From Romanomermis culicivorax (taxonomy: Eukaryota > Nematoda > Enoplea > Mermithida > Mermithidae): a DNA stretch of 64,000 bases. Where the stretch lies: assembly GCA_963922205.1 (NCBI GenBank), contig CAWUHX010000226.1, forward strand, positions 248,001 through 312,000, given 5' to 3'. Made by a program: the position numbers and the translations under genes. Shown piece after piece: positions 1 to 64,000 of the stretch (its first letter is position 1; each line of letters starts with the position of its first letter). Under the pieces are notes generated by a model that searched no databases, was not told the DNA's origin, and saw nothing but the letters and a program-made list of their open reading frames with translations.

Positions 1-1080
1 AGTCCTTGAACTTGATCGGGATCCTGACCTGTGGGAAGCCCTTGATAGTGAATGTGTATTCTCCCACCAGGGTTTGACCTGATCAATCTCAGCTGCTGTC
101 AATAGAAGTGGCAGTTCTACAGCATTCAACCAACAGACATTTTGTTGGTAATCAAATGTGATATTCTGGAATAGTTCTAGAAAATCCAATCCAAGAATCA
201 GATCGACGGGTGCTCAAAAAGGAGACATAGTCTTACAAACATGGAGATGTATATCCAATCTGGTGTGTGGCTGATGGGTTCCAGGCAACATGATCTCATA
301 CGGTCCCGATAGGTGGGTATGGACGGCCTTCCGATTGATACTCATCAATGGGTTAAAGTCTTGATGTTGCTGGAAGGCCATCACCGCCTTCAGACTCTCT
401 TTAATCAAGGCCTTGTGAAGACATTGACTAATGATGGTCCATGGACAGCCAGTGTCAAGGAAAGCTGGAGTTTCTTTGGCGTCAACCAGTATGATGAAAC
501 ACGAAGTGATTCTGTCTAAATGAGTCGGCACATGGTTCTGCATGTATTGAAAACTGACCCAATGTTGGACTTTACGGAAAAGGTTCAACGGAGAGTATTG
601 GCTAACAAACTGGACCTGTCTTTTCTGCAGGCGGTAGCTGAGATAATAGGATAACTCAACATAGATGAGATATCCTGCACTGGCCAGCACTGCCAGGGTG
701 ATAAGGGTGTTAAAGATCAACTGCACTGGTTCACTCAGGAGAGACTGTAAGCCCTGTATGAGATTATGCTGTTGACCAGTAATCACATGGTTTGCTGCCA
801 GACCAACACCTTCCAGAGAGGCCTTGATATCAGTCCCTACCCCTACAACTGCCTGATAGAGAGAATCTAATTGTAGGGATAGGCCAGTGGTAAAATTTAT
901 CAACCAGTTTAAGACCCCTTCAATTTGCTCAGTCTTGTAAACATATTGTTTAAAGAAAACAAAACTCGAAGGGCTCATTGCCAATTGATCGTGAAAGAGC
1001 ACAGGAGCGTCAAAGTGAGTGATGTTGAAGTGCTGTTTCCAGAAAAGTTCAAGTGGAATGTGGCTCACATGGCCCATGCC
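1..1080 (-). pseudogene. Retroelement env transmembrane part fused in frame to an aspartic protease
   Basis: Read on the minus strand, this is the downstream half of a retroelement ORF cut by the Polinton. The open frame runs from the Polinton border to a TGA at 214-216. It holds an ectodomain remnant with N-linked glycosylation sequons, a long hydrophobic membrane segment at about 455-640 with basic residues after it, then a retropepsin active site (LDTG near 450-460). Past the TGA the same frame continues into the conserved retropepsin C-terminal motif ILG (near 185-200), and the sequence then shifts frame near position 60 and continues off the window. Env followed directly by protease is unusual, because the normal order is gag-pro-pol-env. 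The TGA and the frameshift show decay. The glycoprotein assignment rests on cysteines, sequons and the membrane segment, not on a recognised family. Confidence 0.65.
1075..1080. repeat. Left target-site duplication of the Polinton (CATGCC)
   Basis: CATGCC immediately precedes the left inverted repeat, and the identical hexamer immediately follows the right one. Six base pairs is the known target duplication of Polintons. Confidence 0.93.
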
Positions 1081-1391
1081 AGTAGTAGGGAGACCCCCCC
1101 TTAGTCGTAAAAAGCTCCCGGGCCCATGCAAAAGATAGGCGCTGGACTTGAAAAAAAACGATGAGCTCCCCGGCCTGTACAAAAGATAGGCAAGCATTAG
1201 CTTGCCCAGATTTTCAACGTTTCAACCAGCTAGCTGCAAAAATATTCATTTTTTCAGCTGGCTAGCTGATAAAGTTTTCAGAACATGACTATCTATCCTG
1301 TCATGTACAAAAGATAGGCTAGCATTTTCTAGCCTAAAGGAACCAACTATAGCTGGCCAGCCAGCTTTTCGTCATCATTTTACTAGTTAAA
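1081..1391 (+). repeat. Polinton left terminal inverted repeat
   Basis: It matches the reverse complement of 16908-17223 with about eight substitutions and two indels (a C-tract of 7 versus 11, and one base near 1150). It contains AAAAGATAGGC three times (1130-1140, 1181-1191, 1309-1319). The first two copies lie in a 28-bp direct repeat, and the second and third are each followed by a short hairpin (1189-1206 and 1317-1334). Such subterminal repeats may be integrase sites, which is inference. Confidence 0.95.
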
Positions 1392-1919
1392 CAATATTAT
1401 TTTTACGATCGAGGGTTTTAGCAGCAGAAACGTAAGTTTTTTAAATTATGTATTGTTGTACAATATGTACCCGTTAGTACTGACCTTTTGGGCCAGTTCC
1501 GGCATCAGCCACGTGGAGGCCGGTACATATGTGATGCCAAGTATACCCCTTTTACAGGATATACCCGCCATACATTGTATGACTCGCAGTGCCCAACTCT
1601 AGGCCGTCATTGGCTTTCTCACCATGCACCTAGCGCCATTGCACTGCTTGCTTCTAAGTGACCCTAGGCCGTCATTGGCTCCTCACCATGCACCTAGTAC
1701 CCCATAGAAGCACTGCTCCTGCATAGCAGGAGCAAGACGAGTACAAACACATAAAAAAGACAAATACAAACACAATATAATGATAAATAAATATAAAAAG
1801 AAAATAAAAAAATAATGACTTCTACATTGTAGAAGCAAAAAAAATGAATTCATAAAAAAATAAATGACATAAGAAAATAAATAAAAAGTCAAAAATAAAA
1901 AATAAAAATATACACTAAC
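1392..1919. other. Polinton left spacer with a 65-bp-offset duplication
   Basis: No convincing gene. CTAGGCCGTCATTGGCT occurs at 1599-1615 and 1664-1680, and both copies are followed by TCACCATGCACCTAG, so this is a short tandem duplication. From about 1740 the DNA is very A-rich with many AATAAA strings, suitable as the polyadenylation region of the minus-strand polymerase gene. Confidence 0.55.
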
Positions 1920-4900
1920 TCACAAATCCAATGGCACCGTGGTTATGCCATCATCTAAAACTTTTCGCTTTATATAAAGATATGGCAAACCTTGCCTTTC
2001 TTGTAGATACGTCCACATTTGATTGTCAGGATGCATCCTGAATCCAATATTGGTGCCATAACTGGAGGTTTTTGAATCTAGCACTGATCTGTATTGATCA
2101 AACACTAAATTAGTTTTTTTCATTAACCCCTTGGAACTAATTTTTTTCTCTCCAGTTGGAGAGTCAATCCGGATATATGTCTTTGCTGCTAGGCAGCACA
2201 TGGAAGTCCCTTCGTATTCCTTTTTCAAAAGACCGGGGGTCCGTTTGGTAGCATCTGAAGTCACAAACCATTTCGGGTATACTTCTGTCAAAAATTTATC
2301 GCTAATATCTGGTTTCACAATGCCCAACAAATCAGGAGCTGACAATGCGAGGTAGATGCTGTCTGTATCCGTTTGCATGCACTGATAGTCCGATGGATCA
2401 AAATATTTTTTTAAAATATAAAAAAACTCTAACATACGGATTTTCGCCCAATTGTATACTGAAATACCAACTACAATGGGCACATCTAGAATTATTTCTT
2501 TTTTTCTCATTTGAACCTCGTAACAGTCTTCAGCTACAAACTTTATCCTTTTCATATAAGGACTGATGCTGAGCTCAGCCGCTTTTTCATAATCTGTATA
2601 AAATACTTCTGCGTGATTTTCTTTGTTGGTTAGAGTTTTTCCATATCCGGTATTACCCAGCAGTTTAAATGTATCGGCAATCATGCTTAGCTCAGGATTA
2701 CTATCCCCTTCCATTCTGTGTTTTGTTACTTTATCTTTAAAGGCTGCAAAAGGCCTTGTTTCATCAAATTGGATAACTTCGTGGAGTTTTTCAAGAACTA
2801 ACCCGTGTTTAATCAAAAATTGAATCATTGGAATCGATGAGGTAATTTCCTTACCAAAAAAAACTGCTAATCAGGTTTCTTCGTGGCGTTTTCATCTGAC
2901 CTGTCTGTTCTGCATATTGCTTCATAAGCTGACCAATGTCATTTATTGTGATTTCTGCGTGTTTTATTATTGGAGGAAAATCTGCATATTGATTTTTCAG
3001 ATAATCTGGAGTATAGATATCAACTTTTGCAAACCCGAAAACAGAACCATCGAAAATTGATTTTTCCATATCAAGTTTGTTCACATACTTTTGAAACTGA
3101 TATTTCCGAAAGAAATGGGGGTTTGCCTGTGCCCTTGCTTTTATGTAGTCTTGTCGTTGTTTTAACCATTCACATTCTCATATGGAAATGAGTCTATAGC
3201 CTAGTGATCGAATGTAAGCCTCTTTGGCCTTTCTTTTTTCGTTTTCCCCATTGCTGTCCTTCTTCTTGTTTTGATTGGAATAAGCGCAGTTATGGCAGTG
3301 CCAATAACAATTGTAGAACTCATAGATGGTGTTGGTTGTCTGGCAGAATCCATCCACGGGCAAGTGTCGTGGTCCTATGCATTTTTCTTTGCCATTCCCA
3401 ACATGTTGAATGCTTTGCCCACTTTTCCAACTTTCTTGCTCGAGCCACTCGACAGAAATGGGTTTTGAACTTATTACTTTTTGAAATTCATTTCTTTTTG
3501 GCACCCAATGATTGAAATGTCCTGTTGGGGTTGGCATAGATTGGGCCCATAGATATAATGCATTAAAATCTAGACCTACGATCGATTTTACAGGTTTCTC
3601 TGGATTGTTGCGAATGAAAGTTTCATCCTCAATTGCCAGCCGATTCATTACCATCGCCAGACCACCCCTCATGCTGGACTTAAGTGAGTAGTAGATATTT
3701 TTTGACTTACCTGAGAAAAGGGCAAATCGAGTGTCTGGAATGCTATTGAAAAGATATCTTTCGGTAACGCCGGGAAGGGAGCATGCCTCCCTAAAAATAT
3801 CTACTCCAAACTGTTCTCTGTAAATCTTGGTCATTACATTAACTGCTTCCAAGAAGGGGACGACATCCCTGAGGTTATAAAATATTAAAAAGTCCTTCAA
3901 AGATTTCATGCCATTTTCAACCCAATATTTTTGGCATGTTTCATAATCCTCGGTAGAAATTGATTCTTTTCGAAGGCTACTATAAAACGCTTCTTGTGGA
4001 GGTAGCATGTGTTCATTCAACTTTTCAAAAGTATCCAAATACTCATACGGGAACTTTGCTTTAGAAAGGGTGGCTCCGTAAGCTTTCATAAAAGAATCTA
4101 GACTAAAACCAGGAGCAACATACATTGAAATATCCAAGAATTTTAAGTTTTGGGTGGAGAGGCATAAATATGATCTATTCCTGAATATGGCCCTAGGCCA
4201 AGTTTTTCCATTTTCCCTCACTTCCTGGACAAGCTTCGGAAAAATGTTTCTTTTGATCAAATTTATGTCATATTTTGCAGAGTTGAACCCGAGACAAGTT
4301 AACTGACAACAATAGGTTACCAGTCGCCCTTTAACTGCTGCAATTGAGTTCAAATAACCTTTTTCTCTCCTGAAATCTATCTTTTTTTCCTTGAGTTCAT
4401 TAATATAGGCTGTGCATGTTTCAATAAGAGAGTTTAGATCTTCAAACACAGATTTGTACTGATCACATAAGATTTCTTTTTGCTTTGCACTGATTTGTTC
4501 TAGATGTGCCAACATTTGTCGAACTAATACATCAGGATCTTGCTCAACAAAACAAACTGGTTCAAAACCCGGAACATTAGTAGCTACAGCAAACGATACA
4601 GGTTGATGCTGTGCGATAAAAACCAATTTTTCTGAAGTTTTTTGGGATTTTTTGGCCAGTATGGACTCAAAATCGTACACTGCATAGAATGGGCAGAATC
4701 GCTGTACTTCATCTACAATAATTTCTAATTCTTCCAACTGTTCAAAAATGGTTTGCTTTACTTCGTAGACACCTCCTGGGAATTTGTGCACAGTTTTTCC
4801 TTCTTTACAGTGTAAATTCATATGATCATTCAATAATTTTCTTTTTCTAAAAAGGCGGCTGCAAAATATGCAGGAATATCGCTTAGCATACTGTTCTAGG

Positions 4901-6102
4901 TTTACGATGTAGCTGTAGTGAGCTTGTCTTTGTTCAGTGAAAGAAACGTCCAAATTTAGGAGCTTTTCATATTTTTGAACAACATTTTTCCAACAGAGTG
5001 CTATACCAGTCTTTTCATCTATATGAAATACTTGAATATCAATTTTGAACAAATTTTCTAGCATTTCTAAATCTGTATAGGGAACGCCCGGAAAAGTTTC
5101 TACAACTGAAGGTATTTTCTTGTTTTGGCAATATTTTACAAAAAACTTGAAAACAACATTTTTGTCATCAAAATTATTGGTGAGACATTCAGCTATACAT
5201 CGAAATGAGCATAGGTTATCCTTATACCTATTCTTTTGGCTATCGTGTGTCATGGCCAAAAGATTATGTCTTTGGTGTGCGAGGGGCTCAGGCAAACAAT
5301 ATTCTTTGCACCCAGCAACAAAGTTTTTTTGGGGTGTAACATAAAATTCGATATTTGTAATTAGTGAAAGCTCCCATTTTGTGTCTGGACGGGTGAAAAT
5401 TTCCTCTATATTGACATTTTTCAATATTTCAGTCAAACTTTTGATATCTTCCCCATTCTTAATTAGGACTGATTGTTCAAGCAATGTAAAGTTATTTTCG
5501 CATGCGTACCAGTATTTCAGTTCCCCACTTACCATATTTCGCAAAATACATCCAATTGCTCCATTGAGCCGAAAGCATTCTTTTTCATTAAAATATATGT
5601 CCTCCAACATTTTCCTGAAATCCCCGCCCATGGAACTCCAACGATAGTTATAAACATGATCGAGCAAATTTAAAGTTGACTTATTTGTCCTAATGAGCCT
5701 CCAATAATTTTCAATTTCATCCCGCATTTCTTCTGGGTAATCATCTAAATCTTCTGGACTTTCGGCATCCATGGGTGCTGGTTGAGAATTAACATTCCAT
5801 TCATTGAGGTTGCTTTCTGTTGAAACCTCTATTCCTGGCTTTACTAGTAGACATACATTGCTGTGGTTTTTACTGAATAATTCTGTTCGATTTCCAAAGC
5901 TTGCTCCACAGTAGTAGCAACTTAAAATACTGTGTTGTTTTGACCAATGTTTCTTCAATCCCTTTACCTGGGTAAATAAGGAGGAACATTGAGGACATCT
6001 GTACCTCCATCCCCTATGAACTACATTAATATGCTCATTCAGAAATCGCAAGTCTTTGAATACTTTTTGACAGTCCTCACATAAAAAAATGTCACTTTCC
6101 AT
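1920..6102 (-). pseudogene. polB: Protein-primed DNA polymerase B (Polinton PolB), two lesions
   Basis: The Polinton replicative polymerase. Translation starts at 6102. Two C2H2 fingers (C8/C11/H24/H29 and C36/C39/H52/H57) and a third Cys pair come first, with another C2H2 finger before the exonuclease. The 3'-5' exonuclease motifs are YDFE near residue 474, GFNSAKYD near 604 and YNLRD near 745. Polymerase motif A (DFNALYL) is near 845. Motif B (GNTGYGK) lies near nt 2630-2660 and motif C (DTDS) near nt 2350-2370. The reading frame is broken by an in-frame TGA at 3178-3180 and by a one-base frameshift at an eight-A run on the plus strand, 2856-2863, so motif A is cut off from motifs B and C. 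Everything else is collinear with the family, so the breaks look recent, or are sequence errors. It is transcribed divergently from the structural genes. Confidence 0.93.
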
Positions 6103-6167
6103 TTTGATAGATTCAACCTTTATCTAGCCTGACAAAATTCAACAATGAACTTTTTAAAATTTTCTCG

Positions 6168-6176
6168 CCTTTTATA
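6168..6176 (-). promoter_or_regulatory. TATA box for PolB (TATAAAAGG)
   Basis: TATAAAAGG on the minus strand, 74 bp upstream of the PolB ATG. It differs from the plus-strand gene box at the last positions (GG rather than GTT). Confidence 0.6.
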
Positions 6177-6188
6177 CCTTTTAGAATG

Positions 6189-6196
6189 TGACGTCA
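6189..6196. promoter_or_regulatory. CRE-like palindrome TGACGTCA, copy 1
   Basis: A perfect TGACGTCA lies just upstream of the PolB TATA box. This is the consensus for CREB/ATF bZIP factors. A second copy is at 6346-6353. Confidence 0.45.
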
Positions 6197-6345
6197 CAAA
6201 AAAAAACCGGAATTTTTCCAGTTGTATCTGCTTTTTGATGATTCATGCTTTTATTATATTTTTTTGATCAAAGCCTTCAACTTAACATGATCATAAAAAA
6301 TTGTATCATTTTCTGGTGAGCATCCGTAAACTTCCAAGAATGTGC

Positions 6346-6353
6346 TGACGTCA
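6346..6353. promoter_or_regulatory. CRE-like palindrome TGACGTCA, copy 2
   Basis: Second perfect TGACGTCA in the divergent control region, 157 bp from the first. Confidence 0.4.
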
Positions 6354-6948
6354 ATCTCTAGCAGCCATGTTGGCTACTTTGCTTTCACAATTTTGTTTTG
6401 ATGATGTCACTTTTCAATAAAAACAATGGAATAAGCTTCATCTTTTTTACCTTAGCTGCTCAAAACTTTTATTTATATATTGTGACAAAACTGTTACATA
6501 ACATGAATAAACAAATACACAGTAACATTGGGGAAGTGGTCAAACCTAATTATCAAGTTTTTCCTCATTACTTACAAGTTATTGGTTATTTGAATGAGTT
6601 TTATTCTTTATTGACCTGTCTGCGTCAATGTAAAAGGCCAGCTTTTCATCCATAAACTTATGATGTATGCACAAGCCAGCTGAATTTTTTCTTTTTTAGC
6701 TATAATAGTGCACATTATATTTGCCAATGTGTGGAAGCTGGCTGGAGTGTTTGTGTGTTTTTTATGAACATTGGTCCATGTGTGAAAGGGGGCTGTGTGT
6801 ATTTGTATTTTTTATGCATTACCTCTTGGCAATGAACATTGATTGATGCCTGGAAGCTAGCTATGCATGCTTTTTATGCATTAACTTAAGATAATGAATG
6901 TTTGTGTGTTTTTATACATTAGCTCTGATTGAATGAATATTGATTCTC

Positions 6949-6958
6949 TATAAAAGTT
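6949..6958 (+). promoter_or_regulatory. Polinton promoter box TATAAAAGTT
   Basis: Exact TATAAAAGTT, 36 bp before the ATG at 6985. The ATG at 6973 would fall ahead of the expected transcription start, so 6985 is the preferred start. Confidence 0.65.
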
Positions 6959-6984
6959 GTGCATTAGTATAAATGTATGGAAAA

Positions 6985-7203
6985 ATGGAGTCTCATAATA
7001 ATAGCATTGCAAATTTCTTAGCCTGCTGGGAGAGAAATAATGGAAAGACAGTGTACCATGAGATTTGGTACTGCATCATCCTATTAGCAGTGTTAACAGT
7101 CTTGACACTGCTAAAATTGTTAAGAAGGCATTTAGAACAGCTTTTTACTAAAAAATCAAACAGCAATAGAAGTGGTACTAGGTATAATGTGGCAAATGTG
7201 TAA
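6985..7203 (+). CDS. Small single-pass membrane protein of the Polinton
   Basis: A 72-aa protein from the ATG at 6985, chosen because the TATA box at 6949 places transcription start beyond the in-frame ATG at 6973. A polar N-terminus of about 20 residues is followed by one strongly hydrophobic segment (WYCIILLAVLTVLTLLKLL) and a basic, Ser/Asn-rich tail. That is the shape of a small type II or type III membrane protein. It ends 33 bp before the integrase ATG. I do not recognise the family. A role in entry, egress or membrane anchoring is only a guess. Confidence 0.55.
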   Translation: MESHNNSIANFLACWERNNGKTVYHEIWYCIILLAVLTVLTLLKLLRRHLEQLFTKKSNSNRSGTRYNVANV

Positions 7204-7212
7204 ATAAAAGTT
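7203..7212 (+). promoter_or_regulatory. Variant promoter box AATAAAAGTT before integrase
   Basis: One mismatch to the TATAAAAGTT box, 34 bp before the integrase ATG. It overlaps the end of the preceding ORF. Confidence 0.4.
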
Positions 7213-7236
7213 CAGAGTCACTCTTCCCCATAAAAA

Positions 7237-8289
7237 ATGAATAACCTATTGGAAGAAATATACTATAACCCTGACACTGGATACTGCAGTGCCCAGAACC
7301 TTTATGAAAGGGCCAAAAAAGAGGATCCAAGTTTGAATTTATCATTTGTGAAAAAATGGCTGCAAAAGCAGTCAACCTATACTGTACACAGATATGCCAG
7401 GCGCCACTACACTAGAAATACTGTTCTGGTTAGTGATATTGATGAACAGTGGCAAATGGACCTCGCAGACCTCAGTTCCTTATCCAAGCACAATGATGGG
7501 TTCAAATTTATACTAACTTGTGTGGATGTTTTATCCAAATATGCCTGGGCGATCCCCCTAAAAAATAAGACTGGGCCTTCTATTCTAGATGCTTTCAATC
7601 TTATTCTTGATTCAGGAAGGAAGCCCCAAAAAGTCCAAACAGATGCTGGCACAGAGTTTACAAATAAACCTTTCCAGTCATTCTTAAAAAAGCAAAACAT
7701 TACCTTCTTTATAACTAATAGTGAGACCAAGGCTAGCATTGTGGAGCGTTTTAACAGGACATTGGAAGAAAGAATGTGGAGGTACTTCACCAAGAAAAAT
7801 ATGTACAGATATCTTGATGTCTTGCCTCATTTATTGTTGGCATATAATACGAGCAGGCACAGAACCATAGGAGTGCCACCTATTCAGGTGAATGATAAAA
7901 ATAAGGCAGAAATTGTAGAAAAAATGTTCAGCAAATGCAAAGTACATACAATCTTCAAGCTGGAACCTGGTGATAAGGTACGCATCAGCAAAGTAAAGAG
8001 AACCTTTGAAAAAGGTTACACTCCAAAGTGGAGTGATGAAATTTTCATTGTACATGAAAAGAAAGCCAGGCAGCCACCAGTCTATGTGATTAGGGATCAG
8101 TTGGGTGAAATTGTAAAGGGTATCTTTTATGAGCCAGAACTACAAAAGGTGGATGAAGTCTCTGATGTAGGTATTGTGGAAAAAGTTGTAAGGACTAGAA
8201 AAAAAGCTGGCAAGACTGAATATCTTATAAAATGGAAAGGGTACCCAGAAAAATTCAACAGTTGGGTGGCTGAACTAATTAAATTATAA
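7237..8289 (+). CDS. int: Retroviral-type integrase with C-terminal chromodomain
   Basis: Catalyses insertion of Polinton ends and the 6-bp staggered cut. In the 350-aa protein the rve/RNase-H-fold core carries the catalytic triad D75 (WQMDLADL), D136 (QTDAGTEF) and E170 (IVERFNRT), with 33 residues between the last two as in other integrases. The C-terminal residues 311-347 form a chromodomain (EYLIKWKGYP...SWV with the aromatic cage positions), known from some Polinton and Ty3-type integrases and thought to steer integration to modified histones. The ORF is intact and uninterrupted. It follows the small membrane protein by 33 bp. Confidence 0.95.
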   Translation: MNNLLEEIYYNPDTGYCSAQNLYERAKKEDPSLNLSFVKKWLQKQSTYTVHRYARRHYTRNTVLVSDIDEQWQMDLADLSSLSKHNDGFKFILTCVDVLSKYAWAIPLKNKTGPSILDAFNLILDSGRKPQKVQTDAGTEFTNKPFQSFLKKQNITFFITNSETKASIVERFNRTLEERMWRYFTKKNMYRYLDVLPHLLLAYNTSRHRTIGVPPIQVNDKNKAEIVEKMFSKCKVHTIFKLEPGDKVRISKVKRTFEKGYTPKWSDEIFIVHEKKARQPPVYVIRDQLGEIVKGIFYEPELQKVDEVSDVGIVEKVVRTRKKAGKTEYLIKWKGYPEKFNSWVAELIKL

Positions 8290-8356
8290 AATACAGTAAA
8301 CCATTTGTTCATTGATCCGCAAGTTTAGTTGGGCTGATCTAGGCACTTGAGTTTAC

Positions 8357-8365
8357 TATATAAAG
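8357..8365 (+). promoter_or_regulatory. TATA box (TATATAAAG) before the zinc-ribbon ORF
   Basis: TATATAAAG lies 54 bp before the ATG at 8411, a looser match to the element consensus. Confidence 0.4.
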
Positions 8366-8410
8366 CAGAAATTATTGAACAATTTCATTCTGCAATTTTG
8401 ATTTGCTATT

Positions 8411-8689
8411 ATGGAGTCGAAAAAAGTTAAAGCTCCCATTGAATTATGTGCTCGTAATATGCCCCGGCCAATGTACCCACTTATGATGCAGTTATGCTAC
8501 TTTTGTCAAAAGAGTAGTTCAGAAAGGGAGTGTTTCCAGTCATCCCATGGTCGGACATACTTTACAATTGAAATGTGTCCAAAGTGCTTGGAATATAACC
8601 AAGCATTACAGGAAGCTGGTAAAACTGTGCTGTACAAGCAGCTGGAAGAAAGAGAAAAACTATTATTTAATATGCCAAAAAAAGAATAA
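8411..8689 (+). CDS. Small zinc-ribbon-like protein of the Polinton
   Basis: A 92-aa protein starting with ATG after a TATA-like box. It has two CxxC knuckles, C29-x2-C32 and C56-x2-C59, plus C13 and C41. This CxxC...CxxC arrangement is typical of zinc ribbons in transcription and RNA-polymerase factors. A charged helical C-terminus (residues 63-92) follows. I do not recognise a named family. Because this element also encodes a TBP homologue, a transcription-related role deserves testing, but the sequence does not show it. It is intact and stands alone, with over 100 bp of non-coding DNA on each side. Confidence 0.6.
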   Translation: MESKKVKAPIELCARNMPRPMYPLMMQLCYFCQKSSSERECFQSSHGRTYFTIEMCPKCLEYNQALQEAGKTVLYKQLEEREKLLFNMPKKE

Positions 8690-8794
8690 TTCTTTTGTAA
8701 TTAAAAACGTGACAAAAAAATTATATAATAAATAAATAAAACCAAAAAAAAATTATAAATATGAGTATATAAATCTGTCATGCAATCATCCATG

Positions 8795-8825
8795 CACAGG
8801 TGCACAAAGTGCACAAGTGCATAGA
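8795..8825. repeat. Clustered GTGCAC palindromes
   Basis: GTGCAC repeats within TGCACAGGTGCACAAAGTGC and the next bases. A related block (GCACAAAAGTGCAC) occurs at 9411-9424, about 30 bp before the ATPase TATA box. A control function is inference. Confidence 0.3.
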
Positions 8826-8915
8826 TGCCTTCACCCAGGATGGCTGCTGCGGGCCCCATATTCCTACAGTATGCTAATGACATGTGATTGTCAAGAACAA
8901 ATACTGGAAAAATTG

Positions 8916-8925
8916 TATATATAAG
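8916..8925 (+). promoter_or_regulatory. TATA-like box (TATATATAAG) before the 113-aa ORF
   Basis: TATATATAAG, 76 bp before the ATG at 8992. A weaker match to the element box. Confidence 0.35.
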
Positions 8926-8991
8926 TAGAAAAATGTGTAATCTGTTCAGTTTGTAAAATTTTCAGTCTACTGATCAGTTGGTTTCTAAAAA

Positions 8992-9333
8992 ATGGAGTGC
9001 ATTTTCACAACCATTGCTCTTAGATTGGGCACTTTTCTCTACAGACCCTATACGCAGCATGATGTGGCCAGATTTGCTTCGTTCTTTTGGGAGCAGGTAA
9101 CTAATAAATATAAAAGGCACTGGAAAAGTTTGGCCAACAATATTAATGAATCAGAGGGTCCTAGAGGCAGGAGAAAATTGACAGGATTTTGGCATTTTGC
9201 CAAAGCTTTGGAGGGGTTGGTGAAGACATTCAATGCTGAGCCATTGTTATATGAAATATGGATGAACATGACTCCAGAGGCAAGAAGTGAATTTTTTGAT
9301 GATGAGGATTCTGGTATTGATTGTACTGATTGA
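8992..9333 (+). CDS. Polinton protein of unknown function (113 aa)
   Basis: An intact ORF with its own upstream TATA-like box and A-rich 3' flank. The N-terminal half is aromatic and basic (YTQHDVARFASFFWEQ, then KYKRHWK), the middle basic (RGRRK), and the C-terminus strongly acidic (FFDDEDSGID). There are no membrane segments and few cysteines. I do not recognise it. It sits between the zinc-ribbon protein and the packaging ATPase on the same strand. Confidence 0.55.
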   Translation: MECIFTTIALRLGTFLYRPYTQHDVARFASFFWEQVTNKYKRHWKSLANNINESEGPRGRRKLTGFWHFAKALEGLVKTFNAEPLLYEIWMNMTPEARSEFFDDEDSGIDCTD

Positions 9334-9453
9334 TTGTATATAAGTTGGGGGAAAAAATTAAAAATAAAATATAGAAAAAAATAATAATAAAAATTTACAA
9401 AAATAAAAATGCACAAAAGTGCACGATTCTGGTGTATGCCAGGTGTTGCACAT

Positions 9454-9463
9454 TATAAAAGTT
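9454..9463 (+). promoter_or_regulatory. Polinton promoter box TATAAAAGTT before the ATPase
   Basis: Exact TATAAAAGTT, 48 bp before the ATG at 9502. It decides the start: the in-frame ATG at 9466 would lie upstream of any plausible transcription start. Confidence 0.7.
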
Positions 9464-9501
9464 AATTGACATTTATTTTCCATATAATAAATAAAAAAAA
9501 A

Positions 9502-10125
9502 ATGAGTATATACTTCAAGCATCCCTTTACATGTATTGTTGCTGGTCCAACCAAAGCTGGCAAGACAACATTTGTCAAAAATTTGATATTGAACATAGAA
9601 CATTTGATAAACCCTGTTCCCCAGCATGTATGGTGGTACTATAGTGAGAAACAGCCAGTCTATAGGGAGCTAGAGGGGAAGGTATCCTTCCTTCAGGGTC
9701 TTCCAGATATTAGCTTCATTAGGGAAATGTCACCAAAGCCTCAGCTGCTTGTCTTAGATGATCTCATGCAGGAAATGAGCTCTGATAGTCATCTGATTGA
9801 ACTTTTCACACGGGGTTGCCATCACTTGAATGTTTCTGTTATTCACATTGTACAAAATGTATTTTTCAAGGGCCTTCGTACTTCTAGAATCAATGCTGAA
9901 TATCTAGTGCTGATGAAGAATCCCTCTGACAAATTGCAAGTGAAAACTTTAGCAAGGCAGCTCTTTCCAGACAATGTAAAATATTTTTTAGAGTCTTTTG
10001 AGGATGCCACATTCCAACCTTTTAGTTATATAATTATTGACCTTTCTCAAACTACTCCTGAGAAACTTAGACTGAGAACTGACATTTTTTCAAAATATCC
10101 TACAGTGTACTTACCAAAAATATAA
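9502..10125 (+). CDS. FtsK/HerA-type DNA packaging ATPase (A32-like)
   Basis: The Polinton genome-packaging ATPase, predicted to pump DNA into the capsid. In the 207-aa protein the Walker A motif is GPTKAGKT at residues 15-22 and Walker B is LLVLDD near residues 82-87. Both match the A32-like FtsK/HerA superfamily of adenovirus-like and Polinton-like elements, and the length is normal for Polintons. I start at 9502, not at the ATG at 9466, because the TATA box at 9454 would otherwise be almost on the start codon and the extra twelve residues look non-coding. The stop is immediately followed by the next gene's promoter box. The ORF is intact. Confidence 0.93.
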   Translation: MSIYFKHPFTCIVAGPTKAGKTTFVKNLILNIEHLINPVPQHVWWYYSEKQPVYRELEGKVSFLQGLPDISFIREMSPKPQLLVLDDLMQEMSSDSHLIELFTRGCHHLNVSVIHIVQNVFFKGLRTSRINAEYLVLMKNPSDKLQVKTLARQLFPDNVKYFLESFEDATFQPFSYIIIDLSQTTPEKLRLRTDIFSKYPTVYLPKI

Positions 10126-10130
10126 AAGTT
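10121..10130 (+). promoter_or_regulatory. Polinton promoter box TATAAAAGTT
   Basis: Exact TATAAAAGTT overlapping the ATPase stop codon, 42 bp before the ATG at 10163. A pyrimidine-rich TTCTACAGAAA follows 25 bp downstream, initiator-like or alternatively a trans-splice acceptor. Confidence 0.7.
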
Positions 10131-10162
10131 GATCATTTCTTCTACAGAAAAAAAAATCAAAC

Positions 10163-10507
10163 ATGGCACAAGATCGTCTAAGACGTAATATTGACTACAT
10201 CAGAGTTATAGCGAAAGCTAAACCAAAACAGAGAAAAGCAATAATAAGTACAGCTGATAAGGATTTGATACTCTGTCTTTGTGAATGTATACTAAACATG
10301 CTCAGTGGTAATATAAAAGTTGACAGTGACACTCTGGACGAGTTGAATTCTCATAAAAAGAGTTTACGCATGTTAGCTGACAGAAAGACTGCTCTCAAGC
10401 AAAGAAAAGAAATTTTAGAACAAAAGGGAGGATTTTTACCAGTATTATTAGCACCTATACTAGGAATAGCAGGACAACTAATTGCTGATGCAATTACTAG
10501 AAAATGA
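10163..10507 (+). CDS. Conserved Polinton protein with GG processing site (114 aa)
   Basis: A short, very basic protein (N-terminus DRLRRNIDYIRVIAKAKPKQRK) of a type I recall as common in Polintons and adintovirus-like elements, placed next to the capsid genes. After a charged helical region it has QKGG at residues 87-90, followed by a hydrophobic tail (FLPVLLAPILGIAGQLIADA). The GG before a hydrophobic stretch resembles adenain cleavage sites, so it may be a processed minor virion protein. That function is inferred from position and composition. Its last codons overlap the next ORF: the TGA at 10505-10507 lies within ATGATG. Confidence 0.7.
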   Translation: MAQDRLRRNIDYIRVIAKAKPKQRKAIISTADKDLILCLCECILNMLSGNIKVDSDTLDELNSHKKSLRMLADRKTALKQRKEILEQKGGFLPVLLAPILGIAGQLIADAITRK

Positions 10508-11217
10508 TGCACACAAATAAAATGATACTTGTTCCCCATGATATTGGGCGAAGGGAGGAATTGGCAGCCAATGTAATGTCCAATTTGGATAGAGAAAAGA
10601 GTGAAATCTTACAAAACAGAGCTTTGCCCTCAGATGCCAAAGCTATTTTATATAATCAGGTTTTGCATAGGCACAGGCAAGCTGAGCAAGAACATACAAA
10701 ACCATTTGAACTAAGGATTTCCGAACCAGCTGCCCTTCCAGAAGTACAAGAAAAGGATATGGATGTGGAAGAAAAACATTCACCTGAGAAAGATGTATTG
10801 TTTCAGAAAACAATGAAAATTGTCCCTAGAAAGTGGCATAATCAGGCCAAAATGCTCTATGATTATGCAACCAACAATCCACATATGAGCTGGTCTGATA
10901 AGGGTGAAATGATTATTAGTGGTAATAAAATAACAGGGACTAATATTGTTGACATGATTTCTGATATTGTTAGAATGGGTTCCAAGAGGCAGCCTGCATT
11001 GGGAACAGATATATTTGTGAGAAATCTGGTTAAAGAGAATGTTCCCAGGGATCTTTTTGTAAATAAGTCCAGACTAAATTTGGGCAGTGATACTGAAGAC
11101 ATTTATGCCTCACCAACTGGGCTACCAGAAGGATTGAAAACCCCACAGTCTATGAGTAAAAAAGGAAGCACCCCAAGAAGTGGTGGCAGACTAAAGTGGC
11201 TAAATTTAAGAGCATGA
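10504..11217 (+). CDS. Conserved Polinton protein of unknown function (237 aa)
   Basis: Starts with tandem ATGs at 10504/10507 overlapping the previous stop. The in-frame ATG at 10522 (MILVPHDIG) may be the true start, since I recall relatives beginning near such a motif. The N-terminal half is charged and helical (DREKSEILQNRALPSDAKAI), the middle acidic, then a compact region with GNKITGTNIVDMISDIVR near residues 140-157, and a basic Ser/Gly-rich C-terminus that may bind nucleic acid. It is a recurrent Polinton morphogenesis-cluster protein without known function. There is no close TATA box of its own: the nearest, at 10312, is 192 bp upstream inside the preceding gene. Confidence 0.68.
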   Translation: MMHTNKMILVPHDIGRREELAANVMSNLDREKSEILQNRALPSDAKAILYNQVLHRHRQAEQEHTKPFELRISEPAALPEVQEKDMDVEEKHSPEKDVLFQKTMKIVPRKWHNQAKMLYDYATNNPHMSWSDKGEMIISGNKITGTNIVDMISDIVRMGSKRQPALGTDIFVRNLVKENVPRDLFVNKSRLNLGSDTEDIYASPTGLPEGLKTPQSMSKKGSTPRSGGRLKWLNLRA

Positions 11218-11222
11218 AAAAG

Positions 11223-11232
11223 TATAAAAGTT
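11223..11232 (+). promoter_or_regulatory. Polinton promoter box TATAAAAGTT
   Basis: Exact TATAAAAGTT, 57 bp before the ATG at 11280, with TTTATAGAAA 25 bp downstream in the same relation as at 10121. Confidence 0.7.
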
Positions 11233-11279
11233 ATCAATTTTCTTTATAGAAACAAAAGATATACATACATTTAGAAAAA

Positions 11280-11708
11280 ATGAGGCAATATTTTAATCCT
11301 GACAATTATGCAACTTGGCTCCAGTACTATACTGAGCAAGCAGACCAGACTGGCTATGGACGACTGGTGGGTTTCAAAGGCACCCCATACCAGCGTGGGG
11401 GAGGTTTACGTAACTTTTTCAGGTCATTATTCAGAATGGCAGTACCAGTCATCAAGTCAGCAGCTAGTCATATTGGAAAACAAGCCCTCACAACTGGGGC
11501 CCACACTGCTGGTGACTTAGCCCAACGTAGACCTGTTAGAGAATCTCTGGAAGAACATGGACGATCAGCTCTATCATCATTAGCACATAAAGCTAGTGAA
11601 GCATTACAACAACAGACTGGCAAAGGGCTTGGAAGTCGACCAAAGGATATAAAAGTTAGAAAGCAAGACATATTTTCCAGAAAAAAGAAAAAGCATGTCT
11701 CTCATTGA
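11280..11708 (+). CDS. pVI-like minor virion protein
   Basis: A 142-aa protein with an N-terminal acidic/aromatic segment, then a Gly-rich site YQRGGG at residues 37-42. An amphipathic helix (LRNFFRSLFRMAVPVIKS) follows, and then a basic C-terminus ending in a Lys run. This arrangement resembles the adenovirus pVI/pX-like proteins described in Polintons and adintoviruses, which are cleaved by adenain and disrupt membranes during entry. I assign it by this architecture and by position just before the major capsid gene, not by alignment. The 3' end overlaps the MCP start by 14 bp and contains the MCP promoter box. Confidence 0.65.
   Translation: MRQYFNPDNYATWLQYYTEQADQTGYGRLVGFKGTPYQRGGGLRNFFRSLFRMAVPVIKSAASHIGKQALTTGAHTAGDLAQRRPVRESLEEHGRSALSSLAHKASEALQQQTGKGLGSRPKDIKVRKQDIFSRKKKKHVSH
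11648..11657 (+). promoter_or_regulatory. Polinton promoter box TATAAAAGTT inside the pVI-like ORF
   Basis: Exact TATAAAAGTT, 47 bp before the MCP ATG and within the coding region of the preceding gene, so it is conserved under two constraints. TTTTCCAGAAA follows 25-31 bp downstream. Confidence 0.7.
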
Positions 11709-12999
11709 TTCAATTTCAAACATTAGTACAAAGTCTGAACTGGACTTTTTCACTGTGCCACCAACCCAGGTGGTTATAAAACGGGGCCAGTGGGATGAAA
11801 TAAATCCCATAAATCCTGTTACAAATGATGGACCATATGAATTCCGAATTCCACCAGACCCTCATATGATTCAACTGAGTAAAAATTATCTTTATATGGT
11901 TTTGAAACTAACTTACACAGCTCCTCGAGCTGGAGCTGCTGCTCCTGTAATTGCTCCAATCAATTTGATAGGTAAAACCTTTTTCAGACAAGTTAAGCTC
12001 TTCTTGAATGGTCGCCTTGTTCATGACAGTGGTGACAAGTATGCATATAGAGCTTTTATTGAAACTGACCTAAACTTTGGATATGATGCAAAGAACAGCC
12101 ATCTACAGTCCTCTCTTTACACCCTAGAGGCTGGGGATAAGATTGACACTGCAGAGTGTAAGGGGTTCAAAGATAGAGTCAAATATTTTGATAATGGGAA
12201 AATGGTGGAAGTAACAGCTCCACTACATATTGACTTGTTCATGCAAGATCGCTATTTACTGAGTAATACAGAACTAAAATTAGAATTAATTAGAAATAGT
12301 AATGCATTTGTTTTACAGTGTCCAGCTGGTGATGCTGATAATGCAAAACTTGAAGTTTCAAAGATAAAGCTCCTAATAAGAAAAGTTGAAGTCCTTGATA
12401 GTGTTGGTTTGGCATTAGAAAAGACCATTCTGAAAATACCAGCCAAATACCCCATCAGAAGAGTGCAAATGATGAGTCTTCACATCGCAAGTACCACACA
12501 GTCCACCCCATTAAACACATTGTTTACAGGGCAGTTGCCTCGAAGAATGATTATAGCATGTGTTGATGCAGATGCTTACCGTGGGGAATTGAGAAAATCC
12601 CCATTTAATTTTAAATGCTATAGTATAAGTGAAGTAAAAATTATTTCTGGTGGGCTCACATTCCCAGCCACACCGTTTAAACTTGATTTTACAAATGATA
12701 AGTACATTCGAGCTTATGACCAACTTTTTGAAACTCTAGACATTGCCAAAGACAATAAGGGCAATGGAATAACTAGAAGCAACTTTAAATATGGCCAATG
12801 TTATTTTGCTTTTGACTTAACACCTGATGAAGATGACAGTGGGCATTGGGATTTGATTAAGGAGGGCACAACTAGTATTGAGTTGACCTTTGCTAATAGA
12901 ATACCTGATACGGGTATAGAAGTAATAGTTTATGCAGAATTTGATAACCTGATAATGATTGATAAAAACAGACATATTTTTAATGACTATACTGCATGA
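11695..12999 (+). CDS. Major capsid protein (double jelly-roll)
   Basis: A 434-aa protein homologous to the widespread animal proteins labelled F54H12.2-like, which were identified as the Polinton double-jelly-roll capsid protein. Recognisable features are an N-terminal segment ending in VPPTQVVIKRGQW, the ...NFGYDAKNSHLQSSLY... block, and a C-terminus ending in VYAEFDNLIMIDKNRH, all typical of this family. Length is normal and the frame intact. It should form pseudohexameric capsomers. It has its own promoter box within the pVI-like gene. Its stop TGA overlaps the protease ATG (ATGA). Confidence 0.92.
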   Translation: MSLIDSISNISTKSELDFFTVPPTQVVIKRGQWDEINPINPVTNDGPYEFRIPPDPHMIQLSKNYLYMVLKLTYTAPRAGAAAPVIAPINLIGKTFFRQVKLFLNGRLVHDSGDKYAYRAFIETDLNFGYDAKNSHLQSSLYTLEAGDKIDTAECKGFKDRVKYFDNGKMVEVTAPLHIDLFMQDRYLLSNTELKLELIRNSNAFVLQCPAGDADNAKLEVSKIKLLIRKVEVLDSVGLALEKTILKIPAKYPIRRVQMMSLHIASTTQSTPLNTLFTGQLPRRMIIACVDADAYRGELRKSPFNFKCYSISEVKIISGGLTFPATPFKLDFTNDKYIRAYDQLFETLDIAKDNKGNGITRSNFKYGQCYFAFDLTPDEDDSGHWDLIKEGTTSIELTFANRIPDTGIEVIVYAEFDNLIMIDKNRHIFNDYTA

Positions 13000-13502
13000 A
13001 TACCAGTCAGATTTTAAGCTTATTAAAGAGTGATCAGGCTCTTGGACAAATTTTCAATGGGGTATTCCCTATTAATGCTATACCTTCTTGTGAGACAGTG
13101 CCTGCTGCACTCATTGTTAATCTGGACAGGCACAATGAACCTGGATCCCACTGGGTAGCTCTATACATTGATAAAAAACATAAATGTGATTATTTTGATA
13201 GTTATGGGTTAGAACCAAGTCAAACTCTGCTAAAATACATTGAAGAAAACTGCTATTCATTTAGGTACAATGAAAAATGTATACAAGACTACTTAACATC
13301 TACCTGTGGTCAACTATGCATTTATTTCCTCCTGTGGAGGGTGAGGGGTATCCCCTTGACAGATATTGTTAATAGCTTAGAACAGAGTTATGCTGATGAC
13401 TATGTAACTGGATTCATCAATGCCCTTTTTAGGACAAATACTGTGTCACATGATGAAGGTTTCATACTGGATCAGCTATGTAGAAACTATAAAAGTAGAT
13501 GA
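12996..13502 (+). CDS. Adenain-like maturation cysteine protease
   Basis: A 168-aa protease of the Ulp1/adenain clan. The catalytic set is visible: H52 in GSHWVALYID, D68 in CDYFDSYG, Q97, and nucleophile C104 in STCGQLC. It is predicted to cleave GG-type sites, and candidates exist in this element in the 114-aa protein (QKGG) and the pVI-like protein (YQRGGG). The ORF is intact and of normal length. Its ATG overlaps the MCP stop codon as ATGA, and I see no separate TATAAAAGT box nearby, so it may be made by termination-reinitiation from the MCP message. Confidence 0.93.
   Translation: MNTSQILSLLKSDQALGQIFNGVFPINAIPSCETVPAALIVNLDRHNEPGSHWVALYIDKKHKCDYFDSYGLEPSQTLLKYIEENCYSFRYNEKCIQDYLTSTCGQLCIYFLLWRVRGIPLTDIVNSLEQSYADDYVTGFINALFRTNTVSHDEGFILDQLCRNYKSR
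13488..13497 (+). promoter_or_regulatory. Polinton promoter box TATAAAAGTA before penton
   Basis: TATAAAAGTA inside the end of the protease ORF, 47 bp before the penton ATG at 13535. One mismatch to the consensus. Confidence 0.62.
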
Positions 13503-13534
13503 GCTATGTAAAATGCATGAAAAATAAAATAAAA

Positions 13535-14323
13535 ATGGATAGTTCATAATTTTTTGTAACCCTACCAAGTAATGCACAGAGTGATGCAAGTAATACTGCC
13601 TCTAATTTCACTGTAAGGTTACCATACAGACTCATTTTGCAAGGTGAATGGGAGTGTGCACTGTGTGAATTTATTTACCCCAATACTTGGTACAATATAG
13701 TACCAGATGACCATATAATTACATTTTATGATATTCAGACTAATACGAGTCATAAACTGAAAATACCATGCACACGGTACGAAGTGATTACTGATTTAGT
13801 TGAAGCAATTCAACAGTCCCTAATAGCATTGAGTGATCAGGAAAAGATCCCATATACACAATTTATTGATCTTTCTTATAGGAGACTAGCCAGGGTAGTT
13901 GTCTTAAAAATTGATCTAACAAGGATCAAAAGTTTTAATATGAGTGATCATTTATTGTACATGCTCGGCTTTGAAAGGGAACAACTCATCAAAGACCCAA
14001 CCAACCCTGATCGGCTAAAGGCTGCAGCTAAGCACCCCTCAGACATGAAAGCAGGGCTAGAAACCATGTATGTTTGTTGTAATATCATTGAGCAGCAGAT
14101 GGCTGGTGATATTCTGGCCCCACTTCTGCGTATTGTCAATATAGAGGGTAATTTTGGTGATATAATTGACAAAATATATATAGCCCCTCATTATATTCCT
14201 GTTCTGATAAAAGATATAGAAACGATTGACATTTCAATCAGGACTGATACTGATAAAGCTATCGAGTTTGTTACTGGAAAGACTATTGTGAAATTACACT
14301 TTAGAAAAAGAAGTTTATTTTAA
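13535..14323 (+). pseudogene. Penton/minor capsid protein (single jelly-roll), nonsense codon near the start
   Basis: The product is the Polinton minor capsid (penton) protein. The N-terminal signature, FFVTLPSNA followed by NFTVRLPYRLILQGEWECAL, is typical of the family and is in frame with the ORF ending at 14323. The best ATG is at 13535, 47 bp after a promoter box, but the fifth codon is a TAA (13547-13549). Downstream the frame is open for 258 codons with no other defect. Unless readthrough or a non-AUG start is used, the protein would not be made. Only 3 bp separate its stop from the ATG of the TBP homologue. Confidence 0.85.
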
Positions 14324-14326
14324 AAA

Positions 14327-14908
14327 ATGGATGTACAAAATATGACTGTAACAGCTGAACTAGGTTGTAAACTACACTTGAACTCACTTTTGAAAAAATT
14401 AGCTAATACAAGGTTGAGTGAAGGAAAATTTAAATCCCTAATTTGGCACATTCCTGCTCCCAAATGCTGTCTGTTGTTGTATGAAAATGGAAAACTGGTT
14501 TGTGTTGGCATCAAAACTGTTGATCAGGCAGTGAGTGGCATAGAGTATGCTACAGAAGTCTTTCTAAAGCTTGGCTATATGCCAAGGCCCAGAAAGTTTC
14601 GACCTTGCAATGTAGTTGGTTCCCACACAATGGATTGCCCCATCAATGTTGAAAATTTCTACAATGCTTTTAAAAGGCAGTGTGATTACACTCCTGAGTT
14701 GTTTCCTGCATTAAAATATGAAATCAACAAATTTGGACCTTGTGCCTTAGTTTTTCACAAGGGGAAGATTATTATCACTGGAGCACGATCAGTGGATGAA
14801 TTGCAAAGCTTTTTTGGAAATTTTCTCAGACTTGTTGAGAAGTACAAATGTAGTTCTCAAATTCAAGCAGATGAGTCACTGTCAGAGACACTGTATGAGA
14901 TAGTATAA
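14327..14908 (+). CDS. TATA-binding protein (TBP) homologue encoded by the Polinton
   Basis: A 193-aa protein covering a full TBP core with both saddle repeats, alignable by eye without gaps to the eukaryotic core over about 170 residues. Repeat 1 has N5 and LGCKL (12-16), then F35, Y52 and GKLVC. Repeat 2 has N95-VVGS, PELFP (123-127, with F126), F143, GKIIITGA (146-153). The two central TATA-contacting asparagines and three of four DNA-intercalating phenylalanines are kept, and the fourth is Tyr. In the stirrup that contacts TFIIB, one of the two acidic residues is Thr. The basic residues of the repeat-1 convex helix are lost (QAVSGIEYATEV), so cofactor contacts may differ. There is no intron. 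It starts 3 bp after the penton stop. Expected role: recognise the element's TATAAAAGTT promoters in the nucleus (inference). Confidence 0.9.
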   Translation: MDVQNMTVTAELGCKLHLNSLLKKLANTRLSEGKFKSLIWHIPAPKCCLLLYENGKLVCVGIKTVDQAVSGIEYATEVFLKLGYMPRPRKFRPCNVVGSHTMDCPINVENFYNAFKRQCDYTPELFPALKYEINKFGPCALVFHKGKIIITGARSVDELQSFFGNFLRLVEKYKCSSQIQADESLSETLYEIV

Positions 14909-14910
14909 AT
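14904..14910 (+). promoter_or_regulatory. TATA box (TATAAAT) before the small Cys/His protein
   Basis: TATAAAT overlaps the end of the TBP ORF, 42 bp before the ATG at 14946. The spacing matches the other boxes, the sequence less so. Confidence 0.45.
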
Positions 14911-14945
14911 ATCAAGGTTCTGAAGATTTTAATCACTCTGTGAAA

Positions 14946-15152
14946 ATGGAGCCTTGCAGGTTGTGCCGAAAAATTCCCATGCATAACTCCCACTATGCAG
15001 TGTGCAAATATGTCCAGTCTGGAAAATATAGGGAATCAGGACCAGATCCATTGATAATTTGTAAAGGAAAAAAGTCAATGTTGACAAGTCACTGGGATCA
15101 CAACTATAACATAGGATGTAAAATAATAAATGTGAAGAAGATGAAGCCATAA
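14946..15152 (+). CDS. Small Cys/His-rich protein of the Polinton (68 aa)
   Basis: Starts at the ATG at 14946 after an in-frame GTG. The N-terminus has C4-x2-C7, H13/H16 and C20, a possible zinc knuckle, followed by a basic region (KGKKSMLTSHWDHNYN) and a Lys-rich end. It is not recognised. Its position right after the TBP homologue, with a TATA-like box 42 bp upstream, supports a real gene of the element. Function is unknown. Confidence 0.5.
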   Translation: MEPCRLCRKIPMHNSHYAVCKYVQSGKYRESGPDPLIICKGKKSMLTSHWDHNYNIGCKIINVKKMKP

Positions 15153-15431
15153 AATGAGAAAACAGATGATAGTAAAGAACTGACAATATAACACAAAAAA
15201 TGAAAAAAAAAATAAATATAATGGAATAAAAAAAATGTTATTTCAAGTTGTCATGCTTATTTTCCATTTATCTTTTTTTGAAAATTTGTGAACAATAACT
15301 CGTGCATGTATTTGCAGGCATTTTAAAACAGAATCAGATAAAATAATATCAGATAAGATCAAAAACAAAACATTGTCAGAATGCCAATATGAAAATAATA
15401 TAGGCATCAGTGACATCCATAGAAAGAAGTC
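15153..15431. other. A/T-rich spacer between the viral-type genes and the F-box gene
   Basis: Contains AATAAA signals near 15210-15230 that may end the plus-strand transcripts. There is no TATAAAAGTT box upstream of the F-box ATG. Confidence 0.4.
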
Positions 15432-16749
15432 ATGATGGCGGATAAAGGTGCCTTCGAGAAATTACCAGCAGAAATTATTTCGAAAATTTTCAATTTTTTA
15501 TCACTTGAAGATAGAATCAAGTGTGAAAATTTAAACAGATCTTTTTGCACATTTCTACGAAATGATGTCATGCAATCGTCACATAGAACACTGGATATTA
15601 CGTTCAATGGCTCACTGCCATTAGATCGTCCATTGAGGTAATAAGACATTTTTATTTTTTGTTCTATTTTTTCATATGGTGATAATTGACAGAGATGCAT
15701 GTCCATGCATACCCATATTTTGTAAACTGCACTTGAAGATGACATCCTTTCCAAAAAATGTTCCTCTAAATTAATGGTCTAAAGGCATGAAACATCATAA
15801 TTATGTTTTAACATTTCATGCTTCAGTGTACGAAGAATGAATAAAGATGCCGTGGAACGATCCGTGGATTTGTACGGCCAAAATGTTATCCAACGTCGTC
15901 CATATGTTGAAATAATCACAGACTACATAGTCAACAATGACATTATGACCCGTTTGGATGTCTTGTTACGTCAAATTCGGCCTTATGCAATGGAAATTGC
16001 GGGGATGACCTGCCCAGGCCCTGTTATTTGCACCATCAGGCGCATATTGCCATTTTCACTTGAAAAAATCACATTTTTCTTTGCTTTTAAAAATTGTGAA
16101 AAAATTTTTGGTATGCCCCACATAAAATATATCCACTTGCCATTCTTGCAAGCAGTGGAAAAAATGCCACAATCATTGGAAATATTAAACATTTCTGATT
16201 GCGTTATTTTTCGGCCAGATCAAGTGAGGAACTTGATCTTGAATAGTCGTCTGAAAGAAATTGATTTTACGTAAGAAGAATTCATCTAAGATGGGGATTA
16301 AATTTAATACAGATTTTACAGGAACGTCAAATTGTCTGGGCATGTATTTCCAAGCATTATCAGCGCATGGAACGATGCCATAACACGAGGCTTTACTGAA
16401 GAAAAGTCCCCTTTGATTACATTTAAGTAAGCAGTAATAAAAAATGTACTGCATAAATGTTACATGGAAAACTGTAAAACTAGCAACAGCACTTTCAATA
16501 CCACTTTAGAAAGAATAAGATTCCCATTGCACATGTTCTATTCTGAAACATGTTCTTCCTTATTATGTTGATAACATTGCTTAACTTTTCAGAGGTGCAT
16601 GCACTTATGGCCTGCCCACAACCAGACCCAATGTTCATATTTTCAACAACACAGGGGAACAGCGGCAGAACAGTTGCACAGAATTTTATGGCAATGTTCG
16701 CGTAGTTTACATTGGAGGCGCCTGCAAAAAACATCCGAATAATCATTGA
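15432..16749 (+). CDS. F-box protein gene with three introns, carried inside the Polinton
   Basis: Exons 15432-15637, 15827-16270, 16322-16426 and 16593-16749 join in frame to 303 aa. All three introns are phase 2 with GT...AG borders (GTAATA, GTAAGA, GTAAGC donors; TTCAG, TTTTACAG, TTTTCAG acceptors). The third exon could start 9 bp earlier at 16313. Residues 8-45 form an F-box (FEKLPAEIISKIFNFLSLEDR...), the Skp1-binding module of SCF ubiquitin ligases. The rest has Leu-rich, strand-helix stretches (PQSLEILNISDC, RLKEIDF) that may be the substrate-binding part. Every other Polinton gene is intronless, so this looks like capture of host genomic DNA. It ends 158 bp before the right terminal repeat. 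It may redirect host ubiquitination, which is inference. Confidence 0.82.
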
Positions 16750-16907
16750 TTTTTTTTTTGTTGTAAGTGTTTTTTGGCAGTAATTGTTTTAGAGCTCATT
16801 TTTCGTTACTTTTTTTGGTAAAGCTCGTATGCATTCATTTTGCGTATTCGCCAAAAAAAATGTGGCGGTGCACATAAATTCTATACAGGTATGTAACAAG
16901 TTTTTTA

Positions 16908-17223
16908 TTTAACTAGTAAAATGATGACGAAAAGCTGGCTGGCCAGCTATAGTTGATTCCTTTAGGCTAGAAAAAGCTAGCCTATCTTTTGTACATGACA
17001 GGATAGATAGTCATGTTCTGAAAACTTTATTAGCTAGCCAGCTGAAAAAATGAATATTTTTGCAGCTAGCTGGTTGAAACGTTCAAAATCTGGGCAAGCT
17101 AATGCTTGCCTATCTTTTGTACAGGCCGGGGAGCTCGTCGTTTTTTTTCTAAGTCCAGCGCCTATCTTTTGCATGGGCGGGGGAGCTTTTTACGACTAAG
17201 GGGGGGGGGGTCTCCCTACTACT
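16908..17223 (-). repeat. Polinton right terminal inverted repeat
   Basis: Inverted copy of 1081-1391, ending CTCCCTACTACT. It has an 11-base G tract where the left copy has a 7-base C tract. The same AAAAGATAGGC motifs are present as GCCTATCTTTT. Confidence 0.95.
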
Positions 17224-17229
17224 CATGCC
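17224..17229. repeat. Right target-site duplication of the Polinton (CATGCC)
   Basis: Identical to the hexamer at 1075-1080. Confidence 0.93.
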
Positions 17230-18470
17230 AGACTCAGTAAACAAGACCAAGCGATTTTGGAAAATCCACGTAAGGTGATGGTCCCACAGCACTTTTGGGC
17301 TAAATTTAATGAGATCTGGGCCACCAGGGGTGGCAAAGTAAATGGTACCCCCAACCTGTATGGGTAGATACTTGTAACAGGTGTCTCCAAACTGGTACGA
17401 GTGGTAGACATACATGGCGTTGACCTTTTGACACGGCCATATTGTCAGTGCTTCACCCGTGAATTCTGCCATCAGGTCATTCCTTTGCAGAAATGCCTAG
17501 GCTCCTATTGTAGGGTCAAAAGAAGCAACTGCCAAGTCAGATCAAGGTGGCGTTGAGCGTGAGAGCAAAGCTTAAGCCACATGAATGAAAAATTGTTATT
17601 TTCTGATTCTTTGATCTGCTGAGCCAGGTAGTTCAGCTTGGCATTGACGGGGTCAGGATGAGAGTCCTCTGCCAATCCGAATAACCTTTGGGTCATATTA
17701 AATCTTCCGTGGATGCATAGAAGAAGACCCTGATCCATCCACACTGTGTTTAACCATGGGTCGGGACACAACCGGAAGACGCTAGAGTTTCCCGGGATCT
17801 TCAGGGTGACTTGCAAATCATTGATGATGATATGGTTCCCTGACACAGAGGCAGTGGAATTGCCCTGACGACGATAATGACACTGTGCTGTGAAGTTTGC
17901 TGCAGGCCAAACAATTACCCCGTCTAGAGTAGTGCATTGGCCTGCAGTGGGACTGCATCCACCTACATCTCCTAAGGTACTTAGAGCTGTAGTGCCATCC
18001 CACAAAGCGACATGTCCCTCCTCAATGAAGAGGTTAGTCACCGTCTTGCAGACCTCACTGAAGCACCATGAGTACATCATGTTCAGCCTTTGGTTAGTGC
18101 TGTAAAAGCCAGGGCATATTTCCACAAGCTTTTGTAAACCAAACACCTTCGTGTGATGTGCTAGGATACAAGCTGCAGGCGCATGCTGAGTGGTAATAGC
18201 GTCTGCAGTAATGCCCCTAGATCTAACAAAACCAGTGTTGGTGCACACCTTACAGTTACGCAAAGTGCACTCCCACACTAAAGTAGTGATTGGATCAGAA
18301 CTAGGAACATTCACTGTAATATTCACGGGTCACGGACTCCATGAAGATTTTGGTGGCTTACATTCAACTTTTTGAGCTAGCTCAAGTGGATGACGGCTTC
18401 TTGAAAGACCACAAAATTGGTACTGAGTAGCATGTATTGCAGAGCTCATTTCTAAGAACAGTAATGTCAT
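17224..18470 (-). pseudogene. Retroelement env-like glycoprotein, upstream part, interrupted and decayed
   Basis: Minus-strand ORF starting at ATG 18470 with a hydrophobic leader resembling a signal peptide, then a Cys-rich ectodomain with several N-x-S/T sequons (NITV, NFTA, NSTA, NSSV, NFSF, NMTQ). Breaks: in-frame TGA at 18330-18332; TAG at 17505-17507 with a frame change; TAG at 17497-17499 in the new frame; and the Polinton at 17223. The frame entering the Polinton is the same as the frame leaving it at 1080, because the inserted length is a multiple of three. I read it as an envelope-type glycoprotein of an LTR retroelement. The exact family (errantivirus-, BEL/Pao- or negative-strand-virus-derived) cannot be decided from sequence alone. 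Confidence 0.65.
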
Positions 18471-18558
18471 GAAGGCCTAATTTATTATGTACAAGCTATT
18501 TACAAACGGTGCTCGTAAATATACACCAATATGTACAGTGTCGACCCATCGGGTGGTT

Positions 18559-19095
18559 TCATTCTTTGTCGTCGTTGTCGGACGATATCGGCTCCTCACC
18601 AGGGAAGTCGATGACCAGGCCCCTGCATGGGTAGACTTTGCGAAGAATGCCAATCTTTGGGGACTGCGGGGCGGTTGCCATTAGGAATGGTTACGCCTCA
18701 ATGATGCTGACGTTGTTGTTGATGGCCCGCAACGTTTCTCCAAAGGCATTGGCGACCAAGGTCGGCGATCTTGTGGTGGCCACTGGTTGCTGCTGGGCAA
18801 TTGCGGCCAGCGTTTGGGCTCCTGTCATTGTTGTTGACTGTAGTGCGGCAACAACTGCTGTGGGCTGAGCATTAGGACTGGCCTGTTCCACAGCGCAGGG
18901 GATGGCATCCACTGCCGGCAATGATGGTTTACCCTCCAACAGGATCTTGTCCACCGGGGTGGAGCAAATAGTTTCATCAGTGATAAACTCGAGCGCTCAT
19001 CGAGCAACCTCGGGCCCCAATATCCCCAACGCTGCTGGTGCCGAAAGAACCACATCAGCAGGACACAGATAATAAATCACAACCACACTTGACAT
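18559..19095 (-). pseudogene. Unrecognised small ORF of the same retroelement (gag position)
   Basis: Starts at ATG 19095 and keeps one frame through a TGA (18997-18999) and a TAA (18691-18693) to a TGA at 18559-18561. The text looks coding: a hydrophobic start, an Ala/Gln/Thr-rich middle ([25 protein letters not shown]), and an acidic end (EEPISSDNDDKE). The last part alone (18681-18559) is an open 40-codon ORF with its own ATG. It sits where gag would be, just upstream of env, but no capsid or nucleocapsid motif is visible. Confidence 0.4.
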
Positions 19096-20950
19096 CCAGA
19101 ATCAAGAGTGGAAGGAGTACCGTATCTCGTGATCTGAGATCCCGAAACCCTAAGGGGCTGTAAAGCCTCATGGGCTGTGATACTCAAGTACCCCTACCCA
19201 GGTATACTGTAGCTAGAGTACATGCAAATCGCAGTTGTACTGTAATCAGATAGCCATACAGAGGAGATATAGGCAGAATACTCTATTTAAACTCGACTCT
19301 GGGGAAAACTTAACACCGGGAATTTATTGAAAGCTTACGGGCGGTACTACATGCATAAGGTGATAAATTACACACAAGGGTCTTTAATTTGATCACTCCT
19401 AAAGGCTAATCCCTGCTTACAGTAATAAACTCTACTCAAACGCGGCGCATTTTGAGTTGGTAACAAAACTCCAACATAAGGGCCATTTCCAGCCTAAGGG
19501 GCAGTGTACCTGCTTAAGGGCGCATCGGACTTACATGAGGGCAAAAGATCATCATAAGGGTCAGTAGTCCCACTCAGAATGCGAATCAGCTGACCTGAGA
19601 GAGGTTCCCCACTCAAGCGGCAATTCTCATGATTTGAGCGAGGTTTCCCCACTCAAACCAAAATTTTACTGAATTGAAAGAGGTATCTCCACTCAAAAGG
19701 GTAAAAGTTTCATTCCTAAGAGCTGTGAAGCCAGACTTAAAGGTCGATTTTTCAGCCTCGCCATGTCATATTAAGTAGAATTTGGAGCCATGTCACATTA
19801 AACGAATTAGGACAATCACATTGATGAGTAGAAACCCATACCATATTCATAGAAAATACAGTCATGTCACTGGAAGTGGCATGCTGTGACCCCATTGGGT
19901 GGCTCACTTATGTATCTACTTCAGTAACCTAACCCAGCTGATAGTATCACAGGAGAACCTATGGTGTACCTCGGCCTTGTCCAAGGGTCCAGCTGTAGAA
20001 CAATGGACAATGCGGCCGGGTCAGGGGTGGCAATCCCTAGTCTTCATTCACTGAGAATGAGGGACTGTGTCATTCGTAGAATGGCTTACTGTAGGGGACC
20101 CAAATATCAACCTAAATCCTCCAATTGGTCCTGACCTTAAGGGTTCAAGGGCTTTCTCAACTGAGGGTACTCTCAAGGGAAAACTGGCTTAAGGAGGATT
20201 CCCACAAATATACCCTCAACAATAATAACCCGTGAAAAGACTCACTAAATCCTCTTCTCAAAATACTTGGCACTGGGTGATGGGTTCAAGGGTCAAATGT
20301 GGGTCCTACAGATGGCCGGGAAGCGGGTTCAGTAATCTGAAAGTGATTCGGTGTGGAGGGTAGGAAAATGCGAGTTGGTAGGCAAATGCGAGTCGGCAGG
20401 CGATGATATCAAATCGTTCCTCGGGGAGGCTATGGGGGTTCTCCATCAACAGGTGATGGGGTAAACTCCTAAGGTTGGGTTACAGTAACTGGCAATGCAA
20501 GGGAGACTGAAGGCGAATATATAAATTTATTAACAAGGGGTGGGGGAAGCAGGCAAAATATGCAAATTTATAATAAACGATATTGATGAACGGGGAGTTG
20601 TAAGCTAAAAATGCAGAAGATGGTTTAGGCCCAAAAATGAGTGCAAAATTAACAAAACAGGCCCTTTTAAAGGGCCCCGTAATCTACAGTATACCTTGGG
20701 TGGAGCTAAGACACACCCAAGCTAACTTCTGCAGCGGAAATTGCTGCAGAAGATACCTATGGTCACATGGACATTTTCCAGTTCACTACGTTAAGCATTG
20801 GGGCGAGTTTCACTCTCCATGCTAAACATATGAACGTCATCTAGTGAGAATTTCCAACTAGGCGTTTCAGGTTGCGAAACATCGCTAGTTTTTACTGATA
20901 AGAGTTTCACATTGTGCTCCAATTACAGCGATGAGCTCAGAGAGCTTATC
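19096..20950. other. 5' region of the retroelement, possibly LTR and leader
   Basis: Higher GC than the flanks, no ORF. From about 19340 it shows many spaced TAAGGG/CTAAGGGG words, and at 19562-19720 a block of tandem repeats. The far end is not resolved: I could not find a matching LTR because the other end of the element lies outside the window. Confidence 0.35.
19562..19720. repeat. Four ~40-bp tandem repeats (GAGGTTTCCCCACTCAA type)
   Basis: Units begin near 19562, 19602, 19641 and 19681, each with CCACTCA and a downstream TTGAG/CTGAG, so each unit can also fold on itself. Confidence 0.6.
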
Positions 20951-22520
20951 TTTAACGGAAATTCTGACTGGCAGGTTACGTACCATAGTCTATGTGCGCA
21001 ACGGAAAAATAACAAATCGTAATGGAAATGAAAGTGCAAAAGTAAAACAGAAACAAAACACAAAAAGTACGCGCAGAAAATGCATGTAGAAATTATACAA
21101 ATGGAACGCAAAATTGATGCAAGTTACTGTAGAACAAAACGTGGTGAAAAACATAACGGAAAAATATGATGTGAATCACATGATACTGGGCGAAATTCGT
21201 CGGCACGTGACAGTATATTGTCTTTCACACAAAGCTTCACTATAGAATTTTTCACTCTAAGATAGGGTTGGAGCATGACTGCAAGTTTGTAGTCATGTTT
21301 GACATAGTTTAATGAAACCATGCTTGATGCTGCTTTCCAGTTTGAAATCCTTTGAAGAAAAAAATAGAATGTAGATTATTATCTTCGAGGAGATCTTGTA
21401 AGTAGTAATAGGGCTAGAGTACAGCATTCAATTCAAAAATAAGATTGTTACTTCCATATGGTTTGCCCGTTGTTCTATAGTCCTTGTGAACCTTGCAGAC
21501 AATCAGGTTTTGTAGTAATGGATAAGTTGAAGAACCAGAATAACAAAAAAAGTGACAGCAGAAATTTTGAGTTGTGAATGTTTACGCAGAGCTTGTTTGA
21601 TGGTTCTAGGATAAAAAAACATCCTCGCATTTCAAAATGATTATATGAAATAATGTTGTATTCAACGTCGATAATGTACAATAAATTTATTATTTTTGTA
21701 ATAAGGCGAATTTCATCATAATATTTTTAAAAGCTTTCAAGTATAAACATGCGCTGTCATTAATCAAATGTTAGCTTAGATATTTTGTCCATAAAAATTA
21801 GTGTGTTGCAAATATAAAGAGAAAGACTATGTTTGACTATGCCCGCGTTTATTACATAATGACTGAAAATTTGAGAAAGTATAGTTTTTTGAAATGCTTC
21901 TAAATAGTAAAACTATATAAGTAGTATTTCAGATTTTCACGATTTCCTGAGTAACAATATATCATATAGGACTGGAAATTTCTGAGCACACTGACCTCAC
22001 CTTCAACGATTTTTAGAGTGAAAGTTTTTACGGTAAGAGCTTTATGCAAACGATTTTTATCGCCTTTACTGATTTGTGTCACTTTTCTATTTGGAAGCAT
22101 TTCATAAAAAACAGATTATATATATATTATGAGTTTTCTTAACGAAGAATTCTGCTGTTAAAATTTCGTGAATGATTTTCAGGTTAGTTCATATTGATTT
22201 CCTTTTTCTTTTACCAGCATGTTATAAAACAACAGGCTTTATCTCCGATGAGAATATATTAAGGTTACAGCAAAATATTACCCTCCATTTAGCATCTGAA
22301 ATGGACAACATGCCAATGATAGTCCTTTTATTGATAAGCTCGTAACAGCTTCACATTTTATGTAACAATTCTCGGGAAGTTCATGATAAATGCTGACGAT
22401 GAACCTAGGTTTAGTGACCAGCAAATCACAATGGTGAATCTTTAACCTCCTGCTCAAAAAAATATTTTCCAGACGGAAATCTTTCGTTCTATAACTCCTA
22501 GTATTCACTCTTGATCACTT
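20951..22520. other. Intergenic region with one MITE
   Basis: No gene seen. The only structured item is the R1 MITE copy at 21880-22120. Confidence 0.4.
21880..22120 (+). mobile_element. MITE family R1, copy 1
   Basis: About 240 bp bounded by imperfect inverted ends (TATAG...TTTTTTGAAATGCTTC and GAAGCATTTCATAAAAAACAGATTATA inverted). The internal sequence is shared with the copies near 33970, 43262, 45141, 49141, 52097, 53092 and 57900. Confidence 0.7.
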
Positions 22521-25500
22521 TCAATACCGTTGAAGTCGAGCATTTTTGGCCACGACGACGGTTATTTCGCTTTCAACAATAGACACACAGTGATTGCCGA
22601 GGAGGAACCGTAAACAATCGCTTCTAAATTGGCTGCAAAATTGAATCTATATTTACAATCACGAAGAAAATGTGATATTCTAAAACATGCATCAGTGTGG
22701 AGGGGTTTGACTTCATCCAGAAAGTGTCTCACATCGACCAAGTTGCTAGTCGACTCCACCCAAAAAGTGCTTTCCGAGGAATTTGATCAATTGTGCATCA
22801 ATCAATAAATCTAGCTGAGGTCTATTCAAGAAACATGATTTAAAGTATTTTATTTTCGATGATCACGGTTGGTTAAAGTTGGCTCTATATTTGATTGACA
22901 TTCTCAGATTTCTTCTATTGCCGATGCATTGAGTAAATTCACATTAATACATATATTGAACGCTTAATTTTTCTACTGTGATCCGACAATTCATGTCCTT
23001 ATTTCTCGTACCGATAACTCATTTTGATACATTTTCTATGATAGTGCAAATTTGATCACTTGTCGAAATATTTAATCAAAAATATAAAGACTATGAGACA
23101 ATGAATAAGTGAATTAATATGAAAAATAAAAATGGAAATGTCAACAAAAAAACACCTTACTGTCACCCGTATCCCGCTGCGGTTCAAATTCTAATTGCTC
23201 AAAAATTCATAAACATATTTTTTGAAATGATTTACTACTGAATAATTAGAAAAAACCATATTTTCTCAAGAGGAAATGTGAAAAATTTTTGATTCTTTGT
23301 TTTTTTCGATTGCTGAAAATTTTTCGGTTGAATACAGACATGCACGGGCAGAATTTTCAAGAAGGGTCTCTTGACCTTATGTCGAGATAGGGGAGGGGGT
23401 CGGTGACAATAGTACCACGTAATATGCGGAAAGTAATAAAAAATTTTCTTAAAGAAATCCAGTGGGGGAATTATCTGACGATTTTTTTGGGTCAGTGAGG
23501 TATCCGGAGTTTACCTCCTGCCACTTATGAGCATCTACGGTTGTGTAAGCTGAATTCGTTGCAACCGTCAAGAATTTTACGAAAAATGGGATAAGATTGC
23601 TTATGTTGACGATTTTTCAGCTGACTCGACTGTTAAATGGTGAAAATAGACCTTATATCTTTTGATCTGAATCCAAAATTTTTTAAACATAATCTACCGA
23701 AATGATCCCATCAGCTATTTTATCTTAATTTTTCAACGTGGCACTATGACTGAACAAGAGAAATGGATGAACTTCGTAATCATTTGTCATTTAACCTCGT
23801 GTTTACTGCAAGCAATTGAAGATTTTATCCTGCTATTTTGTTTCCAATGTTTTAGTTACCAGATGCTAGAGTACAAATAATCATTTATTATGAAGAAAAT
23901 TTTATAATACCGAATTGAATTAGAACTTTGTCGCTTTTAAAAGTTATTCTTTTTTGAAACTTGCTAATTTGTATTGCGCACATCTTATATATGTTCTCTT
24001 TCAGACAAAATTTGCTTCCAGACAAATTGTGCAATGTTGCTAAATTGTGAAATAAAAAAATGCTTCGAATCATATCATGAACACAACTTGTGATGCCTGC
24101 CTCATGTGGAATTCATTCATGATTCCTGCCTCATGTGGATTGTGATGCCTGCCTCATGTGGATTTCGATAAAATTTTCATTACAGGGAAAATCTCCTGTG
24201 GTCATGGCATGGCAGTAGTATATCGGAAAATTTAGTAGTGCGTCCCTCTAGAAAGTTGGGCGATCACAGTATTTTTGCAAGCCCATTAAAATTAGTCAGT
24301 GCGCTACCGGATGAAACAATGCAACTGCGGCTCACTGATACAAGCAAGCTGACGTAAAACCAAATTCATAACATTTGTTCAAAGTTTGACTTTTTCATAT
24401 TTTTTAGATATTTGTCAAGTTTCTATGTTAAGTTTAGTTGTCGTCACACATCATCAGCAAAATCTTGTGGAGACCAGACTCTTATGGAACTTGAGCTGAT
24501 ATATCTTTGTCGAAAACATATAAATAGCACAGAATCATATTTTTGGATAGGCATGGTTTGTTCAAAGTGTTTTGAGAAAGCTTAATTTGAAAAAGTTTGA
24601 AAAAACGGAAAAAGGGAAGGAACAGAAAATGAAAACTAAACTTCCAACTAGCCTGAAAGATGTCAAACCTAAAGTTGACTCATAGTAATTTGCATTAACG
24701 CTCAGTAGACTACATTCATGTAATACACGAAATACCTACCTATTGAGAGTGAAATAAATAACAGGATTGCAACAATGGTGCAAAATCCAAACGAAATTTA
24801 GCGCTATGATGAAACGTATATTTAGGCAATTTTGCAGAAAAACGTTCGACAAATTGAACAAAACGATCGTCGAACTATACAAAAAACAATTGATCGCGCA
24901 CTGCACGAATAGTTTGATTTCGAGGCGCCAGCTTTGCCTTTCGTGGTCGAAGTTGACCACCAGACGACGAGTTTTGAGTATGAAAACGAACGTCAAAACG
25001 TTAAAAATCAACAGTAGGACGACCGACGATAAATTGATCGTCAACGATTGATATTTATAAAATTTCGATAATGTTGTATTGGGCGATAAATTCCAGGACA
25101 AGTGCTCCGGATACCATCTGAAACATAGTGACATTGAAAATTGTTTTAGTACTATAACAGATTTCGCTTTATTTATACTTATTGTCTAACTATAGTCAAT
25201 TTATATAAAAAAATTTAAAGCCGCCAAATTTGAATTTGAAATTTCAAAATTTGCACGTCACAGATAAAAGATCGGAATATTATGTGCATGATTTTCGTAT
25301 TAAATCAATCAAGAAATTCAATTCAGCCCAACTGAACAGGTCTGTGGTCGATGAACTCAGTGACTTTTGTTGGTTTCTCCTTGCTTCAGCAGTGTCTAGA
25401 AGTACCTTTACAGGAATTCCAGATAAGAGCCATGAAAAAAGACTGCATGAGACCGACTGTTAGAGTTTATATAATAAGATTTGGTGAGCTGTAAATAATG

Positions 25501-27895
25501 CTTGACAGAAATTGTTGTGTAAGAATGTTTTCTTCCGCAGCCCAGCTCCGAAAAATAACACAATGCATTGAGTTATTTGAAGAACACATCATCTCTGATA
25601 TTATACATCTCTTTTCATGCATTTGAGGGTTCGACAATAATGAAATTTCAAAATTACATTCTGATTACTGCACCATACGGAATACGAGAAGAGCCACTTG
25701 AAAAAAATCGTTACCACTTGAAAATTTTATTACCACATAAAAAAATCGTTACCTTCGAACATGATGCACAACATTTTTTCAAGATGCGATTGTGTCCCGA
25801 ATGTCCCAATTCTCCTTAAGTCCCAGCTCCCCGAATATCCCGATTCCCCCAATAATGAATGAAATTCCCGTTCGGTTCAACAATGCGTATAGTCCCTATT
25901 TCTCAACTGCTTCGAATCCCCGAATGCTAAGACGGTCAGATCTACTTGGTTTGCAAAGTCGGGTTCGACACTTCGGCGGAATATTTAAGCCAGACCTTCT
26001 CTAAAAGCTTGAGTCGATCTCATCCCATTTTCGGCCAATTTGATCATATTCCTTGTCAGAGTTGACGCCTGTACGCTAACCGCATCAATTGGAAAGCTCA
26101 ATGGGAACTTACAATTTACAATGTTTCCATGGAAAAATCAGCAATTTACAGAATGCAATTTAAAAAAAGCCTTCTTCTATTTTCTGAGAAACGGGATTAG
26201 ACAATTTCGGGGAATAGGAACTTTGGGGGAAAGAGGAAAATCAATGTTAGATTTAAAGCCTTCTCCGGGGAAGTGGGATTTTGGGGAAGAGGGAGTTTCG
26301 GGGAATCGGGATGTTGGGGGAAAGGGGACATTCGGGTGTGGGGATACACTCAAAATTTCAGGACGCACCACAAAAAATCAAGGTGTAACAGTTTTTCCAT
26401 TTCCGATTTCCTTATCAAGTGCATCGAATTTTTTATAGATAATCTCGAAAAAAATCAAGATGGTATCTTGAAAAAAAATTAAAATGATATCTTGAAAAAA
26501 TCAAGATGTCATTTCGAAAAAACCAAGATGTCGTCTTGAAAAAGATCAAGATCTCATCTTGAAAAAACATCAAGATCCCATCTTTAAAAACAGAAATAAT
26601 CTGAACTTTTAACAACTCGCGAAATTATTCTTTCAAGTACAGTTCGTGTTTCTGCTGTTCTTGTTTACACAAAAATCTGCATAAATGTCTTTGAAATAGA
26701 ACGTTCGCTTATGCCTGATTTCAGAGAATTAAAATCGAAAGACGGGATACGCTGATTAGTACAGTTCTCTTGACCCAAGCTCTATAAAATTTGAGACTAC
26801 TCTATAGATCCCTCGTCATATATATTAAATTGTTTCCGAATGATAATTTTTCGGAAACGAAGAAAAAAGATGTTCATGTTGATGATAAACAATCTGCGTA
26901 CGATTCCGCCTTTTTTCTCAGATTGACTGTAGCAGTCAGAACTTGAAGTGAAAATGTTGGCTTACGATGATACATGTTCTTGGGGGGCTTGCGGAGTGCT
27001 GACCTCGGACAGAACCCCAGCTGACCCCCAGCAGTATCCCGGGATTTTTGTATGAAAACTAGGAAATACGGCGTAAAAATAATGAAAATTATAAAAGAAA
27101 AATTTACTTTTTCCTGTTGGAACTGAAATAGCACACTGAGAAACATTTAAAAAAGAAGTTTTTAAGCAATCTGATTAGTTTTGACCCAGTTCTGAGCGCA
27201 TTAAAACAAATTGTATCTGACCCTCCCCAAAATTTCTAAGCTGAACATGTATGCTTACGATGTGTGGTTATCACCTGTCTACAGGATGTTCTAGATTGTT
27301 TTGCATTACGAGGCTCATTCGAAAATAAACGTTCAATATGCAAAAAAAATTATGTATGGAGTCATGAAAACCATACGTCACTTGATGAATTAATATATTT
27401 TTACCTATTTATCGTATCTGGATACCACAAATTCGTCGAGTAATACGAGCCGTACAGTAACCACGGTCCGATGATCCAGACTCGTTTCATCCTACGGGAA
27501 AAATAGACGCCGATCATGGATCTTTCGGCTATGCAAACGTAACGACTGAAAGCGATCAAACACAAGAAAACGCTCCCGACGAACCAACCTACCAATGATA
27601 AATAGCCGAAAATGCGATGGAACGGTTCGAAATTCGTTTCCCGCGTCACGAAATCGTCGGGCACAAGCAGAAAAACGGCGCCGGCCAAGGCGTTGGCCAC
27701 CAAAGTGATGGAATCGCATATCGCCAATTGTATCATTAGTGAATAGGTGACGTTGACGTAATTTTTCCGCGTTTTAGGACCCGATTTTATCCAAACGACT
27801 AGAAAATTAGCCATCAAACCGAATATACCTGCGACGATGTAAGAAATCGCCGTCAATTTGGAAAAATCTTTGAGTGTAGTGGTAGACTGAGTCAT
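22521..27895 (-). CDS. Srx-like chemoreceptor (7TM GPCR), gene A, three exons
   Basis: Exons on the minus strand: 27895-27405, 25117-24740 and 22632-22521, giving 326 aa. Both introns are phase 2 with donors GTAAAA and GTAGGT and acceptors TTTCAG and TTGCAG. Exon 1 encodes TM1-TM4, with FSRYVCI in place of the DRY motif after TM3. Exon 2 encodes TM5-TM7, with RRLVVNFDHE in the third loop and CNPVIYF (NPxxY type) in TM7. Exon 3 is the cytoplasmic tail (QFRSDC...). Motifs and structure fit nematode srx-type chemosensory receptors in sensory-cilium membranes (family knowledge). Introns 1 and 2 exceed 2 kb and hold foldback and palindromic repeats. Exon 3 was assigned by homology to exon 3 of genes B and C. 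Confidence 0.82.
24075..24166. repeat. Short tandem repeat TGATGCCTGCCTCATGTGGA
   Basis: Three copies of (GATK/GATT)CCTGCCTCATGTGGA in 90 bp inside intron 2 of receptor gene A. Confidence 0.7.
25690..26350. mobile_element. Foldback element with GTTCGGGGAATCGGGA arms, locus 1
   Basis: The left part (25795-25935) carries CCCCGAATATCCCGATTCCCC-type words, and the right part (26205-26345) carries the reverse complement type GGGGAATAGG/TTCGGGGAATCGGGA, so the region can fold on itself. The same element is found in the other orientation at 53570-54480. It is preceded by repeats of TTGAAAAAAATCGTTACC. It lies in intron 1 of receptor gene A. Confidence 0.6.
26435..26605. repeat. Palindromic satellite CATCTTGA...TCAAGATG, locus 1
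   Basis: About seven units of roughly 23 bp, each with TCTTGAAAAAA then TCAAGATG. Every unit is itself an inverted repeat around an A-run. A related block in the opposite orientation is at 30325-30445. Confidence 0.7.
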
Positions 27896-28913
27896 TATTC
27901 TAGGAAAAAAATTACATTAGAGTAAAAATTATTTGATTAATAGATACGCGAACAAAAATCGATACAGCAGACTAAAGTCCCTTTAGCTCTGTAGAAAATG
28001 CAGTTGCAGCACACGAGATCTATTGATTGGTATAAAATATGAAAAGTCTATCCACTAGAAAAAAACACTCAAGCCGCCTGAAACAGAATCTGCCATGACA
28101 TAACCTTAATGCCGCAAAGGACATGTGTGATCAGGAAGTACTGACATTGAATCTGTAACTACTCGAACTTCGAACTCGCACAAAGTCAGATAACCTCATG
28201 ACATAATACAACATCAACGCGTCTCGAGTGTATGGTCTCAAAAAATCGGTTAAAAAAATATTGGGTCTTTATATAGCTGAAGTTTTTATGAATCCTACTT
28301 TTCAAGCAGATCAGACATTGAAATTTCACTTTTGAATAGTACCAGACTTCAGAGATATATTCATACAACAATTTAAGAGCAAAACATTCACATAATTCTG
28401 ATTACATCGACAACTAGAAAAACATCGTGGAGGAGGGCCGTTTTGGAGTTGTAACCGCCTCCACTTAATAGTTTCGGGAACCAGGTTCGATTTCGAGTGT
28501 AACCCAAATTTTTCTGGTAGCTGGCCTAAGCAGACACAGCCTTTCACTCTTTTAGGGTGAATAAATTGTGTAGGCAAGCTTCGAAAGCTGCTTGCCTGGT
28601 TCACTCAGCCCAGTTAGCATCTTGGCGGTGAGGTGCTGCGAATAAGGAGGTGGCCCTATTTCATCTATGGGTGTCTAGCCGAACAAGGTCTGACTTGTCA
28701 TGCAGAAGCTAGCCTGTGGAATATGGCCTCTACTAGGCGGCAAAAGCACCCAAAGAGAGCCACTCATTTAAGGTATTCAAGGAGGTATGACCACATTGTT
28801 CTTTAAGGCCTGTCTTTCCGGCTATAGGAAAATGAGTAAAGGTGTATTCGCAAAAACTAAAAAAAAAGAAATCTGGTGGAGGTCAACCAAATTTCGACCC
28901 AACTTTAATCACT
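27896..28913. other. Upstream region of receptor gene A
   Basis: No gene seen. 28480-28500 has CCAGGTTCGATTTCGA, which resembles a tRNA B-box, but no cloverleaf or clear A-box fits. It could be a degenerate tRNA-derived SINE. Confidence 0.3.
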
Positions 28914-29151
28914 ATACTCCATTCATTTAAGAAATGATCGACGCAGCGAGGTCGCAGCCAAATTTATGTTAAACATTATGGAGGGCCCGTTGACTCTAAT
29001 CAATAAATTTTTTCTTAATGATACAGAGTCCTTGATGATCACTGTTTTCAATCATTTCAAGACTATCGAAATTGATTTCCTGATCTCTATTAAGGCTGCG
29101 TTTGCCGAAACTTCGCCCACTGCATCGATCAATTCAAAATAAATGGAGTAT
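28914..29151 (+). mobile_element. MITE family R2, copy 1
   Basis: 238 bp with inverted ends ATACTCCATTCATTT / AAATAAATGGAGTAT and subterminal GAAATGATCGACGCA. An inverted copy lies at 31650-31888, and end fragments appear near 48798 and 63696. Confidence 0.7.
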
Positions 29152-29439
29152 GATAACTCCGTCAAAAATAAAGGCACTTCAGTAGATCTCAATTACATTG
29201 GTCGATTCATACCCAATTTCTTGCGTTTTAGGCAAACAATTCCTGCTCGCCTTGCAAAGTTCTAGACGGGCTAAACATTTTTCTGGGTGGGGTCCAAATT
29301 CCGAAACACCTTAGACTGATGTGGGATCCTATTCTTTTTGGAGAGGAACCGAGCGTGTTCCGAGAAAAAAGTCAGGTTGTTGCCAAAGTAATAACCAAGA
29401 TGTCACCCAAGCTTCTCATTCCCGACGGGATCCCAACAA

Positions 29440-29791
29440 GTGTGTGAACGCTACAATTGGGCGAATGCGACAATTAGGTAAACGACAGTCGGAAGAAAGA
29501 GCATTGGGTGACTATGAAAATTGGGTGAATGCGACAATTTAATAAAAATCATGAAAAACAACAGCATGATGCGAGTAGAAACTTGAAAAAAGTGTCGGGC
29601 CAGTAGGGCATCCTGGGCGGGCCGGAAATCATTCTCGGCTACTTGTACACAAACAGTTTTTCACACATTTCATCAAGTGCTATTGCTTTTTTAATGATTG
29701 TCACCCAATCGACCCATTTGCTCAATTGTCTTTCACTCAGGTGACCCAACTGTCGTTCATCCAATTCTCGCATTCACACACATTACGACAA
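29440..29791. mobile_element. Foldback element with GTGTGTGAACGC ends
   Basis: The left arm (GTGTGTGAACGCTACAATTG and following GCGAATGCGACAATT words) and the right arm at about 29695-29791 are imperfect reverse complements. Inside each arm the ~17-bp word ATTGGGYGAATGCGACA repeats. Confidence 0.6.
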
Positions 29792-29869
29792 CATAAAATT
29801 TAATGGTATCATAGGAAAAAAGATTCAATGCTAGCTTGCAAGAACCGAAACTATGGCGTCTGGTAAGGA

Positions 29870-30445
29870 ATACGAGAAGGCCCACTTGAAAAAATGGTTA
29901 ACACTTTAAAAAACTGTTACCTTTCGAAAAAATTTATTACCACTTGAAACAAATCGTTACTATCGAACACGATGCACAATATTTTTTCCTAAGATGCATC
30001 GCAAAAATTTCAAGAGGCATTGCAAAAAGCCAATGTGCAATAGTTTTTCGATATTCGACTTTTCAAGTGCGTCACAATTTTTTTCAAGTACATCACATTT
30101 TAGGAACCAGAAAAAGAAACGAAAACTTGGAGTATTTTTTGAAATTACTACATTTTGGATGAAAACCAGCATTTTTGTCGTTTTTCCGAAAAACTTCGAA
30201 AAATAAAAAGTTCAATGACCAATGCCTCAAAAATTCTCTGAAGCATCTCGGTATATATAAACACAGGGGGCGGAGGAACACCTTTAATTGGCTAGTGTCA
30301 AAAATTCTCATGCTTCGATGTGCCGCTCATCTTGATTTTTTTCAAGATGGCATTTTGATTTTTCTCAAGATGACATCTTGCCTTTTTTAAGACGGTATGT
30401 TGATTAGCTCAAAGTGCCATCTTGGTCTTTTTTAAGATTATCTTG
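29870..30445. repeat. TTGAAAAAATCGTTACC repeats and palindromic satellite, locus 2
   Basis: Repeats of CACTTGAAA...GTTACC (29880-29970) followed at 30325-30445 by CATCTTGATTTTTTTCAAGATGGCAT-type palindromic units. This is the same pair of repeats as at 25690 and 26435, so they probably travel together. Confidence 0.6.
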
Positions 30446-31649
30446 CAAAAATGCGATGCACTTGAAAATAAAGTCGAAAACATCGAATAACTCACAGCTT
30501 AATTTCTCCGCGGTGTATCTTGAAAACATTTTGTGTATCATGTTCGAAGTTAACGATCTTTTTCAACTTTTAACTAATTTTTCAAGTGGCCCTCCTTGTA
30601 TTCTGATGTCTGGAAAAAACTAATCGTTAAATCAAGGCATTCGTTATGTATACGTCATAAAAACATGATCATATTAATGAAACAATACAAAATAATGCTT
30701 CTATTTCGAACGGACCTAATTAGTTACTGTTCGGACTGCACAAGGAAAGCCATGACCTATATGAATTATCCGTTTGATAACATAAGAAGAGCTCATTAAG
30801 CGATACTCGTATGAATGTATCTGTAGCGTCTGTTGTAACAAATTAAAAAAGAAAACACTATTTTTGACTGATAATTGGAATCTAGGTCGCGAAAAATAAA
30901 GCACCATGATCTTTTATGGGCGGATACATTGATTTTTAGGATAACGCAAAGGGCTGATAATTAGAGCAAATTTCTTCTCATCAAACGTCAACAGAAAACG
31001 GCGTGCTGCGCCAGTGATGAAAAAATCTAGCATACCAAAAGATATTCGACTATCTAATTCTACACTACTACTATTATAAGCATATTTTATGACTATAAGG
31101 AAGCTATACGAGCAATCATTATCGCAGTATTTTGTTCTATCACTAACGACATTTAGTAATAGTACTAATAAGGAAAACCGTTCACTGAAGTAAAAAAACA
31201 TAAAATGTTGTCTGTTTTTACAGAGTGCTGATAAACTAAAAGATGGCGAAAGTAAGCTGTTTGCACGAAGCTTTTAGTGTAGAATTTTTGGTCCAAAGAT
31301 TTTCGAGGATCAGTTGAGTTGACTCGAAAATTTATAGTTCCATGGTTCACTAGTACTTGTTTTTCCATTTCATTTCTTTATTAGTATTCCAAGAAAAGAT
31401 AGGCTAGAGAAGCCGGATTACAAACGCCTACTATACAGTATCCTGTCATAATGTTCACACAAATTTCGAACTGCGAGAACTTTATATGGTTAACGAGCTT
31501 ATTTTGTGTTGATTCTCAGGAAAATAATTTTTCAACAAATTCCACCATATTGAGTCATAGTGAGAATCAAGATTCGAAATTATCGTCTGTTGTCACAAGA
31601 CCATTCAACACCGAAGAAGTCCGATCATGAAAGAAAATATTCATGTTTG

Positions 31650-31888
31650 CACTCCATTCATTTTGAAATGATCGGCACAGTGGGCTGAGTTTCGGCTAAC
31701 GCAGCCTTACTAAGGACCAAGAAGTCAATTTCGATATCCTTGAAATCATTGAAAAAAGTGATCATCAAGAACACTGTATCATAAAGGAAAAATTTACTGA
31801 ATAGAGCCAACTAGTCTTCTAATAATTTGAATGAAAGTTTGGCTGGCTGCGACCTCGCTCCATCGATCATTTCAAAATGAGTAGAGTA
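31650..31888 (-). mobile_element. MITE family R2, copy 2 (inverted)
   Basis: Reverse complement relative of 28914-29151, with ends CACTCCATTCATTTTGAAAT and TCGATCATTTCAAAATGAGT. Confidence 0.68.
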
Positions 31889-31899
31889 AATATATTGAT

Positions 31900-32983
31900 A
31901 CTAGTTTATTAGAAAATGCCCCGATCGGGCAGAAAAAAGGAGAATATACTTGCTTCGACAGTTGCCATGGTAGAAAAAGAAGTGGACTAGATTTTTGAGA
32001 ACTTGGGTCAAAGTTGGAAAAAATTCACTTTCTTTATATTGGATTTTCATTCTTTCTCCAAAAAATTTTTCCATGTCTGTGAAAAAGTATATTGCAGCAT
32101 CGTGCATTTTGTCCTTCAACTGGCATCAACTACAGTAAATTTTTTCTATATGAAAATTATATGCACCTGACTTCAAGTGTAAAGAAATGGTAAACCGATA
32201 GCATTCTAACTTCCGACCAATTCAAAACTCCTGCCTTTCACACTAGCTGAAAAATAGTGAGGGACACATATTATAGTCATTTTCAGAACGATAAAGGAAC
32301 CTGAGGTTCATTGCACTAACCCAACATGATGATAATCTCAACATCGGGATTAAATTGATGATCCTGAGTTTAAGCTATTCACAATGTTCAAATTATTTTC
32401 TTTCAATGCACAAATCATACTCACTTCAGGATTAACTAAAACTGAGGTTTAAGTTCGAGTTTGGGAATCACAGAAATTTTCATATTTATTTGCTTTAGAG
32501 ACAAGAAAATTATGCGAAAATGTCACTTGATTCTTTTTGTTGACACCAAATTCAGTGAAATGTTTAACACCATTGGAAGCAAACATGTGTGAGAGGAGAC
32601 ACGAAGGTACAAATTTCCACAAGGGTTTTGAAACTGGAAAATTTGTTATGCAAAAAATTTTTTGGTCAATTTTTTTTTAATTTTTTGTCTCACAAAATTC
32701 TAAAACACCAAGGTCTACGCCTGTACTCTCCTGAAAATTTCAGAGATGCACACGCTTAGTTGGAAAGTGTGTTGATGCACTCAGCTACAGAATATACTTT
32801 TTCACAGACATAGACAATTTTTTTGAGAAAGAATGAAAATCCAATATAAAGGAAGTGAATTTTTTCCAACTTTGACCGAAGTTTTCAAAAATCTAGTCCA
32901 CTTCTTTTTCTACCATGGCAACTGTCGAAGCAAGTATATTCTCCTTTTTTCTGCCCGATCGGGGCATTTTCTAATAAACTAGT
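31900..32983. mobile_element. Foldback transposon with ~210-bp near-identical inverted arms
   Basis: 31900-32110 and about 32780-32983 are reverse complements with few differences, ending ACTAGTTTATTAGAAAATGC / GCATTTTCTAATAAACTAGT and containing the palindrome GCCCCGATCGGGC. The ~670 bp between them has no ORF. Confidence 0.82.
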
Positions 32984-33139
32984 TCACCTCTTTTTAGTGG
33001 GCCTCAACCATGCACAAAAACTTTCTTAGAAGCACATTGAAGTCTTAAATTTGGTCATCTGCACTTGAAAAAAAATTAAAAAAAAACTTCAAGCAACGAA
33101 TTCTCACTTCCGGCAAAAGTAAAGAATGTGTAAACCGCA

Positions 33140-33670
33140 TAGTACTTAAAAACGGTGTAAAGATACTGAAAGGTGACCATATCTATTGAATTCCTCATGG
33201 CTTAGAATCCTTCAACCCAAAAAATCGCAGAAATTTCTTTGTTTACACAAATGACTTTTTTCGTGTAAACTGACTCCGTCCATTGAATTTCCCATGGTCA
33301 GAAACATCTTCCCTCAAAAATCGCAGAAATACATTTGTTTACACTCAATATGAATTGATGTGTAAAGTGATCACTTTCATTAAATTCCCCGTGGTCGAAA
33401 ACCCCTTCCATCAATAAATCACGAAAATACGTTTGTTTACACATGGGATAGTTTTTGGTGTAAAGTAATCACATACGGCAGTACGCTTGTTTACACCGTA
33501 GATAATTTATTTGTGTAAAGTGAGGACGTCTATTGAATTCCCCGCAGTCGAAAACTCCCTCCACAGAAAAATCACAGAAATACGCTTGTTTACACCCGGG
33601 ATAATTTTTCGTGTAAAGTGACCATGTCCATCAAATTCCCAATAGTCGAAAACCCTTGCAGCCCAAAAAT
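33140..33670. repeat. ~110-bp tandem array with TTTACAC/GTGTAAA pairs
   Basis: About five diverged units, each with ...AAATACGYTTGTTTACAC, a 15-20-bp spacer, then GTGTAAAGTGA and ...CATTGAATTCCC...TCGAAAAC. The TTTACAC and GTGTAAA words form a hairpin in every unit. Confidence 0.75.
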
Positions 33671-33969
33671 CCCAAAAAGGCTACAGGTTTATTTGAAACG
33701 GCTAAAAAATTAGTAGTGTATTATGCTGCAAAAACTAATTTTTTTGAACCCATAAGTATTATATAACAAAATTGGGGAATTTGGCGTTTTCTGGGACATT
33801 GGACAACCATGTAATTGAATTGAGGCCATATTTCAAAGAAAAAAAAATCGCATTTGAGACTACACCCCCAAGATGCTTAGGCCGAAGTATGGAGGTTGGG
33901 CATGGTGGGACTGGGAGGGGGGCCTTAAAAAGTGCGTTTTTTACCTGTTTTTGGGGCCCCAACGAGCAC

Positions 33970-34203
33970 TATAAAATGCTTCCAAATCGAAAAGTGACAT
34001 AAATCAGTTTTGTCGTAAAAATCGTCTACATAGAGCTCTTACAATAAAATTTTTCACCTAAAAAATGGTTGAGGTTAGGCCAGTGTGGTCACAAATTTCT
34101 AGTCTTACATTTTATATTGTCTATCAGCAAATCGTGAAAATCTGAAATACTACTTGCTTTCCACTTTCATTATTTTGAAGCATTTCAAGAAAAACAGACT
34201 ATA
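33970..34203 (-). mobile_element. MITE family R1, copy 2 (inverted)
   Basis: Runs from ATGCTTCCAAATCGAAAAGT to CATTTCAAGAAAAACAGACT. One terminal segment is lost. Confidence 0.65.
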
Positions 34204-34205
34204 AT

Positions 34206-34917
34206 GTGTTGGCTAACACGGCGATCGAGCTAACACCATGTCAAGTATCACCTCGTATTCAAAATAGCGTGTTACCACCGTGTTACTTTCATTATCACCG
34301 TGTTACTTTTGTAACAGGGTGGCAGAATAAGCTCAAGCATGTTTTTTAATATGAAAAAGGATATAACAGGAAGAAAATAAACATTGTGGTCAATGTCAAC
34401 AAGGTTTTTCAACAATGCCAGCTTTTTTCAGTATGTAATCTTTGAGTTTGAACAGTCATTTGATGAGCAGTTAATTTTCATGAATAAAACTTATGATTTT
34501 GTATTAACCTGAAGTGCTGCAGGAATCGCATGGTTTCGACCAGAATTTTCTAATTGATCCTGGAGAAGCGTAATCAAGTCTCGGGCACCATTTTTCGACA
34601 ATTTGTGTCTTGATTTAAAGGTAACGTCATCGTAGCCCACAAATGGATTGGCCCTATCCCGAAAGTGACGAATATGATGTACTATTTCTGCATTTTCATC
34701 AATATGATCCAATAGGTCAATAATATCCATGACAATTGAAAAAATTAACAGACTACTGCTGACAGAACGCCGTGTTAACTTTTCCATTTTTCGACCCTAA
34801 CACGCGATTGTGAATACGGGGATAAAACTTAGCACCGTGTTACCACCGTGTTAGCCAAAATTTAACACCGTGTCAGCCTAACACGCCGCTAACACGCGAT
34901 GGTGAATATGGGCCTTA
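34206..34917. mobile_element. Harbinger-type element with GTGTTA-rich inverted ends
   Basis: Ends are built of TAACACGG/CCGTGTTA words: left 34210-34310; right 34795-34915, with ...TAACACGCGATGGTGAATAT. The words CGTATTC(A)AAATAGCGTGTTA and the reverse of the right end match. Between them lies a HARBI1-like N-terminal exon on the minus strand. Confidence 0.6.
34491..34787 (-). pseudogene. HARBI1-like transposase, N-terminal exon remnant
   Basis: An open stretch starting at ATG 34787 with the Harbinger N-terminal signature: RHFRDRANPF, YDDVTFKSRHKLSK, RNHAIPAALQ. After ...AALQ the DNA reads CAG|GTTAAT, a possible donor, but no following transposase exon lies inside the element, so it is a fragment or a non-autonomous derivative. 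Confidence 0.65.
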
Positions 34918-36308
34918 ATGTTTAGCATGTGCGACCACCCTTGTTATGTACTGTCCATTATGCTTTTGATCATTGTTATTTGCCTGACTTGTATTATGAT
35001 GGAATCATGGACGCTATTTGGCCCTATTGATTATTATTATTGTGGTTTTGGTTCGACCTGGCGATCTGTATTGTGATGAGCGCAGCTGGAGAGAACAATT
35101 GGAGATCGAAAAGACGTGGATAGGCTGACATCAAGGTGTGCTGGGTTCAGGAGTTTTCTGGTATTTTTTCTGGGAGTCGGCATGAGGCTTTAGTCTTGTG
35201 GTATAGTAAGCTAACGTGCTTTAAGAACTTCTGTAACATTTCCTTGTCTTAATCCAAAGGTCAAGGATATTCTATACTATACTCCACGGCCACTTAACAT
35301 TCGAAAGCGTTTCTACTATTTGATTGAAAAAAAGAACGTCGAAATGCGCAGACTATTAAAAATTATTTTTGACCAGATTTAAATCAATAGCCATTGGCTA
35401 TACGACAGTTTTGAATAAAACATGAATTCATGCCTTATATTGTAAAAGAAAGCTTTGATACCACACTTCCTTAGATGACCCTAATAATGAAAAGAATGCT
35501 GAGAATTAGTTTATTGAAAAAAATATATTTCGTACAAAATGGAAACGAACTGTAAACCATTGTTGAATAATCTGGAATAGACATGGCTCCTAAAATTTGT
35601 TCAATTACCTAAGTGAAACTAATTGAATAATGCGGTTTCGTATCATGGATACGTCTAAAGTAGCTGGATATAACATTTAATTGGTTATTGATGTTTCGCA
35701 TATAACAAAGGCATCTGGAATAATTAACTGAACAATGTGCATTTTAATGTTTCAAAAGTAGATTTGAATAAAATATTTCGAACGAATCAATGGATTATTC
35801 CAAAAATCGTCAACATTAGGACCCGGAAAATCAAGCGTGATACTTACAAAAGGTGAACGATCGACGCTTCAAATATTTTTCTCTGTTGATTCAACACTTT
35901 GCCGATTTTTAGTTCAAGCGGTTTATTTCGGTCGAATAACAAACTTCGAGTCAAAAATATTCTAGAGTCCTTGTTTCTTTGCAATTTTAGATGACAAACT
36001 TTTTTCGGATAATTTTCGAAAAATTTAAATTTTTTCAATAATCGAAATAATTATTTTTCGCTTATTCATAAAATTCCGATGTCAGGAACTATATAGCAGA
36101 TATGAACAAGCGTTCGATAAAGCTGGCTAATATAACATAAGTTTCTTAGAAGGAAGCAATAATCTGACCTCGCCCCATTTTCGATCTGCGAGTTTTTGAT
36201 CTTCATCAAAATTGAAAACTGTGCATTTTATAGGATATTAATTTAAAACGTTTTTGTAATAGACAGTTAATAATAAATTGTCTGTCTAATGCATATTCTC
36301 AGCGTCTT
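34918..36308. other. Intergenic stretch, no gene seen
   Basis: AT-rich, short spurious ORFs only, no repeat recognised apart from scattered A/T runs. Confidence 0.3.
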
Positions 36309-36502
36309 TTAATCTTCTTCCTTTGCTTCCTTCTTCAGTTCGGGCGCTGGGATAATGTCTTTACAAATTCCAGTGTAAATATGGCATCTATATGCAAAAA
36401 AGATTAGTAAAAATTAATCACACGTCTATATGCCTAACATTGGAAATTTGCACCTGAGAAACCTTCGTCCGTGATTGATCAGTCGGTGCTCACTCAGATG
36501 AC
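36309..36502 (-). CDS. Two candidate 3' exons of an unrecognised host gene
   Basis: Minus-strand exons 36502-36454 and 36387-36309 are joined by a 66-bp GT...AG intron (donor GTGCAA, acceptor CATATAG) in phase 2. They read in frame as a basic stretch (HLSEHRLINHGRRFL), then CHIYTGICKDIIP and a charged end (ELKKEAKEED) to TAA. The composition, phase match and tiny intron suggest a real C-terminus. The exon before it, needed in phase 1, was not found, and a Harbinger element begins 110 bp upstream. The family is not recognised. Confidence 0.35.
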
Positions 36503-36611
36503 CTACAAGGAACAACAACCGTATCCTTAATTTACATGGGTGATTTTTCATGACACATTCCTTCGAGTTGTCTTGTGACGCATTTTTTTGAGTGAGAATT
36601 TTTCAATTTGG

Positions 36612-38023
36612 CCAGGGTCCTGTCGCATAAAACGTTTTCATATGTAAGAAGTTATGAATTCATAAGTTACAGGCCTAAATTCTGTTGCATAAAACTATAA
36701 ATAATAAGTAAAAATTCATGAGTGTTTCATAGGTGGATTTTCATAAGTGATTTTTACATTATGTTGCATAAAACAAGTTCATAAGTTATTAGTCCATTTA
36801 TTTATGAAAAATTGGTGAGATTTTCAATAACCTCGCATGACGTATAAGCAATATTATAAGTGGTGTTTTTCTTTTTCTTGGACGGCTTGTTCTGCTATGT
36901 TTGATTCGTCAAGTGATGTTGCTCTTCGGTGATGCCGTGTATTCAGACCGAGAATTAATTTTGACAGAAATTTCGACGGGAACATTTCAGGGCTCCACTT
37001 AACTGATGAACACGTATCAATGCTGATTGAGAGTTTAAGCATCTACATTTTCGGAATTTCGCTTTGTCCCCAGAACAATAGATACGTCTATCCTTGCAGT
37101 ATTTAGTCACAAACGGAAATTTTGATCTGATTGGCGATGCTCATGGCATACATAAATCAACCATTTGTCACACATTACTCAAATTTGTTGATGTTGTGAA
37201 GGGTAATTTGGTAAATAAAATGATTAAATGGCTGGACAGTTTCCGAAAAATCAGCAACGATTTTTACATTGCTAATTTACTATGCCTGATCGGATGTGTG
37301 GACTGCAGTCATTCTGAAATTATTCGACCAATAAATAACGAAAATCAATATGTCAATCTCCACGGTGTACTTTCGGTCAACTATATGCTTGTTTGCGGGG
37401 TTTGTTTTGCTTATTATTTGGCCACACAGTGTCTCGCAGATATTTCGCACCTTTTTCGGATGCCGGATTGAAATTGTGCAACTCAATACAATTCTTGACA
37501 ATAGTCTGCCAAGCTGCTGATTTGTCCTCTTTTGTCAGACTATTTGAAAAAGAACCAAACAGAATACACTTTTTTCCATAATAGGTACAAATTCTTTGTT
37601 TTTAAATTAAAATAATTGACTGAAAAAATGAAGAAAATTTAACTATGGAAAGCCCGAATGATCGCGAAAAATTCACACGTTTAATGCATAAGTCAATTGG
37701 TAAAACCGATGTTGATAACCGCTTACTTGAAAAATCGAAAGAAGATCTAAAATTCAGAAATATCTAAAACCCGAAATCCCGTGAACAATTATCAATCCGG
37801 GATAACTATGATTATTACTGGAATTAGCAAACTAAGGACATCCCAACAAGCAACACGTTAATGACGAAGAAAATCGATACACTTATGAAACCCTCATGAA
37901 TCCATAAGTCATTTTCATAAGAGTTCTATGCAACACATTTTCATAAGACTTATGAAATGCTTATGAATTCATAAGTACTTATAGACTTATAGACCTGTGA
38001 ACCTTTATGCAATAGGCCCCTGG
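36612..38023 (+). mobile_element. Harbinger-like transposon, decayed, 1.4 kb
   Basis: Inverted ends CCAGGGTCCTGTCGCATAAA and (reverse complement of the right end) CCAGGGGCCTATTGCATAAA, each followed by repeated CATAAGT/ATTCATAAGT words. It contains a broken Harbinger transposase. Confidence 0.68.
36890..37560 (+). pseudogene. Harbinger (HARBI1-like) transposase pseudogene
   Basis: Recognisable pieces in order: FDGNISGLHLTDEHVSMLIE near 36960-37035, LVTNGNFDLIGDAHGIHKST near 37097-37160, then FYIANLLCLIGCVDCSHSEI and NENQYVNLHGVLSVNYMLVC (37262-37395). These match the Harbinger nuclease region (IGxxDxTH and YVNRKGxxSINxQ), but the catalytic DGTH is changed to DCSH and stops and frameshifts separate the parts. 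It is inactive. Confidence 0.65.
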
Positions 38024-39301
38024 TGTTTATTATCAAAATCTGCTATACAAATATTGTCTCATTAGTTCAGGGTTATACTGCAAATCATAACTTGACGGCA
38101 GAATTTTTTTGTGCTAACACCCTTTGAAGAAGGAAGTCATTTACTTTGTCGATAAAATCATCGACTAGCATTGCACGTCGAAAAGCGGAGGCTTGCATAA
38201 TATGAACAACACTTCGTGCATAATTTGGAATCTTGAGAAGTCTATTTTTAAATAACAATTGAGCACGAAAAAAAGTAAATGACTGGCTTGTGAGATCGTC
38301 AAGACTCAAAAAAATATCGAACAATACTCTGCTTCCATTTTTCGATTAATTTCAGCAATGAAAATACGTGGAAATATTGAGGCGAGCATTTATTTTGGAA
38401 TCACTGTCGTACCTCAAAAAACGTTTATCCTCCCGACATTTGACGCAATACCTAGATCCCTGCTGAGATCACAAGCAGTGGAACGACGATATCCTAAAAT
38501 TAATTTGGCCAACTGGGTAAATGAGCAGTTGCTCACAATTGAGGTTCTTTCGATAGTGTTGATAGAGTGATTTGTACTTGTCTTACATTCCGGCTATTCG
38601 ATATTGTTCATATAAATAATACGAAATTTTGTTACACTATTTTGAATCCCCATTGTGTTTTTTATACCGCGAAGATGAAGTGTCACCATATCTATGGTTC
38701 AAATTTGCTTGATTAATACAAAAATCACCTCATGAGTGGCTAAAAGAACCTGAACTGATAACCTGAAAGTCTTGTATTTAGTAATACGGAGAGTCCAGCT
38801 TGTCCTCGAAATTTGCTTTCATCAGATAACCTTTATACTGTCGTCTGAAAATTCATTTTAATACAGCAGATATGATCTATGCTTACTCTTGGTAAACCAT
38901 ACAGCAACAAAAGAACAGTAAAAGTTCTTTTTCATCGGCCACATTTGCTCATTACTTGTCGTTTTTGAAATTTAAATTTCTACAATGGAAGAAAGCTACT
39001 AATAATTCAAAAATAAAACTGTAGCAGCAATACGTAAATATTGAGCTGCTGATAAGAAACGTCTCAGTAATTTTTTATTTAATATTATACTATTCAGGTT
39101 CTAGTGCAAATTATTTTGTTTTTGAGATCAATCAAACAATGATGCGCGAAAAGCGTTTTGAATCAATGTCAAACAGAGCACATTAATCAGTCTATAGATA
39201 TTAAACATAGCTGAAAGTCTGATATGCTGGAAAGAGTAGAATTTTCCGTTGAATTCCAAAAATTGGGCTTTTATTAACAACCACTTTCTATTGGAGAGTT
39301 A
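38024..39301. other. Intergenic stretch, no firm gene
   Basis: A minus-strand open frame at 38085-38324 (NYARSVVHIMQASAFRRAML, LQRVLAQKN) looks protein-like but has no recognised family, and its splice context is unclear. Nothing else is seen. Confidence 0.3.
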
Positions 39302-39546
39302 GGGGCCAACTATACTTCGCCGTACGGTGCCGTACGCCCTCCACATTGAGCTGCTATACTTCGCCGCACGCGCCGTGCGGTGCCGTACGGTGCCTGATGA
39401 GTGGCTGCTAAACTTCAAGACGTACGGCGCCGTACGGTGGTAAATGATAATAAGTAAATGAAAATGATAAGCAGCTGCTATACTTACGCGCCGTACGGCC
39501 CTGTACGGCGACCTACGGCACCGTACGGCGAAGTATAGTTGGCTCC
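39302..39546. mobile_element. GC-rich PIF/Harbinger-type MITE with TTA target duplication
   Basis: Ends GGGGCCAACTATACTTCGCC and its inverted partner GGCGAAGTATAGTTGGCTCC, flanked on both sides by TTA, the 3-bp duplication typical of PIF/Harbinger. The interior is made of GCCGTACGGC palindromes, in sharp contrast with the AT-rich surroundings. Confidence 0.8.
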
Positions 39547-39950
39547 TTACTGTGGCACGCGTGCGATCCTTTCTCATCGGACACCCTGCATAAACTGATT
39601 CTCACTTGTTAATCACCGGTAAATATCGATGTAAAAAAATTCCTGTATCAAGAGCTGAAAATTTTAATCCACCTATTAATTGAATCTTCGAGTTCTGTTG
39701 GTACGTGAATGAGTATAATTTCGCTATGGAAATAAAATAGTTTTCGTGTGCTACAAGAATCATTATTCATACTGAAAAAATATAGATGATTATTGTTCTG
39801 ATTCAATTCACGTGAAATTTTTATGTCGCTAATGTTCAAATTTTGAGGATTTTCAAATTGATCATGAATATTATATTGGAATGCGCATATTTTATAATAT
39901 TGGATGTATTATGTGCACGAGAATAAAGGATCTCGCAGTTTTTAGGTATT

Positions 39951-42900
39951 ATGAATGATACATTGATCGCCGTAATTTATCTAACGATCGGTCTGATCGG
40001 TTTTATAGCCAATCTGATAGTCATTTACGTAAAATCCACTCACAAAAAGACCTACTCGAACATAACCTACACATTTATGGTTCAAGTGTCCGTGGCCGAC
40101 AATTTCGCTCTTTCGGCCACTTCGTTTTGCGGTTCACTTTTCCTAACCTTCCCTCAATTCCAGTGCCCAATTTTGAACCGTCTATTCGGCTTCTTTGCTT
40201 TGGGAGCGTGGTACGCTGCTAGTTTTTTCTTGTGTTTCGTAGCTTTTAGCCGTTTCGTTTCCATTACTAAACCGGCAAAAGTGGACCTTTATTTCGCTCC
40301 TAAAATCAAATGGGCGATGATCGTTGGAGCTTGGCTTTTCTGTGGCGGCTATTATTCGTGCCTCTTATGGTATCCGCAATTACTGTTCAAGTAAGTCGCG
40401 ATCTAAGGATTGATCACTACGCTTTTGTTGATGCAAAAATATGACACAATTCCTTAAAATGAATAGGCTGTGCACAAAACTATAAACTCATGAACCTCCA
40501 GATTTTCATGCTGGCAAAAGCTTTTGCAGAATTCTTAGGCAACCATACAAAAGGTCAGAGGTCCATTCAACACTGGTGGCCACCAAGAGCGCCGTTGACC
40601 CAAAGGGGAGGAATGTTTTAACCTCGCATACACATCCCAACTTTAAAACTGATGTTTCTTTCAGTCCGCGTATTTCTAATCAGATCCTGTTAATCAGACA
40701 TTGTTTAGTGATGGGAGTCAAGCCACTACCTACTTCAACATTTGATGCAAGTGAAATTGTCCGCTGAGCCTCAAAACCTTTTTAGATTTTCATAATCATT
40801 TCTAAAGATCTTTACCCCTGAACCTTTCTATTGGCTCATGAGTTCAGTCAGTGGTGCTTGGTGCAATGTCATTTAAAATTTTTTACATCAACGAGTAGAA
40901 CTTTTAAGAATGTTGTACTTGCCGTTATATGTCATAAGATCATCTACGTCAGTATTCAAAATCTGCACCGATTCAATAATTCGATTAAATTAGAATTCTC
41001 GCTAAATTGTTTATTAAAAGACTCAATAAATTTTCCAATAACTTTAGGTCTGACTTTCTTCTCATTAATCTACTCTTTTGAATCAAGAGTGTCAGGAAAC
41101 GTTAGTACTACCTCATGTCATAATTTTCTGCTGGGTCACGTGTGGAATTATGTGGCTCGTATATCCTGGCTACCCTTCTGCGGTTTGTGGGAGACTTCGA
41201 ACGTGGTTGTTGTCCTAATGCTAACTGGACCTTATGAGTTAGAGTTAAGGAGGAGATTACCGATCAGCGATGAAATATGAAGGTTATTATTGAGGCAAAC
41301 GACAATAAACACAAAGTAGAAATACGAAATAACACAACACCGTGAGAGTACAAATGCAACCGTGCCGTACACTAAAAGAAACTCAAAAGTGTCCAGCCAC
41401 AAACCTACTATTACCGGGAATACTGGCCAAGGATATAGAGACTCAGAAGAGTAGTGAACTTTGAAAGAATAACGTTATCGGCAAGGCACACCGCACAGTC
41501 ACCAGCGGCCGAAGCGTCTATCTCCAATCAAAAAAATAAAAACACGAATGAATAATAAACAAAAACTACGCCACACGATAATTCCAAAACTATGCAAAAT
41601 TTACCATCCATTTGTTTTTGAACCAAAAATTAGTATAACACGAACCGTTTTGACATATTTGTTTATCTAATAATAAGTGGACATACTTTAACAACAAGGA
41701 ACTTTAAAAATAAAATAAATAATGATAGAGGACCAAAGGTCCGAGGGATTGACTCTCTGACACACGTGACCTGGAAACTTTCGAGTTTAATCGACAAACC
41801 TTTGGAAAATTTTTGGGTGAAAAATCTACGGCAAAACTAATGTGTAAATAATGTTCACGGTAGTTCTTGTATTTTTGTATTTTTTTTAATTTACCAGCAT
41901 CGTGGGGAAGGTCTCTGTAACATGTATTCAGGATTTACACTCAGGACTATTGCTCGCATATGTGTATCAAATTATTCGGATCGCGTTCATTACTTGACTT
42001 AAAAAATCGAAAATGCGCCAGTGGTTTAACATTCATTAGTCCTGCTCAAAAAGTTTGGTTGATATTATTAGAACGAAATGAGTTCAGCACCCGAATCCTC
42101 CCGGGGATTAATCGGAACTGATCTTAAAGTATCTGAAAGTGACACATGAATCTCCACTCACCAATTTTTTTGCAGATGGATATCTGAGAAAGTATCATGG
42201 GAATTCAACGTCGATCAAGCATCGTCCTTCGTCACCATAGTCATTTGGCAAAACGTGGTCATCAATACGATCTGCATGTTGACTCAAATCATTTTCAACG
42301 CTATGACACTACGTTGGTTACAAAAAAGCCGTAAAACCATCCTGACAATAGATCAGAAAAAAAATCGCCGACGCGAAACTAAATTGTTCGTCCAATGTTT
42401 AGTCAATAGTTGCCTTTACTCAGTCACGTTTCTGTTGTTTCAATCGTTAAATTTTCTTCTCGAATTCGGTATCGAAAATTTCGCACTGTATTTTGTGATG
42501 AGTCTAGCATGGATTTTACATCATTCGGCTAACCCGATCATCTATTTTGTTATCAATCGGTAAGTTTCAGAACTGACACTTGTAATGCCTTTTTAAGTTG
42601 AATTTGGTTCAGTTCAATTCTTTTTAACGATAGACCAAGTCCAGTTTAGCTACTAACTTTTTGTACGATGTGTTTTCGCAGTCTATTTCCTTTATTTATT
42701 GGTGCAGATCTGTTCATTTCATGATCAGTTTTCTGTATCTTTATGCAGGTAGAGAAATTAGTTTATTCATGTACTGCTGGAATCGAATACTCTAATCCAG
42801 AATAATTTATTTAGAATAGATAACTTTATGATTCACCCAGCGAATGTTCAAGGCAGAAAGCAGTTACCATTTCAAATTTTCATCATTTCCTGCCAGATCA

Positions 42901-43832
42901 AATGTTGCCTTGTGCTTGAAATTTTCGGCCCCACTAACCCTTATCTTTTTTTGAATAAAAAATTTTATCGTAAGCACTTTTGTGTAAAGGACATTGAATG
43001 AGGCACTTATCTTTGTCATTTTTCAATTTACAAGCATTTTATGAAAAAACAGACTCTATTTGATGATCAATTTTTTATATAATTTAGATCAATTTGATCC
43101 GACAGAAGTGAGAAATTGAGTATGTAATCGGACAAACGTCGCTTAGATTAAATATTTCCAGTTTGTAACGGTTCGATACAAATGATTTAAATTTAGATTA
43201 GTATTGGAGTGGCGTCTTGTTCGTTTATGCAAGATTCTGAAGAATTTTTCATTAAGAAATCTATAGTCTGTTTTTCTTGAAATGCTTCTAAATAATGAAA
43301 GTGGAAAGCAAGTAGTATCTCAGATTTTCACGATTTTCTGATGAACAATATATCATATAGGAATGGAAATTGGCGAGCATACTGACCTAACCCTTTACAA
43401 TTTTTCGAGTGAAAAATTTTATAATAAGGACTCTATGTAAACGATATTGACAACGATACAGATTTGTATCACTTTTATATTTGGAAGCATTTTATAAAAA
43501 ACAGACTATAGATAAGACTGATCGATTCACAAATTGTCAGTTTCGTATGGGGGGGGGGGGGTTTATAAGATAAAATATGAAAATATAAAATAGTAAATTT
43601 TTTCCATTTGATCATTAAGCTTTTTAGATAGTCTTTCATGCAAATTAATTCTCTATGTACCTTCACCACATTAATCACAAGAATTTTAGGCGAAACACTG
43701 CCCACCCTAGTTTATCTTAATACACTTTTCAGGCAACTACGAATGGATTTTATCAAAGGGGTCAGTTCCGGATTTTGCAGCAAATATATGAATCAAAGAA
43801 GCAGTATCGTAGTGCCACTGGTTAGAAAATGA
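39951..43832 (+). CDS. Srx-like chemoreceptor (7TM GPCR), gene B, three exons
   Basis: Exons 39951-40390, 42176-42559 and 43733-43832 join to 307 aa. Both introns are phase 2 with GTAAGT donors and TTTGCAG / TTTTCAG acceptors, at the same positions as in genes A and C. Exon 1 carries TM1-TM4 with FSRFVSI after TM3. Exon 2 carries TM5-TM7 with KNRRRETKLFVQC before TM6 and ANPIIYF in TM7. Exon 3 gives a short tail starting QLRMDF. It belongs to the nematode srx-like family by motif and architecture, and it is intact. It forms a direct tandem pair with gene C, about 4.3 kb apart. Intron 1 contains a decayed repeat, intron 2 two R1 MITEs and a G-run. Confidence 0.87.
42950..43062 (+). mobile_element. 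MITE family R1, partial copy
   Basis: Right half only, from AAAATTTTATCGTAAGCACT to the end ACAAGCATTTTATGAAAAAA followed by CAGACT. In intron 2 of receptor gene B. Confidence 0.5.
43262..43510 (+). mobile_element. MITE family R1, best-preserved copy
   Basis: 249 bp with clear inverted ends: TATAGTCTGTTTTTCTTGAA at the left and, reversed, TATAGTCTGTTTTTTATAAA at the right. In intron 2 of receptor gene B. This copy defines the family limits. Confidence 0.8.
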
Positions 43833-45140
43833 ACATGTAAAGATTTGAATCTGTTTATTTTATTTGTATTAGAGGTTTATATAAACAATTGTGATAGCTA
43901 TGGCAAACTATGGAATGAGGTACTGATTTGCCATGCCATAAATCCTTGAATTTAAAATCTATGGCACACATAGTTTCCAATAGTCTATTCATTTCAAATA
44001 ATCCATTTAAATCGGTAAGCAGACATTTAACCTGCATCGTAGGCCAACATATTTTTCTCTCACTTTGTTCGATTAACGCTACAGTCAACTCGGGAAAAAA
44101 GGTGTCCATATATATGTAGATTTTTTTGAGCATCTTTTTGCGCGCCGAGACTCATTTGGAAATAATAGATTATAGATCGTCAACTACGTATTTTCAAACA
44201 TTGGAATCGAATTCGATAGAAATGTTTTCTCTATGACGTTAAATGTAAGAATTCCATCGATTACACTTATTCGACTTCAACAAACGTTGATTACATTTGA
44301 TTAGAGATTCGTTTAATCGGCCTTCTGTAATTCGATCCTACAGTTTGTTTTTCTTAAAGATTTCCTGAATAAAAAAATGACAAAAATAAATACTTGTGTT
44401 CAATGAAGCAAAAATTATTATTAGAAGTTAGATGAATTAGATTACAATATTTCAGCTTCTACATGACGAATTGTTTAGTAGAAAATTATAAAAAATATGA
44501 AATAGTACTTACTTTCCGGCTTAATTTTTAATTCTGAATATATGTACAGGAAAGTTCCGATTATTATACCCATATTGTTCAGATTTCAATCTAAACAGAG
44601 TGCATGAGGTAGACAATCATTGTAACATTCGCCAGATTGACGTGACACTAAGGAAAAAATGATTGATTTAAAATTGGATAAATTTTTCTACAGTATAATC
44701 TGCAATATGCAAAGTCATGCAGCGATATAATCTTGTGGTGTTCTTCATTTTTGTCGTCCCTATAATTCGTTGTAATCTGTTAAAATTCAACTAGCAGACG
44801 TAATTAGATTAGATTTCATGATTAGACTATAAATGATACGTTTTATGTCTTCTGAATTTTTCTGAGTACAAATTATGAGATTAATTAATATAATATGTTT
44901 ACGTCATGAGAAAACTTCCTTAACTACAGTAATCATATTTTAAACAGAATTTTTAATGGAAAATGACGTCGTAGCAGATTAGATTTTATTGCCTCACCAG
45001 GACGTCCAATTATGATCCGTACACTTTACTACGAACAGATCAGTGTTAGTGGTAGAATATAAAAAGGAATCTGGTTTTACTAGCAAAATCTGCAAGATTT
45101 TTTGCTAAAACACTGATCGGTCTAAAAGATCTGAATTCGC
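43833..45140. other. Intergenic region between receptor genes B and C, part 1
   Basis: No gene seen. 44050-44170 (CTACAGTCAACTCGGGAAAA...GGTGTCCATATA) is shared with 54700-54800 and looks like the end of a Tc1/mariner-type element. Confidence 0.4.
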
Positions 45141-45366
45141 TCTTTCTTGAAATGCTTCTATATAATAAAACTGGACAGTGAGTACTATCGGTGTTTCGTA
45201 TTTTCGTGGTTTTCTACTGGAATATACGTCACATGAGGAACTGGAAATTTTTGAGCATACTCAACTGATCGTTATGTTTTTTGGTTAAAAAGTGTAAATG
45301 ATTTTGACGACAGTATCAATTTTTGTCACTTCAATTTACAAGCATTCTATAGGAAAACTAACTATG
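45141..45366 (+). mobile_element. MITE family R1, copy
   Basis: Diverged full-length copy, TCTTTCTTGAAATGCTTCTA to AAGCATTCTATAGGAAAACT. Confidence 0.6.
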
Positions 45367-46234
45367 TTACTTTGATTGTGATCATTATTCAATGTATCGC
45401 TGAGGCTATTTGCATGACCTAACCACCGAGACTAATATCTAAAAAGACCATTTTCGTTGGTATTCAGTACGTCGTTCACTGGATAATTTGACTAGTTTAA
45501 TCATATCTTCAAGACAGAGTTGATGGTTTTGTTTCCATGAGTTATTTCTCTAGCATGACATCAAATGGTTCCATCAGCTCATGATTTAAATTCGGCACTA
45601 TCTTTGATTCTTTGAACCTGCAACCATATATCTCGGTTAGTGTTGTAAATAAGTTTTTTCGTTTCTGAGTTCTGGATACGTCCACAATTTTCCCAGCCTT
45701 GTTGAGACAAATTTAGTCATTTATACGTGGGAATGGTAGTTTGAAACAATCATTAATATTAATTTTCAATCATTATGACAAATAAATAAATGATGTTCTG
45801 AACCTAACCATGTGTACAAAAAATTGATGAGTATTGTTTCAAAATTTTATAAAATCACGGAGTTAAAATGGATTTTATAGTACTTCAGACATCTTGTTCA
45901 TGTTTCAATTTGTGTTATATACATCAACGTACTTATATACGAACATATGCTTCCGTAGATTGATCGTAATAAGGTACAGTACTGCAGATGGTATTTTGCG
46001 CGAGAGTTACATGATAGATAGCATTGTCCGAAGTTATTTGCTAAATTTGATTATTTATTACTGTGATTTCAGATGCCAGACTAAAACTCCAACATTTGTT
46101 TTTAAAAAATCTTCTCTATTTCCAGTTAAAAGTCTATCAACTTGACCTTCTTCCCAATTTTCATCCACCTCCTTGTCTAGAAAATCTAGGTATTCCAGTA
46201 AATCCATCGTTTTGTTCTTGAAACAATATTTTCT

Positions 46235-46575
46235 TTGCATATTAGCCCTCCACCATGCGGGGCTATTTCGTGGGCTAAAGTTCCTCCGAAAAATGCCACA
46301 ATTTGGCCTAGCCACCTTTCGTCATACGGCGGCGAGCTATCCTTTGTTTAGCCTGCCATTTAGTCCTAGTTTACGCCGCCTTTTAGCCCGCGATTTTGCC
46401 CTTACTTTAGTCCGTCATTTAGCTCAAGATTTGTCCCAAGATTTAGTTCGCATTTTGCCCCAAGTTTAGTCCGCCAAATAGTCTACGATTTGCCTGTCGA
46501 TTTGTCCTGTGATTTGCACCTCACGTTAGCCTACGTTTTTTGTATGAATTTTAGCCCACCATTTGCCCCTGACAC
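46235..46575. repeat. Degenerate ~13-bp minisatellite TTTAGYCCGCCA
   Basis: Some 20 diverged units such as TTTAGCCCGCGA, TTTAGTCCGTCA, TTTAGCTCAAGA, TTTGTCCCAAGA, TTTAGTCCGCCA. The G/C words stand out against the AT-rich flanks. No gene overlaps it convincingly. Confidence 0.7.
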
Positions 46576-48167
46576 TTCTTTTGTTGCTCTTTTGTTGCTC
46601 GGCCCTAAATCTGTTGAACCAGTAAAAATAATGTTTCATTAAATTCTATGTATATAATATGATACCTGAGGAAACCGATCAGAAAAAAATTTAGTTTTTT
46701 TCATTTTTTTATGCAGTTTTACTATCAAAAAATGAATTCGGAAAGGCACCATCCTGCAAGCTAGCATTTTGAAGATTACTTATTCTTAATGTTATCGGAG
46801 CATTGTAGAATGAAAGATCGATCTTCTTATCGATGGTGCATTTTTAGACCATGAAATTTTTTCCCTTCGTGTAATTATGGAGTCGAGCATACAGAATATT
46901 TTAAGACAATACTAGGACCTTTCCGACAAAGACAGTATAACAGAATTTTATCATGAATAGAATTTAAGAAGCATTGATCATCCAAATTTTCAATCTGCTT
47001 TTCACTGCTACCAGGCTCTTTCCTTGAGGTGAATGGATTCATTGCACGTCAACATTTGCTGACGTACACTTATTTTCGAAATAAGCTTTCAATCATTCCA
47101 AGAATAACTCTCTGCATCACGTAGATCAGGTAACCCCACGGCATGAAATAGTTGAGTACGGGGACCTAATAAAAATGACCTTGTAATATATTCTAATAAT
47201 TATAATTTCAACCTGCCTCTAGGGCACAAGCGTCATATAATACACAAATGTCATGTACTGCACAATCCATCTTGAAAAAATAACATCACTGTGCAAGAAG
47301 AGACTGGGAACTTATGATCAGTGCAATGTGAAATCTTTCGAAGGTACGATATAAAATTCATTACATGTTATCAAGTCCATTACATTACCATAAAACTCCT
47401 TAAATTTTATCGTTTTGTTTCGAACAATGTGGAAAATCGAACTAGTGGCAAATCAGCAAACAACGTCAACTTCTCGTGTGACTCCTTGCTTGAATGACTT
47501 TGAATTAATTCTTCTTTTAAGTCATGATTAACGTTTCTTTACAATCTGATTGTGTAAAAATCGTTTGGATAAGTTTCGATCCTTCTAAAAAGTGTTGAAA
47601 GCAAGTCATCAATTACATCATACTGTACGGCGATGACGTTTGTATCATGCATGGCGCTTGTACATCCCATTCACATTCTTCCATTGTTCAATTAGAAATC
47701 AACGGTTCGACATCAATATTTTGGTAATATTAAGGATATATCTTCTTTATTAGCAGTTTGTGATGTTAGTTTTTCGCTAACTCTATTGCTCCGTCACGTA
47801 TTTGCAACTTCAGGTTGTTTTTCAAGTACGACACTTTTTAAATCTCTTACTCATTCACTAAAAGGAATTTCAATTCAGTTTTGATAGCTTCGAACCAGAA
47901 CCAACTCCTGATACAGGTCTGGAACTAGGCCTGTGTAGAATCTGAAACCAGAGCCTGCCAAATCCATCAATGTTTAATTAGAACTCAGAGTTATTTCGAA
48001 AGCGGATCCACCACTCGGAACCTAATCAAGCACTGATTATTATGGGCTAAATCCATATACCAGAACATATCAACCAGAATAGGACATCTGGAGCAAATTT
48101 GACGAAAATTTCAGTGCATCTACTGTAACAAATCAACACTTGTCACTCGTGTGATCATTATTTTAAG
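46576..48167. other. Upstream region of receptor gene C, no gene seen
   Basis: AT-rich intergenic DNA without recognised features. Confidence 0.3.
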
Positions 48168-51100
48168 ATGTCTGATCGTTCGGCACACATCAATGTCGCC
48201 ATACTGTATTTGATCGTAGGAATAGCCGGATTCACTGCCAACACCGTCGTCATGTACATCAAGACTAAATATAAAAAACACTATTCCAATATAACCTACG
48301 TTTTCATGATCCAGTTGGCCGCCGCCGATAATTTTGTCCTTTCGGCTAACGCTTTGTGCGGTTCGTTGCTGCTTTTTTTCCCACAACTCAATTTTCGGCC
48401 CGTTCAACGTATTTTTGGCTTCTTTTCGTTGTACGGTTGGTACGTCGGCAGTTTGTTCTTATGTTTCGTGGCGTTCAGCCGTTACATTTCTATAACCAGA
48501 AACGAAAAAGTGGCCGTTTATTTCTCGCCTAAGATCAAAACTATCTTGATCATTTTTCCATGGGCGCTATGCTTCGCTTATTATTCGTCCTTTTTGTGGT
48601 ATCCGGGAGTGCTCTTGGTGAAGTAAGCTACGATGACATAAATTACAACGTTTTCAGCCTCCCTGAGACACTCAAAAGTGCAATAGTTTCAAAGGCAGAC
48701 AACTGTTAGAGTGAATTGAGCATGTTCAGCTCAATAAGCAGTGATTTTAATGACAATAAATAGATTGTAAACGTCATATAATCAATTGATTAAAACATCT
48801 GCTCCATTTATTTCGAAATGATCGATGCAACGATTCCATGAAAGCAATTTTAATATAGAAAAGCTGGTAAATCTTAATGAATAAAACAAATTTATTGTCC
48901 ATGAACGCTAAACAGAAAAGCTGAAAACGTTTTGAACTATGATTTTAAAAAGACTACTAACAGATAACTCGGAATTGGAAAAAACGTTGAACTTGAATAA
49001 CTCTGTGACTAGTTACAATGCGACTGACTATAAAATCTTCAGTGTGAAGTTTGAGAAAAATGGCATGCATTGCATGTGCTACAACGAACTGTGCAAGTTA
49101 CTCTGTAACTAGCTCCTCATGATCTATGTACACGTTCACCATAGTTTGTTTTTCTTGCGCACAGTTTTCTGCCAAACCATCAGTCACATTAGGACTGAAA
49201 ACTTTTGGACATACTCACGTAAACTTTGAGTTTTTTAAGAACAACATTCTACCATGAATTTTGCGTAAACGGGTAATTTTACGGCTTTCCGGTTTACAAG
49301 CGCTTTATGAAAGCCAGGCTATAGATTAGAAACGGAGCTAGACAACCGTGGTCAGTTGGCGTGTGGGTCGTTTCAGGAACGGGATAAGCACAGAAAATGA
49401 TAACTAATGTTAACTTAGAAACTGCAATAGTATCCAAGGATCAATCATATACCATTCGAAGGTAAACATTTTTGAAGTTGTCATGATACAAATGGTAATT
49501 AATTTTTCATGTAGTGATAATTTTTTCAAAGTAGTAACATTTTGTTAAGTGGACCTTCTCGAATTCCGTAGTAAGAATTATCATAGAGAAACAACACTGA
49601 CTCTTTCTTGTTCTCGTAGAGAAATTTTTATCGTGCCTGTAAGTCGACCATCCCAGTAAGTCAACCGTCCCAGTAGGTCGACCATCCCAGTAGATCGGCC
49701 AATTATAAGCATCATTTTTTTAAACATATAAATACCCAGTAGGTAGACTGTCCCCGAAAATCGAATTAAAAGCGCTCTTTGCTACAGTTTACAAAACACA
49801 TATCGAAACATCAAAGATTTGAGGGTTTCTCTTACATTCTGCTATAATAGCTAACAATTTTGGAACTGCGAATTTTGAATTGTCTGTTAAGCGAAATTTG
49901 TCTATTTTAAGATGCGGAAGTCTTACCAATCCTGGATGTTTCTGGTTATACAAAAAAAAAATAAAAGCAAAAGATTAGTGGATAGTGCTGAATCCACGAA
50001 TTCTTGAATTGTTAAAAATTAAGAGCCGAAAGAAAACATGTTGCGGTTCTTAACAATCGAATTTCCATTGACCCGAAAGCGAGACATAATGCCATCTGTT
50101 ATCTCAGAGATCAAGTTGACGTTGAAAGTTTGCTGATTACATACGATATTACAGATAAATTTTTCACAGGATAAATACATAAAAATCGCATTATAGTGCA
50201 CCTTCCGTGGGACTTTGTAGGAAATATACGCCAAATCGCTGTGCAGTCGACCTTCTGGAACGGTCGACTTACTGGGATGGTCAATTTATTAGGACGATCG
50301 ACTTACTGGGACAGTCTACCTAGTGGCACACAATCATCGTGAAGAAGTTTTCATCTTAGAATTTTTCATTGGTTCAGCAAGAAATTGTAAAAACATGACT
50401 TTATGTTCGCTTCCTAGTTTTATTATTACGGTCATCAGTAGTATTTTTGAATTGGGCCAACTTCATATTCGTAGGATCAAAATCCTGTGCATTCAATCTT
50501 TTTTGAACATTGCTAATAAGTAATAGGTATTAGTTGGGGATTCGGATTCGCATCCGCTATTTCATGTTGTATTTTTTGGAACCGGATTGAGACAGAGATG
50601 CCGCATAAAAATTTTTATGGACTCGGACTCAATACAGTCAAAGTGTGCTACCCCAGCGTTCTTTAATGTAAGTTTAAAAAAAATGATCACATCCAGCAAA
50701 TTTTGCTTGGAAACTCATAACGAGTTATGATGAATCACGAATCACGATCGTTCGCAGATCCACTGTACATGCAAACTTTGAGGTATAATGTGCGAAAACC
50801 CGCAATAGGGAATCTATTCCTAGTCAAAGGATTTTAGAAAGCGTTGCCTGTACTGACTTTGTCAAAATTGAAATCCTTTGTAGATGGGAGGAAGACAAAG
50901 TTTCGTGGGATTTCAACAGCAGCGAATCCTATTTCGGCTACATTTTGGGCTGGCAGAACGTCGCCAACAGCATGACCTGCATAATCGTGCAGATTATTTT
51001 CAATTGTTCCACTTTGTACTGGCTACGTAAAACCCGCAACACCGTGTTGTCCGTCGACCAAACCAAAAATCGCCGACGCGAGACCAAACTATTCGCCCAG

Positions 51101-53055
51101 TGTTTCATCAACTGTTGTTTGTTCGCCGGTGCTTTCCTTCTTTTCACGTCGTTGAATACTGCTCTGGGTGGCATAGACAGTTTGACGCTCTATTTGACTA
51201 TGAGCCTCGTATGGATGATGCATCATTGCGCCAATCCCGTGATCTATTTCATGATTAATAAGTGAGTAATTTTCAAGCATTGATTTATCTGATAAAAAGA
51301 TTCCTAAAACATTGCTAAAAAGAGGCATTGTTATGTTCCAAGACGCATCATTTGCATCTGAAAAGATTTCCCTAAACACTGTTCAGAAATGGTCCACTGA
51401 TCTCAGCAATCAAACTAGCGTAGAGCATACAAACGCTTAATACCGACCAAACTTTCTGAGAAGCGCAATATTTTAAAGAACTCGCCATCTCTAATATTCT
51501 CTTCTGAAAATAAATCCCTAATCTTATACATAAAAGGGCTGATCGATACGTCGTGGGATTTTCCGTCAATTTTATTTATACAAATCCACCTGCAATAAGG
51601 CCAGTCTATACATCTAAATCTATATGCTTCGAACATCTAAGATTTTAATCAAATTTTGTTTAGATGTGATCCCAAGTCTAAAACTAACTTCGGCAAAATT
51701 ATTTCATCCAATTCCCAGAATTGCGGGAGCTAGAGGGTTTTTGGTGAACCTTAGTGTTTTCGTAGAATTTTCAACTTGATAAACTGCCTACTTTCGGGCC
51801 ACACTGTCACTCTCAAAGTCTAGTTTGGGATTCGAAAATTTGCATCCATGAACAAGTTTTTGCTCATATTACAGATATCTTGTTTAGAAAATTCCTCATT
51901 GTGTAGTTATTTCGTTCCTCATTTCGTAGTTAATTCCTCATTGCGTAGTTATGACCTCTAATTGATGGTTACCAGCCCCTAAAAAGCGCTCTTTTGAACC
52001 AAATGGAAATTGAAAAAATTGACAATCATCTATTTTTTCCATTTGCGTTTCAAAAGTTCAGACATTTGTATATTTATTTGGTCACAAATTCAAATCTATA
52101 ATCTGTTTTTCCTGAAATGTCTCTAAATAATAAAAGTGGAAAGCAAGTACTATTCCATATTTTTTTCGCTGAACCATATGTCACAACGAACTGAAAAGTC
52201 GCGACCTTGCTCAATCAACCGTTGGCAATTTTTTGAGGAAAAAATCTCATTGCAAAAGCTTTGTGTGAACGAATTTGAAGATAGTACTGATTTTTGTCAT
52301 TCTTCAATTTAGAAGCATTTCATAAAAAACGGACTGTATGCGGTACATTGACAACTTAATGACGAAATCCAAAATTTAAAGGCATGAGGTGAGCTAGTGT
52401 TAATATTGTTAATATTGCCAGACCGAAGTATCGTAAATTCCCACTAACTCAAGGGAATCCTAGTCATGCGTGAATTATGAACTATTCGATTTTATTACCA
52501 CTTCACACCATTTTTTCCAAAAAACGAGGCAATGAAAATAGGCAATTTAGAAAGTTGGAAATCCTTCAAGAAAAGTAGGGTCCTCCAAAAACCCCATAGC
52601 AATTTTGCCAAAGTTATTTTTTAACTGCGAATGGCATAAACAATAAATTTGATCAAAACCTGATACAGTCGGGGCGGGGATCCCTCGAACACTTGGCGTG
52701 GAATGACCCAAAGCGGAATAGATGCGTAATTCACCATTATTATCGCATGCACCTGTTGCCCTGAACTCTAGTGTTGAAACGCAATGTTCGAAAATTCAAA
52801 CACGATGAGTGAAAATGAAATATATTTTATTCATCAGAGTGATATTTAGGCTGTGCAAAGCCCTACCGCAAAATCAAATTGTTTCAAGTAATATTCCTTT
52901 TCTTTTACAGACAATTACGCATCGATTTCGCCGAAACTTTTTTTGGGAAAAAGAATCAAGTCAGCTCGACGATGAACAAACCGACAAGCGTTAACGTCAA
53001 CACAATAACTCAATCTGCAAAGGAAAAATGTAATCAGGTTGAAAATGAAGAATGA
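48168..53055 (+). CDS. Srx-like chemoreceptor (7TM GPCR), gene C, three exons
   Basis: Exons 48168-48622, 50884-51261 and 52911-53055 join to 325 aa. Both introns are phase 2 with donors GTAAGC and GTGAGT and acceptors TTTGTAG and TTTTACAG, in register with genes A and B. Motifs: FSRYISI after TM3, KNRRRETKLFAQC before TM6, CANPVIYF in TM7. The tail begins QLRIDFAETFFGKKN and is Thr/Ser/Asn-rich. The gene is intact, and with gene B is the product of a tandem duplication. Introns contain R1 MITE copies and a foldback with GTCGACC words. Probable role: chemosensation in amphid neurons, by family only. Confidence 0.87.
49141..49324 (+). mobile_element. MITE family R1, short copy
   Basis: ATAGTTTGTTTTTCTTG at the left and GCTTTATGAAAGCCAGGCTATAG at the right, with an internal deletion relative to 43262-43510. 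In intron 1 of receptor gene C. Confidence 0.55.
49630..50335. mobile_element. Foldback element with 17-bp CCCAGTAGGTCGACCAT arms
   Basis: Left arm (49635-49760): tandem GTCGACCATCCCAGTARG units. Right arm (50240-50335): the inverted type CTTACTGGGATGGTCGAC units. The ~480 bp between them is AT-rich with no ORF. In intron 1 of receptor gene C. Confidence 0.7.
52097..52338 (+). mobile_element. MITE family R1, copy in intron 2 of gene C
   Basis: TATAATCTGTTTTTCCTGAA at the left, AAGCATTTCATAAAAAACGG plus ACTGTA at the right, about 242 bp. Confidence 0.7.
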
Positions 53056-53091
53056 CGTTTGTAGGTTTGGCAATAGTTCGGCGATATTTTG

Positions 53092-53278
53092 TGTAGTCTG
53101 TTCTTCATATGAGAACTATTTTCTGCTAAAAACCGTTTGTCATAATATAGGAGTGGAATTTTGTGAGCGTACTTAACTAAGCTTGAAATAATTTTATGGG
53201 CAAAAAAATTTGTTGTAATAGCCTTGCGTAAACGATTATTTTTCAATTTACAAGCCTTTTATGAAAAACGGACTATAG
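53092..53278 (+). mobile_element. MITE family R1, copy after gene C
   Basis: GTGTAGTCTGTTCTTC to CCTTTTATGAAAAACGGACT plus ATAG. Starts 37 bp after the gene C stop codon. Confidence 0.6.
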
Positions 53279-53569
53279 TGTAAATTGTGTGAAGTTTTCT
53301 CAAATGGAGAAAGTGATATATTTATGACGCACGCGGCATAATTGCTCATCTCATTTGTAAATTATGCGTTAATAAACATATTCAACAACACCATATTAGG
53401 TAGCTTCAGTAATATTTGTGGGAGATCACAAAAGTTCATGATTATTTGTGCTTTAGTACTATAATATATCTGGTACAATATGAGTTTCACACGTTTAGGC
53501 GTATGCATTCCGTAGGCCTAACTATTCGATAGGTTTTCAAACGTCATTTGCATTTACCTACGTATCAAA

Positions 53570-54480
53570 ACTATCGGGTGTATCCCCATTCCCCGAATGT
53601 CCCTTATCCCCGAAAATCCCGTTTCCCCGTAGAACGCTATAAATCAAACACTGACTTTCCTTTTTCCCCGAACGTCCCTATTCCCCGAAAGTGTCGAATC
53701 CCGTTTTCTCGAAAACAGAAGAAGGCTATTTTTAGATTGCACTTTGTAAATTGAAAATTTTTCCGTAGAAAACATTGTAAATTGCAGGTATAAAAAATTA
53801 AAATTAAAAGTTACTGACTTTAGATTACGTGCAGCTTACAAATCTGGGAGATTTTTAAAGTATTATTTTGTGTAAACAGCTTTACAAAACTTTTTTCACA
53901 ATAAGACAACTTTTACTTTGATTTCGCAACTATTATTTTGATTTCACAACTTTTACCTTGATTTCACAACTTCTACTTTGTTTCACAACTTTTACTTTTT
54001 GAAAAATGACCACTTTTACTGAATTTCTGTTTCTATAGTAATCATAAATGCTAGGGGCATAAAATTTGACCCTTGTAACGAAGACAAGCAGGGTATTCTA
54101 ATGCAGCAATCCGCATTATAAAAGCTCCATCCGTTCAAAAGTTATGAAAGTCAGCACCGGTCGCCTTTTTTGGCTCCCTGTACATGATCGGGATGCGGTC
54201 GGATCTGCTATCCAGGATCTTGATACAGATCCGACGACTGCAGCTATCTGGATCTGGATTTGGATCATGATTTGACGAAACAATTTTTTAAGATCCGGAT
54301 TCGATTTAGTCAAAAAAAGTGGATCCGTCCTATTCGGGGAATTGGGACGTTCGGGGTATAGGTACTAATGCATTGTTGGGGGTTTTATTCATTATTCGGG
54401 GAATCGAAATCTTCGGGGAATAGGAACTTTCGGGGAATCGGGACGTTCGGGGAAAGAGGACGTTCGGGGAATAAGGACGC
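53570..54480. mobile_element. Foldback element with GTTCGGGGAATCGGGA arms, locus 2
   Basis: CCCCGAATGTCCC-type words at 53580-53710 and the inverse TTCGGGGAATCGGGACG words at 54330-54480. It is the reverse-oriented relative of 25690-26350, including the shared flank ending in ...AGAAGAAGGCTATTTTTAGA. A copy of the mariner-like repeat (53821-54181) lies between the arms. Confidence 0.6.
53821..54181 (+). repeat. Interspersed repeat related to 62208-62514
   Basis: Shares GATTTTTAAAGTATTATTTT, CACAACTTTTACTTTTTGAA, and the terminal GGTCGCCTTTTTTGGCTCCC with the mariner-like MITE at 61766-62514. It also carries four direct TTGATTTCACAACTTTTAC units (53910-54000). Confidence 0.65.
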
Positions 54481-56007
54481 AATCAAACTATCATACCTAG
54501 CTGCAAACATATGCCCACGTCTTTTATCTGAACGATATGTTTCTGTTCAATTAAACAAGCCCATAGAAAACGAGTTTAAGTCTTATACAGTTCGTTCATT
54601 CTCAAATGAGCCTCAGAAGGTCAAATAGTCTATGGAAATCTGTGAGTTGACAACAAACCTGCACCTGCCCAAAATCTTTTTTCTTAATGTGGTCGCCTAA
54701 CTGCTACAGTCAACTTGAGAAAAAAGGTGTCCGTATACGCAGGCTCTTTATTATTTCCATGAATATCTTTCTGTGCGCCAAAGGGTCATTTGGAAAAAAA
54801 TAGGATATAACCATGTAAAAAATGCAGTTGCCGTACTAGAAACTGCCCATGAGCATCATCCGAAAATTCAGTGCCTGGGGCTGTTCGCTGTATGTTTTTC
54901 GAGATTGCAGTTGATCTCAACGTGGAAAATCTATAGGGCATCGTAACGGACTTACCGTATCCAAATGCTCGATTTCCTAAATCCTGCTAGAGTAGTGCAG
55001 AACAAGACAAGTGTCACATCGTCCGAAGAGCACACAGCTTTCCTGTGATTAATTCAGCCACTTGATACAGTTTCCAAATAATATAATGTGTAACAGGGGT
55101 TTTGGCCACTCACGATAAATATACCATTAAATTTTATCGAACCGTGATTTTCCGTTGCCCAGAAAAACTTGCTTTTGCTCTGAATAGCTGTTTAATTGAT
55201 TTAAACGTGGTCAGTATGTATGGTACGATTTACTGTAGCAGTGGCCTAATACAGGTAACAAGCTGTTTTAAAAAATTGATTCGGGCTATACCAATTTTAT
55301 ATGTTTCGCCCAAATTATTCAAAACGGCACTCAAAGCCAGATCATTGAATACCCAGAGGTTCTCATCTATAGTGATGCTGTAGTCTACTCTGAGAGTATA
55401 TAAAAAATAAAATCATTCGATAAGGATAGTGAGCAGGTCCAAAGAAAAGGAATTATAAAACTTCCGCATCTCGCCACAAAAGACTGTATTGACAGAGATA
55501 TTGTGACATGGATTCACATTCACAGAGAGGAATTTAGTGACGGAATTAGCAGCACAACTCTTTAAACGACGTTCATTTCTTTTTGCCGCTTAAAATAAGT
55601 TTTCATCGAGTATGAAGAAAACTGCATTAGCTACAAAGCTCAACGAAAAAGTGCATTTAAATATTTTGACCTCACCCTATACCAAAATAGTACCGTACAT
55701 CTGTGACGGGGACGGATGGCCAATCGAATCGGGGCCAGTGTCTTTTTACTTGATTTTGCGACCCTCACATTAAGACAACCTATAGACTATGCATGAGAAC
55801 ATTATCAGCTTGGTCGATGTTAACAACTTTTTTGGATGAAACCTGCCGAATCTATTATTTTGTCTTGTCTGGCTTCCGAACAAAAAATTCTTGTCAGGAA
55901 AATCATGCGAACGTCAACAAACATGACGCTTTGATAGGTTAAAGTTACATATTTATATCAAGTCTTGGTGCTTCGCAATCTAACTTTAGAAAGAGACAAT
56001 AAAATCC
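54481..56007. other. Region upstream of the peptide genes
   Basis: No gene recognised. 55680-56007 is homologous to 58200-58601, the upstream region of the next peptide gene, showing that the duplication included the promoter. Both copies have AGTTACATATTTAT about 50-65 bp before the start codon. Confidence 0.45.
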
Positions 56008-56720
56008 ATGTCGAAATATTTGGGTTTTATCATTCTTGCGATCGCATTCTCTAACCTAGCGTACGCGAGCGTTTGTCCTTCCAATGAAGCGTACATTTAT
56101 GAAATTGACGCATGCGTTACCAAGGTCGGCCTCGGTGATAGGTGCCACTATACACTACAATGCCCGCCAGGTTCATCGTGCAAAACGCTCCGGTCCAGTA
56201 AGACCACCAAGCATATTTTCGCTCAACTTTTTGCATAGAGGGCAAAAAGCAACTTTCGGTTAATTGAAACATTCCAAAAATCAATGTCATTGAGAGTACT
56301 GCGCACTAAATTTTCGTGAGAATTTTTCATCCTTACCTGCAGTAGAAGCTATCAGCAAAAATTGATCAGTTTCAGAAATATAGGTCTCATCTGTCCCAGA
56401 ACAATGTTCGTAGAAACAGCGAATAGTGTACTACATGAATAAGTAATCTTTGCTCATAATTCAAGATGCCGATAATCCTTCAATCACAATAATTGGAAAA
56501 TGTGCAGGTTTTCGAAACTAGTAGAATACTATACACTCAAAACTGAAAACACTACCGACTTTTTTAAAAACCGATTTTAAATCAGAAATGGTAAATACGA
56601 GTTATATTGTAAATTTTCAGTCCTATGTGACATGGGGTTAGTATTAAATCAGAAAAAAACAGTAATTGTTTTCCAGATTCAGATTCAATTAAAAAAACGC
56701 CTAAGGGACCCAGAGTCTAA
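56008..56720 (+). CDS. Small secreted Cys-rich peptide (EB-module type), gene D
   Basis: Exon 1 56008-56197 and exon 2 56677-56720, intron phase 1 (donor GTAAGA, acceptor TTTTCCAG), give 77 aa. A signal peptide (about residues 1-20, ending LAYA) precedes a Cys module with C23, C36, C46, C52, C58, i.e. C-x12-C-x9-C-x5-C-x5-C, and a short basic tail. The spacing and GxxCxxxxQCPxGSxC pattern match the start of nematode EB modules. Exon 2 was assigned because the same acceptor context occurs in gene E. If unspliced, the ORF would instead end at 56238. Probably an extracellular or secreted effector-type peptide; no partner is known. Confidence 0.65.
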
Positions 56721-57235
56721 TGATCTAATGGTTTTACTCATTTTCTTTTTTTTACAAAATTTCGCAAAAATTTTTGATTGATATTGCAATTTTTTTCCTG
56801 AGTCAGCCATTTTCGAAGTTTTTTTTTGAAATTGAGGAAAATTTTTTGTGTTTAGGCATCACTTTGGGGGAAATTTTTGTATGGTCAAGTTCATACTTTT
56901 ATGTCAGCTGTGATTTTTTTTCGAGAAAATCCCTTAGATTCAGATCAGTTTTCCAGAAAATCCCTTATTGTTTTATTATTTTCCAACAATGATTGCATTG
57001 ACCCCTTATTTAATAGTTCGACGTCACAGATTACAGAAGCTTCACAAAAATTAAGAGCCTTTTTCTGCATTAACCAGAAGAAGAGAAATGACAAAAATCT
57101 CAGTAGTCATGAAAATGACAAAATGTACATTGCGACCATTTTGACGAACAAATAGAATTCAGAACATCTGCTCAAGCTGAATTCAAAATGCATGACAATG
57201 AATTTGCCAAAACAGTTGATGATGTAGATGCTTGA

Positions 57236-57442
57236 GCTTTACATAATTCTGGAATTAATTCAGATGCCGAACAGTTGAGTTATCACAGTAATGATGAAGA
57301 AATGCTGCTGGCTGATGCACAAAAAGACTACAACACAACAAAAAAATGGTCGTTTCGAATCCATTGGCAATCTGAATGGACTTGGCTAGAAAAGTTATCG
57401 AATAGAGAAGTCAAATGTACAATCTGCAAACAAAACAGATGA
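57236..57442 (+). pseudogene. hAT-like transposase zinc-finger fragment
   Basis: Open frame reading an acidic segment, then KKWSFRIHWQSEWTWLEKLS and CTICKQNR before a TGA. A Trp-rich stretch followed by CxxC is typical of the N-terminal zinc finger of hAT/ZMYM-type transposases. The remainder is not found downstream, so it is a relic. Confidence 0.35.
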
Positions 57443-57899
57443 AATATTCTCGCTTGGCTCTTTTAAACTCACTTGAATATTTAATTTAAAAGCAGATCAT
57501 AGCTCGAAACTTTTTGCAAGAAAGATTCAGTTTTTTGCTTAACAAGATGCTAGTTAATGAGAAATATTACAAAAGAACACATCAGAAATCATTTTGAACG
57601 ATTTTTAAGCAAAGAAACTTAAAAAGTTGATCTTTCATTAGAATGGAAAATTTTTTGGGGTTTTACTCAAATGGGGCAAAAAATTTTTGGCAAAAAAACA
57701 CTGTTTGAGACACAATTTTTATATATTTGCGACACTATTTTTGATGATTCCCTATGCTTAAGTATTGTTTTTAGGACACGTTTTTCACTGTTTGGGGGCA
57801 TGTCTATGCTTTTTGAAAAAAATCTGTCCCCAAGCAGTGAAAAATGTGTCCTGAAAACAATGCTTGCGAACGTCCCACACAGTTAAGGCACCAAACTTT

Positions 57900-58076
57900 G
57901 ATGTAAATGTATAATATATCATGTAGGACTAGAGATTTGTGGGCATACTTATCAAACCTTTAACAATTTTTAGAGTGAAAAATTTTATAGCAAGAGCCCT
58001 ATGTAAGCGATTTTGACGACAGTACTTATTTGTGTCACTTTTCTATTTGGAAGCATTTTATAGAAAACAGGCTAAT
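57900..58076 (+). mobile_element. MITE family R1, 5'-truncated copy
   Basis: From ATAATATATCATGTAGGACT to GGAAGCATTTTATAGAAAAC plus AGGCTAATAG. Confidence 0.6.
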
Positions 58077-58601
58077 AGTATTAAGCTCGGGGATGCCATA
58101 CCTAGTGTGCGGCATGTTGGAACTAGTGGCCACAAAAAAGGCCGTTTTTTGAACGTTTTTGGGGCTCCACATTGTACCATTTGCCATTTTCCGATAGAAG
58201 CTGAATGATCACATGCACCCCCCTAGTTTTTCCCTTGGCTCGCAATTATGAAGAAAATCCTTACCATTTTACCTCTAGAAGGGGGGAACATTGTGGATCC
58301 GAGTATATTGTAGACGCTATTGGGCCAACTGTGATCCGATTTTGCGACACCCACATTCAGCTAACCCATAGACTCTGCATGAAAAGATTTTCTTCTCGGT
58401 CGACGTTGAGAACTTTTTTCGGACGACACCTGTCGATCATGAATTATTTTGTCTCAACTTGCTTTCAAACAAAAAGTTCTTATCAGGAAAATTGTGCGAA
58501 CGCACAGATAAACATAAATGAACATGACGTATTGATAGATAAAAGTTACATATTTATTTTAAATTTTTGAGCCTCTCACGAACTAACTCAAGAAAGAGAA
58601 A

Positions 58602-59433
58602 ATGAAAGCCATGTCAAATTATTTGGGTTTCATCATTCTTGCGACCGCCTTCTTTTACCTGGCGTATGCGAACGATTGTCCTTCCAATCAAGTGTATATT
58701 GATGAAATCGAAGCATGCGTGAATAAGGTCGGCCTCGGCGATATGTGCCACTATACACCACAATGCCCCCCAGGTTCATCGTGCAAACCGCTTCTGTCCA
58801 GTAAGACCCACAAGCATATTTTCGCTCAAATCTGTGCATAATTAGAGAGCAAAAAAACAACTTTCAGATAAGTAAAACATTTCAGAAGTAAGTATACATT
58901 ATTGAGAGCACTGGACACAAGATTTTGATGAAAGACATCTCTTACTGTGATTTTCACACTCTTACCTGCTATTGAAGCCGTCAGCGAACATTGATCAATT
59001 TCAGAAATAAATGTCTGAAATCTATCTCTCAGAACATTATTCATAAAAACAACAGATAGCGAACTAATGCAACTTATGCTCATGACTCAAAATGCGGAAA
59101 ATCCTTCAATACCAAGGATTATAAAATGTGCAGGTTTTCGAAAACCGTAGTTTACTGTACACTCAAAAGTGATAAGTACCGACAGTTTTTTAAATGATTG
59201 TAAATCAAACATGGTAAATACGAGTGAGTATTGTCAATTTTCAGTCACATATGACATGTGATTCGAATGAAATATGAAAAAGGAACATTATTTCTTTTCC
59301 AGTTTCAGATTTTCTTTTAAATCGAACTATACGAGCATACCAACAAGATAGACTGCTGCAGCAAATAAAGGAGGGTCATGAAGTACAAACTGTGAATGAA
59401 TGCACCTATTTTCAATCATACTTAGTAATGTAA
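58602..59433 (+). CDS. Small secreted Cys-rich peptide (EB-module type), gene E
   Basis: Tandem duplicate of gene D, 2.6 kb downstream. Exon 1 58602-58800 and exon 2 59303-59433, phase-1 intron (GTAAGA...TTTTCCAG), encode 109 aa. The second ATG at 58611 corresponds to the gene D start. Signal peptide to LAYA, then the same five-cysteine spacing. Exon 2 is much longer than in gene D (SDFLLNRTIR..., Gln-rich helix, one extra Cys), because gene D stops after 14 codons. Alternative: no splicing, with a stop at 58841. Intron and promoter are alignable with gene D. Confidence 0.62.
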
Positions 59434-60890
59434 ATTCGTAAGGACTTCAGCCTCTTTGGTTTCTTTCCATTCACTGCAATTTTTGCGGGATCATCCTCCT
59501 GCAGCACATCATTTTTTTCGTTCTCTTTTATAACGTCTTTAACGATTTTTTTTCAGCTACAAGTACATGCCAAAACTAACAATCAGATGATTACGTCAAT
59601 GGATGTCTTCACCGGATCACGACGGAGCAATGGCCTTTTTTCTCTTCATTTCATCAACGCATCAAATGGGGATTTTGATTTTATTTTAATGAATTAATTT
59701 TACCCCGCTCGACTAAGCTGTAGCTATTACTGGATTGACTACTATACGCTGCGGTCAAAAATAAAAAAAATTAGTATTGTCATCAAAACCTTTACGCAGA
59801 GCGTTTTCATAAAAATGTACTAGAAAGATTGTTGAAGGTTGGTTGAGTATGCTTAGACGTGTGCGCTTCAGAATTAAAAAGACGAACTTTCTGCTCATTT
59901 TACAAACTTCTATTCATTGTTTTTTATCCAACAAATAGTCAGACGCGTTTTTCATAGCGTGATTGGCTATTTTACGTAACCTGGAGATACAGATGAACCA
60001 TAGCTCATCCCTAACAGTTCTCGAGCCTTGTGAGGGATCATCTGAAGGTAAGGGAAACCGAATGCTCTCGTGACAATCAGCCCCTCTTCAGAAATTGACT
60101 CAACTCCTTTTTTTCTCAAGTTGAGTCCAGCAGTTGGTCAAATCATGCGATATTCTTAAGCAGTGTGCACCCACATGTTGCAAAAACCGTATTTGAATTG
60201 GAAACTATTGTCCCACCCTGAAAACGGTTGTCCAAAGTGAGTATCGGTAGGGGCTACACGGGCGTGTGGGGGCTTGAACTCTCTGCTAGGCGATTTTTTC
60301 GCACAGGCTTACCCGGACACATCTTTTTCTTGATCAGTGTGCTGAGTGGATCGATGATTCTGCGGGTTTGAATCATCTACCCGTTGAGCACGTATTTTAT
60401 GTCACCCCTTGATGATCTTAAGCTGGGTTTGATATGGGTTTGATCCCAACCTCTTCAAGACGAGCAAGAGTACTTTTCTTTCAAAACTCGACGAATTTGG
60501 TACCAGTCGATAGATCTCGTCATTGAGATCTACTCGTAAACGTGATGGTCAATTGTCGTCTTTTTTGACGAAATTATGGTTGATTATACTTTTCTTGCTG
60601 CCACTGTATGTCTTTCTTCGCCCAATGTGTTAGCACAATGGAGGCTTCTCTTGTCGAGTTTCGGTAACTGACGTATTTGATGTGATCCGAGAAACATTAG
60701 GGTTACCTGAGCCTTAAAAATTTTGCATTTCTTTAAGCAGCAAGATTTCAAGGAACGATTTTGATGGCACTGTGTACGTATGTCCGTCCTTTCCCACCTT
60801 GTCATCAAATGACGTAGTGGCGTATGACAGCCTTATCACTCTGTTCCAGCAGATGCTATAATTAGCAGATAATCCGCGAAAGTTCAATCC
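59434..60890. other. Intergenic region between peptide genes E and F
   Basis: No gene seen. Includes an inverted pair TTGACTCAACTCC / GTTGAGTCCA near 60095-60135 and otherwise unstructured AT-rich DNA. Confidence 0.3.
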
Positions 60891-61388
60891 ATGATCATGT
60901 TCAAATTGATTTTATTATCGTTGTGTATTGAGTTTGTCGTGGCTCAGGATTGCCCAGACGGTCAAGTATATATTGAGGAAATTCAATCATGCGTGCAAAA
61001 GGTTGGACCGGGTGATGTGTGCTTGTACAATGAACAATGCCCTGCGGGATTCGTATGCAAGGCGACCTTGCCAAGTAAATATTTGTAATTTTTAAAGTTT
61101 TTAAAAAGTACGGCCAGCAGAAAAATATGCTGTTGAAGATGACGAATTCTCTTTTGGAAAATTCCCATCAGAAAAAGAATTCCGAGAAAACTCAGGTACT
61201 CTGCCCCTTGGATCTACGGTCTACTGAAGATTAATTTTTGTGTGTACATTTTGCACGATGCTATCCTAAAAATTTCTTCGAAATTCATGCACGTCATGGC
61301 ATCGCTTCAATCATGCCGAAATTAGCCTGTTATTGTTTGATGCGATTCAGGATGCGTTTTCCAGGAAGAATTTTCATCGCCTGATTAG
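60891..61388 (+). CDS. Small secreted Cys-rich peptide (EB-module type), gene F
   Basis: Diverged third member. Exon 1 60891-61074 encodes a signal peptide (MIMFKLILLSLCIEFVVAQ; the second ATG at 60897 may be used) and the same C-x12-C-x9-C-x5-C-x5-C module (DCPDGQVYIEEIQSC...GDVC). The donor GTAAAT is at the homologous position. A candidate exon 2 at 61351-61388 (acceptor GATTCAG, phase 1, ending EEFSSPD and TAG) would give 73 aa. If the intron is not removed, the frame stops at 61088. Exon 1 is secure, the 3' end is not. Confidence 0.58.
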
Positions 61389-61765
61389 ACTTGCAACAAT
61401 GTTGAAATATGGGAAATAATCGTCATACCACCTGAAAACTAAAAAATGACTGCAACCTTAGTGTACAAAGCCAAGATTCCGTCGAACTAGTTTTCGTCCG
61501 TTTTGAAATTTCACAATTCGTGAGAGTAAATTTTGAATTCGCAGACTCATTGATGACCGGTGAATCATCACTGTACACTTGCTTTAGGAAAATAATCGTT
61601 ATCAAAGAAAAATCATGATAGAAGCTTTTCTCAAATACTAACAGTTATAGCCCATAATACACAGCGAAAATCAAAACAGTAGATTCAATTTGATACGAAA
61701 TGTCTACTTTGCGAAAAATGTTGCACTATGGAAAAAACTCTTGGCTTCTTTAAGAGGATGAGGAA

Positions 61766-62514
61766 GTTACAGGATGAGCCAAAAAAAGGCAACCGGTACT
61801 AACTTTCATAGCTTCCAAATGGTCAAGCTTTTTTAGTGCGGGGTGCTGCCGTCGAAAGATAAAACATCTGGCATAAAAACAGCTAAGTTTCAGCCAGATT
61901 GTTCGAATATTGACTGACCAAAATTAAAAAAACTAAACGTCGATTTTTTTGTAAATAGCAAGCAAAAATTGACAAAAATAAACATGTTTTATAACAGAAA
62001 AAGTAAAATAGGTCCGATCATAAGAGCCATATAACGGCTGGAAACTACGAGAGAGTCGTTTTAGTGAGTTGTGTCTTACTTTCTGTTTCACCAATAATTT
62101 TAGTCGTTTTTCGATCTGGTTAACGACAGAATTGATTTCGCTTTGATTTTTCTTTTTTTCCATTTCAATAACAAAATTTTGCCCATGTTGAAACAAGAAG
62201 TTGATGACTTTGAATTACGGGTAAATTACAAATCTGGGTGATTTTTAAAGTATTATTTTGTGTAAACAGCCCTATAAAACTTTTTTCCCGATAGCACAAC
62301 TTTAATTTCACAACTTTTACTTTTTGAAAAATGACTACTTCAACGAAATTTCTGTTCATACAGTAACCATGAGCACTGGGAGCACAAAATTTGACTTTTG
62401 TAACAAAGACCAACCGGGGATTCTAATCCAGCAATTTGCTTTAAAAAAGCTTCATTCATCCGAAAGCTATGAAAGTCAGCACTGGTCGCCTTTTTTGGCT
62501 CACCCTGTAAATAA
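61766..62514. mobile_element. Mariner-like MITE, 749 bp
   Basis: Inverted ends of about 50 bp: TTACAGGATGAGCCAAAAAA at the left and TTTTTTGGCTCACCCTGTAA at the right, with subterminal CTAACTTTCATAGCTTC paired with GAAAGCTATGAAAGTCAGC. The interior lacks a transposase ORF. The right half is shared with 53821-54181. Confidence 0.75.
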
Positions 62515-62929
62515 ATTGAGACTCTCGTTTGGTGATCCCACCAAAAATATATTGATTTTGAAATCAAGAATTGTTTAAGCAGGATTTGGATTATAAGAGG
62601 GGTTTAAACTCCGAATTTGCGGAATCTTAGATTTCACACATTGAGATACGGAAACAAAATATGTGTTGAGTGTATTGTACCGGTTGGCCCCTGGGCGTTA
62701 GTCACGAAAGCAGGCCAGAACAACATAACAATAAAATCAACAAACTATCGATTTGGACAAAACTCGATACCGGCCTGGATGCTACTCGACAAATTTTGAC
62801 CACTAACTAGTTTATTGAAGGAAAATTTCATCCGTTCTTTTTCCACTCACAAACGAAAAAATTTTTCATTGATTACAGTAGCAAGTATAGTTTTTCCGAA
62901 CAGAGCTGCATCGATGGTTTCAAAATGGA

Positions 62930-63115
62930 TTATAGTGTTCCTTCTGTTTGAAAATATAACTTTCGCTGCATTTTCACACCTGCTATTCCAAAATAAACGA
63001 ACTTTAGCTTAAAGATGTATTTGGCGTGATTTAATCTTGTGAATTGTTCCATCCATTCGATTTCTAGCATCGCGATCGTGCCAGGAAGAATCGCGCAGAT
63101 TCCGCAACCGTATAC
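62930..63115 (-). CDS. Weak candidate terminal exon of an unrecognised membrane protein
   Basis: On the minus strand a good acceptor (TTTTTTCTTGATCGCAG) opens a 61-codon frame (VYGCGICAILPGTIAMLEIE..., then KYIFKLKFVYFGIAG) ending in TAA. It is hydrophobic with regular coding-like composition, but no partner exon or family was recognised, and an opposite-strand ORF overlaps it. Confidence 0.2.
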   Translation of the reverse strand, partial: VYGCGICAILPGTIAMLEIEWMEQFTRLNHAKYIFKLKFVYFGIAGVKMQRKLYFQTEGTL

Positions 63116-64000
63116 CTGCGATCAAGAAAAAAGATTATTAGCGTGAAACGAAGCCATATATTCTACTATCGAAATTTTATGATTCAAAATATAATGGTCA
63201 GAATAAAAGGAGGTAGCAAAGGTGGGATAAAAATTTCAGAATGTAAATTTTCCTAAAGCTCGCGTCCAAAATATAGAAAAATGTATCCAGAGATCAGCTG
63301 GTGAAAATCTATGGCCACGGCTTGTTATTTCGCTTCTGACTCTGTTCAAACTCACAGCTTGAAATGAAGTTTGAAAGAAATGCTTCCATCGTGGTAGTTC
63401 CTGGTGGAATTTTCGTGATTAGATATTCATAAAGAAGTCAATGCCGATTGCTAGTTATACAGATCATTTCAAAAACTGCTAGCGCCTGTTTTGAGGACCG
63501 TTTACTCTTCAGACGGCCGACGTAACCAATCAGATTGTGTCACGAAAGGGGGTGTTAAAATTGATTGGTCAGGTATTACGTGCCTTGAAACAAATGATCA
63601 ATCACACTTTGTCTGCCCGGGGCCTTTAGTGAAGCGGACATCTTAACCCAGATTGACTATAATTCTGTATGATTCGCAGTCCTGAACAATTGAATGAAGT
63701 CTGTTTATTTTGAAATGATAGATGCAACGGTGCTATAAAAGTAAATTCAACACGAGTATAGACACCATACCGAACCCAGCCCTCAAAAACAACTTTGCTT
63801 AGACTTAGAAGTCACAGGGGTGACGCCAAATGATCATACATATTTTTCGACTAACATTTGCAAAATTTCTGGTGGAAATGTCACGTGATTGACCACTGGA
63901 CGCTTGAGTTCCTCAGATGACCTCACTTCATTCGTTCCACGTGCTTAGTCTTGTTTGGAGGAAGCTGCATTGACCATCTGGGTGATCACCATCTTGAAAC
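63116..64000. other. Right edge of window, no gene seen
   Basis: AT-rich DNA. 63690-63740 carries an R2 MITE end (TTTGAAATGATAGATGCAAC). Confidence 0.3.

Follow-up and report, generated by a model that had tools for sequence, protein, structure and literature searches.

The window, i.e., the whole stretch of 64,000 nucleotides analysed here, carries a complete integrated Polinton, and the 193-codon open reading frame (ORF) that follows its penton candidate was confirmed as a two-repeat TATA-binding protein (TBP) core with a predicted saddle fold. We propose that this TBP belongs to the Polinton, rather than being a stray host gene, and that it would serve the element's own late promoters, a reading to which we give nearly, though not quite, even weight. 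Virus-encoded TBPs are already known, and no description of a Polinton TBP was found among the open-licence papers listed in literature searches.

The ORF following the penton candidate encodes a TBP core

An earlier note on this DNA had described the ORF as an intact, full two-repeat TBP core. The Pfam search returned PF00352 (TBP) with E=7.3e-37 in two matched stretches, at 125.5 bits against a curated cut-off of 22.9, and human TBP in the PDB was matched with E=4.8e-25 and 31% identity. At the local composition, 193 codons would run on without a stop with a chance of about 6e-7. The AlphaFold model, built on a 24-row alignment, had a mean pLDDT of 90.1 and a pTM of 0.78, and Foldseek superposed it on human TBP (1cdw) with E=2.9e-16 and TM scores of 0.84/0.91; all of the 44 Foldseek matches at E<=0.001 were, by title, TBP structures or TBP-containing complexes.

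The residues singled out in that note were all found as described, i.e., both central Asn (N5 and N95), the LGCKL, PELFP and GK..TGA motifs, and an aromatic residue in each of the four positions that intercalate, Phe in three (F35, F126 and F143) and Tyr, not Phe, in one (Y52). The basic residues of the repeat-1 helix are indeed replaced, so that its net charge is -1 in the window TBP and +4 in human TBP, and the EPE motif, whose acidic residues the note assigned to TFIIB contact, has lost one of the two to Thr122 (EPE becomes TPE). In addition, His41 and Glu132 stand where human TBP has the Arg of its MRI and YRM motifs, Val60 where it has the Thr of CTG, and FPGL reads FPAL. We take those Arg and Thr to be DNA contacts, and the identity of the intercalating Phe and the roles of the central Asn are likewise assumed. 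The view that DNA reading is conserved holds for the saddle core, which is kept, and does not extend to the two conserved Arg; binding to TATA DNA is predicted, and as these Arg are replaced it should not be taken for granted. A word-based search of 5.8 billion proteins gave two matches, of 25% and 30% identity, which indicates that the window TBP has no close relative there.

The TBP gene lies within an integrated Polinton

As listed in Table 1, the element spans positions 1081-17223 (16,143 bp), with inverted repeats of about 325 bp at both ends, each arm beginning with AGTAGTAGGG, bounded by 6-bp target-site duplications. With these termini, an integrase, a packaging ATPase, putative protease and capsid homologues and a presumed, broken PolB gene, it is a complete integrated Polinton, and the claim that a Polinton encodes the TBP is borne out by these features all around the ORF. 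The major capsid protein had 816 database relatives at E<=0.001; the best of them, at 77% identity, gave a double jelly-roll domain match with E=2.4e-5, slightly short of the curated cut-off. The capsid itself gave no match in Pfam, and its profile gave nothing credible against solved structures (best E=0.69). No Pfam match was obtained for the penton candidate. PHROGs gave weak matches only (E of at least 0.058), and no RNA genes were detected in the window by Rfam or ARAGORN.

Table 1. Features of the Polinton and of its repeated TATA-type motif, in window coordinates
Feature	Position	Strand	Basis or context
Left target-site duplication, CATGCC, 6 bp	1075..1080	.	read directly
Left terminal inverted repeat, starts AGTAGTAGGG	1081..1402	.	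inverted repeats I1, I2, I11
PolB gene, C-terminal piece	1920..2828	-	weak PF03175 match, E=0.0079, under curated cut-off
PolB gene (presumed), N-terminal piece with C2H2 fingers	3178..6102	-	label partly from position
TATAAAAGTT	6949..6958	+	288 nt upstream of integrase
rve integrase with chromodomain	7237..8289	+	PF00665 E=1.3e-11, PF00385 E=2.1e-9; 39% to L007
TATAAAAGTT	9454..9463	+	48 nt upstream of ATPase ATG
Packaging ATPase	9502..10125	+	PF04665 Pox_A32 E=4.8e-7, 29.9 bits (cut-off 22.8); 55% and 36% to two L007 pieces
TATAAAAGTT	10121..10130	+	42 nt upstream of 10163 ORF
Minor protein common with L007, presumably pX-like	10163..10507	+	42% to L007
TATAAAAGTT	10312..10321	+	inside ORF 10163-10507; 192 nt upstream of 10504 ORF
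Conserved protein common with L007	10504..11217	+	29% to L007, E=2.6e-19
TATAAAAGTT	11223..11232	+	57 nt upstream of 11280 ORF
Minor protein common with L007, presumably pX-like	11280..11708	+	37% to L007
TATAAAAGTT	11648..11657	+	47 nt upstream of capsid ATG
Major capsid protein	11695..12999	+	database relatives; 38% to L007
Adenovirus-type cysteine protease	12996..13502	+	PF00770 E=0.00037, just under curated cut-off; 38% to L007
TATAAAAGTA, near copy of TATAAAAGTT, upstream of penton candidate	13488..13497	+	
Penton candidate	13550..14323	+	36% and 30% to L007 6143-7201; label from earlier note and position
TBP, 193 aa, intact	14327..14908	+	Pfam, PDB match, AlphaFold model, Foldseek
Cys/His-containing ORF, 68 aa, directly 3' of TBP gene	14946..15152	+	no Pfam match
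F-box exon of a spliced-looking (GT-AG) gene	15432..15637; gene to 16274 and beyond	+	PF12937 E=8.4e-6, PF00646 E=5.2e-5, both over curated cut-off
Right terminal inverted repeat	16898..17223	.	inverted-repeat comparison
Right target-site duplication, CATGCC, 6 bp	17224..17229	.	read directly

A gap of 3 nt separates the stop of the penton candidate from the TBP ORF, which lies on the same strand and directly after that gene, as the note had placed it. This position bears on whether a diverged nematode TBP paralogue that serves the host was inserted into a dead element. We consider such an origin very improbable, since the TBP gene is intronless, shares the strand of the structural genes and follows the penton candidate so closely, since a second element of this kind also has a TBP (see below), and since the protein is so far both from human TBP and from the two database matches given above.

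The two pieces of the broken PolB gene are separated by an in-frame stop and a change of frame, and the 5' end of the penton candidate is interrupted by an early in-frame stop, so that this Polinton copy is damaged, although the TBP frame is open. The TBP could then be a fossil, which served an ancestral virus and is now drifting, with the lost Arg and the Tyr as signs of decay; the two broken genes and the very long branch of the window TBP (2.41 in the 27-row tree described below) agree with such a history. We regard it as quite improbable, because the 193 codons hold no stop and the AlphaFold model is of high confidence, and because the two arms of the terminal repeat differ at just 12 of 321 aligned bases (with 6 gap columns), which suggests an insertion too recent for most of the TBP divergence to have arisen since.

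The F-box gene is possibly a ubiquitin-ligase adaptor carried as cargo. Outside the element, long ORFs flank both ends on the same strand (214-1197 and 17505-18326, both minus); Pfam gave no match for either, and they look like pieces of a retroelement envelope-type gene split by the Polinton insertion. The 7tm_1 and Srx/Srt receptor families are typical of nematodes, and four ORFs in the right host flank at 24736-48626 match one or other of them, which makes a nematode the probable host.

A second element carries a related TBP

A capsid-alignment scan of prokaryote genome contigs returned one relative, L007, a metagenomic contig of 11.6 kb that is filed under a Planctomycetota MAG and is taken to be misbinned there. 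Nine proteins, TBP included, are common to L007 and the window Polinton in a stop-to-stop comparison, a count that leaves aside one further short match and the shadow matches on opposite strands; the contig is not a complete element. Judged from these predicted proteins, L007 represents another element, distantly related to the first, that has a TBP, and the TBP is not limited to the window Polinton, which answers, for elements in general, the objection that the gene might exist in one copy only. The earlier note had suggested looking in other Polintons for a TBP next to the penton gene; in L007 the TBP gene lies beside the ATPase gene. A possible tenth common gene lies at 8402-8686 (+) and matches L007 1723-2097 with 33% identity over 48 aa (E=1e-5).

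The L007 TBP (Pfam E=1.9e-45) is 46% identical to human TBP and 31% to the window TBP, with no change at any of the four Phe, at either Asn or in the EPE motif. Its gene adjoins the ATPase gene divergently, on the opposite strand, whereas the window TBP gene follows the penton candidate on the plus strand. In a tree of 27 rows, 18 of which came from database TBP matches (none of the 27 is from a nematode; L003 and L012 were left out), the two element TBPs paired with a support of 88/78, not starred, so the pairing is not decisive. Both of them (2/2) carry FPAL, whereas the last repeat reads FPG in all 120 of the best 120 of 7946 database TBPs (119 by pattern and one by eye) and FPA in none. 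The profile search behind this set scored 8000 candidates, and many of the best 120 are archaeal; further element TBPs may lie beyond the best 120 of the 7946 matches.

The charge of the repeat-1 helix was also compared, with the pattern found in 128 of 129 rows (P0080 was dropped, and L003 and L012 were left out). It is -1 in the window TBP and 0 in the L007 TBP, +2 to +6 in 22/22 eukaryote-type rows (human, Arabidopsis and 20 database proteins with the letters IVST) and +4 to +5 in 5/5 large-virus TBPs (L001, L002 and L004-L006). The 99 other rows, mostly archaeal, span -4 to +6, so that helix charge alone is not diagnostic. Both element TBPs lack the positive repeat-1 helix patch that is bound by host regulators.

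These comparisons bear on whether the gene was gained once. Each element could have acquired a cellular TBP separately, as cargo without a settled role, and the different position and strand of the two genes, the closer identity of the L007 TBP to human TBP than to the window TBP and the indecisive tree support would be expected then. We consider separate captures unlikely, given that FPAL and the missing helix charge are common to both proteins, that they pair in the tree and that the TBP ORF is intact within a damaged copy. One ancestral TBP gain, not two captures, is favoured by these shared sequence features.

A repeated TATA-type motif lies upstream of the structural genes

The commonest 10-mer on the plus strand of the element is TATAAAAGTT, with six copies on this strand and none on the minus strand, and it occurs on neither strand in the 46,770 bases that follow the element on the right or the 1,080 bases on its left. 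Shuffled sequences held a mean of 0.093 copies, and none of 1000 shuffles reached six. Four of the six copies lie 42-57 nt upstream of the starts of the ATPase, the two minor-protein and the capsid genes; those at 6949 and 10312 do not. On random placement, four of six copies fell near starts in 0/100,000 trials, with a 35-65 nt window that was chosen after the sites had been seen. We report TATAAAAGTT as a new finding, a putative extended TATA box that is repeated upstream of the structural genes. TATAAAAGGC stands 74 nt before the PolB gene, and for ORF 8992 the motif is TATATATAAG. Upstream of the window TBP gene no close TATA was found, and since this gene starts 3 nt after the penton candidate, the TBP may come from the same late transcript.

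Two observations on the motifs count against a role at late promoters. We take TATAAAAG to be a canonical TATA, so that host TBP could use the Polinton promoters unaided, and TATAAAAGTT occurs on neither strand of L007. Two genes of that contig have TATAAAAAG upstream, at -34 and -94, and a further copy lies within the ATPase reading frame. L007 also carries three copies of GAGTGTCTGGACACTC, one at 1095 on the plus strand and two on the minus strand within 110 bases of the far end, both of the latter upstream of the ORF starting at 11437.

Proposed role of the Polinton TBP

A function of the window TBP at late promoters is what we infer from these features. Once the element is activated, the TBP would bind TATAAAAGTT upstream of the ATPase, minor-protein, capsid and penton genes, and would help host TFIIB and RNA polymerase II to start there. 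We propose that TAF1, TFIIA or Mot1 would have little hold on a TBP whose repeat-1 helix is devoid of the positive patch, and that this weak hold would favour the late genes of the element over host genes. No TFIIB-like domain was found among the element ORFs scanned, a scan that genes with introns or diverged genes may escape, which makes host TFIIB the probable partner.

In the passages of PMC7221094 that deal with viral TBPs, these proteins keep the DNA-binding positions and lose N-lobe positions used by TFIIA, TAF1, Mot1 and Brf1/2, and an escape from host control is suggested for them; according to the same passages, almost all TBP-bearing viruses, poxviruses apart, encode a TFIIB-like protein. 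With kept DNA-binding positions and a lost N-lobe regulator patch, the element TBPs fit the first part of this pattern. Unlike those viruses, the element shows no TFIIB-like domain in the ORFs scanned, which counts against the late-promoter reading, as do the two conserved Arg lost from the window TBP, the change of one TFIIB-site Glu to Thr, and the damaged PolB gene and penton candidate of this copy. A hijacking or orthogonal factor, as the note suggested, would fit the missing regulator patch; a TFIIB of the element's own, as in an orthogonal viral TBP-TFIIB pair, did not appear among the ORFs scanned.

The window TBP might instead act mainly on the host, by occupying host TATA boxes or tying up TFIIB without normal TFIID assembly, so that host transcription would be lowered while the element is active. 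The absent regulator patch, which would make eviction by Mot1 weak, and the change of EPE to TPE would suit such an action; we hold it to be unlikely, as the TATAAAAGTT repeats upstream of the element's own genes point to a target in cis and as the EPE motif is kept in the L007 TBP. On the late-promoter reading, TBP-bearing elements may help to switch on their own genes. A wider proposal, possible and rather more doubtful, is that a Polinton lineage inherits a TBP without the host-regulator surface, which would act on an extended TATA box specific to the element, TATAAAAGTT, together with host TFIIB and RNA polymerase II. Such a minimal promoter system would do without an RNA polymerase or a TFIIB of viral origin. 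If true, the presence of TBPs in both of these distantly related elements, and of a repeated TATA box in one, would mean that a general transcription factor can be supplied by small nuclear DNA elements. Whether a single protein is enough for a virus to shield its promoters from TFIID and Mot1 could be tested directly in this system, and the compact, diverged TBP would be material for studying minimal TBP requirements.

Comparison with known TBPs and Polintons

The window TBP is like eukaryotic TBP (PF00352; human 1nvp and 1cdw) in its two-repeat saddle, both Asn and three of the four Phe, and differs from it in its low identity (31%), in lacking the helix patch and the long N-terminal extension and in being encoded by a Polinton. 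Polintons are generally regarded as dependent on the host for their transcription. White spot syndrome virus (WSSV) is larger than a Polinton and a different virus.

The window element resembles Polinton/Maverick and adintovirus elements (compare PMC4028283) in its terminal inverted repeats, 6-bp target-site duplication, integrase, ATPase and putative protease and capsid homologues. TBPs of giant viruses and phycodnaviruses, which are virus-encoded as the window TBP is, appear in passages of PMC4602308, PMC12085832 and PMC11464507; according to these, such viruses also have TFIIB or TFIIIB-like factors and one has RNA polymerase subunits, neither of which was found among the ORFs scanned of the 16-kb element. 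A virus-encoded TBP of eukaryote type is described for mirusviruses in part of PMC10132985. WSSV, a DNA virus of animals, has an annotated TBP in the passage concerned of PMC1550435. The TBP passages found in the virus and element literature concern giant, algal or mirus-type viruses or elements. No description of a Polinton TBP was found among the open-licence PMC papers listed, 40 of 142 matches in one search and 12 of 519 in another, in agreement with the earlier note, and neither TATA nor TBP is mentioned in PMC11071296 or PMC11071308.

Relatives in virus and phage collections

Viral-contig scans (IMG/VR) with the window TBP alone, with the capsid alone or with capsid alignments A4 and A5 returned no relative, and as the capsid scans were empty too, IMG/VR is uninformative on this Polinton lineage. 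The TBP-alignment scans returned seven different contigs, from 12.7 to 132 kb in length, which are taken to be large viruses. The analysis covered the ORFs of L001-L006 and, for L012, its TBP ORF only; the TBP DNA of L003 is identical to that of L002. From gene content, probable mirusviruses are among L001-L006, and the TBPs of L001, L002 and L004-L006 differ from the element TBPs in their positive helix and in forming a separate branch of the tree. When the L007 TBP was compared with the phage collection by tblastn, one TBP of a haloarchaeal virus was matched.
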